Source of the DNA: a virus
DNA: 64,000 nucleotides
IMG/VR virus record: IMGVR_UViG_3300050343_000089
Location: 1 to 64,000 of that record
Reading direction: 5' to 3' (one strand)
Shown here: positions 1-64,000 of the stretch, piece after piece
Numbering within the stretch: position 1 is the stretch's first letter
How the letters are laid out: every line of letters starts with the position of its first letter
Made by a program: the position numbers and the translations under genes
The notes under the pieces: model-generated
What the model was told of the DNA's origin: nothing
What the model saw: only the letters and a program-made list of their open reading frames with translations
Databases searched by the model: none

Positions 1-680
1 AGCTGCAAATGGTTGGCTGGGGTTCTAATTATGAATCCTGGGTCATAGAATATAAAATCTTTTGGGGAGACCCAAATGCTGCTAATGTTTGGCAAGAGCT
101 TGATAATTATCTTAAAAAACGATTTAAGACTGAAAATGGCAGGATTCTAACCATATCTTGTACCTGTATTGACTCAGGTGGCCATCATACGAACCAAGTA
201 TATCAATTCACAAAACCAAGACAGGGAAGAAGAGTTTTTGCTGTTAAGGGATTATCAACAGCAGGAAAGCCAATAGCTAACAGACCTACATTTGTTGGAA
301 AAAATAAGGCTGTTTTATATGGTGTTGGTTCAGATAGTGCAAAAGAAGCTATTTTTGCTAGATTATCTTCTGAGCCTGAGTATACAACACTGCATTTCTG
401 CTCTGATCTTGATGAAGAGTATTTTCAACAACTTACAGCAGAGAAAAGAGTTACAAAGTTTGTAAGAGGCAAAAAATCACTAGTTTGGAAGCAAATAAGG
501 CCAAGAAATGAAGCGTTAGATACATTAGTATATAATTTTGCTGCTATTTATATATTAAATCCAAATTACGACACAATTGAACAAAGAATCCTGTCTCAAC
601 AAATAAAACCAGCAGAAGATGGTAAAAAAACACAGAAAAAAGGCATAAATAGGGGTAATTTTGCTACTTCCTGGAAGTAA
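1..680 (+). CDS. terL: Terminase large subunit, C-terminal part (GpA family), cut by window edge
   Basis: This is the C-terminal nuclease half of the packaging motor ATPase/nuclease. About 225 residues are present, and they align without gaps to the end of the complete genome B protein at 32337..34160 (roughly 85-90% identical by eye). The RNase H-like nuclease part is recognisable from IDSGGHHTN (an acidic residue before a Gly-Gly-His-His turn) and from the conserved DTLVYNFAA near the end. The ATPase half lies outside the window. The gene ends about 90 bases before the gpW-like gene, as in lambda A to W. The family call rests on the genome B copy. Confidence 0.93.
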   Translation, partial: LQMVGWGSNYESWVIEYKIFWGDPNAANVWQELDNYLKKRFKTENGRILTISCTCIDSGGHHTNQVYQFTKPRQGRRVFAVKGLSTAGKPIANRPTFVGKNKAVLYGVGSDSAKEAIFARLSSEPEYTTLHFCSDLDEEYFQQLTAEKRVTKFVRGKKSLVWKQIRPRNEALDTLVYNFAAIYILNPNYDTIEQRILSQQIKPAEDGKKTQKKGINRGNFATSWK

Positions 681-770
681 TTTGACTTTTCTTTGTTAAT
701 GTGTTGACTTTTTGATAGAAAACCATAGTGTGATATTAGATATATCTTAAACACTTATGAGGTTTTTTGC
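681..770 (+). promoter_or_regulatory. Leader between terL and gpW-like gene with TTGACTTTT direct repeat
   Basis: TTGACTTTT occurs at 682 and again at 704. In genome B the same pair occurs at 34162 and 34184, with the same 22-base spacing although the bases between differ. Downstream AACCATAGTGT(G/A)ATATTAGATATATCT is also conserved. The element may be a late promoter or operator. No standard -35/-10 pair with 16-18 base spacing stands out, so the role is inference. A TTG start follows a GAGG-like ribosome site. Confidence 0.35.
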
Positions 771-1367
771 TTGAGCAACAAATTTGACAGAGAAAATTAT
801 CCTTCTCAAGAGCCTATAGAACTAGTCGTGGGCGATTATTGGGTTTGGAAAAAAGATGATTTAGCTACAGATTATCCAACAGACTCTTATTCTTTGTCTT
901 ATGAATTTCATTGCGACTCAGGTGGTGGCGGAAGCCATCAATTCACTATAAACGCAGTTGAAGCAAATAATACTTATTACATAGAAGTTCCAACAACAAC
1001 TACAGATGATTATAATCCTCATGATTATATATGGGGTTCTTATATAACAAGAACATCTGACTCTGCAAGAATACAGGTTGGAGAAGGTAACATTACTATA
1101 TTACCGAATCTAGCAGATACAAACGCTGACTTAAGAAGTCATGCAAAGAAAGTTTTAGATAATATTGAGGCTGTAATAGAAGGAAGGGCAACTATAGACC
1201 AATCTTCATTCTCTTTAGGTGGAAGGTCTTTATCTAGGATGTCAATTGATGAATTAATGACATTTAGAGATAGATATCATGCTGAATACCTAAAAGAAGT
1301 AAAACAGGCAAGAATAAGAAATAAAAGAGGTACAGGAAACACACCTAAGGTAAGGTTTACTAAATAA
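771..1367 (+). CDS. gpW-like head-tail joining protein with extra N-terminal beta domain
   Basis: This 198-residue protein sits exactly where lambda W sits, between the terminase large subunit and the portal. Residues about 120-185 resemble gpW: a helical segment with SLSRMSIDELMTFRDRY followed by a basic tail. gpW is a small protein that closes the filled head and accepts the tail. The first 115 residues are Ser/Thr/Tyr-rich and beta-like, and lambda gpW lacks them; they could be a surface domain. The start is TTG (SNKF follows) after ATGAGGTTTTTTGC. Its stop overlaps the portal ATG (TAATG). The genome B copy at 34250 differs mainly in the N-terminal domain. The fold call comes from position and motif, not a search. 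Confidence 0.65.
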   Translation: MSNKFDRENYPSQEPIELVVGDYWVWKKDDLATDYPTDSYSLSYEFHCDSGGGGSHQFTINAVEANNTYYIEVPTTTTDDYNPHDYIWGSYITRTSDSARIQVGEGNITILPNLADTNADLRSHAKKVLDNIEAVIEGRATIDQSSFSLGGRSLSRMSIDELMTFRDRYHAEYLKEVKQARIRNKRGTGNTPKVRFTK

Positions 1368-2861
1368 TGGCATGGTATAACAGAATATTAGGCGTTAATG
1401 AGCCTAAAAAGAAAAAAAGACAAGCATATAGAAGAAGCTATAGTGGTGCGAACACTGGTAGGCTTTTTGCTGACTTTGTTACCACATCTACAAGTGCTGA
1501 TGCTGAAATAAAAGATAACATAAGAATATTAAGAGATAGAGCAAGGGAGTTAGCAAGAAACGATAGCTATATTGCAAGATACCTTAACCTGATGGTGTCT
1601 AATGTTATCGGTAAGCATGGCATAAGAGTTTCTAGCAAAGGTCGTGATGACAATGGTTCATTAGACATTGCTGGAAACCAGCTCATTGAAAATGCCTGGA
1701 AGGAATGGGGTAAGGTTGGTAACTGTACAACAAATGGAAGATTGTCATTCTTAGACTGTCAAAAAATATTTATTGAATCTCTTTGTAGGGATGGAGAAGT
1801 ATTGATTAGAAAAATCAAAAAGAAGGATTCGCCTTTTGGTTTTGAACTACAATTTTTAGAATCAGATCATTTAGATGAAAATAAAAATGATATTTATAAA
1901 GCTACTGGCAATCGTATTAAGATGGGTGTGGAAGTAGATAAGTATGACAAACCAGTTGCTTATCACTTATTTAAAGACCATCCTTTTGATAGGGTTTATT
2001 TAGCTCAAGCACAACACATTAGAGTCCCTGCTGATGAGATTATCCATGCTTACCTACCTACTAGAGCAGAACAAACTAGAGGTGTTTCTTTGGTTGCTAC
2101 AGCAATGGCTAATGTGAAGATGTTAAATGGTTATTTAGAAGCAGAAATAGTTGCAGCTAGAGTTGGTGCATCTAAAATGGGTTTCTTTACTTCACCTGAT
2201 GGTGATGGTTATGTTGGTGATGGAGAGTATGAGGATACCTTCAACCCAACAATGAACGCACAAGCTGGGGTCTTTGAGCAGCTTCCACAAGGTATGGATT
2301 TCAAAGCCTTTGACCCTACACATCCAACATCTGCTTTTGATTCTTTTACAACTAGTGTTTTAAGAAGTATTGCATCAGGTTTAAATATTTCTTATCACTC
2401 TTTATCAAATGACCTTACATCAGTTAATTACAGTTCAATAAGACAGGGTGCTTTAGAAGATAGAAGTATGTATCAGATATATCAACAATTTGTTATAGAT
2501 CATTTTGTAGACCCCTATCTTTAAATCTTGGTTGGAGATGTCTATTTCAAATGGATATATTAACCTTCCTATGAGCAAGGTGGATAAGTTTACAAAATCA
2601 GTGAACTACATACCAAGAAGTTTTGCTTGGATTGACCCTCTAAAAGAAATGCAGGCAAATGTAATTGGTTTGCAAAATGGAACATTAAGTTATGCAGATA
2701 TTGCTGGTGCATACGGAAGAGATACTGAAGAGCTTTTTGAGCAACATCAAAAAGAAATTGAACTAGCCAAACAATATGGTATTGAATTAGCATATCAACC
2801 ATTTGGTCAAAAAAACCCTGTAGATGCAAAGATACAAGGCGGAGATGACGAAGATGAGTAA
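1367..2861 (+). CDS. Portal protein (lambda gpB family), one-base frameshift near 2515
   Basis: The portal is the dodecameric ring through which DNA enters and leaves the head. The reading frame runs 385 residues, then breaks where genome A has four C (GACCCCTATC) against three in genome B; the remaining 109 residues resume in another frame. Joined, it matches the intact 497-residue genome B portal almost residue for residue. The N-terminus is very basic (EPKKKKRQAYRRSY), typical of the family. The C-terminus is acidic (GGDDEDE). It overlaps the next gene at ATGAGTAA. The break is most simply a homopolymer sequencing error. Confidence 0.9.
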
Positions 2862-5415
2862 ACCCACTCAAGGTATGAAATCAGAGGCTAGAAAAGGCTT
2901 AGATTGGCGTAAAGAGCATGGCAGGGGTGGAACTAGAGTTGGTGCTGAAAGAGCAAATCAAATCTTAAACAATGAAAACCTATCTGATGAAACTATCAAA
3001 AGGATGTATAGTTTTTTTAGTAGGCATGAAGTAGATAAGAAAGCTCAAGGATTTAGACCAGGAGAAGATGGATATCCATCAAACGGAAGAATAGCATGGG
3101 CACTATGGGGTGGAGATGCAGGATTCAGTTGGTCAAAAAAATTAGTCAATCAAATGAAAGATGATAGAAGTATTGAGCAAAGAGGAACAGAAGATACTCT
3201 AAGAGAAAAAGCTACAGAACACAATAAAGATGTTGGCGATAATCCAGCAAAAAGAACTAGCTATTCTACATTACAAAAAGTTTACAATAGAGGTATTGGT
3301 GCATATAACACTAATCCTTCAAGTGTTAGACCTAATGTTTCTTCAAAAGAACAATGGGCAATGGCACGCGTTAATAATTTTTTACGAGTCTTAAGGACTG
3401 GTAAATACAAGTCAGGGAAGCATGATACTGATCTGTTACCTGAAGGACATCCTTTATCAACTAAAAACAAGGAGAAATCTATGAATAAAGAAGATAGACA
3501 TATCCTGAATGTGAGTGAAACTGATGATAAAGTTATCGTTGAATTTGCGAAGCATGAGGATGTAGAACATGAAGGTGAAGAATTAGAGACAACTGATGAA
3601 GTTTCTATGTCTGAAGAAAGTGAAGAGAGAAAAGTAATAGATATGCCTATGAAATATAGGACTATTGATTTATCTAAACACTCTTATCTTGATGAAGACA
3701 AAAGAATGGTTCGTGTAGGGGTTTCTAGTGAAGAGCCTGTAGAAAGAAGTTTTGGTATGGAAGTGCTAGGACATTCGGCTGATGATATAAACATGGAGTT
3801 TATAAATTCAGGACGTGCCCCACTTTTGTTAGACCATAATATGGAAAAACAAATTGGTGTAATTGAAGAATTCAAATTAGATGAGACAGCAAAAAGGACA
3901 ACTGCTGTAGTTAGATTTGGAAAATCTGCTTTAGCTCGCGAAGTATTTGAAGATGTAAAAGATGGGATACGGATGAACATATCGGTAGGGTATCGCATTG
4001 ATAAACTGGAACGATATCAAGACAATGATGAGACTTATTACAAGGCAAAATGGACACCTATGGAAGTATCTTCTGTAAGCGTTCCTGCCGATCAAAGTCG
4101 ACTTGTTGGAGTGGGTCGTTCTAAAGAAAAACAAATAAACAACACAAAGGTGAGAATAATGGATAACGATAAAAAACAAGATATTAATCTTGATGAAGTT
4201 AGAACTCAGACTATTGATGAAGCTAAAGCTGAATTTAAAAGAAACTCAAAAGAGATCATAGATTTAGCAGCTAGACACAATAAAAGAGATTTAGCTGACA
4301 AAGCAATCGCTGATGGCGTATCTGTAGAAGAATTCAGAGGTGTATTATTAGAAAATATTTCTAACGACACTCCTTTAGAAACTCCTTCAGAAATTGGCAT
4401 GAGCAAAGAAGAAGTCAGAGACTTTAGCTTAATCAAAGCTATAAGAGCAATGGCTAATCCTTCAGACAGAAGAGCACAGGAAGAAGCAGCATTTGAATTT
4501 GAATGTTCTGCTGAAGCTGCAAGACAGTATGGCAAAGATGCACAGGGCATTATGCTTCCTGCTGAAGTGCTAAGAAGCTGGGGTAAAAGAGACTTAAACA
4601 CATCTGATGATTCAACTCTAGTAGCTGAAGATTACAGAGGAAATTCTTTTATTGACATACTTAGGAATGAGTCTTCAGTAATGCAAGCTGGTGCAACTAT
4701 GCTTCGTGGATTACAAGGAAATGTTGTAATACCTAAGAAAACTGCTGGTGCATCTGCTGGATGGATTGCAACAGAAGGCGGAGATTCTGCTGAAAGTGAA
4801 TTCACTTCAGGTTCAGTAACTATGTCTCCTAAAGTAATTGGTGCACATACTGATGTAACAAGACTTTTATTACAACAATCTTCTTTAGATGTTGAGAACT
4901 TAATCAGAGATGACTTAACAAAATCAATCGCTACTGCAATTGACTTAGGTGCTTTAGCTGGTTCAGGTTCAAGTGGTCAACCAACAGGTATTGCTAATAC
5001 TACAGGTATTAACACTACAACTTTCGCTGCTGCTAACCCAACATGGGCAGAAATCGTAGCTATGGAAAGTGCTGTTGCTAATGACAACGCATTAACTGGT
5101 TCTTTAGGTTACATATGTAGACCTGCTGACTTTGGTACTTTAAAAACAACTGAAAAGGCTACTGGTACTGCTCAGTTTGTTGTTTCTCCTGACAATAGCA
5201 TGAATGGCTATAATGTTGTCAGAAGTAATCAAGTAACAAGTGGTGACTTCTACTTTGGTAACTTTGCAGACCTATTAATTGGTATGTATGGTGGACTAGA
5301 TATTACTGTAGATGCTTTCAGCCTCAGCAAATCAGGTGGAGTAAGAATTGTTGCTCTACAAACTGTTGATGTAGCTGTAAGACACGCAGTATCATTCTGT
5401 AAATCAAGCGACTAA
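2854..5415 (+). CDS. Stopless head-gene fusion: unknown domain + prohead protease + HK97-fold major capsid protein
   Basis: A single 853-residue frame holds three proteins that are usually separate. Residues 1-209 carry two conserved phage blocks: RIAWALWGGDAG in an Arg/Gly-rich context, and YSTLQKVYNRGIGAYNTNP. From memory these resemble DUF5872- and DUF5824-type segments. Residues 210-435 are an S78-type prohead protease, and 436-853 the capsid. The start at 2854 is preferred because GGAG lies 9 bases upstream and it overlaps the portal stop; an ATG 30 bases earlier lacks this. Strong internal ribosome sites precede 3481 (AAGGAG) and 4159 (AAGGTGAG), so the segments are probably also made separately. 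Genome B keeps the same in-frame arrangement. Confidence 0.85.
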   Translation: MSKPTQGMKSEARKGLDWRKEHGRGGTRVGAERANQILNNENLSDETIKRMYSFFSRHEVDKKAQGFRPGEDGYPSNGRIAWALWGGDAGFSWSKKLVNQMKDDRSIEQRGTEDTLREKATEHNKDVGDNPAKRTSYSTLQKVYNRGIGAYNTNPSSVRPNVSSKEQWAMARVNNFLRVLRTGKYKSGKHDTDLLPEGHPLSTKNKEKSMNKEDRHILNVSETDDKVIVEFAKHEDVEHEGEELETTDEVSMSEESEERKVIDMPMKYRTIDLSKHSYLDEDKRMVRVGVSSEEPVERSFGMEVLGHSADDINMEFINSGRAPLLLDHNMEKQIGVIEEFKLDETAKRTTAVVRFGKSALAREVFEDVKDGIRMNISVGYRIDKLERYQDNDETYYKAKWTPMEVSSVSVPADQSRLVGVGRSKEKQINNTKVRIMDNDKKQDINLDEVRTQTIDEAKAEFKRNSKEIIDLAARHNKRDLADKAIADGVSVEEFRGVLLENISNDTPLETPSEIGMSKEEVRDFSLIKAIRAMANPSDRRAQEEAAFEFECSAEAARQYGKDAQGIMLPAEVLRSWGKRDLNTSDDSTLVAEDYRGNSFIDILRNESSVMQAGATMLRGLQGNVVIPKKTAGASAGWIATEGGDSAESEFTSGSVTMSPKVIGAHTDVTRLLLQQSSLDVENLIRDDLTKSIATAIDLGALAGSGSSGQPTGIANTTGINTTTFAAANPTWAEIVAMESAVANDNALTGSLGYICRPADFGTLKTTEKATGTAQFVVSPDNSMNGYNVVRSNQVTSGDFYFGNFADLLIGMYGGLDITVDAFSLSKSGGVRIVALQTVDVAVRHAVSFCKSSD
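3481..4158 (+). CDS. Prohead protease segment with its own ribosome site (S78/HK97 gp4-like)
   Basis: This region would release the capsid scaffold domain during head maturation. Counted from the internal ATG, the likely catalytic His is at residue 119 (LLLDHN) and Ser at 168 (MNISVGYRI), with EVSSVSVPAD following. These are the hallmark blocks of the HK97 prohead protease family. ATG 3481 follows AAGGAGAAATCT, the best ribosome site in the head module, and starts a natural MNKEDRHI N-terminus. No stop codon separates it from the capsid, so translation from here would give a 644-residue protease-capsid protein. Confidence 0.82.
4159..5415 (+). CDS. Major capsid protein, HK97 fold, internal start
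   Basis: This 418-residue capsid protein begins at an in-frame ATG after AAGGTGAGAATA. Genome B has AAGGAGATTATAATG at the same place. The first roughly 100 residues are charged and helical (IDEAKAEFKRNSKEIIDL), as expected for the scaffold-like delta region that the protease removes. The rest is typical HK97 capsid, with SVMQAGATMLRGLQGNVVIPKK, a TGSGSSGQPTGIANTTG loop and a C-terminal AVRHAVSFCKSSD. Length fits the family. Identity to genome B is very high in the C-terminal half. Confidence 0.88.
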   Translation: MDNDKKQDINLDEVRTQTIDEAKAEFKRNSKEIIDLAARHNKRDLADKAIADGVSVEEFRGVLLENISNDTPLETPSEIGMSKEEVRDFSLIKAIRAMANPSDRRAQEEAAFEFECSAEAARQYGKDAQGIMLPAEVLRSWGKRDLNTSDDSTLVAEDYRGNSFIDILRNESSVMQAGATMLRGLQGNVVIPKKTAGASAGWIATEGGDSAESEFTSGSVTMSPKVIGAHTDVTRLLLQQSSLDVENLIRDDLTKSIATAIDLGALAGSGSSGQPTGIANTTGINTTTFAAANPTWAEIVAMESAVANDNALTGSLGYICRPADFGTLKTTEKATGTAQFVVSPDNSMNGYNVVRSNQVTSGDFYFGNFADLLIGMYGGLDITVDAFSLSKSGGVRIVALQTVDVAVRHAVSFCKSSD

Positions 5416-5422
5416 TTAACTG

Positions 5423-5680
5423 ATGCTTAAATGGAATGGGGGTAGCAATACCCCCAACTTAAATATGAAAAAATATAAAATCTTAACAGATACAATGGCT
5501 GGCGGTTCTAAAGTACACGCTGGTGATATAGTTGAACTTACTGAAAGCGAAGGTCATTCATTATGTGGTTATGGCAAAGCAGAGGTTCATGTTGACAAAC
5601 CTAAAGCTGAAAAACAAGATAGAAGCGTAGGCTTGGAAACATCAAAAGTAAAAGCTCCTAAAACTAGAGCTAAGAAATAA
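5423..5680 (+). CDS. Small basic-tailed protein after the capsid gene, function unknown
   Basis: The 85-residue frame starts at ATG 5423. A shorter product from ATG 5465 (MKKYKILTD) is equally possible, because the first 14 codons lie over a strong RNA hairpin at 5438..5455. The core KYKILTDTMAGGSKVHAGDIVELTESEGHSLCGYGKAEVH looks like a small beta-barrel and the tail is Lys-rich (KAPKTRAKK). Position directly after the capsid gene suggests a head-completion or decoration role, comparable to lambda FI or D. No family is recognised with certainty. Confidence 0.6.
   Translation: MLKWNGGSNTPNLNMKKYKILTDTMAGGSKVHAGDIVELTESEGHSLCGYGKAEVHVDKPKAEKQDRSVGLETSKVKAPKTRAKK
5438..5455 (+). promoter_or_regulatory. 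RNA hairpin with GNRA tetraloop between capsid gene and next gene
   Basis: GGGGGTA-GCAA-TACCCCC forms a perfect 7-bp stem closed by a GCAA (GNRA) loop. Genome B has GGGGGTG-GAAA-CGCCCCC at 38937..38954: stem pairs 6 and 7 change but still pair, and the loop stays GNRA. No U-tract follows, so it is not a standard intrinsic terminator. Likely roles are stabilising the 3' end of capsid mRNA or controlling translation of the following small gene. Confidence 0.7.
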
Positions 5681-5682
5681 TT

Positions 5683-6030
5683 ATGCCAATGGAATTTGAT
5701 AGAGATTTCAATGGCTATTTAGATGCCACCTATGGGCATGGTATTCAAATTACCTACACACCTACAGGTGGTTCATCTTCTTCTATCAATGTAATCCTAA
5801 ACCAAGAATATGTAGATATTGACAGTGGTGGATTACCAGTTCAAGGGTATCAACCAGTAGCACAGGTTAAGACTACTGACATACCAAGTATTGCATTTGG
5901 TGATACTATAGCTGCTCCAGCTATTAAAAATTTAGATGGAACTCAAATTAAAGCAGCAACTAATTATAAAGTTATAAATTTTGAGCATGACAATTTAGGC
6001 ATGACCTCTTTGCTTCTTGAGGTTCAATAA
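5683..6030 (+). CDS. Putative head-tail connector (gpFII-like position)
   Basis: This is a 115-residue, beta-rich protein (INVILNQEYVDIDSGGLPVQGYQPVAQ). It lies between the capsid-proximal genes and the tail terminator, where lambda has FII, so a head-tail attachment role is inferred from position. Start ATG follows the previous stop by three bases, and its stop overlaps the next ATG (TAATG). Genome B has two tandem diverged relatives here (39183..39586 and 39586..39937). Confidence 0.55.
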   Translation: MPMEFDRDFNGYLDATYGHGIQITYTPTGGSSSSINVILNQEYVDIDSGGLPVQGYQPVAQVKTTDIPSIAFGDTIAAPAIKNLDGTQIKAATNYKVINFEHDNLGMTSLLLEVQ

Positions 6031-6473
6031 TGGCACACGTCAGACAGCAGATCAGAGAATACTTTGGAACTACATTAACAGGCCTAACAACTACAGGTTC
6101 TAATGTATATGAATCCAGGGTATACACATTACAAGAATCAACACTACCTTCTTTAGTAATTTATACCAAAGCAGAAAGCTCTGAGCCAATTGTTATTGGA
6201 ACTGATAGAGTTATGAGCAGAGATCTGTCTGTTGTGGTTGAAGGATATTGTAAGGCTGTTAGCAATTTTGATGATACTATTGATACAATAAGCAAAGAAG
6301 TAGAAGAAGCTATTTCTGCTGATAGAACTTTAGGTGGTCTAGCAAAAGACACATATATTGAATCAACAGATATAGAATATACAGGTGATGGAGAACAACC
6401 AGTTGGTTATGTTACTCTAACTTTTTTAACGAACTACTATGTCCAGGAAACCAATCCTGATGTGGCGGTATAA
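6030..6473 (+). CDS. Tail terminator / minor tail protein U-like
   Basis: This 147-residue protein opens with VRQQIREYFGTTLTGL and has LPSLVIYTKAESSEPIV and DLSVVVEGYCKA, the pattern of gpU-type tail terminators, which cap the tail tube and set the head-tail joint. Position just before the tail tube gene agrees. The genome B copy (39937..40377) is similar but frameshifted. Confidence 0.65.
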   Translation: MAHVRQQIREYFGTTLTGLTTTGSNVYESRVYTLQESTLPSLVIYTKAESSEPIVIGTDRVMSRDLSVVVEGYCKAVSNFDDTIDTISKEVEEAISADRTLGGLAKDTYIESTDIEYTGDGEQPVGYVTLTFLTNYYVQETNPDVAV

Positions 6474-6485
6474 CAGGAGATAATT

Positions 6486-6656
6486 ATGAAAATGATTAGT
6501 CCAAATGGCAAAGTTTCAATAGAAGTTCCACAATCAAATGTGGAAACTATGTTGGATATGGGTTGGAAGGAAGAAGCAGTCCAGTCGCAAGACAAAATTA
6601 AATCTTCTTCTAAGAAAAAGCCGAAAGGCGAGGTAAAAGAAAATGTCAACATTTAA
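6486..6656 (+). CDS. Small 56-residue protein before the tail tube gene
   Basis: The start ATG follows ACAGGAGATAATT, a good ribosome site. The product begins MKMISPNGKVSIEVPQSNVE and has a TMLDMGWKEEA block resembling small N-terminal modules seen next to phage structural genes; the tail is Lys-rich. The stop overlaps the tail tube ATG at 6643 by 14 bases. Genome B keeps it at 40387..40557 with the same length. Function unknown; it may be a tail accessory. Confidence 0.6.
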   Translation: MKMISPNGKVSIEVPQSNVETMLDMGWKEEAVQSQDKIKSSSKKKPKGEVKENVNI

Positions 6657-7038
6657 AGGAAATGATGGTATTGTTAAGCTAGGTACTAGTGGCGGAACAA
6701 ATATCGTTGGTGAAGTTAAATCATATTCTTTAGAACATACAAGTGATACTGTAGAAGATACAGCTATGGGTGATGGAAGCAGAACTCATGTAGCAACTTT
6801 AAAATCTTTTTCAGGTTCTTTAGATGTTTTTTGGGATGATAGCGACACTAATGGTCAAGGTGCTTTTGTAGTTGGAAATACTATAGAATTAAACCTATAT
6901 CCAGCAGGTGCTTCAGATACTTATTACAGTGGTTCAGCTATTGTTACTGGTGTTTCAAGAACTGGCTCATTTGATGGTATGGTTGAAGCGTCATTAACTG
7001 TTCAAGGTACTGGCGACTTAAGTACAACAACAGTATAA
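6643..7038 (+). CDS. Major tail tube protein (gpV-like)
   Basis: This 131-residue, Gly/Ser/Thr-rich beta protein opens TFKGNDGIVKLG and contains VEDTAMGDGSRTHVATLKSFSGSLDVFWD and TYYSGSAIVTGVSRTGSFDG, the standard tube-protein pattern. It polymerises into the tail tube. It sits immediately before the frameshift chaperone pair and tape measure, which supports the call. Internally overlaps the preceding small gene. Confidence 0.82.
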   Translation: MSTFKGNDGIVKLGTSGGTNIVGEVKSYSLEHTSDTVEDTAMGDGSRTHVATLKSFSGSLDVFWDDSDTNGQGAFVVGNTIELNLYPAGASDTYYSGSAIVTGVSRTGSFDGMVEASLTVQGTGDLSTTTV

Positions 7039-7042
7039 GAAA

Positions 7043-7381
7043 ATGTCAGTTATAGATAACGCAAAGAAACATTTTGATAGCATAGAAACTAAAATTATAG
7101 AAGTCCCTGAATGGGGTGATGATGAAAATAATGCTTTAAAGATTTATTGTAGACCAATAACTCTTTCAGAGACTTCTAAATTTATGAAACTAGCTCAAGA
7201 TGACGAGGTACAGCTTTTAGTTTATGTTTTAATTTATAAAGCATTAGACGAGGCTGGAGAAAAGTTATTTACAATCGCTGATAAGAAAACCTTATTGGAG
7301 AAGGTAGACAGAGATGTATTAATTAGAGTTTCTAGTGAGATGATGAATAATGTCTCGCAGGAAGAAGTTAAAAAAAAGTAA
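7043..7381 (+). CDS. Tail assembly chaperone gpG-like, zero-frame product
   Basis: This 112-residue acidic protein (VPEWGDDENNALKIYCRPITLSE...) is the short product of the G/GT pair that coats the tape measure during tail assembly. It ends QEEVKKK with codons GTT AAA AAA AAG TAA. The run A AAA AAG at 7372..7378, directly before the stop, is the canonical -1 slippery heptamer. Genome B is nearly identical at 40937..41275. Confidence 0.83.
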   Translation: MSVIDNAKKHFDSIETKIIEVPEWGDDENNALKIYCRPITLSETSKFMKLAQDDEVQLLVYVLIYKALDEAGEKLFTIADKKTLLEKVDRDVLIRVSSEMMNNVSQEEVKKK

Positions 7382-7530
7382 TTGAAGATGAGCAGCTATA
7401 CATAAAATATGCACTAGCCGAAAAACTAAATAAAACCTTAACTGAAATTGAAGAAATGACAGTTGAGGAGTTTCAGGGTTGGTTAGCTTATCTTGAAATA
7501 AAGGAAGAAAGAAATGCGAGCAGCAGGTAA
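7043..7530 (+). CDS. Tail assembly chaperone gpGT-like, made by -1 frameshift at A AAA AAG (7372..7378)
   Basis: Slipping one base back at 7372..7378 gives a fusion that continues VIEDEQLYIKYALAEKL... for 50 codons to the TAA at 7528. The extension is acidic and helical, and genome B conserves it residue by residue (41272..41424), although it is not a free ORF. That conservation in the -1 frame is the main evidence. In lambda the T part recruits the tail tube protein. The fusion end overlaps the tape measure start by 17 bases. Confidence 0.78.
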
Positions 7531-8369
7531 AACAGATTTATTTCTTAGAATATTTGGGTCAGATCAATCCAAAAGGGCGTTTGATAGTTTTAATAAAAAT
7601 GCAAAATCTGCAGAAAATTCTGTAAAAAGAATTGCGACTGTTTTAGTTGGTGCATTTAGTGTTAAAGAAATAGCTGAAGCTGCCAATGTCATGATTGGTG
7701 TTAGAAATAGAATGAACGCCTTAACTGGTAGTGCCGATAAGACTACATCAGCTATGAATCAGATGAGAAGAGTAGCATCTGATTCAAGATCAGACTTTGA
7801 TGCAGTTGCTATGCTATATACCAGGCTTGCTTTAGCCACAGAACATTTGGGTGCTACTCAAAGAGATGTTGCTGATGCTACTCAAACTGTAGCAAATACC
7901 TTTATTATTGCTGGCTCTCATGCTCAAGAGGCAAATAACTCGGCTAGACAGTTAGCTCAGGGTTTAGCTTCAGGAGCTTTAAGAGGAGATGAGCTTAGGT
8001 CAGTAATGGAAAACAATACCATTCTGACAAAAATGTTAGCTGATGGTTTAAATATGACCATTGGTGAACTTAGAGAATTTGGTCATGCTGGTAAGCTAAC
8101 AGCAGAAACAGTTATGCCAATTCTTATTGCTGGAACAAAAGAGACTAATGAGCAAATAACAAAAATGCCCATGACCCTTGGCCAGGCTGCTGTTGCATTG
8201 CGTAATAATTTTCAGTTTATGGTTGGTGATATAGAAGACTACAGTAAACTTCAATATATCAACAGTAGATGCTGCTGGATTTGACCAGTTACTAGCATCA
8301 AGAAAAGGATTGATAACATCAATCATAAACAATGCCATGAACAATCAAGGTAAAATGGGAATAGTGTAA
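7514..8369 (+). pseudogene. Tape measure protein with about 1.08 kb internal deletion and frameshift
   Basis: The first 240 residues match the genome B tape measure (MNALTGSADKTTSAM, SDFDAVAMLYTRLALATEHLG, GALRGDELRSVMENN), the N-terminal domain of TIGR02675-type tape measures. Near 8238 the sequence jumps to the last about 45 codons of the gene in another frame (TATATCAACAGTAGATGCTG), and the open frame stops at 8284. The remainder up to 8369 matches genome B's 3' end. Without the middle no functional tail could be measured, so this is either a true lesion or an assembly collapse. Confidence 0.85.
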
Positions 8370-8974
8370 TGTCAGGACAATTTCCAACAAACCCAAATTT
8401 TAAAAGTCTTAATTTTAAAGACAATAGACCAACACTTGTTAATCAAACACTATCAGGTAAAAAACAAGTCAGACAAATAGGTGCTCAATATTTTTCTTTT
8501 ACAGTTTCAATGCCACCATTACAACAAGAAAAAGCTCAGGAAGTATTTGCATTTTTACAAAAACAAAAAGGCTCTTCAGGAGACTTTACAATAGTTGCAC
8601 CATTAGATAACTTAGGTGCAGGCAAGTCAGAAACAGATATACAAGTAGTTGGAGCACATGTATCAGGAGATGCTACTATAGCCTTAGATGGCTTTACAGC
8701 TAACCAGGTAGATGCTTTAAAGGCTGGAGATTTAGTTAAGTTTTCAGGTCATAGTAAGGTGTATATGGTGCAGAACAATATTCAAGCAAATTCTAGTGGA
8801 GCACTGACATTACAAATATCCCCAAATCTAGTAACTTCTTTAGCAAATAATGAGGCTGTTACTGTAAATAAACCAAGTTTTACTGTATATTTAGAAAACA
8901 ACGAAATTATGTATTCAACAGATGCCAGTGGTTTTTATAGTATTTCATTTGATGTTAGAGAGGTTATAATTTAA
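8369..8974 (+). CDS. Minor tail / distal tail protein
   Basis: This 201-residue protein directly follows the tape measure (TAATG overlap) and carries the block NPNFKSLNFKDNRPTLVNQT, then SGKKQVRQIGAQYFSFTVSMPPLQQ. These are typical of the small tail-tip proteins found at the lambda gpM or distal-tail position. Its stop overlaps the next ATG. Genome B is about 85% identical at 43339..43944. The exact family is uncertain. Confidence 0.62.
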   Translation: MSGQFPTNPNFKSLNFKDNRPTLVNQTLSGKKQVRQIGAQYFSFTVSMPPLQQEKAQEVFAFLQKQKGSSGDFTIVAPLDNLGAGKSETDIQVVGAHVSGDATIALDGFTANQVDALKAGDLVKFSGHSKVYMVQNNIQANSSGALTLQISPNLVTSLANNEAVTVNKPSFTVYLENNEIMYSTDASGFYSISFDVREVII

Positions 8975-9522
8975 TGCCAAGAAGTTTATCTACTGACTTA
9001 CAAACTCAAGTATCATCAACATCAACCAAGACAGCTTTTTTGGTTGAACTTAACCTATCATCTACCATTAGATTAACTGATTGGTATTCTGATGTTACCT
9101 ATGACTCTAATTCTTATGAGGCTGGTGGTTCTTTTCTATCAGTTGATTCAATTATGGAAACAGGCCAATTAGAAGTTAATGAAATCACAATTGGATTTTC
9201 TAATATTACAGATCAAGTAAGGTCTTTAGTTCAAGATGGTTCTTTTACAGATAAAACAGTGGATATCCACCTAGCCTACTTTAATTCAGACGAAACAATT
9301 GTTGGTGCTATAAATTATTTTACAGGGCAAATTAGAAGCGTATCTATAGATGAAAGCATAAATGGCTCAACACTATCTTTAATAGTGGCTTCACATTGGG
9401 CAAATTGGAACTTAACTAAAGGCAGGCATTATTCTGATGAATCTCAACAAGGCTTTAGCACAGGTGACAAGGGTTTTGAATTTGCTACTCAAGTTAAATC
9501 AGATGTAAGGTGGGGAATGTAA
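8974..9522 (+). CDS. Minor tail tip protein (DUF2163/DUF1833-like, lambda L position)
   Basis: A 182-residue protein with STKTAFLVELNLSSTIRLTDWYSDVTYDS and GGSFLSVD, blocks recalled from DUF1833/DUF2163-type tail tip proteins. NWNLTKGRHYSDESQQGF near the C-terminus is conserved in genome B. It lies between the distal-tail and J-like genes and probably links the tube to the tip. The stop overlaps the start of the J-like gene (TAATG). Confidence 0.62.
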   Translation: MPRSLSTDLQTQVSSTSTKTAFLVELNLSSTIRLTDWYSDVTYDSNSYEAGGSFLSVDSIMETGQLEVNEITIGFSNITDQVRSLVQDGSFTDKTVDIHLAYFNSDETIVGAINYFTGQIRSVSIDESINGSTLSLIVASHWANWNLTKGRHYSDESQQGFSTGDKGFEFATQVKSDVRWGM

Positions 9523-12500
9523 TGTCTTTTTGGAGTGCTGTTGGTAAATTCTTTTTAGATGTTGGTGCTGCTGTAATTGAATATGCAAAAAACAATCCTG
9601 TAAGTTTTGGATTACAGTCTGCTACATTAATTGTAGGTGTTAAAGGCTTCATGCAAGCCAAACAGATGATGGCTAAAGGACAAGATATATTAGCTAATAA
9701 AACTTCTGCTGGAGGCAAGCTACCTGTTATATATGGAACTAGGGTGTCGGTGCTCAAATAGTCTATATGGATGTGTCTGCTAATGACTCAAGAGATTTAT
9801 ATGTAGTCTATGCCTTATCAGTTGGTGAGTGTGATGAAATTATTGGAAGAACTATTGAGCTAGATGGCAATCCTTTAACTGATTCAGCAAGATTTAGAGA
9901 TGGTGGTTATATTGGTTCAGATAAGATATCTTCAGGCTCAGGCTCATTAAATACAGTTTCACAAAATGGCACTGGTATAGATGCTGGTGCTGGTCAATTT
10001 GGTACAAGTCCTACACAAAAATATAGATATGTTATGAATCTACATCATGGAGCTGCAACACAAACAGCAGACCCTATGCTTGTTGCTTCTATGCCTAACT
10101 GGACTACAGCACATAAACTAAATGGTGTTGCTTATATAGCAGCTCACTATGGTTATGATAAAGAAGGTATATGGTCAGGAGTACCTCAACTAACAGTTCA
10201 AGTTAGAGGTAAAAAAGTATTTGACCCAAGAGACACAAATCAAACATTTGGAACTGTATCTACTTATAATATTCAGATAATCCAGCTTTAACCTTTTTAG
10301 ATTACATAACCAATAATGAGTATGGTAAAGGATTAACACAATCACAAATAAACATGAGTACATTTACTTCTGCTGCTAATGTTTGTGATACAGAAGTTGA
10401 TCAACCTTATTTTAATGGCTCAGCACAATCTCTTACTTGGTCAGGTAACGCTGGAGATGACTTCATAACTATTGGTGGAACTGTGCTACTACTACTTGGT
10501 GGCAAAATAAGTTGGAGAACTAATAGATATTATGACACAAATGGTGATCTCATTATAGATGGTAAAGAGATTACAGAGATAAGACAGAGATAATGGATTT
10601 TATGATCAAAATGAAGAACTTATTGTTTATATAAATGACACATTAGGCTCAACATATTCTTCACAAACAGGCTCATCTTTAGTTAAAGTAAAAAGATTTC
10701 ATTGTAATGGTTATTTAGATGCTAATAAGAATGTCATGGATAATGCAAAAGAACTTCTTGCAAACATGCGAGGTATTTTTCTTTATATAGATGGTAAGTA
10801 TGAGTTATCTATAGAAGATACAGGAACATCTACATTTAATATTACTGACGATCATATTATTTCCGATACTGGCATATCAGTTGACTATGGCAAAAAAGAC
10901 AAAAAGGCCAATAAGGTTATTGTTGAATTTTATAATGCTAATAAAAAATACGAATTAGATACAGCTACAGTTTTACATGATGCAAGTCCTGAATATTATT
11001 CAGATGATGGTGATGAGGTGCTTGAAGTTAAAGCTGAGTTCCCTTATATAAGCGACCCTTACATAGCCTACAACATGGGTAAGGCAATCTTAACTAGAAG
11101 TAGAAATCAGACCACTATGCAGTTCTTAGGAACTCCTGAAATGTATAAATTGAATGTTGGCGATATTGTTTCTCTTACTTATGCAGGTCTTGGATTTTCA
11201 GGAAAAACATGCAGAGTAGAGGCATTAGAATTAGAGCCTAATGGCCTGGTTGCAGTTAGCCTAATAGAATACTTTGATGTCTATACATGGGAAGTACCAC
11301 CTCAAGAACCAGTAGAAGAATTAGCTAATTTACCTTCTGCTTATGCAGTTAAAGCTCCAACAGGATTATCATTTACTGATACTGATTCTAGTTCAACAGG
11401 TAGACCATTCTTATCTTGGAATGAACCAACAGATTTTCCTAACTATCAATATAGGGTTAATGTTGTAGATAGTTCAGGCAATCAAGTAATAAATAGAATA
11501 GTAGATGTAGAGAATTGTGATTTAAACTTTGTGCCTGTTGACAGGCTCTTATGTTGCTAGTGTTACTTCTTTAAATACATTAGGTACAGAATCTTCTCCA
11601 GCTAGATTTCCAACAACAGGCACTTTTACTATTGGTGATGCTCCCACACGAACTCCTGATATTAAGGATGATGCTATTACTACTCCTAAAATATTAAATA
11701 ATAATGTTACTGATGCAAAAATAAATTCCTTAACAGCAAACAAACTTACAGCAGGAACTATAGATGCTTCAGTTATTACAGTTACTAATTTAGATGCAGA
11801 TAATATAACTTCAGGAACTATTGGTGATATGACAAAATTGTTTAGCCATTGGTGCTGATGTAAAAAATCAGCTAAAAGTTGATGGCATATCAATGCAATA
11901 TATAGCTTATGACCAAACGCAATCAGATGGCGATTTGGCTTTTAAAATGGATGAAGATAGTGCTACTTTTTATCCTCAGGTAGGAGGACGAGTAACTTGG
12001 AGTCCTACTTTTATTACTGGGGGAGTGAGTACAAACAATAATGATAATGGTGGTATAACAACCCCAAATCTTACTGTTGGTTATACTTCTTTAAATCAAA
12101 CTTATAATTTGGCTGTAGCAGGTACTGCTTTTTTTAATGCACCCTTGCTTTTAGATACTGTTTCAACACCAAGCACAACAACTAACAAACTTTACAACGT
12201 AGGTGGCTCTTTATATTTTAATGGCTCTGCTGTTGGTGGTGGTGGAACTAGTACTACTATTAATAACAACGCTGATAATAGAATCATTACAGGTAGTGGA
12301 ACTGCTAATACTTTAAATGCAGAATCAGGCTTAACCTATAATGGTAGTGCTTTATCTGTATCAGGAACTATTATAGTAACAGGAACTGTTGATGGTAGAG
12401 ACATTGCTACAGATGGCTCAAAATTAGATGGCATAGAAAGTGGTGCTACAGCAGATCAAACGCAAGCACAAATAAATGCATTAGGTATAACTGCAATAGG

Positions 12501-13908
12501 TTTATCAGGTAGTCCAAATATTACAACAGGAACTATATCTTCAGGTGCTATTACAGCAAATGGTGGTAGCGTTCAGCATGAATTTATATCTAGCTCTGAT
12601 GCACCATTAATAACAAGGTCAACAGATGCAAGTTCAGGAATAGCTTTTACAGATAACAGTGGCACTAACTATATATTTTATAGAGGAAGTCTAAATCATT
12701 TCTATACTAATAGTGGCACTTTGGGAGTTGGTGCAGCATCAGTTGGGAGTGGACAGGCTCTAAATGTTGCAGGTGGTATTGGTATATCAGGAACAACAGT
12801 AATAAGTTCAGGCCGTGCTGTAACAGCAGTTTCTTATGGTTCTCCAGCTAATACTCAAACACTTTACAATGGCTTTAATGGTGTCCCAATGGTACAAGGT
12901 GTGAATGGAGCAGCTTATTACCATGGCTCAGACAATGGTGGGTATGGTATTGTTATACAAGGAGGACACCCTATATGTAAATCAGTCAAAATAGGTTCGG
13001 TTAATGCAGGAACAACAGTAATAGATTCCTCAAGAAACCTAACTAATATAGGAACAGCAACAGCAACACAATTCTTAGCTTCAGGTGGAGACAGTACACC
13101 TTCAGGAACTACTTTTAATAATGTATTTAAAGGTGTTAGTTCATATAGAACTGCTTATTTTGATGGTAATGGAAGTAATTGCAGTGTTTGGTGGGGTGTA
13201 GGCAATAACCCTCATGCAGCACTTGATACTACTGATGGTAATTTAGCAACTTGGGCAAATGATTCTGTAGGAACTTGGCGTAAGATTACAGAGCATAGTG
13301 CTAGTGGTTTAAATGTTACAACTGGTAGTTTGTTAATAAATGGAACAACAGTAATAGATTCCTCAAGAAACCTAACTAATATTGCTGATGCAACTGTAAC
13401 TAGAATTAAAGTAGGTGGGAATTTTGGCAACTATCCAATTTCTGTTAGTAGCAATCAAAAATATGCTATTGGCTTTAGGAATACAGGTGCTACAAATGGT
13501 TCAACAAATTATCCATGGTTAGCACATGAGTCTGATAAATTTATAATACATTGGAACGGTATTGGAGATAAATGGAGTTTAGACCAAAGTGGTAATAGTG
13601 TTAATTCAGGCAACGTAACAGCCTTTTCAGACAAAAGACTAAAAACCAACATACAAACACTAGACAGTAAAAAAGCATTACAAATGCGTGGTGTTAGCTT
13701 TATTAAAGATGGTGTTGAGGGTAGTGGTGTTATTGCTCAAGAAATAGAAGAAATAGCACCTGAATTAGTAATAACAGCAGATGATGAAATGGGTACTAAG
13801 TCAGTAGCTTATGGCAACTTAGTTGGATATCTTATTGAAACTGTTAAAGACCAACAAAAGCAAATAGATGAATTAAAGCAGAGGTTAGATAATGACCCTA
13901 GCAACTAG
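9522..13908 (+). CDS. J-like tail tip protein continuing into an S74-type fibre, several frameshifts
   Basis: Start ATG 9522 gives MSFWSAVGKFFLDVGAAVIEY. Joined across indels near 9745, 10265, 10480, 10590, 11540 and 11840, the pieces follow the genome B tip protein: GGKLPVIYGTR, DPRDTNQTFGTVSTY, ELLANMRGIFLYIDGKYELSIED and a fibronectin-like AVKAPTGLSFTD region. At 11840 the frame passes straight into a fibre of TVIDSSRNLTNI-type repeats. It ends with an intramolecular chaperone: FSDKRLKTNIQTLDSKKAL, GVIAQEIEEIAPEL and a coiled coil (DQQKQIDELKQRL). S74 domains trimerise fibres and then cut themselves off. The tip likely binds the host surface. Genome B's tip lacks the S74 end. Confidence 0.72.
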
Positions 13909-14470
13909 CGGAACTATGGCTATTGGTGGTAGCACCCAAGATAGATCAATTAACTTAGAGCTAAAAAGAGCAGCTACAGCTACATCTAATATGAATGAAA
14001 CTAGTCTAAGGGATTTAGCAGATGTATCTTCAGGTTCAATATCTATGTCTAACTTTTATGGTAAAAGTATATATAAGTTTCAAGCAGTTAATACATTACA
14101 GCAAAGCGTTTTTTTTGGTCAAACCTTTACAGGATATGCACCAAACATAGCAGGCAATACTTTAGGTTCTACAACAGATTCTACTTGCGATTTATATAGT
14201 AATACTCCTACTTGGGGTCTTTACCATGTAAATACTAATAATACCTTTTTCTATATATATGATACTGTTGGAACTCCAACAGGTAATGCAGGTTGGACTA
14301 CCTTACATATATATAATGGACAACAAAATACACATGGTTTAAATACTTACAACACTTTTACAAGATCAAGTCTAAGTTACACATCTCAAGGAGGAGCAAG
14401 GTTTTGGGATTTAGGAGTTACTGCATTTTCTATATCTGATGTTTGGGTAACAGTAGGATTTATAGAATGA
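13892..14470 (+). CDS. Small tail fibre / structural protein (MTLATSGTMAIGG type)
   Basis: This 192-residue protein begins MTLATSGTMAIGGSTQDRSI and has LRDLADVSSGSISMSNFYGKS, a pattern I recall from many uncultured marine phages, where it sits among tail fibre genes. The C-terminal half is a Gly/Asn/Thr-rich beta region ending VWVTVGFIE. It overlaps the previous coding end by 17 bases. No counterpart is seen in genome B. A receptor-binding role is inferred from context. Confidence 0.6.
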   Translation: MTLATSGTMAIGGSTQDRSINLELKRAATATSNMNETSLRDLADVSSGSISMSNFYGKSIYKFQAVNTLQQSVFFGQTFTGYAPNIAGNTLGSTTDSTCDLYSNTPTWGLYHVNTNNTFFYIYDTVGTPTGNAGWTTLHIYNGQQNTHGLNTYNTFTRSSLSYTSQGGARFWDLGVTAFSISDVWVTVGFIE

Positions 14471-14655
14471 ATTATGAAATTATAGAAATAGAAGGAATAA
14501 GGTTTTATATGGCTACAAGAACATCAGATGGAGCTATATTTGAAGTGCCTTGCGTTTTAGATGCAGATGGCAATATTAATACTGATGCTACAAAAACAAA
14601 GATGGAGCAACATATAAAAGAGTCTGATGAATTAATAACTTATATAGGAGAATAG
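14467..14655 (+). CDS. Small 62-residue protein among the fibre genes
   Basis: ATG 14467 overlaps the previous stop (ATGA), which decides the start. The product reads MNYEIIEIEGIRFYMATRTSDG then FEVPCVLDADGNI and ends in an acidic KESDELITYIGE. It is unrecognised, and A-specific within this window. It is probably a fibre accessory protein by position. Confidence 0.5.
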   Translation: MNYEIIEIEGIRFYMATRTSDGAIFEVPCVLDADGNINTDATKTKMEQHIKESDELITYIGE

Positions 14656-14656
14656 A

Positions 14657-14908
14657 ATGGCAATAACATTAACAAGAACAGTACAAAGAATAGAAACATA
14701 TCCAGCAATGGAAGCACCTGAAGGCGAGGCAACTTACCCAACACTTATGGTTGTTTACAATGACTTATTTGATGATGCTGATGATGAACAATTACCAGTA
14801 ACAGCAACTAAGGTTTTACACTTTAATAAAGGTGATGATGTATGCAAATGTAGGTATAAAATTAGTAGAAATAGGAATTTATTATGGCACAACACGATTA
14901 CAACATAG
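14657..14908 (+). CDS. Small structural accessory protein (MAITLTRTVQRIE type), 3' end probably disrupted
   Basis: The N-terminus MAITLTRTVQRIETYPAMEA and the block YPTLMVVYNDLFDDADDEQLPVTATK are a pattern I recall from marine phage tail regions. After about residue 62 the sequence becomes Cys/Lys/Arg-rich and unlike the family, and it runs into the next fibre start at 14884. An indel near 14838 is likely. Ribosome site GGAGAATAGAATGG. Confidence 0.5.
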   Translation: MAITLTRTVQRIETYPAMEAPEGEATYPTLMVVYNDLFDDADDEQLPVTATKVLHFNKGDDVCKCRYKISRNRNLLWHNTITT

Positions 14909-17445
14909 CTCAGGTAGAAGATAGCTATTGCTAGTACAAACAATAGCTGATGACTGCTATTTGGGCAGTTTATGTTTCAGGGATATCAGGCAACACCGCT
15001 ACAGTAAGCAAGGCTAAAGCTGATGATGCTTCTAAAATGCCTGCATTTGGTCTAGCAATAGAAGATGCTAATGCTAATAACAATTTACAAATAGTTACAC
15101 TTGGTAACTTAACAAATATAGATACGTCTAATTTTTCAGAAGGGCAAATTTTATATGTATCTACAACCGCAGGTGAATATACAACCACAATTCCAAGTGG
15201 AGAGTCATCACAAATACAAAACATAGGTAAGGTATTAAGAAGTCATGCTGTTAATGGCTCAATCAGAGTAGGTGGTGCTGGTAGAAGTAACGCTACTCCT
15301 AACCTAGATAATGGTAAAATATTTATAGGTAATGGTTCTAATCAATCAACTACTGCAACTTTAGATACTTCTATTGTTGTTGAGAATACTAACCTTTACT
15401 ATACCCAATCAAGATTTGATTCTGCTTTTACAGCCAAATCAACATCAGACCTTTTAGAAGGCACAAATTTATACTATACAACAGCAAGAGCAAATACAGA
15501 TTTTGATACAAGACTTGCAACCAAAGATACTGGAAATCTAGCAGAAGGTTCTAATCTTTACTATACAGATGCTAGGTCTTATACAGCTTTTGACACTAGA
15601 TTAGCCACAAAAGATACAGATGACCTTTCAGAAGGTACTAATCTTTATTACACTCAAACAAGATTTGATTCTGCTTTTAGTAATAAGACAACTGCTGATT
15701 TAACTGAAAACACAAATTTATACTATACAGATACAAGGGCAAATTCAGCTATAGATGCTAGAGTAACTAAAGCATTTGTTGATGCTCTTAATGTTCAAGC
15801 AGCAAGCGTAGATGCCAATTCAGTAACACTTGGAACAGACACTGTTGGTAATTACATACAAACTATTACAGGAACTGCTAACAAGATCACTGTATCAGGA
15901 AGTGGTAGTGAATCAGCAGACGTAACATTATCATTACCTGATGATGTACAAATAGCTGATAGCTTAACAGTAGCAGGTAATTTGACTGTTAATGGTACTC
16001 TAACCTCATTAGACACAACGAATTTAGATATAGAAGATAACCTATTCCAGCTTAATGCTGGCCTTACAGGAAGTCCTGTTAATGACTCAGGTATGCTTAT
16101 TAATCGTGGCAATCAAGACAATGGCATCATTATGTGGGATGAGTCAGTTGATAAATTTACAATGGGTCTTACTACAGCAGATGGCAGTGCTACAGGAAAC
16201 ATAACACTTAACTCACTAGGAACTTTAGTGGTTAATGTTGAGGGTAACTTAACAGGTAATGTTACTGGAACTGTCTCTAGCCTATCTAATCATGATACTG
16301 ATGATTTATCAGAAGGCAGTAACCTTTATTATACTCAAGCAAGATTTGATTCAGCCTTTACTGCTAAGTCTACAAGTGATTTATCAGAGGGTACTAATCT
16401 TTATTATACTGATGCTAGATTTGATACAAGACTTGCAACAAAAGATACTGGCGATTTATCTGAAGGCTCTAACCTTTATTACACTGATGCTAGAGTGGAT
16501 GCTCGTATAGCAGCTTCTAATTTATCCTCTTATACAACAGATATATTTACAGCTACTTCAGGGCAAACTGCATTTACACTTTCTGCAAGTATTAGCAATG
16601 AAAATAATTTAATGGTATTTGTTGATGGTGTTTTTCAAGCACAAAATACTTATTCAACTTCAGGAACAACACTAACTTTTGCAACTGGCATAGTTTTAAA
16701 TAGAGTTGTTACTGTATATCACATAGAAGATGTATCAATAGGAACACCATCAGACAATACTGTAACTACAGCTAAGATAGTTGATGATGCTGTTACCTCA
16801 GCTAAGTTAGATACTAATTTAGCTGTTGCAGGTACATTAGATGTAGCAGGTGCGGTTGATGTTGGGAACTTAACAGTAAATAGTACACAGGGTACAGATG
16901 GACAAGTTTTAACTTCCACTGGTAGTGGTGTAGCTTGGGAAGATGCTTCAGGCGGCGGCGGCGGCGGTGGCGGTAGTGGTGTTCTATCAGGTGGTACTTC
17001 TATTTATTTACATAATAATTGGAGTAATCAAAACATTGGTAGAAACTCAGTAGTAAAACTAAATTATGACACAGTAGTTTTTGGAAATTCAGGAACACCT
17101 TTCAGCACAACCAATAATAACTACACAGCTCCATCAGCAGGTAAATATTTATTTTTAGGTCAAGTTAATAGTGCTAATTTTGTTACAGGTGCTAATGCTC
17201 AACAAGTTTTATATGTGTACATTTATAAAAATGGTTCATCATTACAATATGACGAAGTGTATGAGAAATCTGTATCAGCAGACACAATTAGATATAAATC
17301 AATGTTTAACTATGTAGTTGATTTGGCTCAAAATGATGTAATTGACTTTAGGGCAAGGCTTAGTAATTTTGGCAGTTCAACAACTTTAGATATTGCCAGA
17401 GGTGAACAAAAAACATTCATGTACATAGTAAAAATAGAATCATAA
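14884..17445 (+). CDS. NLYYT-repeat tail fibre with poly-Gly hinge and C1q-like head, 5' deletion
   Basis: The start MAQHDYNIA equals genome B's fibre start at 48554, but after nine codons the next about 600 bases of B are missing, and the open frame resumes near 14950 (YVSGISGNTATVSKAKADDASK). Then come at least eight repeats of the form DTDDLSEGTNLYYTDARFDSAF, a beta-helical stalk (LTVAGNLTVNGTLTSL) and a Gly-rich hinge (GGC/GGT run at 16951..16977). The last 150 residues carry YTAPSAGKYLFLGQV and VYIYKNGSSLQYDE, like a C1q/TNF-type jelly-roll head. That head would be the receptor-binding tip. Genome B has an S74-type end in this position. Confidence 0.65.
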
Positions 17446-17458
17446 CAATAGGAAAAAA

Positions 17459-17788
17459 ATGGATATAGCAACAGCAATACATAACTTAAAACCTGAATAC
17501 GAATTTGGAATAGAATATGTCGTAGAAGATATTGATGGAACACCAACTTTAAAATGGTTACAAGATATAGAAGACAAACCAACAGATGAAGAAATAGATG
17601 CAGAAATTATAAAGTTGCAAGCTGATTGGGATAATCAAGAATACGTTAGAGAAAGAATAGAAAACTATCCCAGTATAGAAGACCAACTAGATATGCAGTA
17701 TTGGGATTCTGTAAACGGAACAACAACTTGGGCAGATAAAATAGCAGAAATTAAATCTGCACATCCTAAGACATTGGCAAAAAATTAA
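17459..17788 (+). CDS. Small tail-fibre-associated protein (XkdW-like C-terminus), A-specific
   Basis: A 109-residue acidic protein lying between two fibre genes. The C-terminal block YPSIEDQLDMQYWDSVNGTTTWADKIAEIKSAHPK resembles short phage tail proteins of the XkdW type known from memory. Start follows AATAGGAAAAAA. Genome B instead carries a different small protein (48148..48525) beside its fibre. It may be an assembly helper for the fibre. Confidence 0.55.
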   Translation: MDIATAIHNLKPEYEFGIEYVVEDIDGTPTLKWLQDIEDKPTDEEIDAEIIKLQADWDNQEYVRERIENYPSIEDQLDMQYWDSVNGTTTWADKIAEIKSAHPKTLAKN

Positions 17789-17803
17789 ACGAGGAATAAA
17801 ATA

Positions 17804-20140
17804 ATGGCAAATACAAAAATCCCAATAGAATTATCAAGCACACCAAGTATTGTAGATAATGGAAATGCTACAGCTATAACTATTGATAGTAGTGAGAACA
17901 TATTGGTGGGTAAGAGTGTTGCTAATACAAGCACAGTTGGAATTGAGGCAAGAGAAAATGGTCTTTTAGTTGCAACAAGAGATGGTGGTCAACCTCTTTT
18001 AATTGACAGACTAACAAATGATGGTGATTTAGTTTTATTCAGAAAAGACAGCTCAACAGTTGGAAGTATTAGCAATTCAGGCACTAACTTAATTGTTGGT
18101 GGTAGTGGTACAAATAAATCAGGTTTTTATTTTGGAGATAGTGCTTTATTTCCTGTAAAAAATGGTAATTTATCTGCTTCAACTATTAGTTTCGGTAGTC
18201 CAAATTATAGATTTAAAGACCTCTACTTGAATGGAAAAGCTGATATAGATATTTCAACTGATGCTAGATTAACAATTAATTCCGATATTGGAGAAGTTGG
18301 TGATGGTAATGTAGCTTTACAAGCAACAAATTCTGCTGGTTCAGCTTTGAAGCCAATGGGTTTTAGAGCAGAAGATATAAGATTCGCTACAGGCTCAGCA
18401 GAACGCCTTAGAATAGACTCATCAGGTGATCTAAATATAGTCAATACTGGGCAAGCAAGTCTTAATTATACTACTGATGGCTCTCTTGATTATGCAAGAA
18501 TTACAGGTGGAAAATCAGGTTCAGGTGTAGGAGATTTAAGATTCTTTACATACTCAGGTGGTATGGCAGAACGCATGAGAATAGACTCATCAGGCAACTT
18601 GTTTGTGGGAACTACTGTAACTAATCCAGCAGGTAATAACTCTGTAGGTGTTGCTATTTCTTCTGGTTCGTATGGTGGATTCATTGGTGTGACAAGAGAT
18701 GGAAATACTCCTGTTGAAATTAATCGTAAGACTTCAGACGGAACTCTTATTACTTTCCGTAAAGACAGCTCATCAGTTGGAAGTATCTCATCTAATGGTG
18801 GTAGTGCTTCTTATAATAGTAATAATGGAGTTATTTATCTAGGTCACAACCAAACTAATCATTTTAAATTTTTAACATCACAGGCTACTGGACAACCTCG
18901 TTTTGAACCAAGTGGTGATAATGCAATTGATGTGGGAAGAGCTGCATTAAGATTCAAAGACCTCTATCTTTCAGGTAATGCTTATGTTGGTAACGCAGTA
19001 ACATCAAGCACTGATGGCTCTTCTGATTTAAAACTAGAAGGTAATCAGCATATATTTAGAAAAGGCGTTGCTGGAAGTTATACAGAACGCATGAGAATAG
19101 ACTCATCAGGCAATGTTGGAATTGGAACTAGTAGCGTAACGCAAGGTAAAGTAGATATATTAGCTGGTGGAGACTATGATGCTCATACTGGACATGGTTT
19201 AACCATAAACTCAAGTGCAAATAACGCCTTTACATCTATGTATATGGGTGCTGATGATTCTGTTGATGCTGCTTATATACAATCAGCAGGAAGAAATACA
19301 TCTTTTACTTCTAAGAAATTACTATTAAATCCTAATGGTGGCAATGTTGGAATTGGAACTGATAGTCCTTATAAATCATTAACAGTCGGTGATTCAGATG
19401 CTTCTGCTTGGATAACATCAGGTGGTGCTAACACACACTTAACACTTTCGGCTAATGGTGTTTCAGGTGCAGTTATTTTTAGAACAGGTGGTACTAATGG
19501 TGACCCTTCTGCTACAACAGAACGCATGAGAATTGCTTCTGATGGAACTTTGCAAACTCGTTCATCTGATGGACTTGCTCCAACAGTAGGCAGTGGTTGT
19601 GTTTCTATATGGGGAAGAAGTGGCTCATCATCAACTGGTGTTTTAAGAGTTTATAAAACTGGAGATGATGGGCAAATTGTAGATTTTTATAGAACTGGTA
19701 ATACATTAGTTGGTAATATTTCTGTAACATCATCAGCTACATCTTACAACACATCTTCAGACTACAGATTAAAAGAAAATGTAGATTATGACTTTACTGC
19801 CCTTGATAGAGTTGCACAATTAAAACCAGCTAGGTTTAATTTTATAGCTGATGCAGATACAACAGTAGATGGTTTCTTAGCACACGAAGTACAAGATATA
19901 ATACCTGAAGCTGTAACTGGCGAAAAAGATGCAGTTAAAGAAGAAGAATACGAAGTAACTCCAGCAGTATTAGATGATGATGGTAATGTCATTACTGAAG
20001 CTGAAATGGGAACAAGAGAAGTACCTGATTATCAAGGCATAGACCAAAGCAAACTTGTACCTCTTTTAACTAAAGCTATACAAGAACAACAAGAACTTAT
20101 AAATAATTTAACTTCAAGAATAGAAGAGCTAGAAAATTAG
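17804..20140 (+). CDS. GIGTSSP-repeat tail fibre with S74 intramolecular chaperone
   Basis: A 778-residue fibre made of repeats such as RLRIDSSGDLNIVN, ERMRIDSSGNVGIGTSSV and LITFRKDSSSVGSIS. These beta-rich repeats are typical of marine phage fibres. The C-terminal about 130 residues carry SDYRLKENVDYDFTALDRV, FLAHEVQDIIPEAV and a coiled coil ending SRIEELEN, which is an S74 chaperone. Ribosome site GAGGAATAAAATA. Several hundred bases (for example 18237-18590) are nearly identical to the distal half of genome B's fused fibre (52147-52500). Confidence 0.8.
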   Translation: MANTKIPIELSSTPSIVDNGNATAITIDSSENILVGKSVANTSTVGIEARENGLLVATRDGGQPLLIDRLTNDGDLVLFRKDSSTVGSISNSGTNLIVGGSGTNKSGFYFGDSALFPVKNGNLSASTISFGSPNYRFKDLYLNGKADIDISTDARLTINSDIGEVGDGNVALQATNSAGSALKPMGFRAEDIRFATGSAERLRIDSSGDLNIVNTGQASLNYTTDGSLDYARITGGKSGSGVGDLRFFTYSGGMAERMRIDSSGNLFVGTTVTNPAGNNSVGVAISSGSYGGFIGVTRDGNTPVEINRKTSDGTLITFRKDSSSVGSISSNGGSASYNSNNGVIYLGHNQTNHFKFLTSQATGQPRFEPSGDNAIDVGRAALRFKDLYLSGNAYVGNAVTSSTDGSSDLKLEGNQHIFRKGVAGSYTERMRIDSSGNVGIGTSSVTQGKVDILAGGDYDAHTGHGLTINSSANNAFTSMYMGADDSVDAAYIQSAGRNTSFTSKKLLLNPNGGNVGIGTDSPYKSLTVGDSDASAWITSGGANTHLTLSANGVSGAVIFRTGGTNGDPSATTERMRIASDGTLQTRSSDGLAPTVGSGCVSIWGRSGSSSTGVLRVYKTGDDGQIVDFYRTGNTLVGNISVTSSATSYNTSSDYRLKENVDYDFTALDRVAQLKPARFNFIADADTTVDGFLAHEVQDIIPEAVTGEKDAVKEEEYEVTPAVLDDDGNVITEAEMGTREVPDYQGIDQSKLVPLLTKAIQEQQELINNLTSRIEELEN

Positions 20141-20178
20141 TATATAATTTAATTTTAATAAACTTATAGGAGAGACTA

Positions 20179-20439
20179 ATGAGTAACGAAGAAAATAAGA
20201 TGGAAAACCAAGAACCAGTAATCATTACATTTAATGATGTTGAATACAGAGCTGCTGATCTAAATGAAGATCAAATGGCTATAGCTGCAAAGCTAAATGT
20301 AGCTGGTAAGAAATTAGCTAGACTTCAAGAAGCCTATGATGACTATGTAATCACAAATGAATATAAAAACATTTGTATTGAGTCATTTGATAGAGCTGTT
20401 AATGTTGAAGATGTAGCTGAGGTAGTAGAGGAAGAATAA
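20179..20439 (+). CDS. Small acidic conserved phage protein, first gene of lysis cluster
   Basis: 86 residues with VIITFNDVEYRAADLNEDQM, a helical ARLQEAYDDYVITNEY region and an acidic end (VAEVVEEE). It resembles short conserved marine phage proteins located between fibres and lysis genes; function unknown. Ribosome site TATAGGAGAGACTA. The upstream TATAATTTAATTTTA is conserved in genome B and may be a -10 region. Stop overlaps next ATG (TAATG). Confidence 0.62.
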   Translation: MSNEENKMENQEPVIITFNDVEYRAADLNEDQMAIAAKLNVAGKKLARLQEAYDDYVITNEYKNICIESFDRAVNVEDVAEVVEEE

Positions 20440-20675
20440 TGCCTAGAGTCACCGCACAAGATATCGGAGTTGAATTAGAAAAACACGAAATCCAATGCGG
20501 TGAAAGATGGACTCAAAATTGGAATAGACTGAAAAAAATAGAAGAACAAGTTAAAGATTTAGATGGTAAAACTGAAGCTAAACTTAACAAAATTGACTGG
20601 TCTATTAAAGTTTGGTTTGGGTGCAGTGATATTAATACTATTAAGTGGCATTTTACCTTGATTATTAAATTATGA
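20439..20675 (+). CDS. Small coiled-coil protein with C-terminal membrane segment (spanin/antiholin-like), frameshift in A
   Basis: In genome B this is intact at 78 residues: a charged helical domain, then one C-terminal membrane segment (LGAVILILLSGILTLIIKL). In genome A an indel pair around 20608 scrambles the start of that segment (IKVWFGCSDINTIKWHF) before the frame recovers. The gene sits just before the holin, so a lysis accessory role such as antiholin or spanin-like protein is inferred. Confidence 0.55.
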   Translation: MPRVTAQDIGVELEKHEIQCGERWTQNWNRLKKIEEQVKDLDGKTEAKLNKIDWSIKVWFGCSDINTIKWHFTLIIKL

Positions 20676-21043
20676 TAGATAAACTAATCCAACCAGTCAG
20701 TGACATTTTAGATAAATTTGTTGCTGACAAAGATTTAAAAACAAAACTATCTCATGAACTTGAGAAGGAAATAATTTCGCTTAATAAAGCACAATTGGAA
20801 GTAAACAAAGTTGAAGCAGCACACAATAATGTATTTGTCTCAGGGTGGAGGCCTTTTATTGGCTGGGCATGTGGTGTTTCACTCGCTTATCATTTTATTA
20901 TAGAACCCATTATTCAATACACTCTTATAGTCAACAACATTGACTACAATACACCTGAGTTTGATTTCAGCCAACTATCAACAATCGTTATGGCAATGCT
21001 TGGGATGAGCGGCTTGCGAACTTACGAAAAAATTAAAAAGTAA
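20672..21043 (+). CDS. Holin, 3TM family
   Basis: A 123-residue protein with an N-terminal amphipathic helix (KLIQPVSDILDKF), then FVSGWRPFIGWACGVSLAYHF and a C-terminal LSTIVMAMLGMSGLRTYEKIKK. This is the pattern of the 3TM holin superfamily. It would permeabilise the inner membrane to release the endolysin encoded next, one base downstream. Overlaps the previous gene by four bases. Confidence 0.8.
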   Translation: MIDKLIQPVSDILDKFVADKDLKTKLSHELEKEIISLNKAQLEVNKVEAAHNNVFVSGWRPFIGWACGVSLAYHFIIEPIIQYTLIVNNIDYNTPEFDFSQLSTIVMAMLGMSGLRTYEKIKK

Positions 21044-21044
21044 C

Positions 21045-21488
21045 ATGACAGATAAAATAAGAGAAATGTTAGTTAAGCATGAAGGCTTACGAACTTTTCC
21101 CTATAAATGCTCTGAAGATAAATTAACAATTGGCATAGGTAGAAACTTAGAGGCAAATGGCATATCAGAAGATGAAGCTATGTATCTACTTGATAATGAT
21201 ATTAAAAGAGTCATAGAGAGCTTAGACAAGCACTGGCATGTTTGGAGAAGTTTCCCTGAACTTGCACAAATGGTTTGTGTTGATTGCACCTTTCAAATGG
21301 GCATAACAGGATGGATGGCTTTTAGACATACAAGAGCACTTATGGAAATGGAGTGCTGGATAGAAGCATCAGAAGAAATACTTAGAAGTAAGTATGCAAC
21401 ACAAACACCTAATAGAGCAGCTTATAATTCAAGACAGTTAGCCTTATGTCAAAATGCCAAGAAAAACATCAGATCAACATCAGGCTAA
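21045..21488 (+). CDS. Endolysin, T4-type lysozyme (GH24)
   Basis: The peptidoglycan muramidase for lysis, 147 residues. The catalytic E-8x-(D/C)-5x-T arrangement is intact as E13 (KHEGL), C22 and T28 (LTIGIGRN), followed by the family's ISEDEAMYLLDNDI helix and QMGITGWMAF. No signal peptide or membrane anchor is present, so it depends on the holin. The last 35 bases overlap the nuclease gene that follows. Confidence 0.88.
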   Translation: MTDKIREMLVKHEGLRTFPYKCSEDKLTIGIGRNLEANGISEDEAMYLLDNDIKRVIESLDKHWHVWRSFPELAQMVCVDCTFQMGITGWMAFRHTRALMEMECWIEASEEILRSKYATQTPNRAAYNSRQLALCQNAKKNIRSTSG

Positions 21489-21900
21489 TTCAAGACTAGG
21501 TGCTTTGGGTGAATCCTTAGTACAAACATTCCTTTTGGAATATGCAGACTTCTGCTTTCCAACCCAAGAAAAACATCCAGCAGATTTAATCGTAGAGTTT
21601 GGCAACGCTATATATACAGTTCAAGTTAAAAGTAGAAGAGCTACTAAAGAAAAGAAGTTTGTCTTTGCTGCTGAGAACTCAAGATCAATGTCTGATACTT
21701 ACAAGAACTATACTTGCGATATTCTAGCCTTTGTATTCTTCTTTGATGGTCAAAAGAGAATCATGTTTAAATCTAATACATCCTCACAAAACTACTTTAC
21801 CTTTGATAAAAAGATTATCACTGACACTATGGAATTAGATTCACTTCAAGAATCTCTCGATACCCTTAGCTCCGTACCTGTTCTTAACCCTATAATATAA
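21454..21900 (+). CDS. PD-(D/E)XK nuclease-like protein
   Basis: A 148-residue protein with E20 in GALGESLV, D44 in HPADLIVEF and Q57-V-K59 in IYTVQVKSRR. This fits the PD-(D/E)XK fold, with the QVK variant used by some intron-type and resolvase-like members. The protein is identical in genome B. It starts within the lysozyme gene in another frame and lies just upstream of the replication promoter. A role in recombination or host DNA breakdown is inferred. Confidence 0.68.
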   Translation: MPRKTSDQHQANSRLGALGESLVQTFLLEYADFCFPTQEKHPADLIVEFGNAIYTVQVKSRRATKEKKFVFAAENSRSMSDTYKNYTCDILAFVFFFDGQKRIMFKSNTSSQNYFTFDKKIITDTMELDSLQESLDTLSSVPVLNPII

Positions 21901-21903
21901 TCC

Positions 21904-21939
21904 TTGCTTATTATATAAATATGATTTAATATATTTATA
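21904..21939 (+). promoter_or_regulatory. Rightward promoter of replication module with inverted TATAAATAT half-sites
   Basis: TTGCTT (21904), a 17-base spacer and TAATAT (21927) form a sigma70-like promoter about 30 bases before the next ATG. Half-sites TATAAATAT (21914..21922) and ATATTTATA (21931..21939) are inverted around GATTTAAT and overlap the promoter. The same half-sites fused head to head occupy the spacers of both leftward promoters. Conserved exactly in genome B. Confidence 0.5.
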
Positions 21940-21959
21940 TTAATTAGAGAGGAGTTAAT

Positions 21960-22049
21960 ATGACACATGAACTTATGATGAGACTAGCACTACTAGGAAT
22001 GATAGTGTGCTTATGGTTAATTTACTTATTACAAAAAGGGGGTATGTAA
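21960..22049 (+). CDS. 29-residue membrane protein
   Basis: MTHELMMRLALLGMIVCLWL then IYLLQKGGM: one hydrophobic membrane-spanning segment in a tiny protein. It has a strong ribosome site (GAGAGGAGTTAAT) and is the first gene after the replication promoter. TAATG overlaps the next gene. Identical in genome B (55841..55930). Function unknown. Confidence 0.6.
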   Translation: MTHELMMRLALLGMIVCLWLIYLLQKGGM

Positions 22050-22228
22050 TGGATATACATTTACACGAAGTTGGCAAGGTCAGACCATTGATCTTAACTA
22101 AAAGGCAAATAAGGGGTTACTACAAAGACTACCTTACTGGCGAGAACAAAGTGCAAACAGCAAATGAAGAATATGTTGTTAGAGACTCTTTGACAGAAAT
22201 TGCATATTTAATGGGTGAGCAAAGATGA
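22049..22228 (+). CDS. Small 59-residue early protein
   Basis: MDIHLHEVGKVRPLILTKRQ, then a basic/aromatic RGYYKDYLTG and VRDSLTEIAYLMGEQR. Start at 22049 is chosen because it overlaps the previous stop (ATGTAATGG). Identical in genome B. Its ATGA overlap couples it to the exonuclease gene. Not recognised. Confidence 0.55.
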   Translation: MDIHLHEVGKVRPLILTKRQIRGYYKDYLTGENKVQTANEEYVVRDSLTEIAYLMGEQR

Positions 22229-23058
22229 AGATAGAATCACTAAAGAACTTTACAGCAGAAAGGAAGGGACAAGCACTTATCTATAAAGACATACCTAATG
22301 AGGATTATCATGCAGGTGTAGGTATAAGCAGTAGTTATATTAGAAGATTTGGTCAGTCACAATTACATGCTGTAGAGCATAAACAAGAAAGCACACCAGC
22401 ACTAAAGTTTGGGACAGCAGCACATTCTTTGATTGTAGAAGGCAGAGAGGCTTTTGATAAAGAAGTAAAGGTTGTTAGTGGCTCTCCATATACAAAAGCC
22501 TACAAAGAAGAGAAGGCTGATTATGAAGATCAAGGCTATATAGTATTAAAAGAAGCAGAATTAGAACTGCTAGAAAGCATGAAGGCAAATATGATTTACG
22601 AAGGTAATGCCTACTTAAATGCTAAAGGCAAAGTTGCAGAAGCAAGTATCTACTGGTATGAAGATGACATTCTTTGTAAGTGTAGACCTGATTTATTGTG
22701 CCCACCTTTAAGTGAACCTAATTCAGACAGCAAGATAATTATAGTAGATTACAAGACCACTATATCTTGCGAACCTTATGCCTTTAATAAATCAGTTAGA
22801 AAGTATGGATATGATATGCAGGCGGCATGGTATAGAAGAGGTTTAGAGTCAGCAGGATATAGCGTAGATGGTTTTGTATTTATAGCTCAGGAGAAAGTTC
22901 ATCCTTATGCTTCTAAGGTATTTAGAATAACTAAAGAGCAAATTGATTATGGGTGGACAATAATGGAGAGATATTTAGAAGAGTACAAGGAGTATCAACA
23001 AGGTAAGCCTCTAAGTATCTATAACAGTCCTAATATTGTTGATTTGGTTTTTGAGTAA
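22225..23058 (+). CDS. RecE-like PD-(D/E)XK exonuclease (exodeoxyribonuclease VIII family)
   Basis: A 277-residue protein with the YqaJ/RecE-like layout: DYHAGVGISSSYIRRF at the start, H67 (GTAAHSLIVEG), E139 (KVAEASIYWY), D156 (CRPDLL) and D175-Y-K177 (IVDYKT), then a helix with YDMQAAWYRRGL. Such enzymes degrade one strand from DNA ends for recombination, often with an annealing protein, but no annealase is recognised here. It lies in the early operon upstream of SSB and primase genes. Genome B differs at a few residues at both ends only. Confidence 0.8.
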   Translation: MKIESLKNFTAERKGQALIYKDIPNEDYHAGVGISSSYIRRFGQSQLHAVEHKQESTPALKFGTAAHSLIVEGREAFDKEVKVVSGSPYTKAYKEEKADYEDQGYIVLKEAELELLESMKANMIYEGNAYLNAKGKVAEASIYWYEDDILCKCRPDLLCPPLSEPNSDSKIIIVDYKTTISCEPYAFNKSVRKYGYDMQAAWYRRGLESAGYSVDGFVFIAQEKVHPYASKVFRITKEQIDYGWTIMERYLEEYKEYQQGKPLSIYNSPNIVDLVFE

Positions 23059-23071
23059 GGGCAAATAGATA

Positions 23072-23176
23072 ATGAGAGTATTTAGATTTATGGAGAGTTT
23101 ATCAATTGCCCTTAACAAGATTATAGGACATGAAACGGATATAAACACAAAAGAAGTGGTAAAAATCTTAAATTAA
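23072..23176 (+). CDS. Possible 34-residue peptide
   Basis: MRVFRFMESLSIALNKIIGH then a charged end (NTKEVVKILN). It is conserved base for base in genome B and fills the gap between two genes. It has no good ribosome site, so it may not be translated. Confidence 0.35.
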   Translation: MRVFRFMESLSIALNKIIGHETDINTKEVVKILN

Positions 23177-23202
23177 TATTAATATAAAAAAGGAGAGTTT
23201 GA

Positions 23203-23361
23203 ATGGATGAGAAGACAAAAAAAGCACTATGGATATCTGAGGACTTGCATAAAGAGATCAAGATATTCGCAATACAAAATAACATGACTATTGAGTCTGC
23301 TTCGCAGATGGTTTTAAAACTAGGCATGTGCTCATATAAGGATAGCAATGGGTCAAAATAG
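23203..23361 (+). CDS. Small ribbon-helix-helix-like DNA-binding protein
   Basis: 52 residues: KKALWISEDLHKEIKIFAIQ then NMTIESASQMVLKLGM. A short beta strand followed by two helices with LHKEIK and TIESASQMV is the signature of Arc/CopG-type ribbon-helix-helix repressors. Excellent ribosome site (AAGGAGAGTTTGA). It is a candidate regulator of the early promoters. Overlaps the next gene by 14 bases. Conserved in genome B. Confidence 0.6.
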   Translation: MDEKTKKALWISEDLHKEIKIFAIQNNMTIESASQMVLKLGMCSYKDSNGSK

Positions 23362-23512
23362 CAAAGCAGTAGCTAAGAGAAGAGAAGAGTTAAAGACTGA
23401 AAAGTTAGATAAGCAAATTGCTTATTACTATTTCCAAAAGGGAGCTGGTAGTCATTACAGAGAAATACAATACCAAAGTGGAAGGGTTGTAAGGACTGAT
23501 TTCAATGCTTGA
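23348..23512 (+). CDS. Small basic 54-residue protein
   Basis: MGQNSKAVAKRREELKTEKL then AYYYFQKGAGSHYREIQYQ. Strongly basic and helical at the start, aromatic later. ATG lies inside the end of the preceding gene in another frame, so it is translationally coupled. Conserved in genome B. No known family. Confidence 0.5.
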   Translation: MGQNSKAVAKRREELKTEKLDKQIAYYYFQKGAGSHYREIQYQSGRVVRTDFNA

Positions 23513-23612
23513 CTGGATTCTATATATAGTTGGTGGTTTTGTTGGCTTGTTAGCAATAGCTACAATAATAAGCGTAGTAGCTGCAATTTACATACTTAAT
23601 AAGCTAGATTAA
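23505..23612 (+). CDS. 35-residue single-pass membrane protein
   Basis: MLDWILYIVGGFVGLLAIAT followed by IISVVAAIYILNKLD: nearly all hydrophobic. It overlaps the previous gene by eight bases and the next by one (TAATG). Present in genome B with silent changes only, which suggests it is translated. Function unknown. Confidence 0.55.
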   Translation: MLDWILYIVGGFVGLLAIATIISVVAAIYILNKLD

Positions 23613-24034
23613 TGGTAAACAGTAGAAACAAAGGAGCAGCATTTGAGAGAGTTATATGTAACAAACTTAATACTGTCCTTGAATCTAAAGGTATTGATAC
23701 TAGGGTTAAAAGAAACCTTGACCAGTATCAAACAAAAGGCATGGCTGATATATATTTTGATAAGTTCGCTATCGAATGTAAAAGATATAAAGCTAGTGCT
23801 AAGAAATCAATGTATAAGAATGAATGGTGGAAACAAGCAGTTGAGAGTGCTGGTGATAACCTAATTCCTATACTAATTTATAAATATGACAGGAAGCAAA
23901 TAATGTGTGTGATTCCTTTGTTTTTGGTTACGTCAGTTGATACGCCAAACTGGGAATGTACTTACCTCTGCCCACTGTCAGAAATATGTGAAAATTTAGA
24001 TGAAATCTTACAAAAAGCAAATGGACTTAAATAG
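23612..24034 (+). CDS. Resolvase-like PD-(D/E)XK nuclease
   Basis: A 140-residue protein opening RNKGAAFERVICNKLN, with E12, D46 (KGMADIYFD) and E55-C-K57 (FAIECKRYK). That is the Holliday-junction-resolvase-type arrangement of the PD-(D/E)XK fold. It would resolve branched DNA before packaging or trim recombination intermediates. The protein is identical in genome B despite silent base changes, a sign of purifying selection. Confidence 0.7.
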   Translation: MVNSRNKGAAFERVICNKLNTVLESKGIDTRVKRNLDQYQTKGMADIYFDKFAIECKRYKASAKKSMYKNEWWKQAVESAGDNLIPILIYKYDRKQIMCVIPLFLVTSVDTPNWECTYLCPLSEICENLDEILQKANGLK

Positions 24035-24209
24035 CTATTTGCTTCAAGAAGATTTTGAAGAGTTTTGTAGGAAGGCCTATGAAAGAATCCAAGTTGCGTG
24101 TGATGTCTTTGGTATCACAAATGATGAGGATTATTATAGTTTTAAGGAAAGGAATTACACTAGACTTGAAGCTGATTATTTAAACAGTATTGAAAGAACA
24201 ATACATTAA
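24021..24209 (+). CDS. Small acidic 62-residue protein
   Basis: MDLNSYLLQEDFEEFCRKAY then IQVACDVFGITNDEDYYSF. An in-frame ATG at 24000 could add seven residues; 24021 is chosen because it overlaps the preceding gene end in the usual style here. It precedes the SSB-like gene and is conserved in genome B. Unknown function. Confidence 0.5.
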   Translation: MDLNSYLLQEDFEEFCRKAYERIQVACDVFGITNDEDYYSFKERNYTRLEADYLNSIERTIH

Positions 24210-24224
24210 CTCTAGGAGAGTATT

Positions 24225-24839
24225 ATGGATATATTAGGAGGAATGAGCAATTCCACTGAAGGACAGCAAGTTTATCTTGCTTTTAAAACTGCTGATCAAC
24301 AATTTTTTGTTAATGGCAAAACACCAATTGATTTTAAATACTTGCAGTTAGACCCTGCAACATTTAGAAGTGGTTGGGGTAGATATAATGGAGAGTACCA
24401 ATATGTATGGGATGATAAGTTTGGTAATGCAAACGACAAACCAGCAGATGATTGGAAGAGGGCGTTTAGCTGTTGCGTTATGCCACATGGACATGACCAT
24501 GCATTAATATGGAGTAGATACACTTTTGCTGAATCTAGTGCTTTCAATAAGATACTAAGTAGCTTTTGGAATCAAATGGATGCAAATAGTGATTCACTAC
24601 CTGTTGTTGAGTATAAAGGCTCAAAAGAAATACAGGTTGGAGTAGGTAGATCGTCAGAGCTAACTTTTGAGTTCTCTAAGTTTGCACCTAGATTTGCTAA
24701 CTTTGAAATACCTGCTCACTATGGCAAAGAAGACGAGGAAGTAGAAGATACTTTTAAGAGTCCTAATGATGGTCTTGCAGAAAAAGTGCAAGAGATGGTC
24801 GATAAGAATGAATTATCAGATGACGATATTCCTTTTTAG
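24225..24839 (+). CDS. Single-stranded DNA-binding protein-like
   Basis: A 204-residue protein ending in SDDDIPF, the acidic tip with terminal Phe by which SSBs recruit partner proteins. The body is aromatic and beta-rich (DWKRAFSCCVMPHGHD, LTFEFSKFAPRFANFEIPA). It ends directly before the primase-helicase ATG, which matches a replication role. Ribosome site AGGAGAGTATT. Genome B differs at two residues. The OB fold is not obvious by eye, so the tail and context carry the call. Confidence 0.68.
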   Translation: MDILGGMSNSTEGQQVYLAFKTADQQFFVNGKTPIDFKYLQLDPATFRSGWGRYNGEYQYVWDDKFGNANDKPADDWKRAFSCCVMPHGHDHALIWSRYTFAESSAFNKILSSFWNQMDANSDSLPVVEYKGSKEIQVGVGRSSELTFEFSKFAPRFANFEIPAHYGKEDEEVEDTFKSPNDGLAEKVQEMVDKNELSDDDIPF

Positions 24840-26816
24840 ATGGAACATATTGATTGGCAAAGAATAGCTCCTGATGTTGCAAAGCAACTACTAGGAGAAC
24901 CTACTAGCACCTCATCTAAGGAATTTAGATGGGGTCGCAAGGGGAGTATGTGTCTTAACCTTACAGATGGTACATTTTATGATCACGAAGCAGGAGTCGG
25001 TGGGGGAGTAATAGATTTAATAAAACATCTAAATCAAGATGTGAATACAGTTTTAAAACAGTTTGGTCATGACTTAGCATTACATTCAAATGACTCCTTA
25101 ATCAGTGGCTTCAGTGATTCCCCTGTCACTAAGCCTAAAGGTAATGCTAGGTCATTCTCTAGGGAGCAAATGGTTGACTTGTATAGACAAGCAATTGTTA
25201 AGTTAAAGTATGCTGATAATTTTATGGTTCTCAGGTTTCCTGAAGGTCATGCAATTAAACAGAAGTATGCTCCCTTTACTCTAGGTATTGATGGTACATG
25301 GTCTTTAAAACGCCCTGACAGTCCGCTTATGCCTATTTATCATACAAATGATTGTCCTGATAAGCCTATTGTCATTAATGAAGGAGAGAAAGCCTGTAAG
25401 GGTTGTGAGAGCATTGTTAAAGGCAAATTAGATTCATGTACTTGGCATGGTGGTGTTAATAGCTGGAAGAAGGCTGACTGGACACCTATATTGCATAGAG
25501 AAGTGTGGATATTTCCTGACAATGATAAGGCTGGTAAAGATTGTGCTGATGAGATAGCAGAGCATTTAAGAAAAGAGGGATGCAGAAGAGTTAAGATAAT
25601 ACAACCACCAAAAGATTTTAAAGAGAAGGATGATTTATTTGATGCACACGAATCAGGTTATTTCGCATCATGTGATGATTTTATTAGCTTTGTTAATAAT
25701 CAAAAGGAGAAGCTACCTAAAGGTGCTTTGAGGTTTGAGAGAGCTGACTTTGTATTATCCCAAGTATCTAATCCTGACTGGCTTATAACTGATGTCTTTG
25801 AACGCAATAGACTAATAACAGTCTTTGGAGAACCAAAATCAGGCAAATCGTTTATATCTATTGCTATGGCATGTGCTGTAGCGAGAGGTGATGAGTTCTA
25901 TGGACATGCTGCTAAAAAAGCACCTGTAGTCTATCTTGCAGGGGAGGGAGTTGCAGGAATTCGTAGGAGGTTGGCCGCATATAACCAAAGTGAGTATGGT
26001 GGTAGTTTAGTCGGAGCACCTTTATTTCTATCTAATAGAGGCTCAAGAATTAATGAACCTGAAGAATACCAAAAGCTAGAAGATGAGATTAATTTGCTCA
26101 AACAAGACTTAGGGCAAATCGGTTTAATTATCTTTGATACCTTTCAGCGTAACTTCTCAGGAGATGAAAATTCTGCTCAAGAGGTCAATAAATTTGTTAA
26201 AGCCGCAGATCAGTTGATACATGACTTTGATTGTACTGTATTGCTTGTACATCATACTGGAAGAGGTAATAAAGGAAGAGCTAGGGGTAGTTCTGTTCTT
26301 GATGCTTCTATTGATGGAGAGTTCTTGGTAGAGAGAAAAGGTACTAAGCCTGATGATGATAACTCTATGCTAGTTACTATGAAGCAGACTAAGAACAAAG
26401 ATGGTATGGGTATGGCAGAGAAGAAGTTTGAATTCCATGAAGAGACTTTGATTGGCGAAGGTCTTGATGTTACTTCAGGACTGCTTATTGAGACAGATGT
26501 TGATATTAAAACTAACAAGGATATAGAAAAAGATGTTGATATTAAGATAGCAGATAAAATGTATTCACTATCTATGGCAATAGCTAAAAGTGATAACTGT
26601 AAACCTGAAGATGTATGGTTCACATACACAACATTTAATAGTGATTTAAAGGGAGTACATCATCTAAAAAATGCAAAAGATGAGCCTTATGCAAAATACA
26701 CAGTCGATAATTCACTAAGAAGAATGGAAAAGCTAGGAGTAGTAGAAAAAAATCCAAAAGGAAATGGCTATAGGCTGGTAGATGCTGATTTTACAAGGTT
26801 TAACAAGGGTGTGTAA
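24840..26816 (+). CDS. Bifunctional primase-helicase (TOPRIM + RecA-like RepA helicase)
   Basis: A 658-residue replication enzyme. Residues 30-60 (FRWGRKGSMCLNLTDGTFYD) resemble the primase N-terminal nucleic-acid binding part. TOPRIM follows: E181 in INEGEK and D227-N-D229 in IFPDND. Then a RepA-type RecA ATPase: Walker A at 330-337 (GEPKSGKS), Walker B about 429-433 (LIIFD) and LLVHHTGRG at 468-476. The C-terminal 90 residues look winged-helix-like and hold most differences from genome B. ATG immediately follows the SSB stop. No polymerase gene accompanies it, so host polymerase is probably recruited. Confidence 0.87.
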   Translation: MEHIDWQRIAPDVAKQLLGEPTSTSSKEFRWGRKGSMCLNLTDGTFYDHEAGVGGGVIDLIKHLNQDVNTVLKQFGHDLALHSNDSLISGFSDSPVTKPKGNARSFSREQMVDLYRQAIVKLKYADNFMVLRFPEGHAIKQKYAPFTLGIDGTWSLKRPDSPLMPIYHTNDCPDKPIVINEGEKACKGCESIVKGKLDSCTWHGGVNSWKKADWTPILHREVWIFPDNDKAGKDCADEIAEHLRKEGCRRVKIIQPPKDFKEKDDLFDAHESGYFASCDDFISFVNNQKEKLPKGALRFERADFVLSQVSNPDWLITDVFERNRLITVFGEPKSGKSFISIAMACAVARGDEFYGHAAKKAPVVYLAGEGVAGIRRRLAAYNQSEYGGSLVGAPLFLSNRGSRINEPEEYQKLEDEINLLKQDLGQIGLIIFDTFQRNFSGDENSAQEVNKFVKAADQLIHDFDCTVLLVHHTGRGNKGRARGSSVLDASIDGEFLVERKGTKPDDDNSMLVTMKQTKNKDGMGMAEKKFEFHEETLIGEGLDVTSGLLIETDVDIKTNKDIEKDVDIKIADKMYSLSMAIAKSDNCKPEDVWFTYTTFNSDLKGVHHLKNAKDEPYAKYTVDNSLRRMEKLGVVEKNPKGNGYRLVDADFTRFNKGV

Positions 26817-26907
26817 ATAAAGTGTGTAAACTGTGTAACTGTGTAAGATACATTATATTAGTGTGTAGAGTGTGTAGTAGTCCATAGGACTACACACTTA
26901 CACATTA
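26811..26907 (+). repeat. GTGTGTA iterons and inverted repeat after primase-helicase; candidate origin
   Basis: Within 95 bases (G)TGTGTA occurs about six times on the + strand and TACACAC/TTACACA follow inverted at 26891 and 26898. Units at 26832 and 26840 are 8-9 bases apart. GTGTG...TAGTCC-ATA-GGACTA-CACAC forms an 11-bp stem with a three-base bulge. No gene covers 26,817-26,933. Clustered iterons beside a replicative primase-helicase suggest an origin, though an operator for the next gene is possible. Conserved at 60693..60789. Confidence 0.5.
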
Positions 26908-26933
26908 TTATGTATAGCACAAAGGAATAGTAT

Positions 26934-27428
26934 ATGAGTAATTATTATGATGAGGCTTTAAAAGATAAACTTAAACAATTAAGAATCTGTGAAGCAGAGG
27001 CTAATGTTAAATGGGGTAACTGGAAGCGTATCTATAAAATGGTAGGCGTAGACTTTGAGATTAAGTTTTTAAAAGCAGAGCAGATATTAAAAACATCTTT
27101 GCAGAAAGATACGATCAAAAAGCAAATCAGTATGGTTGATATGATGATTAGAGCCTATGAACAACTAAACATCAAATGTGAGCAAAGTGGTTACATTATG
27201 ATTCAACCAAGTGCTAAGTGTTTTACCTTCGATCAGAAAACTGCATTGATATGTGATACTGATGATGAAAAGCCAGTATTAGAACTTATACACAAAGATG
27301 AGAAGGATATTATGATATTTAGCATAGAAGAATTGCTTAGGTGTATACCGCAAGATTTTATGAGAGCAAAAGAGATACTAAGCAAATTAGATAAATCTGT
27401 AAATTTTCAGAGAATAGATTATGTCTAG
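26934..27428 (+). CDS. Conserved early protein, 164 residues, unknown function
   Basis: Highly charged, mostly helical N-terminal half (YYDEALKDKLKQLRICEAEA) and a beta-rich second half (YIMIQPSAKCFTFDQKTALI). Identical in genome B. Starts shortly after the iteron region with ribosome site AAAGGAATAGTAT. It could be a replication accessory or iteron-binding protein by position, but nothing in the sequence proves it. Confidence 0.55.
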   Translation: MSNYYDEALKDKLKQLRICEAEANVKWGNWKRIYKMVGVDFEIKFLKAEQILKTSLQKDTIKKQISMVDMMIRAYEQLNIKCEQSGYIMIQPSAKCFTFDQKTALICDTDDEKPVLELIHKDEKDIMIFSIEELLRCIPQDFMRAKEILSKLDKSVNFQRIDYV

Positions 27429-27678
27429 TTGGCATGGTGGAAAAGGCTCTTCGCGTAGAAAAGAAGATAAAAAGAAAATAGATGCAAATTGGGATTTGAT
27501 ATTTAACAAAAAGGAGAAAACTATGAATTGTTGGTATTGTGGAACTGGACTTGTATGGGGTGGAGATCACGACATAGCAGATGAGAATGAAGAATATGAT
27601 ATGGTTACGAACCTATCTTGTCCTGACTGTAAGGCTTATGTTGAGGTTTATATGCCTAAAGGAGATGCAAATGACTGA
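27421..27678 (+). CDS. HGGKG-type peptide fused in frame to a Zn-ribbon protein, with internal start
   Basis: 85 residues. The first 34 (SSWHGGKGSSRRKEDKKK, NWDLIF) match a small peptide I recall as a separate gene in other phages. The rest (MNCWYCGTGLVWGGDHDIAD, then NLSCPDCKAYVEV) is a Cys-2x-Cys ... Cys-2x-Cys zinc ribbon, also usually separate. AAGGAGAAAACT precedes the in-frame ATG at 27523, so a 51-residue Zn-ribbon protein is probably also made. Conserved in genome B. Confidence 0.6.
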   Translation: MSSWHGGKGSSRRKEDKKKIDANWDLIFNKKEKTMNCWYCGTGLVWGGDHDIADENEEYDMVTNLSCPDCKAYVEVYMPKGDAND

Positions 27679-27889
27679 TTTAGTAAATAAACCCCCTCAT
27701 TACAATAAAGGCAAATTTGAATGTATAGACTACATAAAGCAACAGTTAGGTGCAAATTTCCCTGCATATCTTGAAGGTAACGCTATAAAGTATCTACATA
27801 GGCACAAATATAAAGACTCTAACATTCAAGACTTAGAGAAAAGTATTTGGTATATTAATAAATTAAAAGAACATTATGAGAACCTATAA
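27671..27889 (+). CDS. DUF3310 family protein
   Basis: 72 residues with the family's NKPPHYNKGKFECIDYIKQQ start, then GNAIKYLHRHKYKDS and DLEKSIWYINKLKEHYE. DUF3310 proteins are common in phages and sometimes fused to nucleotide kinases, but no activity is established. ATG 27671 overlaps the previous gene's stop. From KDSNIQDLEK on, it is identical to genome B's protein, while the N-terminal half is a different allele. Confidence 0.75.
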   Translation: MTDLVNKPPHYNKGKFECIDYIKQQLGANFPAYLEGNAIKYLHRHKYKDSNIQDLEKSIWYINKLKEHYENL

Positions 27890-28059
27890 TGAGCAATAAA
27901 CCGCAAATTGATGTTTCGCAATTAAAAAGGCAAATCGATAAAGGCAAATCACTAAACGAGGTGGTCATGTCTCTTGGTAAAAGCAAATCGACTATTTTAA
28001 AAGTTGCTAACGAGAATGGTTTAAAGTTTGATAAAAAGTCTCATTGGGCAAATTTATGA
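27889..28059 (+). CDS. Small helix-turn-helix protein
   Basis: 56 residues with GKSLNEVVMSLGKSKSTILK, a helix-turn-helix of resolvase/transposase type (SLNEVVMSLG-turn-STILKVANE). Start overlaps the previous stop (TAATG). Its last codons (GCA AAT TTA) are part of the repeat GGGCAAATTT. Genome B's copy at 61786..61956 differs by one residue. A candidate transcription regulator or DNA-remodelling accessory. Confidence 0.62.
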   Translation: MSNKPQIDVSQLKRQIDKGKSLNEVVMSLGKSKSTILKVANENGLKFDKKSHWANL

Positions 28060-28370
28060 ATATATCTTTAGATTATGATGATACATATTCTTTAGACCCT
28101 AAAACTTGGGATAAAATAATTGATATACTACAAAAGGCAAATCACAATGTTTTTTGTGTAACAAAGAGATATGAATCTATAGCAGATGATATAAAAGAAT
28201 CTTTAGACATACCTATAGTTTTTGTACCTAAAGGCAAATCTAAGTCTGCTGAAGTAAGGGACAGAGGTTTAAAGATAGATGTTTGGATTGATGACAAGCC
28301 TTTATCAATAACTGGTAGAAATGTAAGTCAAGGCAAATTTCATAGAAAACATTTTTTTGGGCAAATTTAA
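28056..28370 (+). CDS. HAD-like phosphatase/hydrolase, present only in genome A
   Basis: 104 residues with LDYDDTYSLDP (HAD motif I, Asp-x-Asp) and VWIDDKPLSI (motif IV, Asp-Asp), plus VFCVTKRYES in the place of motif II. This suits small phage HAD or deoxyribonucleotidase-like proteins that act on nucleotides. ATGA overlap with the HTH gene decides the start. The gene lies precisely between GGGCAAATTT copies at 28046..28055 and 28359..28368 and is missing in genome B. Confidence 0.65.
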   Translation: MNISLDYDDTYSLDPKTWDKIIDILQKANHNVFCVTKRYESIADDIKESLDIPIVFVPKGKSKSAEVRDRGLKIDVWIDDKPLSITGRNVSQGKFHRKHFFGQI

Positions 28371-28400
28371 CATTGAGGCAAATTTAGGTTTAAGGCAAAT

Positions 28401-29057
28401 ATGGATATACAAGTAAAAACTGATCTCAAACAACTGCAAAAAAAGCTAGATATTCTTCGTGACAAAACATTCAACAAAGTTATGAGCGAAGGAATAAACT
28501 TTACAGCAGAGAGAGTTGTCAATGCACAAAGGCAAATGTTGGTAAAAAAACTACATAGACCAAAACCATTTTCAGTTAAATCTATAATAATGTCACAATT
28601 TGCTAAGCCTAGTAAAACACGATTAAAAGCAACTGTAAGGGTTAAAGATAAGTCCGCGTCTTATTTGTATTACATTTATACAGGAGATATTGAACCTGCT
28701 AGAAGAGAGGCTTATGCTTCACCAACAAACGAAGGCAGAACAAAAGCAAACCAATATGGAAATATTGTTACCAAAAAAGGACTTATAAAAAAAATAGATG
28801 CAACAGACAAAAGCAACAGAAAAGGCTCACGTTTTGTTGGTGTACCTAAAGGTAAAGGCTCTAAAGTTTATGGTGTATGGGAGAGACAGGGTAAGAAGGG
28901 TAGAGAAGGCTTAAACCTTCTTGTTGCCTATACTCCCTTTATTAGGCATAGAAAGTTTATTGATTGGTTTAAGTTGAGTCATAAGGTAGTGAAGAATAAT
29001 CTTTATAAAGAGATCAATAAGCAAATGATTAAAAGGGTTAAGAGGGTAATGAGATAA
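28401..29057 (+). CDS. Minor tail protein Z-like (tail completion), outside the tail module
   Basis: 218 residues, very basic. N-terminal LKQLQKKLDILRDKTFNKVM then GINFTAERVVNAQRQML recalls lambda gpZ (prophage minor tail Z), as do LKATVRVKD and the C-terminal YGVWERQGK...LLVAYTPF. gpZ helps tails join heads correctly. Finding it after early genes, some 20 kb from the other tail genes, is unusual. It begins at ATG inside the repeat motif (AAGGCAAATATGG). Genome B's version (62015..62701) is only about half identical. Confidence 0.55.
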   Translation: MDIQVKTDLKQLQKKLDILRDKTFNKVMSEGINFTAERVVNAQRQMLVKKLHRPKPFSVKSIIMSQFAKPSKTRLKATVRVKDKSASYLYYIYTGDIEPARREAYASPTNEGRTKANQYGNIVTKKGLIKKIDATDKSNRKGSRFVGVPKGKGSKVYGVWERQGKKGREGLNLLVAYTPFIRHRKFIDWFKLSHKVVKNNLYKEINKQMIKRVKRVMR

Positions 29058-29100
29058 AGGCAAATTTACCTTAGAGGCAAATTTACCTTTACTGCAAATT
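29058..29100 (+). repeat. Three GGCAAATTT copies between convergent operons
   Basis: AAGGCAAATTTACC, GAGGCAAATTTACC and CTGCAAATTTA follow one another with about 18-base spacing between the end of the rightward genes and the leftward operon. GGCAAATTTACC is one mismatch from a perfect palindrome (GGYAAATTTRCC). The same trio is at 62702..62745. It may serve as a boundary between converging transcripts. Confidence 0.7.
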
Positions 29101-29103
29101 TAA

Positions 29104-29331
29104 TTAATTACTATACAACAAACAAGATTGTATAAATAATGAATCCGCCTCATCATAGTTTTTAAAATATGCAATATCAGAATAAATACCGCTTTTTCTT
29201 TTCGGCTCATATTTATCACCTTCATATTTAAGGATATCAACATAATATTTTTTGCCTTTTTGTTTTAAAAGAACATAAGGTTTTTTAGTTTTAAAATGTG
29301 TTACCCTGCTTTGCAATAATACTTTTTTCAT
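29104..29331 (-). CDS. Small basic 75-residue protein, last gene of leftward operon
   Basis: MKKVLLQSRVTHFKTKKPYV then KQKGKKYYVDILKYEGDKY. Start at 29331 is set by AAGGAGCAAGACTAATG, which ends the upstream gene. In genome B only the first five codons survive (62745..62762). No family is recognised. Confidence 0.6.
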   Translation of the reverse strand: MKKVLLQSRVTHFKTKKPYVLLKQKGKKYYVDILKYEGDKYEPKRKSGIYSDIAYFKNYDEADSLFIQSCLLYSN

Positions 29332-29549
29332 TAGTCTTGCTCCTTGCAATCAATACAAATAAATTCTTCACAATCTGAATTCCAAACATACTGTAAACAA
29401 CTATCACAACAAGTATGCTCAGGTTGACTTGCATTAAATTCTTGTTCAAATTCTTCATCATTCAAAGAATTATCTATATTTATAAATGGGTGATTATTAT
29501 TAGAATGTAATGTTCTTATTTGTTTAAATGTAAATTTTTCTATATTCAT
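29331..29549 (-). CDS. Small Cys-rich (Zn-finger-like) protein
   Basis: 72 residues, ending HTCCDSCLQYVWNSDCEEFI then CIDCKEQD: Cys pairs C-x2-C and C-x2-C around a short linker, a likely zinc ribbon. The first half is polar (TLHSNNNHPFINI). Starts by TAATG overlap in the AAGGAGCAAGACTAATG junction and itself ends in KEQD. Genome B has three different genes in this slot. Confidence 0.6.
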   Translation of the reverse strand: MNIEKFTFKQIRTLHSNNNHPFINIDNSLNDEEFEQEFNASQPEHTCCDSCLQYVWNSDCEEFICIDCKEQD

Positions 29550-29737
29550 TAGTCTTGCTCCTTCTTATATGCACACACAACAAAGTTATAACCCTCTGCC
29601 TCTGTATCTAAATCTAACAAATCAGTAAGCGTATCCAATACATTTACTTTATGTGATTCAGCATAATCAACACCAAACCACACACCGTCAGGAACTATAG
29701 TCCACCCATTCTTTTTAAGTTCTTGTTTAGTTATCAT
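29549..29737 (-). CDS. Small 62-residue protein, first gene of leftward operon
   Basis: MITKQELKKNGWTIVPDGVW then DYAESHKVNVLDTLTDLLDL. Start at 29737 is supported by AAGGAGTTAAATAAC and a promoter about 40 bases upstream. Ends in KKEQD within the shared junction. Identical in genome B (63234..63422). Unknown function. Confidence 0.65.
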   Translation of the reverse strand: MITKQELKKNGWTIVPDGVWFGVDYAESHKVNVLDTLTDLLDLDTEAEGYNFVVCAYKKEQD

Positions 29738-29773
29738 GTTATTTAACTCCTTAATTTTATTTAACATACACCT

Positions 29774-29802
29774 ATGATATATAAATATATATTTATATGC
29801 AA
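29774..29802 (-). promoter_or_regulatory. Leftward promoter PL2 with palindromic operator
   Basis: On the minus strand TTGCAT, 17 bases, TATCAT. The spacer is occupied by TATAAATATATATTTATA (29780..29797), a perfect 18-base palindrome also found in the other leftward promoter. The start codon it serves is at 29737. Same layout at 63459..63487. Confidence 0.55.
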
Positions 29803-29810
29803 TAGTTAAA

Positions 29811-30010
29811 TGCAAATTTATATTTAAGGCAAATTTAAGATCAAGGCAAATACTGTTTTGATGCAAATTTAGTATCAAGGCAAATACTGTTTTGATGCAA
29901 ATTTAGTATCAAGGCAAATTTAGTATCAAGGCAAATTTAGTATCAAGGCAAATTTATTTTTCATAAAAGGCAAATTTATTTTTCATAAAAAAAGGCAAAT
30001 TTATTTTTGA
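29811..30010 (+). repeat. AAGGCAAATTT tandem array (two unit types), no gene
   Basis: Eight AAGGCAAAT copies start at 29826, 29843, 29877, 29911, 29928, 29945, 29967 and 29992, with three shorter TGCAAATTT copies at 29811, 29862 and 29896. The first type is AAGGCAAATTTAGTATC (17-base period). The second continues ATTTTTCAT plus an A-run (22-26 bases). All copies point the same way. Genome B's array is about twice as long. It lies upstream of PL2. Unit lengths, lack of unique spacers and gradual drift exclude CRISPR. Confidence 0.9.
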
Positions 30011-30192
30011 CAAAAAACATCAAAATTTTTTTTGGACAAAAAAAACAAAGACCAACAACAAAAACACCACAAGACATTCTAAGCCTCTACATTACAATAT
30101 AAATATATATAGGTAGTAATGCATTACTTTAATATAAAAACACCGCATAAAGGCTTAGAGGCTCTCTTATATAAAGATTTATTTATTAAGGG
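30011..30192. other. Noncoding stretch with invertible T8-(4)-A8 element
   Basis: No convincing gene. T8-GGAC-A8 lies at 30026..30045 and is T8-GTCC-A8, its exact reverse complement, at 63900..63919 in genome B. A partial TATAAATATATATA site is at 30099. The 63-codon frame from 30119 overlaps the terminator and has no ribosome site, so it is not called. The stretch matches 63,890-64,000 otherwise almost base for base. Confidence 0.55.
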
Positions 30193-30193
30193 C

Positions 30194-30220
30194 ATAAAAA
30201 AAGGCGGTAATAATACCGCC
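30194..30220 (-). terminator. Intrinsic terminator of leftward operon 1
   Basis: Read on the minus strand: GGCGGTA-TTAT-TACCGCC followed by a run of seven T. A 7-bp GC-rich stem with tetraloop and U-tract is a textbook intrinsic terminator. It lies about 20 bases past the last small gene of the operon. In the + direction no T-run follows. Confidence 0.82.
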
Positions 30221-30242
30221 CTTTATTGGTTAGGTTTAGTTA

Positions 30243-30302
30243 TTAGTCTTCTTCTTTATGCTCCCAATATGTCCAATAATAGGCTTCAGAATGTCCATTC
30301 AT
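30243..30302 (-). CDS. Possible 19-residue peptide before terminator
   Basis: MNGHSEAYYWTYWEHKEED, aromatic and acidic, preceded by AAAGAAGATTATAAGC. It fills the space between the Zn-ribbon gene and the terminator. Possibly the real end of an upstream frame altered by indels. Low certainty. Confidence 0.35.
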   Translation of the reverse strand: MNGHSEAYYWTYWEHKEED

Positions 30303-30316
30303 GCTTATAATCTTCT

Positions 30317-30477
30317 TTAGCTTCTCTTTAATCCATCTTTTCCTAATATTTGCTCTACACATTTAACAGAGCAAACAGATTCAGAATCGCCAACAATAAA
30401 CACGCCTGTTTGTTGGTTAGCTTGTCAATTGTTTTATTACAAGATTCACAAGCTACATTCCATGTTTCAAAACTCAT
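30317..30477 (-). CDS. Small Zn-ribbon-like protein, one-base frameshift
   Basis: Starts MSFETWNVACESCNKTIDKL. After about residue 24 a single-base indel is needed to continue TGVFIVGDSESVCSVKCVEQ to the stop. Joined, it has C-x2-C and C-x3-C pairs about 30 residues apart, typical of a small zinc-binding protein. The start overlaps the stop of the upstream gene (ATGA). Confidence 0.5.
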
Positions 30478-30640
30478 TCTTGTACCTCTCTCATGTTGTC
30501 GTAGTCTCTCACTATCTCTATATCAACATGAAACAAAGCACAACACTCTTGATTATCACAGCCCCATGTTTCAACTTCACAGCCTATATAATCAAAACAT
30601 ATTCAAGAACACCCTTTTTGCATTTTTTACATCTTTGCAT
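30474..30640 (-). CDS. Small Zn-ribbon-like protein, frameshift in a T-run
   Basis: MQRCKKCKKGVLEY, then after an indel in TTTT, DYIGCEVETWGCDNQECCAL and a C-terminal REVQE. Cys pairs C-x2-C and C-x4-C suggest zinc binding. The start is in GGGGTAAATAATG, the same junction string as at 30888. Confidence 0.5.
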
Positions 30641-30888
30641 TATTTACCCCTATAAATTGTTTAGCTAAATCAGACTCACAACCCACATAAAAGGGTATAG
30701 ATTGGATTCTTACCTTTGTATAACCTTTTGATTCACATAATAAAGCTATTCTCTCTGCAACTGCTTTGCTTTTAATAGTTTCGCCTAAGTGGTGAGTCTG
30801 TAACAGGCTCTCTTGTAAATATTTGGGTTAATGCCCTATCTTCTAGGCTGTTACGCCCCAATTTATATATTCAGTATATATCATTCAT
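30627..30888 (-). CDS. Small early protein of about 87 residues, frameshifted
   Basis: Reconstructed across indels near 30797 and 30870: MNDIY, then RNSLEDRALTQIFTREPVTD and TIKSKAVAERIALLCESKGY, ending LAKQFIGVNNAKM. It is clear over its second half, which is open for about 55 codons. Starts at TAATG overlap with the upstream gene. Family unknown. Confidence 0.45.
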
Positions 30889-31028
30889 TATTTACCCCTT
30901 ATTAATTTTAATTTATGCCCTTGATTAGTTAGGCGGTTAAATTTGTCTTGCATGGTTACAAGACATGAACCCCTAAAGGCTACAAAGCCTTTAAGTGATC
31001 CTTTGTTTATTATGATTTTATATTTCAT
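30888..31028 (-). CDS. Small basic 46-residue protein
   Basis: MKYKIIINKGSLKGFVAFRG then LVTMQDKFNRLTNQGHKLKL. Intact frame, TAATG overlaps on both sides, which supports the call. Basic and beta-like; unknown function. Confidence 0.5.
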   Translation of the reverse strand: MKYKIIINKGSLKGFVAFRGSCLVTMQDKFNRLTNQGHKLKLIRGK

Positions 31029-31363
31029 TACGCCACCTCTTGCTCTTGCATATAATCAAAAACGATTTCTTCGCCTATGATATATGTATACATGTTGACT
31101 ATCTTTTCGGGGTCGCTAAAGTCTGTGTAGACTTCGCCAAAGTTGTCTATTTCATATTCTTTTATGAAGTTGATAATATTAAAGGCTTCATCTCCTAGCC
31201 ATTGTTTAGCTTGATAAGTTCCTATGATGTAATAATCATTGTTAAAAGCGTCATGATGCACCTCTTGATTATCATTGTTTATTAAATAATCTTTATCATA
31301 CTCTAAACAATCTTTTAAAAAGTCCTCTAAATGTTCTCTTATTTCTTGTTTTTTGTAGTCCAT
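31028..31363 (-). CDS. Conserved phage protein (DUF7222-like), 111 residues
   Basis: Contains HHDAFNNDYYIIGTYQAKQW then LGDEAFNIINFIKEYEIDNF and SDPEKIVNMYTYIIGEEIV, a strongly conserved block I recall in phage early regions and tentatively link to DUF7222. Ribosome site GGGGCGTAACA. Acidic and helical. Unknown function. Confidence 0.62.
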   Translation of the reverse strand: MDYKKQEIREHLEDFLKDCLEYDKDYLINNDNQEVHHDAFNNDYYIIGTYQAKQWLGDEAFNIINFIKEYEIDNFGEVYTDFSDPEKIVNMYTYIIGEEIVFDYMQEQEVA

Positions 31364-31365
31364 TG

Positions 31366-31515
31366 TTACGCCCCTATTAATATATTAACTAATGACTTGA
31401 TGACCACTAGACCAACAAGCAACACACAACCAAAAGCTAAAGAATAATTAATTGCTTTAGTTCTTGCATTATCTACCGCGTTAATTCTAAACCTAATATT
31501 ATTTTTATTATTCAT
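31366..31515 (-). CDS. 49-residue membrane protein, first gene of leftward operon 1
   Basis: Polar basic start (MNNKNNIRFRINAVDNARTK) and one membrane helix (SLAFGCVLLVGLVVIKSL). Strong ribosome site AAGGAGAATATAAAC and a consensus promoter directly upstream make translation likely. Function unknown; possibly a host-takeover or superinfection protein. Confidence 0.6.
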   Translation of the reverse strand: MNNKNNIRFRINAVDNARTKAINYSLAFGCVLLVGLVVIKSLVNILIGA

Positions 31516-31549
31516 GTTTATATTCTCCTTATAATGTTAAACATAACCT

Positions 31550-31579
31550 ATTATATATAAATATATATTTATATGTCAA
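31550..31579 (-). promoter_or_regulatory. Leftward promoter PL1, full sigma70 consensus with palindromic spacer
   Basis: Minus strand TTGACA, 18 bases, TATAAT: both hexamers are perfect. The spacer is the palindrome TATAAATATATATTTATA (31556..31573). It drives the small-gene operon that ends at the terminator near 30,200. A repressor bound to the palindrome would block polymerase. Confidence 0.75.
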
Positions 31580-31837
31580 TAATTAATTTAATAAATATTT
31601 ATTTCTTTTTTAATACCTTTATAAGTTTCATGAATAATACATTTAGTATTATTTTCTTGTCATTCCCTTGATTTTTTCGCGTTGTTTCTTCTTGTCCTCT
31701 GAATCCCTTTGTTTATAGGCTTCTGAAACGCTAGGTTCTTCTGACCCAGTGGGTACGCAGGTTGCGTGATCGCATTATTTTTGTAGAGACAGAGCTGTAA
31801 CATCAGCCGTATTTATAATATAAAAGTCTTTTTGTAA
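31580..31837. other. Noncoding region upstream of small terminase; candidate cos/packaging site
   Basis: No gene on either strand. In lambda-type phages cos lies just before the small terminase gene. Here 31735-31775 is richer in G+C than its surroundings and contains ACGCA-GGT-TGCGT (31755..31767), a perfect 5-bp inverted repeat like the dyad around a terminase nick site. No counterpart from genome A is in the window to compare. Confidence 0.35.
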
Positions 31838-31866
31838 TTGAGCTTTGAATGAAGTATATTTATACT
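31838..31866 (+). promoter_or_regulatory. Candidate rightward promoter before small terminase
   Basis: TTGAGC, 17 bases, TATACT, with the gene start 29 bases downstream. The sequence is AT-rich, so a chance match is possible. No good ribosome site follows, and the gene uses a TTG start, so expression may be low. Confidence 0.42.
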
Positions 31867-31894
31867 TATGAGTATTAAGAAACTACTATAAAAC

Positions 31895-32419
31895 TTGGCC
31901 ACTAGAAAAGAACTAGCAGAGCATCTTGACCTGTCTCCTCAATCTATTAGCGATCTAATTGGAAAGGGTATATTTACTATCAGCTCAGGAAGATCGCCTG
32001 TTAATATAGATGTGTGCAGGGTTCAATACATAAACTATTTAAGAAAAGCTGCTAGATATACTAAAAAAGATGGTACAGGTGACATAGCAGAAGAGAAAAC
32101 CAAACTTACTGCTGCTCAGGCTAGAAAGGCTGAACTTGAAGTAGAAATTATGGAAGGAAAGTTAGTGCCTATACAAGAAGTTGAGGAGTTTTTGGTTGAA
32201 AGGTTTTCAAACGCTAGAGCCAAATGGCTTGGCGTTCCCTCAAAGATTGCACATAAAGTAATTACAGTTGATACTTTTGCTGAAGCGGAACAAGAAATAA
32301 AAGAAGGAATATACGAAGGATTAAACGAACTGGCTAATGATGGAATACCTGAAAAATATAGAACGAGTGGTAGAGAGTACGAATCAAGTTTGGACTCCCC
32401 CACCCAATCTAAAGATTAG
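31895..32419 (+). CDS. terS: Terminase small subunit (Nu1-like)
   Basis: 174 residues. The N-terminal winged helix TRKELAEHLDLSPQSISDLI is the DNA-recognition domain of Nu1-type small terminases, followed by a helical oligomerisation region (TAAQARKAELEVEIMEGKLV). It binds the packaging site and hands DNA to the large subunit. TTG start, no obvious ribosome site. It overlaps the large subunit gene by 83 bases in another frame. The only copy in the window. Confidence 0.85.
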   Translation: MATRKELAEHLDLSPQSISDLIGKGIFTISSGRSPVNIDVCRVQYINYLRKAARYTKKDGTGDIAEEKTKLTAAQARKAELEVEIMEGKLVPIQEVEEFLVERFSNARAKWLGVPSKIAHKVITVDTFAEAEQEIKEGIYEGLNELANDGIPEKYRTSGREYESSLDSPTQSKD

Positions 32420-34160
32420 CGACTGGGCAGATAACTACAGAAGACTATCTCCTGAATCATCTGCTGAGTCAGGTGTTTGGAGAACTGACAGAGCACCCTA
32501 CCAAAGAGAAATCATGGACTCATTTAATGACCATGATATACAGCGTATAGTTTGGATGAAATCTTCTCAGGTTGGTGCTACAGAGATATTGTTAAATGTT
32601 ATTGGTTATTACATAGATCAAGACCCTGCACCTATGTTGATTATGCAGCCTACACTAGCTATGGCTCAGGCGTTTAGTAAAGATAGGCTTGCTACCATGA
32701 TAAGGGATTCTGAGAAGATAAGAGATTGTGTTAAAGACCCTAGAAGTAGAGATAGTGGTAATACAGTGCTATCTAAAAAGTTTGTTGGCGGAAACCTTAC
32801 AATGGTTGGGTCTAATAGTGCTGCTGGACTCGCTTCAAGAGCTATAAGAATTTTGCTTGCTGATGAAACTGACAGGTATGAGGCATCAGCAGGAGCAGAG
32901 GGAGACCCAATATCACTTGCAACCAAGAGGACAACTACTTTTTGGAATAGAAAAATATACTTATGCTCCACTCCTACAATAAAAGGACTTTCAAGAATAG
33001 AAACAGCTTTTGAAGAGTCTGATAAGCGTTACTACTATGTGCCATGCCCTGAATGTAATGAAAAACAAGTTTTAAAGTGGAAGAACGTAATTTGGGAAGA
33101 AAATAAGCCTGAGACAGCAGCTTATGCTTGCGAACATTGTGGTTCTATAATAAATGAGTCTAAAAAACAATGGATGTTAAAGCATGGAGAGTGGATAGCT
33201 ACAGAAAAGAAAACAGGAACAGCAGGATTTCATATATCAGAGCTATATTCTGTTTGGTCTACTTGGTCAGAAATGGCTATTAACTTTCTTGAAGCAAAAA
33301 AGAATCCTGAAATGTTAAAAACTTGGATAAATACATCTCTTGGAGAATCTTGGGAAGAACAAGGAGAAGCAGTTGAATATGAGACACTTCTTGGTAGAAG
33401 GTTAAATTATGACTACACAACCATTCCTGAAGATGTTTTAGTTCTTACTGCTGGAGTGGACACGCAGAAGGATAGGTTGGAACTGCAATTGGTCGGATGG
33501 GGTAAAAATTATGAGGCTTGGGTGTGTGACTATAAGATATTTTGGGGAGACCCAAATGCTATGAATGTTTGGTCAGACCTAGACTCCTATCTTAAGAAAA
33601 GATTTAAAACTGAATCTGAGAGATTAATACCCATATCATGTTGTACTATTGACTCAGGTGGACATCATACGAACATGGTTTATCAATTCACAAAACCTAG
33701 ACAGGCTAGAAGAATATTTGCTGTAAAAGGATTATCAACAGCAGGTAAGCCAATAGCAAATAGGCCAACATTTGTAGGTAAAAATAAGGCTGTTTTATAC
33801 GGAGTAGGGTCAGATTCTGCAAAAGAAGCCATTTTTTCTCGTTTAGCTGCTGATAATGAGTCAACTACTTTACATTTTTGCTCTGATCTTGATGAAGAGT
33901 ACTTTAAACAGCTAACAGCAGAAAAAAGAGTAACAAAGTTTATTAGAGGAAGAAAAAGTCTTGTTTGGAAACAAATAAGACCAAGAAATGAGGCTCTTGA
34001 CACACTTGTATATAATTTTGCTGCTATATACATACTAAACCCTAATTATGACTCTATTGAGCAAAAAATACTAACAAAACAAGCAGCACCAAAAGAAAAC
34101 AACCAAAATAAGCCACAAAAAGGCATAAATAGAGGTAATTTTGCTACTTCTTGGAAGTAA
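32337..34160 (+). CDS. terL: Terminase large subunit (GpA/TerL family), complete
   Basis: 607 residues. The ATPase has a variant Walker A at 75-82 (KSSQVGAT, as in GpA proteins) and Walker B at 172-179 (ILLADETD). A Cys-4 zinc element (CPECN ... CEHCG) follows, then the nuclease domain with LTAGVDTQKD, IDSGGHHTN and DTLVYNFAA. It cuts concatemers and drives DNA into the head. A second ATG one codon later could also be used. Intact throughout, unlike most B structural genes. Confidence 0.94.
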   Translation: MMEYLKNIERVVESTNQVWTPPPNLKISDWADNYRRLSPESSAESGVWRTDRAPYQREIMDSFNDHDIQRIVWMKSSQVGATEILLNVIGYYIDQDPAPMLIMQPTLAMAQAFSKDRLATMIRDSEKIRDCVKDPRSRDSGNTVLSKKFVGGNLTMVGSNSAAGLASRAIRILLADETDRYEASAGAEGDPISLATKRTTTFWNRKIYLCSTPTIKGLSRIETAFEESDKRYYYVPCPECNEKQVLKWKNVIWEENKPETAAYACEHCGSIINESKKQWMLKHGEWIATEKKTGTAGFHISELYSVWSTWSEMAINFLEAKKNPEMLKTWINTSLGESWEEQGEAVEYETLLGRRLNYDYTTIPEDVLVLTAGVDTQKDRLELQLVGWGKNYEAWVCDYKIFWGDPNAMNVWSDLDSYLKKRFKTESERLIPISCCTIDSGGHHTNMVYQFTKPRQARRIFAVKGLSTAGKPIANRPTFVGKNKAVLYGVGSDSAKEAIFSRLAADNESTTLHFCSDLDEEYFKQLTAEKRVTKFIRGRKSLVWKQIRPRNEALDTLVYNFAAIYILNPNYDSIEQKILTKQAAPKENNQNKPQKGINRGNFATSWK

Positions 34161-34249
34161 TTTGACTTTTCTTGCTAGGCATGTTGACTTTTTTACAGAA
34201 AACCATAGTGTAATATTAGATATATCTAAAACATTTATGAGGTTTTTGC
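34161..34249 (+). promoter_or_regulatory. Leader with TTGACTTTT direct repeat (genome B)
   Basis: Same arrangement as at 681..770: repeats at 34162 and 34184 spaced by 22, then AACCATAGTG and ATATTAGATATATCT. Conservation of repeats and spacing, but not of the bases between them, argues for a bound element. Confidence 0.35.
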
Positions 34250-34867
34250 TTGAGCAACAAATTTGATTCAACAAATTATCCACCCCAAGTGCCTACTGAG
34301 CTTCAGTTGGGAGACTTTTGGGCATGGAAAAGAGAAGATCTATCAAGCGACTATCCAGTAGCTTCTTATTCACTATCCTATGAGTTCAATTTAGTTGATG
34401 GTGCTACAGTTTCCAACTTTACAATAACAGCTACTGAGTCAAACGATACATATATCATTGAGGCCAGTAATACATCCTCATACGCAAAAGGCAATTACAA
34501 CTGGGTTTCTTACATGACTAGAAGTTCTGACTCTGCAAGAGTTAAACTGGAAGAAGGTTTTGTAGAAGTTCAGGATAATTATGCAACTACATCTGCTTCA
34601 GTCAGAAGTCATGCAAAGATTGTTTTAGATAGCATTGAGGCTGTCATAGAAAATAGAGCAAATATTGATCAAGCATCTATGAGTATTGCTGGTAGATCAT
34701 TATCAAGAATGTCCATAGACGAATTATTAACCTTTAGAGATAGATACAAGGCTGAATATCTAAAAGAGGTTAAACAACTAAGAATAAAAAATAATAGAGG
34801 GTCAGGTAATACCATAAAGGTTAATTTTGGTAGAACTACTGGCTCAACACCTAAGAGTTACACATAA
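34250..34867 (+). CDS. gpW-like head-tail joining protein (genome B)
   Basis: 205 residues, TTG start. The gpW-like C-terminal part (RSLSRMSIDELLTFRDRYKA) is nearly the same as in A. The N-terminal beta domain is only about half identical, and a Gly/Thr-rich tail of seven extra residues is added. The sharp change in divergence suggests the N-terminal domain is under different selection. Confidence 0.65.
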   Translation: MSNKFDSTNYPPQVPTELQLGDFWAWKREDLSSDYPVASYSLSYEFNLVDGATVSNFTITATESNDTYIIEASNTSSYAKGNYNWVSYMTRSSDSARVKLEEGFVEVQDNYATTSASVRSHAKIVLDSIEAVIENRANIDQASMSIAGRSLSRMSIDELLTFRDRYKAEYLKEVKQLRIKNNRGSGNTIKVNFGRTTGSTPKSYT

Positions 34868-36360
34868 TGGCGTGGTACAACAGAATATTGGGCGTTAATG
34901 AGCCTAAGAAGAAAAAAAGACAAGCATATAGAAGAAGCTATACTGGTGCGAACACTGGTAGACTTTTTGCTGATTTTGTTACTACATCAACCAGTGCTGA
35001 TGCTGAGATAAAAGACAACATAAGAATATTAAGAGATAGAGCAAGGGAGTTAGCAAGAAACGATAGCTATATTGCAAGATACCTTAACCTGATGGTGTCC
35101 AATGTTATCGGTAAGCATGGCATAAGAGTTTCTAGCAAAGGTCGTGATGACAATGGTTCATTAGACATTGCTGGAAACCAGCTCATTGAAGATGCTTGGA
35201 AGGAATGGGGTAAGGTTGGTAATTGCACAACTAATGGAAGATTATCATTCTTAGACTGTCAAAAAATATTTATTGAATCTCTTTGTAGAGATGGAGAAGT
35301 ATTAGTTAGAAAAATCAAAAAGAAGGATTCGCCTTTTGGTTTTGAATTACAGTTTTTAGAATCAGATCATTTGGATGAAAATAAAAATGATATTTACAAA
35401 GCTACTGGCAATCGTATTAAGATGGGTGTAGAGGTAGATAAGTATGACAAACCAGTTGCTTATCACTTATTTAAAGACCATCCTTTTGATAGAGTTTACT
35501 TAGCTCAAGCACAACACATTAGAGTACCTGCTGATGAGATTATCCATGCTTACCTACCTTCTAGGGCAGAACAAACTAGAGGTGTTTCTTTGGTTGCTAC
35601 AGCAATGGCTAATGTGAAAATGTTAAATGGTTATTTAGAAGCGGAAATAGTTGCAGCTAGAGTTGGTGCATCTAAAATGGGTTTCTTTACTTCACCTGAT
35701 GGTGATGGTTATGTTGGTGATGGAGAGTATGAGGATACCTTCAACCCAACAATGAACGCACAAGCTGGGGTCTTTGAGCAGCTTCCACAAGGTATGGATT
35801 TCAAAGCCTTTGACCCTACACATCCAACATCTGCTTTTGATTCTTTTACAACTAGCGTGCTGAGAAGCATTGCTTCAGGTTTAAATATTTCTTACCACTC
35901 ATTAAGTAATGACCTTACATCAGTAAATTACAGCTCAATAAGGCAAGGTGCTCTTGAGGATAGAAGTATGTATCAGATATATCAGCAATTTGTTATAGAT
36001 CATTTTGTAGACCCTATCTTTAAATCATGGTTAGAAATGTCTATATCAAATGGTTATATAAACCTACCTATGAGCAAGGTGGATAAATTTTCAAAATCAA
36101 TAAATTACATACCAAGAAGTTTTGCTTGGATTGACCCATTAAAAGAAATGCAGGCAAATGTTATAGGTTTGCAGAATGGAACTCTTACTTACGCAGATAT
36201 ATCCAGTAGTTATGGTAGAGATACAGAAGAATTATTTGAACAACATCAAAAAGAAATAGAACTAGCCAAACAATATGATATTGAACTAGCATATCAACCA
36301 TTTGGTCAAAAGAACCCAGTAGATGCAAAGATACAGGGCGGAGATGACGAAGATGAGTAA
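34867..36360 (+). CDS. Portal protein, intact (genome B)
   Basis: 497 residues in a single frame; this copy defines the family for genome A's broken one. Lambda-type portal features: basic N-terminus, SYIARYLNLMVSNVIGKHGI, DGEVLVRKIKKKDSP and the LNISYHSLSNDLTSVNYSSI block. Ends in GGDDEDE, overlapping the next ATG at 36353. Confidence 0.93.
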   Translation: MAWYNRILGVNEPKKKKRQAYRRSYTGANTGRLFADFVTTSTSADAEIKDNIRILRDRARELARNDSYIARYLNLMVSNVIGKHGIRVSSKGRDDNGSLDIAGNQLIEDAWKEWGKVGNCTTNGRLSFLDCQKIFIESLCRDGEVLVRKIKKKDSPFGFELQFLESDHLDENKNDIYKATGNRIKMGVEVDKYDKPVAYHLFKDHPFDRVYLAQAQHIRVPADEIIHAYLPSRAEQTRGVSLVATAMANVKMLNGYLEAEIVAARVGASKMGFFTSPDGDGYVGDGEYEDTFNPTMNAQAGVFEQLPQGMDFKAFDPTHPTSAFDSFTTSVLRSIASGLNISYHSLSNDLTSVNYSSIRQGALEDRSMYQIYQQFVIDHFVDPIFKSWLEMSISNGYINLPMSKVDKFSKSINYIPRSFAWIDPLKEMQANVIGLQNGTLTYADISSSYGRDTEELFEQHQKEIELAKQYDIELAYQPFGQKNPVDAKIQGGDDEDE

Positions 36361-38914
36361 ACCAACTCAAAGCATGAAGTCAGAGGCTAGAAAAGGCTTA
36401 GATTGGCGTAAGGAGCATGGTAGAGGTGGAACTAGAATTGGTGCTGAAAGGGCAAATCAAATTCTAAATGGTGAAAACCTGTCTGATGAAACTATCAAGA
36501 GGATGTATAGTTTTTTTAGCAGGCATGAGGTAGACAAGAAGGCTCAAGGATTTAGACAAGGAGAAAAAGGCTACCCATCTAACGGAAGAATAGCATGGGC
36601 ATTATGGGGTGGAGATGCTGGATTTAGCTGGTCAAGAAAGTTAGTTAATCAAATGAAAGACGATAGAAGTATTGAGCAAAGAGGAACAGAAGATACTCTA
36701 AGAGAAAAAGCCAGCGAACATAATAAAGATGTTGGTGATAATCCAGCAAAAAGAACTAGCTATTCTACATTACAAAAAGTTTACAACAGAGGTATTGGTG
36801 CATATAACACTAATCCTTCAAGTGTTAGACCTAATGTTTCTTCAAAAGAACAATGGGCAATGGCACGCGTTAATAATTTTTTACGAGTCTTAAGGACTGG
36901 TAAATACAAGTCAGGGAAGCATGATACTGATCTGTTACCTGAAGGACATCCTTTATCAACTAAAAACAAGGAGAAATCTATGAATAAAGAAGATAGACAT
37001 ATCCTGAATGTGAGTGAAACTGATGATAAAGTTATCGTTGAATTTGCGAAGCATGAGGATGTAGAACATGAAGGTGAAGAATTAGAGACAACTGATGAAG
37101 TGTCTATGACTGAATCAAGCGAAGAGGAAAGGAAAGTAATTGATATGCCTATGAAATATAGAACTATTGATCTGTCCAAACATTCTTACCTTGATGAGGA
37201 AAATAGAGTGGTTCGTGTAGGCGTTTCTAGTGAAGAGCCTGTTGAAAGAAGTTTTGGTATGGAAGTGCTGGGACATTCTGCTGATGATATAAACATGGAG
37301 TTTATAAATTCAGGCCGTGCACCTCTTATTGCTTGGATCATGATATGACCTAAGCAAATTGGTGTAATTGAAGAATTCAAACTAGATGAGACTGCTAAAA
37401 GGTCTTTAGCAGTAGTCAGATTTGGAAAATCTGCTTTAGCTCAAGAAGTGTTTGAAGATGTAAAAGATGGGATACGGATGAACATATCGGTAGGGTATCG
37501 CATTGATAAATTGGAACGATATGAAAGCAACAACGAGACTTATTACAAGGCAAAATGGACTCCAATGGAGGTTTCCTCTGTAAGTGTTCCTGCTGACCAG
37601 TCAAGACTAGTTGGTGTTGGTCGTTCTGAAGATAAAAATAATATTAACTTTAAGGAGATTATAATGTCAGAAAATAAAGACATAAATATAGAAGAAGTTA
37701 GAACTCAAACTATTGACGAAGCTAAAGCTGAATTTAAAAGAAACTCAAAAGAGATCATAGATTTAGCAGCTAGACACAATAAAAGAGATTTAGCTGACAA
37801 AGCCATTTCAAATGGTATCTCTGTTGAAGAATTTAGAGGCGTATTATTAGAAAATATTTCTAATGACACTCCTTTAGAAACTCCATCAGAAATTGGAATG
37901 AGCAAAGAAGAAGTTAGAGATTTTAGCCTAGTAAAAGCAATCAGAGCTATGGCTAATCCTTCTGACAGAAAAGCACAACAAGATGCAGCATTTGAATTTG
38001 AATGTTCTGCTGAAGCTGCAAGACAGTATGGTAAAGATGCTCAAGGTATCATGTTGCCTGCTGATGTCCTAAGAACTTGGGGCAAAAGAGACTTAAACAC
38101 ATCTGATGACTCAACTCTAATCGCTGAAGATTACAGAGGAGATTCATTCATTGATGTATTAAGAAACGAATCTTCAGTAATGCAAGCTGGAGCAACAATG
38201 CTTAGAGGATTACAAGGAAATGTTGTAATACCTAAGAAAACTGCTGCTTCATCTGCTGGTTGGATTGCTACAGAAGGCAACCCTGCTGCTGAAAGTGAAT
38301 TTACTGCTGGTTCAGTAACAATGTCACCAAAAGTAATCGGTGCTTTCACTGATGCAACAAGACTATTGTTACAACAATCATCATTAGATGTTGAGAACTT
38401 AATCAGAGATGACCTAACAAAATCAATCGCTACTGCAATTGACTTAGGTGCTTTAACTGGTTCAGGTTCAAGTGGCCAGCCAACAGGTATTGCTAATACT
38501 ACAGGTATTAACACTACAACTTTTGCTGCTGCTAACCCAACATGGGCAGAAATCGTAGCAATGGAATCTGCAATCGCTAATGACAACGCATTAAGTGGTT
38601 CTTTAGGTTACATTTGTAGACCTGCTGACTTTGGTACTTTAAAAACAACTGAAAAAGCTACTAATACAGCTCAGTTTGTTGTTAATCCTGATAACACTAT
38701 GAACGGATATAATGTTATTAGAAGTAACCAAGTAACAAGTGGAGATTTCTACTTTGGTAACTTTGCAGACTTATTAATTGGTATGTATGGTGGACTAGAT
38801 ATTACTGTTGACCCTTACGCATTATCAACTTCAGGTGGAGTAAGAATTGTTGCTCTACAAACTGTTGATGTAGCTGTAAGACACGCAGTATCATTCTGTA
38901 AATCAAGCGACTAA
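36353..38914 (+). CDS. Stopless head-gene fusion (unknown domain + protease + capsid), frameshift in protease
   Basis: Same three-part frame as in A, with in-frame internal starts at 36980 (AAGGAGAAATCT) and 37664 (AAGGAGATTATA). Extra bases near 37331 and 37350 (CTTGGATCATGATATGACCTAAG) break the protease at its catalytic His block; removing them restores LLLDHDMTKQIG. The frame reopens by 37448. A sequencing error is the likely cause, because capsid and protease are otherwise sound. Confidence 0.8.
37664..38914 (+). CDS. Major capsid protein, HK97 fold (genome B)
   Basis: 416 residues from an internal ATG with a near-perfect ribosome site (AAGGAGATTATA). About 93% identical to A; changes cluster at surface-like positions (GNPAAESEFTAGS, DPYALSTSGG). 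The delta-like N-terminal helix and the C-terminal AVRHAVSFCKSSD are unchanged. Confidence 0.88.
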   Translation: MSENKDINIEEVRTQTIDEAKAEFKRNSKEIIDLAARHNKRDLADKAISNGISVEEFRGVLLENISNDTPLETPSEIGMSKEEVRDFSLVKAIRAMANPSDRKAQQDAAFEFECSAEAARQYGKDAQGIMLPADVLRTWGKRDLNTSDDSTLIAEDYRGDSFIDVLRNESSVMQAGATMLRGLQGNVVIPKKTAASSAGWIATEGNPAAESEFTAGSVTMSPKVIGAFTDATRLLLQQSSLDVENLIRDDLTKSIATAIDLGALTGSGSSGQPTGIANTTGINTTTFAAANPTWAEIVAMESAIANDNALSGSLGYICRPADFGTLKTTEKATNTAQFVVNPDNTMNGYNVIRSNQVTSGDFYFGNFADLLIGMYGGLDITVDPYALSTSGGVRIVALQTVDVAVRHAVSFCKSSD

Positions 38915-38921
38915 TTAACTA

Positions 38922-39179
38922 ATGCTTAAATGGAATGGGGGTGGAAACGCCCCCAACTTAAATATGAAAAAATATAAAATCTTAACAGATACAATGGCTG
39001 GCGGTTCTAAAGTACACGCTGGTGATATAGTTGAACTTACTGAAAGCGAAGGACATTCCTTATGTGGTTATGGAAAAGCAGAAGTTCATGTTGGCAAACC
39101 TAAAGCTCAAAAAGAAGATAGAAGTGTTGGTTTGGAAACATCAAAAGTAAAAGCTCCTAAAACAAGAGCTAAAAAATAA
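38922..39179 (+). CDS. Small basic-tailed protein after capsid gene (genome B)
   Basis: 85 residues, about 93% identical to 5423..5680, with the same uncertainty between starts at 38922 and 38964 because the hairpin lies over the first codons. Confidence 0.6.
   Translation: MLKWNGGGNAPNLNMKKYKILTDTMAGGSKVHAGDIVELTESEGHSLCGYGKAEVHVGKPKAQKEDRSVGLETSKVKAPKTRAKK
38937..38954 (+). promoter_or_regulatory. RNA hairpin with GNRA loop (genome B)
   Basis: GGGGGTG-GAAA-CGCCCCC: 7-bp stem with one G-U pair and a GAAA loop. Pairs 6 and 7 differ from genome A but remain paired. Confidence 0.7.
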
Positions 39180-39182
39180 ATT

Positions 39183-39586
39183 ATGCCATTAGAGAGTGCA
39201 GCAGATTTTAACGCTTATGTTGACACAACAACAGGTCATGGAGTTACTGCTACATTCTTTGAGGTTCAACAATCTTTATGGGATGATTTTCCATTAATAG
39301 ATACTCTTTTTGATATTGATTCAGGTTTTTCTAAAAATATTAATATTATTATAGATCAAGAATATTTTAATATAGAGGGCAGGAACAGTACCTGTTGCTG
39401 GCTATCAGCCAAGAGCAATTGTTAAGGCATCTGATGTTCCTTATATATCTCAAGAAGATAAGCTATTAGGGTTAATGCAATAACAACAAATCATGGCAAT
39501 GTATTAAAACCAAACAACATTTGTTAGTAAAAACAGTTGAGCCTGATAATACAGGACTGGTTTCATTAGTTTTAGAGGAAGAATAA
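39183..39586 (+). CDS. Head-tail connector paralogue 1, frameshifted
   Basis: MPLESAADFNAYVDTTTGHG then NINIIIDQEYFNIE; after an indel near 39380 the frame continues PVAGYQPRAIVKASDVPYIS and ends LVSLVLEEE. The pattern (TGHG, QEYFNIE, GYQP) matches genome A's single connector. Stop overlaps the next ATG (TAATG). Confidence 0.55.
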
Positions 39587-39937
39587 TGTCCCAATTTAGA
39601 CTAGAAACTGAAGAAGATATGTTGGGTTATTTAGATATTAACTTATGGTCATGGTGTAAGTGCTGTATATATAATACAGTGGCACATCATCAACAATTAA
39701 TATAATTTTAAACAATGAATATATAGAGCAAACTGAAGGTATTGGTGTAGAAGCATTAAGCCAATAGCTTATTGTAGAAGTATTGATGTTCCCAATGTTG
39801 CATTTGGAGATGCATTAAACGTTCAGTGCAATAAAAGATACAAATGGTAATATAATAAAAGCAGCACAAAACTATACAGTTGTTAATATACAAGCAGATA
39901 GAACAGGTTTTAGTGCATTAAATTAGAGGAAGTATAA
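39586..39937 (+). CDS. Head-tail connector paralogue 2, frameshifted
   Basis: Corrected reading: LETEEDMLGYLDINYGHGVS, SSTINIILNNEYIE, DVPNVAFGDALN and IIKAAQNYTVVNIQADRTGF. It is closer to A's connector (DATYGHGIQ, SIAFGDTI, QIKAATNYKVINF) than paralogue 1 is. At least four indels interrupt it. Both tandem copies keep TAATG junctions. Confidence 0.55.
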
Positions 39938-40377
39938 TGGCAAATCATATAAGACAACAAATAAGAGAAAAACTTAAAACAACATTAACAATTTAAATAC
40001 AACAGGCTAGGGTTTATGAGTCAAGAGTTTATCCTTTAGAAACAGTACCAGCATTAGTTATATACACAAAAGCAGAATCATCAGAGCCTATAGTAATAGG
40101 TACTGATCGTGTAATGAGTAGAGAACTTTCAGTTGTAGTAGAAGGATATGCAAAAGCAACTAGTAACTTTGATGATACAATTGATACAATAAGTAAAGAA
40201 GTTGAAGAGGCAATAGCAGCAGATAGAACTTTAGATGGTTTAGCAAAGACTGCTATTTAGAATCAACAGAAATAGAGTTTAACGGTGAAGGTGAGAAAAG
40301 CCTTTGGGATATGTCTCTCTTAACATTTTTAACTAATTATTATGTTCAAGGAAACAAATCCTGACGTAGCAGTATAG
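39937..40377 (+). CDS. Tail terminator, gpU-like (genome B), frameshifted
   Basis: MANHIRQQIREKLKTTLT then VYESRVYPLETVPALVIYTK and ESSEPIVIGTDRVMSRELSV in pieces, ending VQETNPDVAV like genome A's protein. Indels near 39992, 40008, 40250 and 40300. Confidence 0.62.
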
Positions 40378-40386
40378 GAGACAATT

Positions 40387-40557
40387 ATGAAAATGATTAG
40401 TCCAAATGGCAAAGTTTCTATAAATGCTCACCCTTCAAAGGTTGAGTCTTTATTGAATATGGGTTGGAAAGAAGAAGCAGTCCATTCGCAAGATAAAATT
40501 AAACCTTCTTCAAAGAAAAAGTCGAAAGACGAGGTAAAAGAAAATGGCAACACATAA
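40387..40557 (+). CDS. Small 56-residue protein before tail tube gene (genome B)
   Basis: MKMISPNGKVSINAHPSKVE then LLNMGWKEEA: same length and ends as in A, with a changed middle. Good ribosome site (AGGAGACAATT). Overlaps the tail tube start at 40544. Confidence 0.6.
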   Translation: MKMISPNGKVSINAHPSKVESLLNMGWKEEAVHSQDKIKPSSKKKSKDEVKENGNT

Positions 40558-40932
40558 AGGAAGTGAAGGAACTGTTAAAGTCGGTTCTAATGCTGTAGCT
40601 GAAATTAAGTCTTACTCAATCGAAGAATCTGCTGATACTTTAGAAGATACTTCAATGGGTGATTCTGCTAGAACTTATAAGCCATCATTGAAACTTTCTC
40701 AGGAAGTTTAGATGTATTTTGGGATGAAACTGATACTAACGGACAAGGTGCTTTAAGCATTGGTTCAGAAGTAACTCTTAATGTATATCCTGAAGGAGAT
40801 ACAACTGGTGATACTTATTATACTGGTTCAGCTATTGTTACTGGAGTTTCAAGAAGTGCATCATTTGATGGATTAGTTGAAGCTAGTATTTCAGTACAAG
40901 GCAATGGTGCTTTAACATCATCAACAGTATAA
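40544..40932 (+). CDS. Major tail tube protein (genome B), frameshift near 40690
   Basis: MATHKGSEGTVKVGSNAVAE and EDTSMGDSARTYKPSLK, then a one-base loss; the rest (SGSLDVFWDETDTNGQ, YYTGSAIVTGVSRSASFDG) follows in another frame. More diverged from A than the flanking genes. Confidence 0.75.
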
Positions 40933-40936
40933 GAAA

Positions 40937-41275
40937 ATGTCAGCAATAGATAACGCAAAGAAACATTTTGACAGCTTAGAAACTAGAATTATAGAAGTCC
41001 CTGAATGGGGTGATGATGAAGATAATCCTTTAAAGATTTATTGTAAACCAATAACCCTTTCAGAGACTTCTAAATTTATGAAACTAGCTCAAGATGATGA
41101 TGTTCAGTTATTGGTCTATGTTTTAATATATAAAGCATTAGACGAGGCTGGAGAAAAGTTATTTACAATCGCTGATAAGAAAACCTTATTGGAGAGGGTT
41201 GATAGAGATGTATTAATTAGAGTTTCTAGTGAGATGATGAACAATGTCTCGCAGGAAGAAGTTAAAAAAAAGTAA
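40937..41275 (+). CDS. Tail assembly chaperone gpG-like (genome B)
   Basis: 112 residues, about 93% identical to A's. Ends GTT AAA AAA AAG TAA, keeping the slippery heptamer at 41266..41272 next to the stop. Confidence 0.83.
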   Translation: MSAIDNAKKHFDSLETRIIEVPEWGDDEDNPLKIYCKPITLSETSKFMKLAQDDDVQLLVYVLIYKALDEAGEKLFTIADKKTLLERVDRDVLIRVSSEMMNNVSQEEVKKK

Positions 41276-41427
41276 TTGAAGATAAGCAGCTATACATAAG
41301 ATATGCACTAGCTGACAAACTAAACAAAACCTTAGCTGAAATTGAAGAGATTACAGTAGAGGAGTTTCAAGGATGGTTGGCTTATCTTGAAATAAAGGAA
41401 GAAAGAAATGGGAGCACTAACTAAATC
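40937..41427 (+). CDS. Tail assembly chaperone gpGT-like by -1 frameshift (genome B)
   Basis: From the slip at 41266..41272 the -1 frame continues VIEDKQLYIRYALADKLNKT and WLAYLEIKEERN to TAA at 41425. Nearly all differences from A in this segment are conservative in the -1 frame. Overlaps the tape measure start. Confidence 0.78.
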
Positions 41428-43339
41428 AGATATTCATTTTTCTATTATAGGAAATGATCAGTCTGCTAAAGCTATAAACAATTTTAAGAAAAATGTTAAA
41501 GGCACTGGTGCTGCATTATCAGGTCTAAGAAACGCCATCATGGCTGCTTTTAGTACAAGAGAAATTATTGAAGCGGCTAACGTAATGATAGGCGTTGAAA
41601 ATAGGATGAACGCCTTGACTGGCAGTGCTGAAAAGACAGCTATAGCTATGAATCACATGAGAACAATAGCTTCTGATTCAAGATCAGATTTTGATGCTGT
41701 TGCAATGTTATATACAAGACTTTCTTTAGCTACAGAACATTTGGGTGCTACTCAAAGAGATGTTGCTGATGCTACTCAAACTGTAGCAAATACCTTTATT
41801 ATTGCTGGCTCTCATGCTCAAGAGGCAAATAACTCTGCTAGACAGTTAGCACAGGGTTTAGCTTCAGGAGCTTTAAGAGGAGATGAGCTTAGATCAGTAA
41901 TGGAAAACAACACCATTCTGACAAAAATGTTAGCTGATGGTTTAAACATGACTATTGGTGAGCTTAGAGAATTTGGTCATGCTGGTAAACTAACAGCAGA
42001 AACAGTTATGCCAATTCTTATCAAAGGCACTAAAGAGACTAATGAGCAAATAGCAAAAATGCCTATGACTCTTGGACAGGCTGGCGTAGCTTTGCGTAAT
42101 AATTTTCAATTTATGGTTGGAGATATACAAGAAGCAACTCAAGGTTTTTCAAAAATAGCAGGTGCAATTAATTTTGTTGCTGTTAATTTAGATGCTTTAT
42201 TTATACCAGCACTTATTGCTGCTGGGTTTGCTGTAAAGGCATTGACTGTTGCAATCATGGCCAATCCTTTTGGTCTTATTTTAACAGGTGTAACAACTGC
42301 TGTTATGGCAATATATGTTTTTAGAAACGAAATAAAAGACACTTTTAATGAGGTAATTCAAAGAGATATACCAAGACTTGTATTGCAATTTAAGGTTTTT
42401 GGTACGCAAGTAAAATTAGCGTTTGAACAAAAATTAATAATGCCAGTTAAAACTGCATTTACTGGTTTTATGAACTTTCTTTTTGACAGCATAAATAGTG
42501 GATTAGAGAGAATAGATGGTGTTCTTGATAAATTACCAAACATGGTAAAAGATAAACTAGGTATACAAGATTTACCTAAAATTAATTTATTACCAAGTCC
42601 TGAAGATGGTTCATTAGAAATAGAAGAACAAATATCTGCATATCTTGCAGAGATAGAAAAAATAACAGGAAAGGTTATTGAAAAGTCAGACATCCCAAGT
42701 ATTACTGAAATGTTATTTGGTAAAAGAAATGAAGATGAGGGAGATGGCGTTACAGGGTTTAAACCTTTAACTGCATTTGAAACTTTTATGAAAGATGCGG
42801 AAAGAGGTTATAAAAAATTCTATAGTGGTATAAAAAGCATGGAAGATGAAATGCAGGGTGTGTTCAAAAAGTCTTATGATGGCATAACAAACCTAACAAT
42901 GGATTTCTTAGAAAATGGTAAAGCATCCTTTAAAGACTATGCTACAACTATAGTAAAAGAGCTAATAAGAATAGCTTTACAAAAATTAGTTATTGATAAG
43001 ATGTTTGCATCTTTTGGCGGTTTGTTTAAAAAGCCAACAATAGACACATCATCACTATCACTACCCACAACCATTCCTGATTTTGATGGTGGTGGTTATA
43101 CAGGTGGAGGTGCTAGAGCTGGTGGATTAGATGGAAAAGGTGGTAGTCTTGCTATGGTTCATCCTAATGAAACTGTAATAGATCATACTAAAGGACAAGG
43201 TATGGGTGCTACAGTAAACTTCAACATATCAACAGTAGATGCTGCTGGATTTGATCAGTTACTAGCATCAAGAAAAGGATTGATAACATCAATCATAAAC
43301 AATGCCATGAATAATCAAGGCAAAATGGGAATAGTATAA
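41408..43339 (+). CDS. Tape measure protein, intact (genome B)
   Basis: 643 residues. N-terminal tape-measure domain to about residue 235, then two hydrophobic stretches (LIAAGFAVKALTVAIMANPF and LILTGVTTAVMAIYVF) and a C-terminal lambda-H-like part with FDGGGYTGGGARAGG and VHPNETVIDHTKG. At about 0.15 nm per residue the tail would be near 95 nm, short for a siphovirus. Defines what genome A has lost. Confidence 0.9.
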   Translation: MGALTKSDIHFSIIGNDQSAKAINNFKKNVKGTGAALSGLRNAIMAAFSTREIIEAANVMIGVENRMNALTGSAEKTAIAMNHMRTIASDSRSDFDAVAMLYTRLSLATEHLGATQRDVADATQTVANTFIIAGSHAQEANNSARQLAQGLASGALRGDELRSVMENNTILTKMLADGLNMTIGELREFGHAGKLTAETVMPILIKGTKETNEQIAKMPMTLGQAGVALRNNFQFMVGDIQEATQGFSKIAGAINFVAVNLDALFIPALIAAGFAVKALTVAIMANPFGLILTGVTTAVMAIYVFRNEIKDTFNEVIQRDIPRLVLQFKVFGTQVKLAFEQKLIMPVKTAFTGFMNFLFDSINSGLERIDGVLDKLPNMVKDKLGIQDLPKINLLPSPEDGSLEIEEQISAYLAEIEKITGKVIEKSDIPSITEMLFGKRNEDEGDGVTGFKPLTAFETFMKDAERGYKKFYSGIKSMEDEMQGVFKKSYDGITNLTMDFLENGKASFKDYATTIVKELIRIALQKLVIDKMFASFGGLFKKPTIDTSSLSLPTTIPDFDGGGYTGGGARAGGLDGKGGSLAMVHPNETVIDHTKGQGMGATVNFNISTVDAAGFDQLLASRKGLITSIINNAMNNQGKMGIV

Positions 43340-43944
43340 TGTCAGGACAATTTCCAACAGACCCAAATTTTAGAAGTCTTAACTTTAAAGACAATAGACC
43401 TACTCTATTGAATCAAACACTATCAGGTAAAAAACAAGTCAGACAAATAGGTGCTCAGTATTTTTCTTTTACAGTTGCAATGCCACCATTACAACAAGAA
43501 AAAGCTCAGGAAATATTTGCATTTTTACAAAAACAAAAAGGTTCTTTTGAGGACTTTACAATAGTTGCACCACTAGATAACTTAGGTGCAGGCAAGTCAG
43601 AAACAGATATACAAGTGGTTGGAGCACATACATCAGGAGATGCTTCTATAGCCTTAGATGGCTTTACAGCCAACCAAACAGGTGCTTTAAAGGCTGGAGA
43701 TTTAATTAAGTTTGCAAATCATAGCAAGGTATACATGGTTCAATCAGATATTGATTCTAATGGTAGTGGGGCATTGACTGTTCTTATATCGCCTAATTTA
43801 GTAACAGCTTTAACTGACAATGTTGCAGTTACTGTAAACAAACCAAGTTTTACTGTATATTTAGAAAACAACGAAATTGTTTATTCAACAGATGCTAATG
43901 GTTTTTACAGTATTTCATTTGATGTTAGAGAGGTTATAACCTAA
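43339..43944 (+). CDS. Minor tail / distal tail protein (genome B)
   Basis: 201 residues, same length as A's, with GSFEDFTIVAPLDN in place of GSSGDFTIVAPLDN and other scattered changes in the second half. TAATG overlaps at both ends. Confidence 0.62.
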   Translation: MSGQFPTDPNFRSLNFKDNRPTLLNQTLSGKKQVRQIGAQYFSFTVAMPPLQQEKAQEIFAFLQKQKGSFEDFTIVAPLDNLGAGKSETDIQVVGAHTSGDASIALDGFTANQTGALKAGDLIKFANHSKVYMVQSDIDSNGSGALTVLISPNLVTALTDNVAVTVNKPSFTVYLENNEIVYSTDANGFYSISFDVREVIT

Positions 43945-44497
43945 TGCCAAGAAGTTTATCTACTGATCTACAAACTCAAGTATCATCAACAGCAACTAAG
44001 ACAGCTTTTTTAGTTGAGCTTAATTTATCATCTACTATTAGATTAACTGATTGGTATTCTAATGTTACTTATAACTCTAATAGCTATGAAGCTGGAGGTT
44101 CTTTTTTAACTGTTGATTCAACAACTGAAACAGGCAATTACAAGTTGATGAAATTAATTTGGGATTTTCAAATATTACAGATCAGGTAAGGTCTTTAGTT
44201 CAAGATGGTTCTTTTACAGATAAAACAGTAGAAATTTATATGGCTTATTTTAATGAAGATGAGACTATTGTAGGTGCAATAAACTTTTTTACAGGGCAAA
44301 TAAGAAATGTATCTATACAAGAAAATATTAAAGATTCAACATTAAATATGACTGTAGCTTCACATTGGGCAAATTGGAACTTAACTAAAGGAAGACATTA
44401 TTCTGATGAATCACAACAAGGCTTTAGCACAGGAGATAAAGGTTTTGAGTTTGCTACTCAAGTTAAATCAGATGTAAGGTGGGGTGTAAATGGCTAA
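43944..44497 (+). CDS. Minor tail tip protein (DUF2163/DUF1833-like, genome B), frameshifted
   Basis: First 72 residues match A up to TTETGN; a missing base in CAGGCCAATTAG-like sequence (here CAGGCAATTACAAG) shifts the frame. The rest, from GFSNITDQVRSLVQDGSFTD on, is open in another frame to the common end RWGVNG. Confidence 0.6.
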
Positions 44498-47400
44498 TCC
44501 TTTTGTAACATTTTTTAATGGGCAGGGTTACGCTAGTAGAAGCTTGGAAGACTTTTGCTGATACCTTAGGGAAAATAAATATGGTGCTTACAGCAGCAAC
44601 TTGGCTGTTGGTGTTAAAGGCTTTATGCAAGCTAGACAGATGATGGCTAAAGGCCAAGATATCTTAGCTAACAAAACCTCTGCTGGTGGAAAATTGCCTG
44701 TTATATATGGAACTCGTAGGGTTGGTGCTCAGATTATATATATGGATGTATCTGCTAATGATTCAAGAGATTTATATGTTGTCTATGCTTTATCAGTTGG
44801 TGAATGTGATGAAATACTAGGTAGGACTATTGAGCTTGATGGCAATCCTTTAACTGACTCTGCAAGATTTAGAGATGGGGGTTATATAGGTTCAGATAAG
44901 ATATCTTCAGGCTCAGGCTCATTAAATACAGTTTCACAAAATGGCACTGGTATTGATGCTGGTGCTGGTCAATTTGGTACAAGTCCTACACAAAAATATA
45001 GATATGTTATGAATCTACATCATGGAGCTGCAACACAAACAGCAGACCCTATGCTTGTAGCTTCTATGCCTAATTGGACTTCAGCACACAAACTAAATGG
45101 TGTTTGTTATATAGCAGCTCATTATGGCTATGATAAAGAAGGTATTTGGAAAGGAGTTCCACAACTAACAGTTCAAGTTAGAGGTAAAAAAGTATTTGAC
45201 CCAAGAGACACAAATCAAACATTTGGAACTGTATCTACTTATGAATATTCAGATAATCCAGCTTTAACCTTCTTAGATTACATAACCAATAATGAATATG
45301 GTAAAGGTTTAACACAATCACAAATAAACATGAGCACATTTACTGCTGCTGCTAATGTTTGTGACACAGAAGTTGACCAACCTTATTTTAATGGTTCAGC
45401 ACAATCTCTTACTTGGTCAGGTAACGCTGGAGATGACTTTATAACTATTGGTGGAACTGACCCCAACACTAACTGGTGGCAAAACAAAGTTGGAGAAATA
45501 GTAGATATTAATGATGCTAATGGGAATCTTATTGTAGATGGCAAAGAAATTAAAGACGTTCAGAGAAATGGGTTCTATGATCAAAATGATGAATATATTG
45601 TTTATATAAATGACACACTAGGCTCAACATATTCTTCACAAACAGGCTCTTCTTTAGTTAAAGTAAAAAGATTTCATTGTAATGGCTATTTAGATGCTAA
45701 TAAGAATGTCATGGATAATGCAAAAGAGCTTCTTGCAAATATGCGTGGTATCTTTCTTTATATAGATGGTAAGTATGAATTATCAATAGAAGACACAGGA
45801 ACATCAACATTTAGTATCAACGATAATCATATAATTGCTGATGCTGGTATATCAGTTGATTATGGCAATAAAGACAAAAAAGCAAATAAAGTTATAGTTG
45901 AATTTTTTAATGCCAATAAAAGATATGAATTAGATACAGCTACAGTTTTACATGATGCAAGTCCTGAATATTATTCAGATGATGGTGATGAGATATTGAA
46001 ATTAAAGCTGAGTTCCCTTATATAAGCGACCCTTACATAGCCTACAACATGGGTAAGGCAATCTTAACTAGAAGTAGAAATCAGACCACTATGCAGTTCT
46101 TAGGAACTCCTGAGATGTATAAATTAAATGTAGGGAGACATAGTAGATTTAACTTATGCAGGTTTAGGATTTTCAGGAAAAGTTTGTAGAGTTGAAGCAT
46201 TAGAATTGCAATCTAATGGTTTGGTTGCAGTTAGTTTAATAGAATACTTTGATGTCTATACATGGGAAGTACCACCTCAAGAACCAGTAGAAGAGTTAGC
46301 TAACCTACCTTCTGCTTATGCAGTTAAAGCTCCAACAGGATTATCATTTACTGATACTGATTCTAGTTCTACAGGTAGACCATTCTTATCTTGGAATGAA
46401 CCAACAGATTTTCCTAACTATCAATATAGAATCAATGTTGTAGATAGTTCTAGCAATCAAGTTATAAACAAAATAGTAGATGTAGAGAATTGTGATCTTA
46501 ACTTTTTGCCTGTTGATACTAATTATGTTGCTAGTGTTAGCTCACTTAATACATTAGGCTCAGAATCATCTCCAGCGACTTTAACCTTTACTATTGGTGA
46601 TGCTCCTACAGCAACTCCTGATATTAAAGATAGTGCAATTGTTACAGATAAAATTAATAATTTAGCTATAACTACAGGAAAAATTGCAGACTTAGCCATA
46701 ACTAATGCAAAGATAGCTAATGCAATTATTGATACAGCAAAAATAGCTGATGCTAGTATCACAACTGCAAAGATAGAAAATTTAGCTGTCACTGATGCAA
46801 AAATTAATTCATTAACAGCAAACAAACTCACAGCAGGAAGTATAGATGCTAGTCAGATTACAGTTACTAATTTAGATGCTGATAATATAAGTGCTGGCAC
46901 TTTAAATGCAAATAGAATACAAATAGATGATGTGACTTTAGATACTGATGGAAGTGGTAATCTAATTATTAAATCAGGTGGTGTAGATACAGAGCAAATA
47001 GCAAATGGTGCTATTACAACAGTTTTAATAAATGATGATGCTATTAGTACAGCTAAGATTATTGATAATGCAGTTACTAATGCTCTTATAGCTACTGATG
47101 CTGTCAATCAAGACAGTATTGCTGCTAATGCTGTTACTGCAACTGAAATTATTGCTGGTGCTATAACCTCATCTAAATTGTCAGCAAGTGCTGTTGTAGC
47201 AGGTAAGATTGCTGCTAATGCGATTGAAGCAGGAACAATTGCTGCTAATGCTGTCACTGCAAACACAATTGATGTAAGTAATCTATCAGCTATATCTGCT
47301 GACATGGGTTCTATTACTGCTGGTAGTTTAAATATTGGATCAGGCAATTTTACTGTTTCCACAGCAGGGGTAATGACTGCAACAGGTGCAACAATATCAG

Positions 47401-48146
47401 GAGCTATAACAGCTACAAGTGGTACATTTACAGGTGATATAGTTGCTAATAATTTAAACATTTCTAGTGCAACTGTTACAGGCACACTTAATGCTAACAA
47501 TATTCAAATAGATGATGTGACTTTAGATACTGATGGAAGTGGTAATCTAATTATTAAATCAGGTGGAGTAGATACAACTCAGATAGCTAGTAACGCTGTT
47601 ACTAATGATAAAGTACAAAGCATATCAGCTACCAAGATAACAACAGATCAATTAGATGCAGCTAGAATTAATGTTGATACTTTAAATGTAAAACATTTTG
47701 CAGATGTATCTGCTGATATTATTTCTCATACAGGTTCAGCAGTTCCTTTATCAACTTTTGCTAGTGCTTTTCAAAGAGGTTCAACAAACTTTACAACCAT
47801 AACATCAACAACAGGAACTTATTTAAGTTCATGTGTAGTAGATGATGTTAGAGATGGTGCTTCATATCAAGCAATTTGGACTGGTGTTTATGGTGACTGT
47901 ACAAATGGTGTTTTAGAATACAGTGTAAATGGTGGCTCTACATATACTCAAGCAGCAGGTGGTATACAAAATGTTACTATGGCAGCAGGAACATTTAGAA
48001 CCTATCTTTTTGCTTATAATGGAACTATCTCAGGACTGCCAACCTCAGGAACAAATGCTAATAAAGTATATTGGAGAGTAAGATGGATAACAAAATTAAG
48101 AAGTACATACCAATCACTTTATGTATTTATAGATAACACTCAATAA
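44490..48146 (+). CDS. J-like tail tip protein with DAKIAN-type repeats (genome B), frameshifted
   Basis: ATG 44490 (MANPFVTFFNGQ) overlaps the previous stop; indels before 44600 and near 46010 and 46134 interrupt it. The middle (474 open residues) is nearly the same as A's tip protein. After the AVKAPTGLSFTDTD module the C-terminus is a long run of short repeats such as ITNAKIANAIIDTAKIADAS and a duplicated block (46919-46995 and 47505-47580). There is no S74 domain. The end is a beta region (DVRDGASYQAIWTGVYGDC). Confidence 0.72.
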
Positions 48147-48147
48147 A

Positions 48148-48525
48148 ATGAAAACAATAATAGAATACACAACATATAACACTGCAACAGGAGAAGTCTT
48201 AGAGAGTGGTGCAACAAATGTGGCATTATCTGAAATACCTTTACAAGAAGGTCAATCAATAATAGAGGGTGTTTATGCAGTTGAAGAATATAAAATTATT
48301 GATGGTGAAGCAGTAGAACAAACTATAGATTTTTGGCAAACAATTAGAATACAAAGAAACGAATTATTAAAAGAATCAGACTGGACTCAAGTAAATGACT
48401 GCCCTTTATCTGATTCCAAAAAACAAGAATGGGCAACATATAGGCAGGAATTAAGGGATTTACCATCTTCACAACAAGCAAGTGATAATATTGCTGATGT
48501 GATATTTCCAACCATCCCTGAATGA
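48148..48525 (+). CDS. Phage tail (fibre) assembly chaperone-like protein, B-specific
   Basis: 125 residues. The C-terminal RIQRNELLKESDWTQVNDCP then KQEWATYRQELRDLPSSQ is the signature of the phage tail assembly chaperone family (Phage_tail_APC). It lies directly before the fibre gene it would serve. Genome A has no such gene and carries an unrelated small protein beside its fibre. Confidence 0.75.
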   Translation: MKTIIEYTTYNTATGEVLESGATNVALSEIPLQEGQSIIEGVYAVEEYKIIDGEAVEQTIDFWQTIRIQRNELLKESDWTQVNDCPLSDSKKQEWATYRQELRDLPSSQQASDNIADVIFPTIPE

Positions 48526-48553
48526 TTTAAGATATATAAAATAGGATTTTATT

Positions 48554-51500
48554 ATGGCACAACACGATTACAACATAGCAAACCAATCAGGTGCAGACTT
48601 TAGGGCAGATTTAAACAATGCTCTTTTAGCTATTGCAACTGTTAATAGCGGTTCAACAGAACCATCAACTACATTTGCTCATCAATTATGGGTAGATACA
48701 TCTAGCAGTGTATTAAAGATCAGAAATGCTGCTGATAATGCTTGGATTACTACAGGTGTTAGTATTACTGCATCTAATACATTTACAGGCGATTTAACAG
48801 GTAATGTTACTGGTAACTTAACAGGTAATGTTACAGGTAATGTTACTGGAGACTTAACAGGTAATGCAGATTCTGCTGATATATTAACTACAGCTAGAAC
48901 CATATCTTTATCAGGTGATGTAGTAGGTTCAGTATCTTTTGATGGTAGTACTAATGTTGATATAGATACAGTAGTGCAAATCAATTCAATAACATTAGGA
49001 ACTGATACAACTGGTGATTATGTTGAATCTATGTCAGGTGGTACTGGCGTAACAGTAACAGGTGGAACTGGAGAAGGTTCTACTCCTAGTATTGCTATAG
49101 GACAAGCTGTAGCTACAACTGATGATGTTACATTTAATACTGTTACTGCAACTGATGAATTTATTGGAGACATTGATGGGTCTGTTAGATTTACAGCAAA
49201 AGCAGATGAAGCACTTTCTAAGGGAGATATTATTTATGTATCAGGAGTATCAGGAAACACTCCAACAGTAGGCAAAGCAAAAGCTGATGATGCTTCTAAA
49301 ATGCCTGCATTTGGTATAGCTGCTGAAGATGCTAATGCTAATACTAATTTGCAAATAGTTACACTGGGTAACTTAATTAATGTTGATACTTCAAATGAAT
49401 CAGTTGGTGAAATACTTTATGTATCTACAACAGCAGGTGAATATTCCACAACAGCTCCAACTGGAGAATCATCACAAATACAAAACATAGGTAAGGTGTT
49501 AAGAAGTCATGCTGTTAATGGTTCTATTAAAGTAGGTGGTGCTGGAAGAAGTAACGCTACTCCTAACTTAGATAATGGCAAGATATTTATAGGTAATGGT
49601 TCTAATCAATCAACTACTGCAACTTTAGATACTTCTATTGTTGTTGAAAATACTAACCTTTACTATACAACTGCTAGAGCAAATACAGATTTTGATTCAA
49701 GACTAGCTACTAAAGATACTGGAGACTTAACTGAAGGTAGCAATTTATATTACACAACAGCTAGGGTTAATACAGATTTTGATACTAGGTTAGCTACTAA
49801 AGATACAGGTGACTTATCTGAAGGCTCTAATCTTTACTATACAGATGCAAGAGTAAATTCTGCATTTGATACTAGACTAGCCACTAAAGATACAGATGAT
49901 GTATCAGAAGGAACTACTAACCTTTATTATACAACATCAAGAACAAATACAGATTTTGATACTAGACTTGGAACTAAATCTACAAGTGATTTAGCAGAAG
50001 GTACTAATTTATATTACACATCAGCTAGATTTGATTCTGCTTTTACATCTAAAGATACAGATGATTTAAGTGAAGGAACTACTAATCTATATTACACAAC
50101 TACTAGATTTGATTCTGCTTTTGGTAATAAGACAACTGCTGATTTAACTGAAAACACAAATTTATACTATACAGATACAAGAGCAAATTCAGCTATAGAT
50201 GCAAGAGTAACTAAAGCATTTGTTGATGCTCTTAGGAATACAAGCAACAAGTGTTGCTGCCAATTCAGTAACACTTGGAATGACACTACAGGTAATTATA
50301 TTCAAACTATTACAGGAACTGCTAATAAGATCACTGTATCAGGAAGTGGTAGTGAATCAGCAGACGTAACATTATCATTACCTGATGATGTGCAAATTGC
50401 TGATAGCTTAACAGTAGCAGGTAATTTAACTGTTAATGGCACTCTAACGTCTTTAGACACAACCAATTTAGATATAGAAGATAACCTATTCCAACTTAAT
50501 GCAGGTCTTACAGGAAGTCCTGTTAATGACTCAGGTATGCTTATTAATAGAGGTACTTCTGATAATAGTATCTTTATGTGGGATGAATCAGTTGATAAAT
50601 TTACAATGGGTCTTACTACAGCAGATGGCAGTGCTACAGGAAACATAACACTTAACTCACTAGGAACTTTAGTGGTTAATGTTGAGGGTAACTTAACAGG
50701 TAATGTTACTGGAACTGTCTCTAGCCTATCCAACCATGATACTGATGATCTAACTGAAGGCAGTAACCTTTACTATACTCAAGCAAGATTTGATTCAGCC
50801 TTTACTGCTAAGTCTACAAGTGATTTATCAGAGGGTACTAATCTTTATTATACTGATGCTAGATTTGATACAAGACTAGCAAGTAAAGATACTGATGATG
50901 TATCTGAAGGCACTAGCAATCTTTACTATACTTCTACAAGATTTGATTCTGCATTTGGTGGCAAGTCTACAAGTGATCTATCAGAAGGTACTAATTTATA
51001 TTATACAAGTGCAAGAGCTAACACTGATTTTGATACAAGACTTGCAACAAAAGACACTGGCAATTTATCAGAAGGACCTTTATTACACTGATTCTAGAAG
51101 ATGCTAGAATCTACAAACAGGAGCTAACTTAGACTTATTACACTGATGCTTTATTACAGAGCTAGAGTACAAGCTGTTTCTATTAACAATGTTGTAGAAG
51201 ATACAACTCCACAATTAGGTGGGAATTTAGATTTAAATTCAAGCGATATAACAGGTACTGGTGATATTAATATTACAGGTACTATTACTTCTTCAGGAAA
51301 CATCACAGGTACATTAGCTACAGCAGCTCAACCTAATATTACAAGTCTTGGAACTCTGACAGCTCTTACTGGTGGTACAGGAGATTTAAACTGGGATAGT
51401 GGAACTTTATTTGTAGATTCTTCTGCAAATGTTGTTGGCATAGGAGAAACTTCGCCTCAAGCTGGTTTAGAGTTAGCTTCTACTGCAAAAGGTATTTTTA

Positions 51501-54019
51501 CATCAGGTGATGTTTATCCATATCCAACTGGTAATGCTTATATAAAAGTCAAAGGAACTAATGCAGAGCATAATTGGATTGGTATAACTGGTGGCTATGA
51601 ACAATCATCAGGTTCGGCTAATTTAATGCTACAACCAAATTTTAGACTTACAAATGAACAAGCAGGAAATTATATAGGCTCTGAAGCACAATCAATTACT
51701 ACTGCTGATATAACTTTTGGTAAATTAGTAGGTGGTTCATCTACTTCAACCAATGCTACAAAATCTGAGTTTATGAGAATAGACTCTAATGGTAATTTAT
51801 TAGTTGGTACTACTTCTACAAATGGAGCAGTTTCAGGTGGTCGTATATTTAGTAATGGTCGTTTAGTTACTACAGTCAGTGGTCAAGCTCATTATTTTAA
51901 TCGCTTATCATCAGATGGCGATATAGTTAGTTTTTACAAAGACAGCTCAGCAGTTGGAAGTATTGGTGTTGATGCATCAAATAATATGTATTTTGAATCT
52001 ACTGCTTCTTCGCATACAGGATTAACCTTCCCTGATAATGCAATAGTTCCGAGAAAAGATGGAAGTAACAGCGATGCAGGTGTAGATTTAGGTGCTTCAG
52101 GTGTAAGATTTAAAGATCTCTACCTTTCAGGTACAGTACATGCTGTAAAAGCTGATATAGATATTTCAACTGATGCTAGATTAACAATTAATGATATTAT
52201 TAGTGAAGTAGGTGATGGTAATGTAGCTTTACAAGCACAAAATTCTGCTGGTTCAGCTTTGAAGCCAATGGGTTTTAGAGCAGAAGATATAAGATTTGCT
52301 ACAGGCTCATCAGAACGCCTTAGAATAGACTCATCAGGAGATTTAAATATAGTCAATACTGGGCAAGCAAGTCTTAATTATACTACTGATGGCTCTCTTG
52401 ATTATGCAAGAATTACAGGTGGAAAATCAGGTTCAGGTGTAGGAGATTTAAGATTCTTTACATACTCAGGTGGTATGGCAGAACGCCTTAGAATAGACTC
52501 ATCAGGCAATGTTGGAATTGGAACTGCTAGTCCTGCACGATTACTTGAGGTTAGTGGTAATGGTGGAAAGTCAAGATTTACAAGAAGTGGTAGTGCTGGA
52601 ACTACTATGGAGTTTTATGCAGGTGGTTCACAATCGGGTGGTATACAAGTTCAATCTACAGGTCTTGGTATAGGTGGTGGTGCAGGTGAAAATCATGTTT
52701 TCATAGACACTTCAGGAAATGTTGGAATTGGAGAAACCTCTCCTGATGGAGAACTTCATGTTAAAGGAACAGGTGGTGGAAATGGTGATATCTATGTTGA
52801 AAGAACATCAGGTGCAAAAATACACTTACAAGCACAGTCGGCTACAGGCATAATTGGCACAAAATCAAACCACGACTTAGCGTTTAAAACTAACGATACA
52901 CAACGCATGAAAATAGACACATCAGGCAACTTGTTGGTGGGTACTACTGTAGCTAATCCAGCAGGTGCTAACTCTGTGGGTGTTGCTATTTCTTCTGGTT
53001 CATATGGTGGATTCATTGGTGTGACAAGAGATGGAAATACTCCTGTTGAAATTAATCGTAAGACTTCAGACGGAACTCTTATTACTTTCCGTAAAGACAG
53101 CTCAGCAGTTGGAAGTATTGGTACTGATGGCGGCTCTCTTGTAATTGGTGGTGGAGATGTTGGGATTGGGTTCTATCAAGGTTCTGATGCCCTTGTTCCA
53201 ATAAATGGAGGAACAAGAGCTGTTAGAGATTCAGCAATTGACTTAGGTATGAGCGATGCGAAGTACAAAAACCTCTACCTTTCAAATACTATAGGTAATG
53301 GTGCAGGAGAAGAAATAACCTTTAATAATGCACAAGATTATTTACGTTTTGACACAAGTGGTTCAGAAGCCATGAGAATAGATGCTTCAGGCAACTTGTT
53401 GGTGGGTACTACTTCTGCTTATGGTTCATCAGGAGTTACACTAGATAATGATGGTGTTGTGTACTCAAAAAGAAGTGGGGGAATTGGACTCTACGTTGAC
53501 AGAGAAACCAGTGATGGTGCGTTAGCAGAGTTTAGAAAAGATGGCTCATCAGTTGGAAATATTAATGTTGAAGGAGGAGAATTAGCTATTGGTCGCACTA
53601 CTGCAGGATTACAGTTTTTAGGTAGTGAAGCAAGAATTAGACCATTTAACATATCTACTAATGCCGCAACAGACAATACTATAGATTTAGGTCGTTCTAA
53701 TACAAGATTTAATGATATCTACGCTACCAACGGAACTATACAAACTTCAGACAGAAACGAAAAACAAGACATAGAAGCTCTTAACAGATGCAGAGCAACT
53801 AGAGTTGCTGTTGCATGCTAAAGGACTGATTAAGAAGAGTTCAGATGGAAGTCTGCTGTTGAAGAAAAAGGCGATGATGCTAGATTACCCACTTTGGTGT
53901 CATAGCTCAAGACTTACAAGATGCGTTTACTGCTGAAGGCCTTAGATGCAGGTGATTATGCTATGTTTATTAGCGACACTTGGTGGGAAGCATATAATTT
54001 AATTTTACTAAACTTATAG
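48554..54019 (+). CDS. Giant fused tail fibre: NLYYT repeats + GIGTSSP repeats + S74 chaperone, frameshifted
   Basis: MAQHDYNIANQSGADFRADL leads into LTGNVTGNLTGNVTGN repeats, then about a dozen DTDDLSEGTNLYYT repeats. Indels near 50235-50280 and 51078-51150 interrupt it. The distal part has SGNVGIGTASP and RKDSSAVGSIGTDGG repeats. The end carries an S74 domain (SDRNEKQDIEAL, then HFGVIAQDLQDAF and FISDTWWEAYN) in broken frames after 53785. In genome A the same material is split between two genes. The stop at 54017..54019 is the one in frame with ISDTWWE. Confidence 0.65.
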
Positions 54020-54028
54020 GAGAGAATA

Positions 54029-54295
54029 ATGAGTAATGAAGAAAATAATATGGAAAACCAAGACCCAGTAATAATCACATTTAATGATGTTGAATATAGA
54101 CAGGCAGATTTAAACGAAGAGCAAATGACTCTTGCTGCTAAATTAAATGTTGCTGGTAAAAAATTAGCTAGACTACAAGAGGATTATGATGATTATGTCA
54201 TAACGAATGAATACAAGAATATTTGTATTGAATCGTTTGATAGAGCTATCAACCCTAAAGATGTAGAAGAAGCTGAGGTTGTAGAGGAAGAATAA
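54029..54295 (+). CDS. Small acidic conserved phage protein (genome B)
   Basis: 88 residues, two longer than A's through an extended acidic tail (KDVEEAEVVEEE). Ribosome site TATAGGAGAGAATA and upstream TATAATTTAATTTTA conserved. Confidence 0.62.
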   Translation: MSNEENNMENQDPVIITFNDVEYRQADLNEEQMTLAAKLNVAGKKLARLQEDYDDYVITNEYKNICIESFDRAINPKDVEEAEVVEEE

Positions 54296-54531
54296 TGCCT
54301 AGAGTCACCGCACAAGATATCGGAGTTGAATTAGAAAAACACGAAATCCAATGCGGTGAAAGATGGACTCAAAATTGGAATAGACTTAAAAAAATAGAAG
54401 AGCAAGTTAAAGATTTAGATGGTAAAACCGAAGCTAAACTCAACAAAATTGACTGGTCTATTAAAGGTGGTTTGGGTGCAGTGATATTAATACTATTAAG
54501 TGGCATTCTTACCTTGATTATTAAATTATGA
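54295..54531 (+). CDS. Small coiled-coil protein with C-terminal membrane segment, intact (genome B)
   Basis: 78 residues: helical KHEIQCGERWTQNWNRLKKI, heptad-like EEQVKDLDGKTEAKL, then the membrane segment GGLGAVILILLSGILTLIIK. The intact copy shows the A version is damaged by compensating indels. Probably a lysis accessory. Confidence 0.6.
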   Translation: MPRVTAQDIGVELEKHEIQCGERWTQNWNRLKKIEEQVKDLDGKTEAKLNKIDWSIKGGLGAVILILLSGILTLIIKL

Positions 54532-54919
54532 TAGATAAACTAATCCAACCAGTCAGTGACATTTTAGATAAATTTGTTGTTGATAAAGATTTAAAAACAA
54601 AACTATCTCATGAACTACAAAAAGAACTTATATCTTTGGATAAAGCACAAATTGCTAAACAAATTCTGAAGAAGCCAAAAACAGGAACTGGTTTGTATCA
54701 GGAGCAAGGCCATCAATTTTATGGATTTGCTCATTTAGTTTGGCTGTACATTATTGTGTATTGCCTATCGCAACTTGGATAGCTGTTGCCAATGGAGTTG
54801 ATTTAAAACTTGAAGCTCTTGAGTTTGATTTTTCACAACTTACTACAATCCTTCTGTCCCTTCTTGGGATGTCATCACTTAGAACCTTTGAGAAAACAAA
54901 AGGCGTACACACAAAATAA
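54528..54919 (+). CDS. Holin, 3TM family (genome B), frameshifted
   Basis: The first 40 residues match A. Afterwards the sequence is a different allele broken by indels (near 54650-54680 and 54715-54780); corrected reading gives a FVSG-like segment, AVHYCVLPIATWIAVANGVD and FDFSQLTTILLSLLGMSSLR. The three membrane segments are kept in type. Confidence 0.65.
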
Positions 54920-54920
54920 T

Positions 54921-55369
54921 ATGGATAAAATAAAAGAAATGTTGGTCAAGCATGAAGGCTTATCGGTTTGTCATGTTTATGAAATGTCTTGCAAATCCGT
55001 ATAAAAACAATAGGCGTAGGGCGTTGCTTAGACAAGAATGGCATATCAGAAGATGAAGCTATGTATCTACTTGATAATGATATTAAAAGAGTCATAGAAA
55101 GCCTGGACAAGCACTGGCATGTTTGGAGAAGTTTCCCTGAACTTGCACAAATGGTTTGTGTTGATTGCACCTTTCAAATGGGCATAACAGGATGGATGGC
55201 TTTTAGACATACAAGAGCACTTATGGAAATGGAGTGTTGGATAGAAGCATCAGAGGAAATACTTAGAAGCAAATATGCAAATCAGACCCCCAATAGAGCA
55301 GCTTATAATTCAAGACAGTTAGCCTTATGTCAAAATGCCAAGAAAAACATCAGATCAACATCAGGCTAA
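54921..55369 (+). CDS. Endolysin, T4-type lysozyme (genome B), frameshift in active-site loop
   Basis: MDKIKEMLVKHEGL retains the catalytic Glu. The following loop (CATGTTTATGAAATGTCTTGC) is read through two frames before GVGRCLDKNGISEDEAMYLL resumes and matches A to the end. The middle Asp/Cys position cannot be assigned until the loop is resolved. Confidence 0.75.
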
Positions 55370-55781
55370 TTCAAGACTAGGTGCTTTGGGTGAATCCTTA
55401 GTACAAACATTCCTTTTGGAATATGCAGACTTCTGCTTTCCAACCCAAGAAAAACATCCAGCAGATTTAATCGTAGAGTTTGGCAACGCTATATATACAG
55501 TTCAAGTTAAAAGTAGAAGAGCTACTAAAGAAAAGAAGTTTGTCTTTGCTGCTGAGAACTCAAGATCAATGTCTGATACTTACAAGAACTATACTTGCGA
55601 TATTCTAGCCTTTGTATTCTTCTTTGATGGTCAAAAGAGAATCATGTTTAAATCTAATACATCCTCACAAAACTACTTTACCTTTGATAAAAAGATTATC
55701 ACTGACACTATGGAATTAGATTCACTTCAAGAATCTCTTGATACCCTAAGCTCAGTTCCTGTTCTTAACCCTATAATATAA
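55335..55781 (+). CDS. PD-(D/E)XK nuclease-like protein (genome B)
   Basis: Protein identical to 21454..21900; only a few silent changes at the 3' end. This marks the start of the block where A and B are nearly the same. Confidence 0.68.
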   Translation: MPRKTSDQHQANSRLGALGESLVQTFLLEYADFCFPTQEKHPADLIVEFGNAIYTVQVKSRRATKEKKFVFAAENSRSMSDTYKNYTCDILAFVFFFDGQKRIMFKSNTSSQNYFTFDKKIITDTMELDSLQESLDTLSSVPVLNPII

Positions 55782-55784
55782 TCC

Positions 55785-55820
55785 TTGCTTATTATATAAA
55801 TATGATTTAATATATTTATA
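55785..55820 (+). promoter_or_regulatory. Rightward replication promoter with inverted half-sites (genome B)
   Basis: TTGCTT, 17 bases, TAATAT and the TATAAATAT / ATATTTATA pair, base for base as at 21904..21939. Confidence 0.5.
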
Positions 55821-55840
55821 TTAATTAGAGAGGAGTTAAT

Positions 55841-55930
55841 ATGACACATGAACTTATGATGAGACTAGCACTACTAGGAATGATAGTGTGCTTATGGTTA
55901 ATTTACTTATTACAAAAAGGGGGTATGTAA
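55841..55930 (+). CDS. 29-residue membrane protein (genome B)
   Basis: Identical to the peptide at 21960..22049, with the same GAGAGGAG ribosome site. Confidence 0.6.
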   Translation: MTHELMMRLALLGMIVCLWLIYLLQKGGM

Positions 55931-56109
55931 TGGATATACATTTACACGAAGTTGGCAAGGTCAGACCATTGATCTTAACTAAAAGGCAAATAAGGGGTTA
56001 CTACAAAGACTACCTTACTGGCGAGAACAAAGTGCAAACAGCAAATGAAGAATATGTTGTTAGAGACTCTTTGACAGAAATTGCATATTTAATGGGTGAG
56101 CAAAGATGA
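55930..56109 (+). CDS. Small 59-residue early protein (genome B)
   Basis: Identical protein to 22049..22228; start chosen by TAATG overlap. Confidence 0.55.
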   Translation: MDIHLHEVGKVRPLILTKRQIRGYYKDYLTGENKVQTANEEYVVRDSLTEIAYLMGEQR

Positions 56110-56939
56110 AAATAGAATCACTAAAGAACTTTGTATCAGAGCAAAAAGGTCAAGCACTTATCTATAAAGACATACCTAATGAGGATTATCATGCAGGTGT
56201 AGGTATAAGCAGTAGTTATATTAGAAGATTTGGTCAGTCACAATTACATGCTGTAGAGCATAAACAAGAAAGCACACCAGCACTAAAGTTTGGAACAGCA
56301 GCACACTCTTTGATTGTAGAAGGCAGAGAGGCTTTTGATAAAGAAGTAAAGGTTGTTAGTGGCTCTCCATATACAAAAGCCTACAAAGAAGAGAAGGCTG
56401 ATTATGAAGATCAAGGCTATATAGTATTAAAAGAAGCAGAATTAGAACTACTAGAAAGCATGAAGGCAAATATGATTTACGAAGGTAATGCCTACTTAAA
56501 TGCTAAAGGCAAAGTTGCAGAAGCAAGTATCTACTGGTATGAAGATGACATTCTTTGTAAGTGTAGACCTGATTTATTGTGCCCACCTTTAAGTGAACCT
56601 AATTCAGACAGCAAGATAATTATAGTAGATTACAAGACTACTATATCTTGCGAACCTTATGCCTTTAATAAATCAGTCAGCAAGTATGGGTATGACATGC
56701 AGGCCGCATGGTATAGAAGAGGTTTAGAGTCAGCAGGATATAGCGTAGATGGTTTTGTATTTATAGCTCAGGAGAAAGTTCATCCTTATGCTTCTAAGGT
56801 GTTTAGAATAACTAAAGAGCAAATGGATTATGCCTGGAAAATAATGGATAGATATTTAGAAGAGTACAAAGAGTATCAACAAGGTAAGCCTCTAAGTATC
56901 TATAACAGTCCTAATATTGTTGATTTGGTTTTTGAGTAA
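56106..56939 (+). CDS. RecE-like PD-(D/E)XK exonuclease (genome B)
   Basis: 277 residues with all catalytic positions as in A (E139, D156, D175, K177). Differences are NFVSEQKGQ near the start, one Arg to Ser (SVSKYGYD) and EQMDYAWKIMDRY near the end. Confidence 0.8.
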   Translation: MKIESLKNFVSEQKGQALIYKDIPNEDYHAGVGISSSYIRRFGQSQLHAVEHKQESTPALKFGTAAHSLIVEGREAFDKEVKVVSGSPYTKAYKEEKADYEDQGYIVLKEAELELLESMKANMIYEGNAYLNAKGKVAEASIYWYEDDILCKCRPDLLCPPLSEPNSDSKIIIVDYKTTISCEPYAFNKSVSKYGYDMQAAWYRRGLESAGYSVDGFVFIAQEKVHPYASKVFRITKEQMDYAWKIMDRYLEEYKEYQQGKPLSIYNSPNIVDLVFE

Positions 56940-56952
56940 GGGCAAATAGATA

Positions 56953-57057
56953 ATGAGAGTATTTAGATTTATGGAGAGTTTATCAATTGCCCTTAACAAG
57001 ATTATAGGACATGAAACGGATATAAACACAAAAGAAGTGGTAAAAATCTTAAATTAA
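56953..57057 (+). CDS. Possible 34-residue peptide (genome B)
   Basis: Same sequence as 23072..23176; poor ribosome site. Confidence 0.35.
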   Translation: MRVFRFMESLSIALNKIIGHETDINTKEVVKILN

Positions 57058-57083
57058 TATTAATATAAAAAAGGAGAGTTTGA

Positions 57084-57242
57084 ATGGATGAGAAGACAAA
57101 AAAAGCACTATGGATATCTGAGGACTTGCATAAAGAGATCAAGATATTCGCAATACAAAACAACATGACTATTGAGTCTGCTTCGCAGATGGTTTTAAAA
57201 CTAGGAATGTGCTCATATAAGGATAGCAATGGGTCAAAATAG
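57084..57242 (+). CDS. Small ribbon-helix-helix-like protein (genome B)
   Basis: Same 52-residue protein as 23203..23361 with silent changes; AAGGAGAG ribosome site. Confidence 0.6.
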   Translation: MDEKTKKALWISEDLHKEIKIFAIQNNMTIESASQMVLKLGMCSYKDSNGSK

Positions 57243-57393
57243 CAAAGCAGTAGCTAAGAGAAGAGAAGAGTTAAAGACTGAAAAGTTAGATAAGCAGATT
57301 GCTTATTACTATTTCCAAAAGGGAGCTGGTAGTCATTACAGAGAAATACAATACCAAAGTGGAAGGGTTGTAAGGACTGATTTCAATGCTTGA
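57229..57393 (+). CDS. Small basic 54-residue protein (genome B)
   Basis: Same protein as 23348..23512. Confidence 0.5.
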   Translation: MGQNSKAVAKRREELKTEKLDKQIAYYYFQKGAGSHYREIQYQSGRVVRTDFNA

Positions 57394-57493
57394 CTGGATA
57401 ATATATATAGTTGGTGGCTTTGTTGGGTTATTAGCAATAGCAACAATAATAAGCGTAGTAGCTGCAATTTATATACTTAACAAGCTAGATTAA
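57386..57493 (+). CDS. 35-residue membrane protein (genome B)
   Basis: Same as 23505..23612 at protein level although several bases differ (GATAATATATATAG, GGGTTATTAGC). The silent pattern supports that it is translated. Confidence 0.58.
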   Translation: MLDWIIYIVGGFVGLLAIATIISVVAAIYILNKLD

Positions 57494-57915
57494 TGGTAAA
57501 CAGTAGAAACAAAGGAGCAGCATTTGAGAGAGTTATATGTAACAAACTTAACACTGTCCTTGAATCTAAAGGTATTGATACTAGGGTCAAAAGAAACCTT
57601 GACCAGTATCAAACAAAAGGCATGGCTGATATATATTTTGATAAGTTCGCAATCGAATGTAAAAGATATAAAGCTAGTGCTAAGAAATCAATGTATAAGA
57701 ATGAATGGTGGAAACAAGCAGTTGAGAGTGCTGGTGATAACCTAATTCCTATACTAATTTATAAATATGATAGGAAGCAGATAATGTGCGTGATTCCCCT
57801 GTTCTTGGTTACATCAGTTGATACGCCAAACTGGGAATGTACTTACCTCTGCCCACTGTCAGAAATATGTGAAAATTTAGATGAAATCTTACAAAAAGCA
57901 AATGGACTTAAATAG
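57493..57915 (+). CDS. Resolvase-like PD-(D/E)XK nuclease (genome B)
   Basis: Protein identical to 23612..24034, with at least six silent base changes. Confidence 0.7.
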   Translation: MVNSRNKGAAFERVICNKLNTVLESKGIDTRVKRNLDQYQTKGMADIYFDKFAIECKRYKASAKKSMYKNEWWKQAVESAGDNLIPILIYKYDRKQIMCVIPLFLVTSVDTPNWECTYLCPLSEICENLDEILQKANGLK

Positions 57916-58090
57916 CTATTTGCTTCAGGAAGACTTTGAAGAGTTTTGTAGGAAAGCCTATGAAAGAATCCAAGTTGCATGTGATGTCTTTGGTATCACA
58001 AATGATGAGGATTATTATAGTTTCAAGGAAAGGAATTACACTAGACTTGAAGCTGATTACTTAAATAGTATTGAAAGAACAATACACTAA
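57902..58090 (+). CDS. Small acidic 62-residue protein (genome B)
   Basis: Same protein as 24021..24209. Confidence 0.5.
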   Translation: MDLNSYLLQEDFEEFCRKAYERIQVACDVFGITNDEDYYSFKERNYTRLEADYLNSIERTIH

Positions 58091-58106
58091 ACCATAGGAG
58101 AGTATT

Positions 58107-58721
58107 ATGGATATATTAGGAGGAATGAGCAATTCCACTGAAGGACAGCAAGTTTATCTTGCTTTTAAAACTGCCGATCAACAATTTTTTGTTAATGGCA
58201 AAACACCAATTGATTTTAAATACTTGCAGTTAGACCCTGCAACATTTAGAAGTGGTTGGGGTAGATATAATGGAGAGTACCAATATGTATGGGATGAGAA
58301 GTTTGGTAATGCAAACGACAAACCAGGAGATGATTGGAAGAGGGCGTTTAGCTGTTGCGTTATGCCACATGGACATGACCATGCATTAATATGGAGTAGA
58401 TACACTTTTGCTGAATCTAGTGCTTTTAATAAGATACTAAGTAGCTTTTGGAATCAAATGGATGCAAATAGTGATTCACTACCTGTTGTTGAGTATAAAG
58501 GCTCAAAAGAAATACAGGTTGGAGTAGGTAGATCGTCAGAGCTAACTTTTGAGTTTTCTAAGTTTGCACCTAGATTTGCTAACTTTGAAATACCTGCTCA
58601 CTATGGCAAAGAAGATGAGGAAGTAGAAGATACTTTCAAGAGTCCTAATGATGGTCTTGCAGAAAAAGTGCAAGAGATGGTCGATAAGAATGAATTATCA
58701 GATGACGATATTCCTTTTTAA
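58107..58721 (+). CDS. SSB-like protein (genome B)
   Basis: 204 residues, two substitutions from A (VWDEKF, PGDDW). Terminal DDDIPF kept. Confidence 0.68.
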   Translation: MDILGGMSNSTEGQQVYLAFKTADQQFFVNGKTPIDFKYLQLDPATFRSGWGRYNGEYQYVWDEKFGNANDKPGDDWKRAFSCCVMPHGHDHALIWSRYTFAESSAFNKILSSFWNQMDANSDSLPVVEYKGSKEIQVGVGRSSELTFEFSKFAPRFANFEIPAHYGKEDEEVEDTFKSPNDGLAEKVQEMVDKNELSDDDIPF

Positions 58722-60698
58722 ATGGAACATATTGATTGGCAAAGAATAGCTCCTGATGTTGCAAAGCAACTACTAGGAGAACCTACTAGCACCTCATCTA
58801 AGGAATTTAGATGGGGTCGCAAGGGGAGTATGTGTCTTAACCTTACAGATGGTACATTTTACGATCACGAAGCAGGAGTCGGTGGGGGAGTAATAGATTT
58901 AATAAAACATCTAAATCAAGATGTGAATACAGTTTTAAAACAGTTTGGTCATGACTTAGCATTACATTCAAATGACTCCTTAATCAGTGGCTTCAGTGAT
59001 TCCCCTGTCACTAAGCCTAAAGGTAATGCTAGGTCATTCTCTAGGGAGCAAATGGTTGACTTGTATAGACAAGCAATTGTTAAGTTAAAGTATGCTGATA
59101 ATTTTATGGTTCTCAGGTTTCCTGAAGGTCATGCAATTAAACAGAAGTATGCTCCCTTTACCCTAGGTATTGATGGTACATGGTCTTTAAAACGCCCTGA
59201 CAGTCCGCTTATGCCTATTTATCATACAAATGATTGTCCTGATAAGCCTATTGTCATTAATGAAGGAGAGAAAGCCTGTAAGGGTTGTGAGAGCATTGTT
59301 AAAGGCAAATTAGATTCATGTACTTGGCATGGTGGTGTTAATAGCTGGAAGAAGGCTGACTGGACACCTATATTGCATAGAGAGGTGTGGATATTTCCTG
59401 ACAATGATAAGGCTGGTAAAGATTGTGCTGACGAGATAGCAGAGCATTTAAGAAAGGAAGGATGCAGAAGAGTTAAGATAATACAACCACCAAAAGATTT
59501 TAAAGAGAAGGATGATTTATTTGATGCACACGAATCAGGTTATTTCGCATCATCTGATGATTTTATTAGCTTTGTTAATAATCAAAAGGAGAAGCTACCT
59601 AAAGGTGCTTTAAGGTTTGAGAGAGCTGACTTTGTATTATCCCAGGTATCTAATCCTGACTGGCTTATAACTGATGTCTTTGAACGCAATAGACTAATAA
59701 CAGTCTTTGGAGAACCAAAATCAGGCAAATCGTTTATATCTATTGCTATGGCATGTGCTGTAGCGAGAGGTGATGAGTTCTATGGACATGCTGCTAAAAA
59801 AGCACCTGTAGTCTATCTTGCAGGGGAGGGAGTTGCAGGAATTCGTAGGAGGTTGGCCGCATATAACCAAAGTGAGTATGGTGGTAGTTTAGTCGGAGCA
59901 CCATTGTTTCTATCTAATAGAGGCTCAAGAATTAATGAACCTGAAGAATACCAAAAGCTAGAAGATGAGATTAATTTACTTAAACAAGACTTGGGGCAAA
60001 TCGGTTTAATTATCTTTGATACCTTTCAGCGTAACTTCTCAGGAGATGAAAATTCTGCTCAAGAGGTTAATAAATTTGTTAAAGCCGCAGATCAGTTGAT
60101 ACATGACTTTGATTGTACTGTATTGCTTGTACATCATACTGGAAGAGGTAATAAAGGAAGAGCTAGAGGTAGTTCTGTTCTTGATGCTTCTATTGATGGA
60201 GAGTTCTTAGTAGAGAGAAAAGGCACTAAGCCTGATGATGATAACTCCATGCTAGTTACTATGAAGCAGACTAAAAACAAAGATGGTATGGGCATGGCAG
60301 AGAAGAAGTTTGAATTCCATGAAGAGACTTTGATTGGCGAAGGTCTTGATGTTACTTCAGGATTGCTTATTGAGACAGATGTTGATATTAAAACTAATAA
60401 AGAAATAGAACATGATGTTGATATTAAGGTAGCAGACAAAATGTATTCACTAGCTATGGCAATTGCAAAAAGTGATAACTGTAAACCTGAAGATGTGTAT
60501 TTTACATATAAAACTTTTAATAATGATTTAAAGGGTGTACATCATCTAAAAAATGCAAAAGATGTGCCATATAAGAAATACACAGTAGATAATTCGCTAA
60601 GAAGAATGGAAAAGCTAAAAATAGTAGAAAAAAATCCAAAAGGAAATGGCTATAGGCTGGTAGATGCTGATTTTACAAGGTTTAACAAAGGTGTGTAA
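58722..60698 (+). CDS. Primase-helicase (genome B)
   Basis: 658 residues, all TOPRIM and Walker motifs as in A. One change in the linker (FASSDD). Substitutions concentrate after residue 555 (KEIEHDVDIKVADKM, VYFTYKTFNNDLKG, EKLKIVEKN), that is in the C-terminal winged-helix-like part. Confidence 0.87.
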   Translation: MEHIDWQRIAPDVAKQLLGEPTSTSSKEFRWGRKGSMCLNLTDGTFYDHEAGVGGGVIDLIKHLNQDVNTVLKQFGHDLALHSNDSLISGFSDSPVTKPKGNARSFSREQMVDLYRQAIVKLKYADNFMVLRFPEGHAIKQKYAPFTLGIDGTWSLKRPDSPLMPIYHTNDCPDKPIVINEGEKACKGCESIVKGKLDSCTWHGGVNSWKKADWTPILHREVWIFPDNDKAGKDCADEIAEHLRKEGCRRVKIIQPPKDFKEKDDLFDAHESGYFASSDDFISFVNNQKEKLPKGALRFERADFVLSQVSNPDWLITDVFERNRLITVFGEPKSGKSFISIAMACAVARGDEFYGHAAKKAPVVYLAGEGVAGIRRRLAAYNQSEYGGSLVGAPLFLSNRGSRINEPEEYQKLEDEINLLKQDLGQIGLIIFDTFQRNFSGDENSAQEVNKFVKAADQLIHDFDCTVLLVHHTGRGNKGRARGSSVLDASIDGEFLVERKGTKPDDDNSMLVTMKQTKNKDGMGMAEKKFEFHEETLIGEGLDVTSGLLIETDVDIKTNKEIEHDVDIKVADKMYSLAMAIAKSDNCKPEDVYFTYKTFNNDLKGVHHLKNAKDVPYKKYTVDNSLRRMEKLKIVEKNPKGNGYRLVDADFTRFNKGV

Positions 60699-60789
60699 AT
60701 AAAGTGTGTAAAGTGTGTAACTGTGTAAGATACATTATATTAGTGTGTAGAGTGTGTAGTAGTCCATAGGACTACACACTTACACATTA
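60693..60789 (+). repeat. GTGTGTA iterons and inverted repeat; candidate origin (genome B)
   Basis: Same set as in A. One base differs (AAAGTGTGTAAC for AAACTGTGTAAC), which turns one iteron into a better GTGTGTAA match. Confidence 0.5.
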
Positions 60790-60815
60790 TTATGTATAGC
60801 ACAAAGGAATAGTAT

Positions 60816-61310
60816 ATGAGTAATTATTATGATGAGGCTTTAAAAGATAAACTTAAACAATTAAGAATCTGTGAAGCAGAGGCTAATGTTAAATGGGGTA
60901 ACTGGAAGCGTATCTATAAAATGGTAGGCGTAGACTTTGAGATTAAGTTTTTAAAAGCAGAGCAGATATTAAAAACATCTTTGCAGAAAGATACGATCAA
61001 AAAGCAAATCAGTATGGTTGATATGATGATTAGAGCCTATGAACAACTAAACATCAAATGTGAACAAAGTGGTTACATTATGATTCAACCAAGTGCTAAG
61101 TGTTTTACCTTCGATCAGAAAACTGCATTGATATGTGATACTGATGATGAAAAGCCAGTATTAGAACTTATACACAAAGATGAGAAGGATATTATGATAT
61201 TTAGCATTGAAGAATTGCTTAGGTGTATACCCCAGGATTTTATGAGAGCAAAAGAGATACTAAGCAAATTAGATAAGTCTGTAAATTTTCAGAGAATAGA
61301 TTATGTCTAG
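60816..61310 (+). CDS. Conserved early protein, 164 residues (genome B)
   Basis: Protein identical to 26934..27428. Confidence 0.55.
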   Translation: MSNYYDEALKDKLKQLRICEAEANVKWGNWKRIYKMVGVDFEIKFLKAEQILKTSLQKDTIKKQISMVDMMIRAYEQLNIKCEQSGYIMIQPSAKCFTFDQKTALICDTDDEKPVLELIHKDEKDIMIFSIEELLRCIPQDFMRAKEILSKLDKSVNFQRIDYV

Positions 61311-61560
61311 TTGGCATGGTGGAAAAGGCTCTTCGCGTAGAAAAGAGGATAAAAAGAAAATAGATGCAAATTGGGATTTAATATTTAACAAAAAGGAGAA
61401 AACTATGAATTGTTGGTATTGTGGAACTGGACTTGTATGGGGTGGAGATCACGACATAGGAGATGAGAATGAAGAGTATGATATGGTCACGAACCTATCT
61501 TGCCCTGATTGTAAGGCTTATGTTGAGGTTTATATGCCAAAGGGAGAGGCAAATGAGTAA
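61303..61560 (+). CDS. HGGKG peptide fused to Zn-ribbon, internal start (genome B)
   Basis: 85 residues; all four Cys kept, small changes (DIGDENE, KGEANE). AAGGAGAAAACT before the internal ATG at 61405 is conserved. Confidence 0.6.
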   Translation: MSSWHGGKGSSRRKEDKKKIDANWDLIFNKKEKTMNCWYCGTGLVWGGDHDIGDENEEYDMVTNLSCPDCKAYVEVYMPKGEANE

Positions 61561-61786
61561 AGAGAAAATAGATTATGTAAATGCACCTCCCCATTATCGC
61601 AAAGGGTCTATAGAATGTATTGACGCAATAAAATCAGCATTAACCCAAGATGAATATAAGGGATATTTAAAGGGTGCTGCCTTAAAATATATTTGGAGAG
61701 AATCTTATAAAGACTCTAACATTCAAGACTTAGAGAAAAGTATTTGGTATATTAATAAATTAAAAGAACATTATGAGAACCTATAA
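61553..61786 (+). CDS. DUF3310 family protein, different N-terminal allele (genome B)
   Basis: 77 residues. VNAPPHYRKGSIECIDAIKS then EYKGYLKGAALKYIWRESYK replaces A's N-terminal half; from KDSNIQDLEK to the end protein and bases are identical. ATG follows AAGGGAGAGGCAA. Confidence 0.75.
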   Translation: MSKEKIDYVNAPPHYRKGSIECIDAIKSALTQDEYKGYLKGAALKYIWRESYKDSNIQDLEKSIWYINKLKEHYENL

Positions 61787-61956
61787 TGAGCAATAAACCG
61801 CAAATTGATGTTTCGCAATTAAAAAGGCAAATCGATAAAGGCAAATCACTAAACGAGGTAGTTATGTCTCTTGGTAAAAGCAAATCGACTATTTTAAAAG
61901 TTGCTAACGAGAATGGTTTAAAGTTTGATAAAAAGTCTCCTTGGGCAAATTTGTAA
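61786..61956 (+). CDS. Small helix-turn-helix protein (genome B)
   Basis: 56 residues, one change (His to Pro in KKSPWANL). Ends TGG GCA AAT TTG TAA, still using the repeat GGGCAAATTT, but followed by repeats in place of the HAD-like gene. Confidence 0.62.
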   Translation: MSNKPQIDVSQLKRQIDKGKSLNEVVMSLGKSKSTILKVANENGLKFDKKSPWANL

Positions 61957-62014
61957 TTAAGGCAAATTTAGTACAGGCAAATTTAGGTTTAAGGCAAATT
62001 TATTACAGGCAAAT
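61957..62014 (+). repeat. Four GGCAAAT copies where genome A has the HAD-like gene
   Basis: AAGGCAAATTTAG, CAGGCAAATTTAGG, AAGGCAAATTTATT and CAGGCAAATATGG follow in 58 bases. No gene. The last one supplies the ATG of the Z-like gene. Confidence 0.75.
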
Positions 62015-62701
62015 ATGGAAATAGTATTAAAGACAAATATAAAAGAATTGCAAAAGAAAATGCAAATAGTTCAAAAGAAAGTATTTATGAAAAGTTTATC
62101 TGAAGGCATAAACAAAACTGCTGAAATGGTAGCAAAGGCAAATAACGATAAATTAAAACAAAAACTAAACAAACCCATGAAAACAAGTGTTACTGCTGTT
62201 GCTGTCACCCATTATGCCAAACCAAATAAATACCAACTATCAGCACAAATAATGGTCAAGGATTATGCCTCGAAATTCCTGTATTACATTTATACAGGAG
62301 AAGATGAACATGCTCGAAGAGAGAAGTATCCCTCTCCAACTAGGGACGGAAAACATTTAGCTGGGGTTACTGGTAATATTCAAAAACTAAAAAGTAGTGA
62401 AAAGGCTACTGGCACAGGAACAGGTTTATTAGCTAGGATAGATAAAACAGAAAGCAATGATAGGGCAAAATCACGTTTTATGGGCAAACCTAAAGGCAAA
62501 GGCTCAGGGGTTTATGGTATATGGCAAAGAACAGGTAGAAAGGGTAGAGGTGGACTTAAATTGCTTGTAGCCTTTACTCCATTTATTAAACATAAAAAAT
62601 TGATCGACTTTTTCAAACTATCTACCAAAGTTGTAAAGAATAATTTGTATAAAGAAGTAAACAAACAAGCCATCAAAAGAATTAACAAGGCAATGAGATA
62701 A
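62015..62701 (+). CDS. Minor tail protein Z-like (genome B)
   Basis: 228 residues, roughly half identical to A's and ten longer through a KLKSSEKATGTGTG insert. Shared landmarks: FLYYIYTGEDEHARREKYPS, VYGIWQRTGRKGRGG and KVVKNNLYKEVNKQ. Strong divergence next to nearly identical neighbours suggests allele exchange. Confidence 0.55.
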   Translation: MEIVLKTNIKELQKKMQIVQKKVFMKSLSEGINKTAEMVAKANNDKLKQKLNKPMKTSVTAVAVTHYAKPNKYQLSAQIMVKDYASKFLYYIYTGEDEHARREKYPSPTRDGKHLAGVTGNIQKLKSSEKATGTGTGLLARIDKTESNDRAKSRFMGKPKGKGSGVYGIWQRTGRKGRGGLKLLVAFTPFIKHKKLIDFFKLSTKVVKNNLYKEVNKQAIKRINKAMR

Positions 62702-62744
62702 AGGCAAATTTACCATTAGAGGCAAATTTACCTTTACTGCAAAT
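62702..62744 (+). repeat. Three GGCAAATTT copies between convergent operons (genome B)
   Basis: Same trio as at 29058..29100 with one changed linker base. The third copy is joined directly to the remnant described next. Confidence 0.7.
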
Positions 62745-62762
62745 TTATAATACTTTTTCCAT
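62745..62762 (-). pseudogene. Five-codon remnant of the leftward operon's last gene
   Basis: ATG GAA AAA GTA TTA TAA: matches the start of genome A's 75-residue gene (MKKVLL) and then stops at the TGCAAATTTA repeat. The start still sits in AAGGAGCAAGACTAATG. Roughly 210 bases present in A are gone. Confidence 0.65.
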
Positions 62763-62935
62763 TAGTCTTGCTCCTTATAGTTTTTATAATAAATTTTAAT
62801 TTCGTTAGGTCTTGAATCAGAACATTCATCCTCTTCTGAATTACAAACCTCACATTTTAGGGTTATAGATTTTTTATGAATGTAATTATTATCACAATCA
62901 CAATCCCAATATCTAGGGTCGGTTTTAACTATCAT
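62762..62935 (-). CDS. Small Cys-rich 57-residue protein, B-specific
   Basis: MIVKTDPRYWDCDCDNNYIH then ITLKCEVCNSEEDE, ending NYKEQD. C-x-C and C-x2-C pairs suggest zinc binding. Start at AAGGAGCAAGACAATG, a variant of the shared junction; ends in the standard one. Confidence 0.6.
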   Translation of the reverse strand: MIVKTDPRYWDCDCDNNYIHKKSITLKCEVCNSEEDECSDSRPNEIKIYYKNYKEQD

Positions 62936-63080
62936 TGTCTTGCTCCTTGTTAGTCCACCACAAGGAAACAGTATAGTTTTCTTGTTTACAGTTGTTGCAA
63001 TAGCAGTCCATTTCATTACTCTTGTCCTTGATAATCTCTATATCATCAGACGTACATTCATCACATACATAATTATCCAT
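62925..63080 (-). CDS. Small Zn-ribbon-like 51-residue protein, B-specific
   Basis: MDNYVCDECTSDDIEIIKDK then NEMDCYCNNCKQENYT, ending TNKEQDNDS: C-x2-C and C-x-C-x2-C. Strong ribosome site GAGGAGGTATCTA. It overlaps the next gene by 11 bases, with the KEQD codons again forming its ribosome site. Confidence 0.6.
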   Translation of the reverse strand: MDNYVCDECTSDDIEIIKDKSNEMDCYCNNCKQENYTVSLWWTNKEQDNDS

Positions 63081-63234
63081 TAGATACCTCCTCAGTTTCT
63101 TCTAAATGATGTATTAAGGCATATAGTCCTGCCTTGATACCTGTATGTTCTGATTGAGTATGACTATCGTTTACCCATTCATCATCTGCAATAATATCTT
63201 CTGCAATATTTTTAATTCGATCTATTGTTATCAT
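63073..63234 (-). CDS. Small acidic 53-residue protein, B-specific
   Basis: MITIDRIKNIAEDIIADDEW then HTGIKAGLYALIHHLEETEE. Start at the AAGGAGCAAGACTAATG junction. Ends without KEQD. No family recognised. Confidence 0.58.
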   Translation of the reverse strand: MITIDRIKNIAEDIIADDEWVNDSHTQSEHTGIKAGLYALIHHLEETEEVSNG

Positions 63235-63422
63235 TAGTCTTGCTCCTTCTTGTATGCACACACAACAAAGTTATAACCCTCTGCCTCTGTATCTAAATCT
63301 AACAAATCAGTAAGCGTATCCAATACATTTACTTTATGTGATTCAGCATAATCAACACCAAACCACACACCGTCAGGAACTATAGTCCACCCATTCTTTT
63401 TAAGTTCTTGTTTAGTTATCAT
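63234..63422 (-). CDS. Small 62-residue protein, first gene of leftward operon (genome B)
   Basis: Identical to the protein at 29549..29737; the base identity stops abruptly after the junction, where different genes follow. Confidence 0.65.
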   Translation of the reverse strand: MITKQELKKNGWTIVPDGVWFGVDYAESHKVNVLDTLTDLLDLDTEAEGYNFVVCAYKKEQD

Positions 63423-63458
63423 GTTATTTAACTCCTTAATTTTATTTAACATACACCT

Positions 63459-63487
63459 ATGATATATAAATATATATTTATATGCAA
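63459..63487 (-). promoter_or_regulatory. Leftward promoter PL2 with palindromic operator (genome B)
   Basis: TTGCAT, 17 bases, TATCAT on the minus strand, with the same TATAAATATATATTTATA palindrome between. Confidence 0.55.
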
Positions 63488-63494
63488 TAGTTAA

Positions 63495-63885
63495 ATGCAA
63501 AATATTTAAGGCAAATAGTATTAAGGCAAATTTCAAGTATCAAGGCAAATTTAGTATCAAGGCAAATTTAAGATCAAGGCAAATTTAGTATCAAGGCAAA
63601 TTTAGTATCAAGGCAAATTTAGTATCAAGGCAAATTTAGTATCAAGGCAAATTTATTTTTTATAAAAAAAGGCAAATTTATTTTTCATAAAAAAAGGCAA
63701 ATTTATTTTTTATTTAGGCAAATTTATTTTTCATAAAAAAAGGCAAATTTCATTTTTTATAAAAAAAGGCAAATTTATTTTTCATAAAAAAAGGCAAATT
63801 TATTTTTCATAAAAAAAGGCAAATTTATTTTTTATAAAAAAAGGCAAATTTATTTTTCATAAAAAAAGGCAAATTTATTTTTGAC
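63495..63885 (+). repeat. AAGGCAAATTT tandem array, long version (genome B)
   Basis: About 18 copies of (A/T)(A/)GGCAAAT in one orientation: roughly nine of the 17-base type (AAGGCAAATTTAGTATC) up to 63,655, then about nine of the 22-26-base type with ATTTTT(C/T)AT plus A-run. One unit is TAGGCAAATTT. Units are near perfect, so recent expansion is likely. No gene. Confidence 0.92.
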
Positions 63886-64000
63886 AAAAAACATCAAAAT
63901 TTTTTTTGTCCAAAAAAAACAAAGACCAACAACAAAAAGCCATAAGACATTCTAAGCCTCTACATTACAATATAAATATATATAGGTAGTAATGCATTAC
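63886..64000. other. Noncoding window end, match to 30,011-30,124
   Basis: Almost base for base the same as the segment after genome A's array, including the partial palindrome and TAATGCATTAC at the last base, except for the inverted T8-GTCC-A8 element (63900..63919). Shows that genome B continues into the same region that precedes a small terminase gene. Confidence 0.7.

What the first reader, a model, noticed from the sequence alone, without database searches (positions are those of the whole stretch)
29331..29549. One 17-base junction, AAGGAGCAAGACTAATG, links interchangeable small genes
In the leftward operon the string occurs at 29549 and 29331 in A and at 63234 and 62762 in B, with a variant AAGGAGCAAGACAATG at 62935. 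It encodes KEQD and stop of one gene, is the ribosome site of the next, and contains its start. The first gene is identical in A and B, but between junctions A has one gene and B has three unrelated ones. A shared in-register sequence would let cassettes be swapped by homologous recombination with translation preserved. This is a possible undescribed cassette system for tiny phage genes.
Basis: partly seen in the sequence, partly recalled or inferred. Interest (0 to 1): 0.82.

Follow-up and report, generated by a model that had tools for sequence, protein, structure and literature searches.

The report
Shared junctions shuffle tiny phage genes
In several unrelated, uncultured (mostly low-GC, apparently marine) phages, rows of tiny unknown genes are joined by one identical 14-17 base sequence that ends one gene and starts the next, and whole genes have been swapped, added and lost exactly at those joints, which looks like a plug-in cassette system with a different connector code for each stretch of the row.

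Summary
AAGGAGCAAGACTAATG occurs at the four stated places, plus a variant at 62935. Elsewhere it is one of at least ten junction "dialects" (GGAG + fixed spacer + ATG) that link small genes in 144 viral contigs.

Junctions are exact in DNA, and neither a permuted-spacer nor a synonymous-codon control repeats within any contig. Genes next to them are shuffled: at 85-95% protein identity, the gene across a same-dialect junction is the same in only 11% of comparisons. Identity between contigs switches on and off exactly at the GGAG and the ATG. The upstream frame is fixed, and 18 whole-cassette gains or losses were seen. Both ends of a cassette nearly always carry the same dialect (127 of 176, 29 expected). 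Dialect blocks follow one order, and 13 gene families were found in two or more dialects.

I infer that the junction is both translational coupler and place of exchange. Recombination is inferred, not shown; many carriers encode a Sak4-like annealing protein and/or a RecE/ExoVIII-like exonuclease. Closest precedents are start-associated sequences and lambdoid boundary sequences. The segmental codes, in-frame tails and scale look new. Host and gene functions are unknown.

The parts
29549..29737 (-). gene 1 of copy A (62 aa, ends KEQD*); family conserved in about 46 loci with interchangeable C-terminal tails
29547..29563 (-). junction AAGGAGCAAGACTAATG (dialect J1)
29331..29549 (-). cassette gene of copy A (72 aa, MNIEKFTFKQ...KEQD*)
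29329..29345 (-). junction J1
29104..29331 (-). last gene of the operon in A (75 aa, MKKVLLQSRVTHFKTK...); in L086 it follows a different gene through the same junction
63234..63422 (-). gene 1 of copy B (same protein as in A)
63232..63248 (-). junction J1
63073..63234 (-). cassette gene of B (53 aa, MITIDRIKNIAEDII...EEVSNG*); relatives in L019, L032, L053, L089, L117 with other neighbours
62925..63080 (-). cassette gene of B (51 aa, MDNYVCDECTSDDIEI...KEQDNDS*); relatives in L046, L078, L097, L136
62933..62948 (-). junction variant AAGGAGCAAGACAATG (J1b); upstream gene reads through the ATG
62762..62935 (-). cassette gene of B (57 aa, MIVKTDPRYWDCDC...YKNYKEQD*); its relative in L153 ends KENEDE and is flanked by dialect J4
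62760..62776 (-). junction J1
62745..62762 (-). remnant MEKVL* of the last operon gene, truncated by deletion in B
   Evidence: compare L086 and A
22225..23058 (+). exonuclease VIII/RecE-like gene in A (second copy at 56106-56939), candidate recombination partner
   Evidence: phrog_412, E=6e-62; PF12684
23612..24034 (+). RusA-like Holliday junction resolvase in A (second copy at 57493-57915)
   Evidence: phrog_244

Best explanation
The junction is a dual-purpose connector between interchangeable small early genes. SHOWN: it is a ribosome-binding site (GGAG), a fixed 6-8 nt spacer and the ATG of the next gene, and the same bases encode the last residues of the previous gene in a fixed frame. 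Each phage array has blocks of genes joined by one junction dialect, and gene content within blocks is extensively reshuffled with breakpoints exactly at the junction. INFERRED: because every boundary in a block has the same in-frame sequence, any two junction copies, in one genome or between co-infecting phages, can recombine (probably by single-strand annealing by phage recombinases such as Sak4 with RecE-like exonuclease) and always yield intact, translationally coupled genes. Cassettes thus circulate in dialect-specific pools, and the dialect of a block acts as an address that limits exchange mostly to matching blocks. INFERRED: the cassettes are host-takeover or counter-defence genes under diversifying turnover.
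For: Exact DNA identity: a permuted-spacer control (31 stretches) and a synonymous GAC-to-GAT control (15 stretches) never occur twice in a contig, while the 17-mer occurs 2-3 times in several of the at least 119 stretches. Within array contigs six dialects occur 23-139 times against 0-0.07 on average for permuted spacers. Contigs fetched by gene-1 protein and not by junction: 21 of 43 have a repeated start context, against 2 of 46 control loci. A dialect never searched for at that stage (J5) emerged from the data. Shuffling: same next gene across same-dialect junctions in 11% (85-95% aa identity) and 17% (95-99%) of pairs, against 24% and 52% at other boundaries; 352 distinct pairs in 460 links. 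Breakpoints: nucleotide identity about 0.9 to the junction, then 0.35 from just after the ATG; from the other side about 0.29 rising to about 0.93 (131 and 138 pairs). 18 whole-cassette presence/absence events. Frame fixed: J5 66/67, J3 83/89, J1 59/66, J4 30/32. Flank dialects match in 127/176, 29 expected, highest shuffle 47; 13 families with matched flanks in two or more dialects; block order J6 before J3 110:0 and J3 before J5 222:4. In dialects without an internal stop the next cassette supplies one within its first codons in 80% against 48% and 40%. Unrelated backbones share 0-2 large genes but share junctions and cassettes. Exonuclease in 11 and Sak4-like protein in 9 of 23 carrier records at strong E-values.
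Against: A shared 14-17 nt is short for RecA-type recombination; no exchange was observed experimentally. The window phage has an exonuclease and a resolvase but no annealing protein was recognised, and several carriers show neither phrog_412/434 nor Sak4. The conserved block coincides with the ribosome-binding site, so a translational reason for its conservation is not excluded. Change of dialect at both ends of a cassette needs exchange at only 4-6 shared bases, or later homogenisation, which is not explained. In the out-of-sample J5 scan only 11 new array strands appeared and flank matching (13 of 16, shuffled mean 11.6) was not informative there.
Confidence: 0.7

Rival explanations
1. The junction is kept for translation only: a phage- or host-encoded regulator, or coupled re-initiation, needs this exact start context in each operon block. 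Genes are shuffled by illegitimate recombination and selection keeps only products that land with the right start context.
For: The conserved core runs exactly from Shine-Dalgarno to ATG. Start-associated sequences in other phages are interpreted in this way (PMC3203893, PMC7302621). J5 start contexts are conserved beyond drift of the body (62% exact against 28% expected).
Against: The frame and peptide tail of the upstream gene are also fixed, which a start-site regulator does not require. Many different dialects coexist in one phage, in ordered blocks. Known regulator RegA was not found (weak because the control rang nowhere). Random illegitimate joints would rarely recreate an exact 14-17 nt junction in frame.
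Confidence: 0.2
2. A dedicated site-specific recombinase, homing nuclease or integron-like enzyme cuts at the junctions.
For: Precise breakpoints at a short sequence.
Against: Many unrelated dialects would each need an enzyme; the motif is asymmetric without inverted repeats. Carrier genomes were not screened for integrases, which is a gap.
Confidence: 0.05
3. Assembly artefact: contigs were wrongly joined at the shared sequence.
For: All data are metagenomic contigs, and the window itself may be a join of two strains.
Against: 14-17 nt is below assembler k-mer lengths. The same arrangements recur in contigs from different datasets (L316/L373, L276/L336, L320/L330, L032/L056), although some may be reassemblies. 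Artefacts would not produce conserved frame, stop supply or block order.
Confidence: 0.02

Closest known systems
Start-associated sequences (SAS/ESAS) of cluster K mycobacteriophages and cluster EF Microbacterium phages (PMC3203893, PMC7302621)
   Same: Short, unusually conserved sequence at the ribosome-binding site of genes of many different families, repeated about 10-19 times per genome; the authors noted that it could be a recombination target.
   Different: Here the junction also encodes the in-frame tail of the previous gene, several dialects occupy ordered blocks in one phage, cassettes are found in several dialects, and shuffling with breakpoints at the junction is measured. Sequence unrelated; no extended inverted repeats were seen.
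Short conserved boundary sequences of lambdoid phages (Susskind and Botstein 1978; Clark et al. 2001, as cited in PMC3233612)
   Same: Model of homologous recombination targeted to short sequences shared at module boundaries.
   Different: Here one identical sequence recurs at up to several consecutive boundaries and joins tens of unrelated families across unrelated phage backbones. Details of the originals were not read here.
PeSL promoter-terminator cassettes of T4-like phages (Arbiol 2010; Comeau 2014, as cited in PMC4503421)
   Same: Repeated element between small early genes that mediates modular shuffling.
   Different: PeSLs are intergenic transcription elements; here the genes overlap or abut, so there is no room for promoter or stem-loop.
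Integron gene cassettes
   Same: Arrays of promoterless genes gained and lost as units.
   Different: No attC-like hairpin sites; the connector lies inside coding sequence. Integrase not tested.

Membership tests
SAS of cluster K mycobacteriophages | Conserved short sequence at the Shine-Dalgarno position of many genes of different families | tested here: met
SAS of cluster K mycobacteriophages | Consensus GGGATAGGAGCCC | tested here: not met
   junction sequences against the consensus quoted
SAS of cluster K mycobacteriophages | 17-bp imperfect inverted repeats upstream of about half the sites (ESAS) | tested here: not met
   upstream of GGAG the sequence is the unrelated body of the previous gene, identity about 0.3 between contigs
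Conserved boundary sequences for targeted recombination (lambdoid model) | Short identical sequence at boundaries between otherwise unrelated modules | tested here: met
Conserved boundary sequences for targeted recombination (lambdoid model) | Recombination shown to occur at the sequence by homology | not testable with these tools
   needs a cross; only breakpoints are seen
PeSL cassettes of T4-like phages | Intergenic early promoter plus terminator stem-loop between genes | tested here: not met
   upstream stop lies mostly at +1 to +14 of the next ATG, genes overlap
Integron cassettes | attC recombination site per cassette and an integrase | not tested
   no hairpin-like site was apparent in the junctions; integrases were not searched for
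T4 RegA-type translational control | RegA repressor (PF01818) encoded by the phage | tested here: inconclusive
   no match in 24 records, but the control search rang nowhere

The most novel reading that the evidence does not exclude
Phages of several unrelated lineages use a shared set of junction codes as addresses: each block of an early operon accepts only cassettes with its own code, so hundreds of tiny genes are exchanged across lineages in frame and in a defined block, a naturally evolved standard-parts assembly system for anti-host genes.
Probability: 0.4. Interest if true: 0.9.

Novelty: new variant of a known kind. Interest (0 to 1): 0.8.

Why it matters
Whether phage mosaic joints at gene boundaries come from recombination targeted to shared boundary sequences or from random joints filtered by selection is a stated open question (PMC3233612). 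This is an unusually clean natural case, with repeated identical joints, measured breakpoints, conserved frame and block-specific codes, so it makes the question directly testable. The junctions also give a simple DNA handle for finding hundreds of unknown, mostly acidic phage proteins (238 families here; none of 21 tested was found in cultured phages), a likely reservoir of host-takeover or counter-defence genes.

Tried and rejected
Tried: cultured relatives of gene 1 and of 21 concatenated cassette families in INPHARED, none. Host search in genome contigs gave one hit, itself a phage contig binned in a Candidatus Pelagibacter MAG, too weak to name a host. Nearest cultured terminase is that of Roseobacter phages CRP-8xx at 49%; these phages have no repeated start contexts. 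Pfam and PHROGs on 56 cassette families gave essentially nothing: best Pfam hit E=8e-4, a weak Lar-like zinc-ribbon hit at 0.0097, 2 of 56 in PHROGs. AlphaFold of gene 1 was of low confidence (pLDDT 73, pTM 0.45) and was not used. RegA search uninformative. Literature searches for a junction-cassette system in phages found no description. Rejected: protein-level selection for KEQD (the synonymous GAT form is rare and never repeated); chance ribosome-site similarity; assembly error (see rivals).

Full report
OBSERVATION. With three mismatches allowed the window still has only these four, against 0.36 in shuffles. The window belongs to a 65.7 kb virus record and holds two divergent copies, A and B, of one phage of about 33.5 kb in tandem. 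Gene 1 is the same protein in both. Downstream of its junction everything differs until the last junction, after which homology resumes: B keeps only MEKVL* of A's last gene.

THE STRING ELSEWHERE. A control with the same ribosome site, stop-start overlap and base composition but permuted spacer gave 31 stretches and no repeat within a contig. A synonymous control (KEQD with GAT, the codon that AT-rich genomes would be expected to prefer) gave 15 and no repeat. So the DNA, not the peptide, is what recurs. Not every match is relevant: a fixed gene pair in GC-richer phages (e.g. L009-L011, L048, L063) is probably chance.

MANY DIALECTS. Relatives of gene 1 fetched by protein (46 loci) show the same body of about 58 residues up to ...CAYKK, followed by a different short tail in almost every phage (KEQD, EEVSDV, EESDNG, QENEDE, EGGNDE and so on). 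In many of them that tail is encoded by the same sequence that stands before gene 1's own start or other starts in the contig. This shows that each phage has its own junctions. Counting start contexts without a preset motif brought out GGAGTCCGACAATG (J3), GGAGAACGAAGATG (J4), GGAGGTATCTAATG (J2), GGAGCAAAACTAATG (J6) and GGAGAAAAGCTAATG (J5, not searched for at that point). Up to 13 junctions lie on one strand of one contig, for example L375 with J4, then J3, then J5 runs. Among loci fetched by gene-1 protein alone, 21 of 43 have a repeated 15-nt start context; among control-scan loci 2 of 46 do, and two Roseobacter phages have none. In array contigs the six main dialects occur 23-139 times, permuted spacers 0-0.07 times on average.

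SHUFFLING. I called genes on 144 array strands (1889 genes, 500 starting at a junction) and grouped them into families. Across same-dialect junctions two homologous genes at 85-95% identity have the same next gene in 11% of pairs, and at 95-99% in 17%; at boundaries without a listed junction it is 24% and 52%. These other boundaries include accessory genes with unlisted dialects, so the contrast is conservative. 352 different family pairs make up 460 junction links. When the upstream gene is shared and the next gene is not, nucleotide identity is about 0.9 up to the junction and falls to about 0.35 right after the ATG. When the downstream gene is shared and the upstream gene is not, identity is about 0.29 until the GGAG and about 0.93 after the ATG (131 pairs in 46 families and 138 pairs in 38 families; identity within the junction itself is 1.0 by construction). 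Eighteen cases show one or more whole cassettes present in one contig and absent in another between the same flanking genes.

REGISTER AND STOP SUPPLY. The upstream gene has one frame relative to the junction (J5 66/67, J1 59/66, J3 83/89, J4 30/32, J6 25/29). J1, J5 and J6 contain the stop (TAATG). J2, J3 and J4 do not; there the upstream gene runs through the ATG and is stopped by the first codons of whatever gene follows. In 80% of families used after such junctions a suitable out-of-frame stop lies within the first codons, against 48% after stop-containing junctions and 40% elsewhere (p=2e-6 and 6e-13). Cassettes thus carry the terminator for any predecessor.

BLOCKS AND ADDRESSES. Of 176 non-redundant cassettes with a junction at both ends, 127 have the same dialect at both, 29 expected. 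Blocks follow one order: J6 before J3 110:0, J3 before J5 222:4, J1 before J2 28:3. Some blocks have anchor genes: J5 blocks start after MNLKDLDKVW... in 17 of 24, J3 blocks end with a MSDxINPxYYRK... gene in 18 of 36. Thirteen families occur with matched flanks in two or more dialects. J5 contexts stay exact in 62% of homologous pairs where drift like the gene body would leave 28%. A later scan for J5 gave 11 new array strands with 27 of 34 junction-started proteins related to earlier ones, but too few blocks to test order or flank matching.

CARRIERS. The arrays occur in at least three backbone groups (window and G005; G001 with G022/G023; G003, G004, G028 and partly G013) that share 0-2 large genes across groups. 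The window's terminase is found in only 1 of 28 carriers tested. Among 23 carrier records Sak4-like annealing proteins are found in 9 and RecE/ExoVIII-like exonucleases in 11 at strong E-values. The window phage has an ExoVIII-like exonuclease and a RusA-like resolvase. The 238 cassette families have a median of 67 aa and are unusually acidic (70% below pI 5 against 38%; still so without the last 8 residues). They are almost absent from Pfam and PHROGs and, where tested, from cultured phages.

MECHANISM. Shown: dual-coding connector, fixed frame, shuffled content, breakpoints at the connector, ordered dialect blocks. Inferred: exchange by annealing at the connector by phage recombination functions. 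Phage Rad52-like recombinases are known to have relaxed fidelity on diverged sequences (PMC3945230). The main rival, conservation for translation with random joints, does not explain the fixed upstream frame or the number of dialects, but it cannot be excluded without an experiment; both may act together. How a cassette acquires a new dialect at both ends is open; the dialects share GGAG and (A)ATG, so microhomology exchange is possible.

NOVELTY AND LIMITS. Start-associated sequences (PMC3203893, PMC7302621), lambdoid boundary sequences (as cited in PMC3233612) and PeSLs (as cited in PMC4503421) are the nearest known kinds. I found no description of in-frame, block-coded junction arrays in the library searched, which lacks most subscription journals and preprints. 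Limits: metagenomic contigs, simple gene calling and single-linkage families, dialect list partly ad hoc, redundancy only partly removed, host unknown.

Noticed in passing
window 1-64000: Strongly polar motif: GGCAAAT occurs 78 times on the + strand and never on the - strand (GGCAAA 108:2, AGGCAAAT 60:0), in all 8-kb bins. Other window-type contigs (e.g. L003, L006, L013, L036, L068, L086, L091) show the same bias of about 10-27 to 1. Possibly a Chi-like, primase or packaging signal.
   Followed up: partly
window 29828-29994 and 63525-63868: Tandem blocks of AAATTTGCC(TT) with AT-rich spacers just upstream of the cassette operon, the densest sites of the polar motif.
   Followed up: no
window 1-64000: The contig is two divergent (about 79-98% identical) copies of one phage genome head to tail; exact A/B matches reach 447 nt, so it may be an assembler join of two strains or a real dimer.
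   Followed up: partly
window 62745-62762: In B the last operon gene is reduced to MEKVL* by a deletion ending in the AAATTTGCAG sequence that follows the intact gene in A.
   Followed up: partly
L507 and L509-L514 (G028, G023, G022) against window: Phages with unrelated backbones share the same tiny early genes and junctions, suggesting a common host group and co-infection.
   Followed up: partly
L516 10001-10204: The only genome-contig hit of gene 1 is a phage contig binned into a Candidatus Pelagibacter MAG; a weak hint to the host.
   Followed up: partly

What the first reader, a model, noticed from the sequence alone, without database searches (positions are those of the whole stretch)
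29811..30010. Directional AAGGCAAATTT array with two unit types and different copy number in the two genomes
About 11 units in A and 18 in B (63495..63885), always in one orientation, always 17-base units first and 22-26-base units with T-run/A-run next, upstream of the leftward promoter PL2. The near-perfect units and changed number show active expansion or contraction. It might be an origin, a terminase or recombination site, a nucleoid-protein binding platform, or a regulator of PL2. I know of no described phage element with this sequence.
Basis: partly seen in the sequence, partly recalled or inferred. Interest (0 to 1): 0.8.

Follow-up and report, generated by a model that had tools for sequence, protein, structure and literature searches.

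The report
Strand-locked phage motif with partner protein
A repeat array in a marine virus of bacteria turns out to be the densest point of a short one-directional DNA word that runs through about a third of the virus genome and is found only in viruses carrying one particular tiny DNA-binding protein, which suggests an undescribed way of controlling one direction of traffic on viral DNA.

Summary
The array is real: 11 units at 29811-30010 and 18 at 63495-63885, all on the + strand. It is one part of a larger system. In 79 sequences of this marine phage group (~34 kb, lambda-type GpA terminase) GGCAAATTT occurs 786:0 on one strand. The shorter core GCAAAT/GGCAAAT is scattered on the same strand through coding DNA from the lysozyme gene to the array, 2-7 times above synonymous-codon shuffles. 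It follows the DNA strand, not gene sense: leftward genes left of the array carry it antisense; leftward genes right of it have no excess; late genes show little or none. The motif goes with one 56-aa helix-turn-helix protein encoded nearby (77/77 class-1 contigs; 73/74 class-2 contigs lack it). One exonuclease gene has 22-fold more copies in class-1 than in class-2 phages. Class-1 phages also carry a 2-4.5 kb leftward gene module between gpZ and terS; class-2 phages have about 0.1-0.15 kb there. Contig ends place cos at 31758-31770. A different iteron element behind the helicase is the likely origin. Best reading: directional binding sites of the HTH protein that restrain leftward transcription (works like L5 stoperators). 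Binding and function are untested.

The parts
29810..30004 (+). Main array, copy A: 11 units (9 of 17 bases, then longer units)
63509..63876 (+). Main array, copy B: 18 units
27889..28059 (+). Gene of the 56-aa helix-turn-helix protein (class 1), candidate reader; holds three motif copies (27930, 27944, 27983) frozen at synonymous sites
61786..61956 (+). Same HTH gene in copy B
28330..28402 (+). Group of units before gpZ, copy A (another single unit at 28047 at the HTH gene's 3' end)
61943..62014 (+). Group of units between HTH gene and gpZ, copy B
29057..29102 (+). Three units directly after gpZ, at the convergent boundary with leftward operon 1, copy A
62701..62747 (+). Three units directly after gpZ, copy B
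21045..29057 (+). Domain (lysozyme gene to gpZ) with scattered single GGCAAAT copies, in this copy at 21152, 22104, 22584, 23060, 25422, 25842, 26113 and in the HTH-gpZ zone
29771..29802 (-). PL2, conserved leftward early promoter; -35-like TTGCAT next to the first unit of the array
   Evidence: sequence comparison
29104..29739 (-). Leftward operon 1 (variable small genes); motif is antisense to these genes across relatives
30010..30233 (+). Right flank: T-poor A/C-rich stretch, promoter-like AT-rich block, inverted repeat GGCGGTAATAATACCGCC (30203-30220) that is a strong terminator for leftward transcription; DnaA boxes here in about nine relatives, not in the window
30888..31363 (-). Leftward operon 2 (right of the array): no motif excess in relatives
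31758..31770 (.). cos: 13-base cohesive end CAGGTTGCGTGAT, found from pile-up of contig ends
26817..26930 (+). Separate origin-like iteron and palindrome element behind the helicase-primase (not part of the motif system; shows that the origin is elsewhere)

Best explanation
The array is the densest cluster of a strand-locked DNA motif (core GCAAAT, best form AAGGCAAATTTA) that is most likely the binding site of the 56-aa HTH protein encoded 1.8 kb to its left. SHOWN by sequence: the motif, its one-sided domain, its selection at synonymous sites, and its association with HTH class 1 and with the leftward gene module. INFERRED: (a) the HTH protein binds the motif; (b) bound protein acts with direction, letting rightward RNA polymerase (early genes, gpZ) pass while stopping or slowing leftward polymerase that comes from operon 2 and PL2. 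In this model the clusters sit at the three places where leftward transcription should be held back (operon 2/operon 1, operon 1/gpZ, gpZ/HTH), and the scattered copies suppress antisense transcription across the early region. Extra units arise and vanish by minisatellite-type slippage. It works like the directional stop sites (stoperators) of mycobacteriophage L5. I hold the coupling of motif, HTH class and module at about 0.9, HTH binding at about 0.65, and the directional transcription role at about 0.35-0.4.
For: GGCAAATTT 786:0 on one strand in 79 class-1 sequences. Early-gene GGCAAAT 257 vs 38.6 +- 6.3 in synonymous shuffles, late genes 9 vs 9.1, array-less phages 5 vs 9.2, reverse complement 10 vs 6.4; GCAAAT and GGCAAAT rank first among all hexamers/heptamers. 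Strand-bound, not gene-bound: leftward genes left of the array carry GCAAAT antisense (77 vs 27.4 +- 3.6) and not in sense (26 vs 20.6); leftward genes right of the array have neither. HTH class 1 in 77/77 contigs with the motif; class 2 without GGCAAATTT in 73/74. Natural experiment: exonuclease gene 3.28 vs 0.15 GCAAAT per kb in class-1 vs class-2 phages at 69-83% identity; helicase, g164, SSB-like, pdX1 and lysozyme genes likewise, TerL not. Three copies inside the HTH gene are frozen at synonymous sites. HTH fold predicted, three helices. Leftward module present only with class 1: gpZ-terS 2.0-4.5 kb (13/13) vs 96-156 bases (34/36). Array kept where operon 1 and PL2 are lost (L050, L035).
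Against: No binding data; no expression data. The motif inside operon 1 would hinder operon 1 itself unless the protein acts late. L5-type sites follow transcription direction and these do not. HTH class may stand for host or lineage. lyso and pdX1 lie left of the predicted early promoter and carry the motif too, more than this model needs. Contigs are related, so p-values are nominal.
Confidence: 0.4

Rival explanations
1. Chi-like site: a polar word that turns a RecBCD/AddAB-type enzyme (of host or phage) from degradation to recombination when it enters at the free right cos end and moves left.
For: Cohesive-end phage with the array 1.75 kb from the right end; the motif reads 5'-3' toward that end, the orientation in which E. 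coli Chi is seen by RecBCD entering there (established knowledge of lambda); density rises toward that end.
Against: No motif excess in the last 1.7 kb; no enrichment in the SAR86 single-cell genome (4 vs 12 expected in coding DNA) and only some 15-40 RGGCAAATT per genome across 61 SAR86-order genomes, though the host of class-1 phages is unknown; no reason for the HTH-class link; all four exonuclease/HTH combinations exist.
Confidence: 0.15
2. Head-to-tail nucleoprotein filament: the HTH protein nucleates on the arrays and spreads leftward over the early region, shutting it off late in infection; orientation is fixed by head-to-tail contacts.
For: Arrays of up to 20 same-way units plus a one-sided domain; HTH link.
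Against: Unit spacings of 13-15, 17, 21, 23, 25 and 27 share no helical phase; scattered copies of about one per kb are too sparse for a continuous filament.
Confidence: 0.13
3. RNA-level element: the motif acts in a long rightward transcript that runs from the early promoter through gpZ, antisense to operon 1, to the array at its 3' end.
For: Strand lock and right boundary at the array/terminator fit; spacing without helical phase.
Against: lysozyme and pdX1 genes, left of the predicted early promoter, differ by HTH class too (2.57 vs 0.58 and 2.42 vs 0.63 per kb); no RNA family found beyond a sub-threshold match; the partner protein is a DNA-binding HTH type.
Confidence: 0.12
4. Iteron origin of replication (or second origin) at the array.
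For: Direct 17-base repeats beside an A-rich, T-poor stretch; TGTGGATAA DnaA boxes at fixed +47/+69/+81 from the array end in about nine relatives.
Against: A lineage-specific iteron and palindrome element behind the helicase is present in array and array-less phages and in isolates CRP-821 and CRP-406; phages with different versions of it share the same array; most arrays, the window's included, lack DnaA boxes; scattered coding copies unexplained.
Confidence: 0.08
5. Neutral minisatellite or recombination platform that merely lets accessory cassettes come and go.
For: Operon 1 is gone between two unit groups in L050 and L035; gene g108 (28056-28370) is present in copy A and absent in copy B, flanked by units.
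Against: Selection on synonymous sites in genes kilobases away and the HTH association are not expected of a neutral repeat.
Confidence: 0.06

Closest known systems
Stoperators of cluster A mycobacteriophages (L5, TipsytheTRex; PMC9283540)
   Same: Many asymmetric short sites dispersed over a phage genome, orientation strongly biased, next to a small phage-encoded HTH protein; proposed directional effect on transcription.
   Different: Here orientation follows the DNA strand, not transcription; most scattered sites are inside codons; tandem arrays; a 56-aa protein instead of a two-domain 183-residue repressor; one-sided domain of about 9 kb; family described as without integrase (PMC12629253).
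Chi sites (E. coli and lambda)
   Same: Short polar word; orientation fits an enzyme entering the right cos end; density rises toward that end.
   Different: Tandem arrays, tied to a phage HTH gene, absent from the terminal 1.7 kb, not enriched in SAR86 chromosomes.
Iteron replication origins of plasmids and phages
   Same: Tandem direct repeats of about 17 bases beside an AT-rich stretch, DnaA boxes in some relatives.
   Different: A separate lineage-specific iteron element behind the helicase fills that role; the array word is also scattered through coding DNA.
lambda exonuclease pause site GGCGATTCT (PMC7496540)
   Same: Strand-specific nonamer with GGC start that affects an exonuclease, near a cos end in lambda.
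   Different: Exonuclease type and motif are not linked in this group: all four combinations occur.
CRP-822-type phage family (PMC12629253)
   Same: Same gene order, GpA-type terminase, helicase, ssDNA-binding protein; low-GC subgroup V predicted to infect SAR86.
   Different: That paper's text mentions neither repeats nor cos; isolates CRP-821 and CRP-406 lack GGCAAATTT.

Membership tests
Stoperators (L5 type) | Many asymmetric sites dispersed in the phage genome | tested here: met
Stoperators (L5 type) | Orientation correlates with direction of transcription | tested here: not met
   Orientation follows the DNA strand; antisense to leftward operon-1 genes
Stoperators (L5 type) | Sites lie in short intergenic spaces or promoters | tested here: not met
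   Arrays are intergenic, but the scattered copies are mostly inside codons
Stoperators (L5 type) | Bound by a phage repressor that stops elongation | not testable with these tools
   HTH-1 protein is only a candidate
Chi site | Polar orientation toward the enzyme's entry end | tested here: met
   cos mapped right of the array; motif points to it
Chi site | Over-represented and strand-skewed in the host chromosome | tested here: inconclusive
   Not in SAR86, but the host of class-1 phages is unknown
Iteron origin | Repeats pair with the initiator and change with it | tested here: not met
   Array constant across helicase/iteron lineages; another element varies with them
Iteron origin | DnaA boxes beside the repeats | tested here: inconclusive
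   Present in about nine relatives, absent from most and from the window
Terminase binding site (cosB-like) | Next to cosN and terS | tested here: not met
   cos at 31758-31770, 1.75 kb away; array-less phages also package from cos

The most novel reading that the evidence does not exclude
A phage-encoded directional traffic code: a 56-aa HTH protein reads a strand-locked word that selection has written into about a third of the genome, inside codons and in expandable arrays, making one direction of DNA traffic (RNA polymerase, replication fork or nuclease) permissive and the other not. I know of no described phage system that couples one small DNA-binding protein to a strand-locked, domain-wide motif in this way.
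Probability: 0.4. Interest if true: 0.85.

Novelty: new variant of a known kind. Interest (0 to 1): 0.72.

Why it matters
It would be a compact, separable protein-plus-site pair that imposes direction on DNA traffic, in a marine phage group with few cultured members. The natural experiment (the same genes with and without the motif, depending on the HTH class) makes it testable with one small protein and one oligonucleotide. It also shows that codon choice in phage early genes can be shaped by a DNA-level signal.

Tried and rejected
RecE-type exonuclease as reader: looked exclusive to array phages at first but all four combinations of exonuclease type and HTH class exist; withdrawn. Ribosome-binding-site reading of AAGG: fits some gpZ starts, not others. 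Origin at the array and cosB: see rivals and membership table. Type III restriction-site avoidance (one orientation only): would explain absence on one strand but not the excess on the other (reasoning, not tested). A motif partner for HTH class 2: no region-restricted polar k-mer found. Direct DNA match to phage records: none. Paper search for GGCAAATTT: listed titles unrelated. Rfam: only a sub-threshold STnc430 match in the right flank, 27 bits where 47 are needed. Host of class-1 phages: none of 203 SAR86-order genomes holds the array.

Full report
OBSERVATION. The array is present as described: 11 units in copy A and 18 in copy B, one orientation, 17-base units first. The record is 65,678 bases, linear, and holds about 1.9 diverged head-to-tail copies of one ~34-kb phage. 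Genes recognised: GpA-type terminase, exonuclease of the DUF3799 (RecE-like) type, Toprim/AAA_25 helicase-primase, a PD-(D/E)XK endonuclease, DUF3310, gpZ-like minor tail protein; portal, capsid, tail and lysozyme by reading of the translations and by gene order.

RELATIVES. A gapped pattern for tandem AGGCAAATTT found 99 IMG/VR stretches; the helicase brought 80 loci. Most overlap in one group of marine phages. Arrays lie at three places: between the HTH gene and gpZ, directly after gpZ, and (main array) between two leftward operons. Unit spacing is 17 in 521 unique neighbouring pairs, with minor classes of 13-15, 21, 23, 25 and 27 bases, while linkers vary. The spacings share no helical phase and array size runs from 4 to 20 units, so turnover by slippage is likely.

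GENOME ENDS. Among contigs fetched by TerL, at least ten class-1 contigs start at CAGGTTGC about 580 bases before TerL, and more than ten array-bearing contigs end at ...CAGGTTGC(AGCAC/GTGAT). The shared 13 bases mark a cohesive end at window 31758-31770; a conserved block there had already suggested cos. The array is therefore 1.75 kb from the right end.

ORIGIN IS ELSEWHERE. Between helicase and g164, the relatives examined, with or without the array, and the isolates CRP-821 and CRP-406, carry direct repeats plus a palindrome whose sequence differs by lineage (GTGTGTAA, TTGGGTGT, GGGAAGTT, TTAGTTACAT and others). Phages with different versions share the same GGCAAATTT array, so the helicase is unlikely to read the array.

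A STRAND-LOCKED, SELECTED MOTIF. Synonymous-codon shuffles show GGCAAAT in excess in every array phage tested and not in array-less ones. Pooled early genes: 257 vs 38.6 +- 6.3; late genes 9 vs 9.1; array-less early genes 5 vs 9.2; reverse complement 10 vs 6.4. Among all k-mers GCAAAT and GGCAAAT rank first. The excess starts at about lyso/pdX1 and runs to the array, over many separate codon positions (helicase 38 sense vs 6 antisense positions). Most late genes and late bins show none, apart from a few genes and one bin with small numbers. In leftward genes left of the array the motif is antisense; in leftward genes right of it there is no excess. So the word follows the DNA strand and stops at the array.

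PARTNER PROTEIN. A 56-aa protein (27889-28059) is encoded between DUF3310 and gpZ. AlphaFold gives three helices, mean pLDDT 80. Foldseek's PDB matches are weak (none with E below 0.001) and include serine-recombinase DNA-binding domains at about 1 A over 36-37 columns. Its gene holds three motif copies frozen at synonymous sites in 43 sequences; class-2 homologues with another recognition helix (CHPSTVRRK type) do not. Class 1 goes with the motif in 77 of 77 contigs; class 2 lacks GGCAAATTT in 73 of 74. The exonuclease gene has 3.28 GCAAAT per kb in class-1 phages and 0.15 in class-2 phages at 69-83% identity; helicase 2.19 vs 0.69; g164 5.75 vs 0.64; TerL no difference. Class-1 phages also have 2.0-4.5 kb of leftward genes between gpZ and terS (13/13), class 2 only 96-156 bases in 34 of 36.

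MECHANISM. Shown: motif, domain, selection, associations, cos. Inferred: HTH-1 binds the motif; binding is directional; the traffic controlled is leftward RNA polymerase from operon 2 and PL2. This reading is preferred because motif, HTH-1 and the leftward module come together, because sites lie only where leftward polymerases from these operons would travel, and because clusters sit at operon boundaries. In L050 and L035 operon 1 is missing but array and operon 2 remain, which fits a barrier to operon-2 read-through and argues against a role limited to PL2. A Chi-like role fits orientation and ends but not the HTH link, the empty last 1.7 kb, or the SAR86 chromosomes. An RNA-level role fits strand and right boundary but less well lyso/pdX1.

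CAVEATS. Contigs are related, so z-scores and p-values are nominal; the distinct-position counts and the class contrast within one gene are the safer evidence. HTH class could stand for a host difference. The host of class-1 phages is unknown: the SAR86 single-cell contig (L181) carries an array-less relative joined to host genes, with or without real integration, and none of 203 SAR86-order genomes held the array. An early impression that the RecE-type exonuclease tracks the array was wrong and is withdrawn.

KNOWN OR NEW. Closest in action: L5 stoperators (PMC9283540), but two of their features (orientation with transcription, intergenic placement) are not met here, so it is not filed as a member. 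The phage family is described as CRP-822-type with a SAR86-predicted low-GC subgroup and no integrase (PMC12629253); that paper's text mentions neither repeats nor cos.

Noticed in passing
26817-26930 and 60699-60812; L126, L134, L144, L156, CRP-821 (L432), CRP-406 (L433): Origin-like element behind the helicase-primase: same layout (direct repeats, AT-rich stretch, palindrome with inverted repeats) but a different repeat word in each lineage, apparently changing with the helicase C-terminus. Looks like a set of matched initiator/iteron pairs.
   Followed up: partly
31758-31770; L195, L197, L026, L028 and others: Pile-up of contig ends in metagenome assemblies reveals the cohesive end of an uncultured phage group without wet-lab data; array-less class-2 relatives start at GGT(T/A)ATT instead.
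   Followed up: yes
whole window: The 65.7-kb record is two diverged copies of one ~34-kb phage joined head to tail at cos: two-strain assembly chimera or real concatemer.
   Followed up: partly
L070, L068, L098, L018, L089, L084, L067, L019, L012: TGTGGATAA DnaA boxes at fixed +47, +69, +81 bases from the array end in about nine relatives; unexplained.
   Followed up: partly
L181; SAR86 single-cell contig C4 (L191-L194), about 47-50 kb: About 47 kb of SAR86 chromosome genes run directly into an array-less relative of this phage: amplification chimera or integration; no integrase seen. Supports SAR86 as host of the array-less class.
   Followed up: partly
29104-31363; L050, L035: Leftward operon 1 is a highly variable set of small genes that is lost between two unit groups in two relatives, a likely exchange hot spot for accessory genes.
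   Followed up: partly
28056-28370: Gene g108 is present between HTH and gpZ in copy A and absent in copy B, flanked by motif units.
   Followed up: no
30066-30233: Conserved block right of the array with a promoter-like AT-rich stretch, inverted repeat and terminator; sub-threshold Rfam STnc430 match over the full model. Possible short RNA.
   Followed up: partly
22225-23058 and relatives: Two different recombination exonucleases (RecE/DUF3799 type and another that I read as YqaJ/lambda-exo-like from sequence only) replace each other at the same locus across the group.
   Followed up: partly
29720-29753, 63405-63438; L156, L160: Early leftward leader ATGTTAAATAAAATTAAGGAGTTAAATAACATG is reused upstream of first early genes in array-less relatives too.
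   Followed up: no
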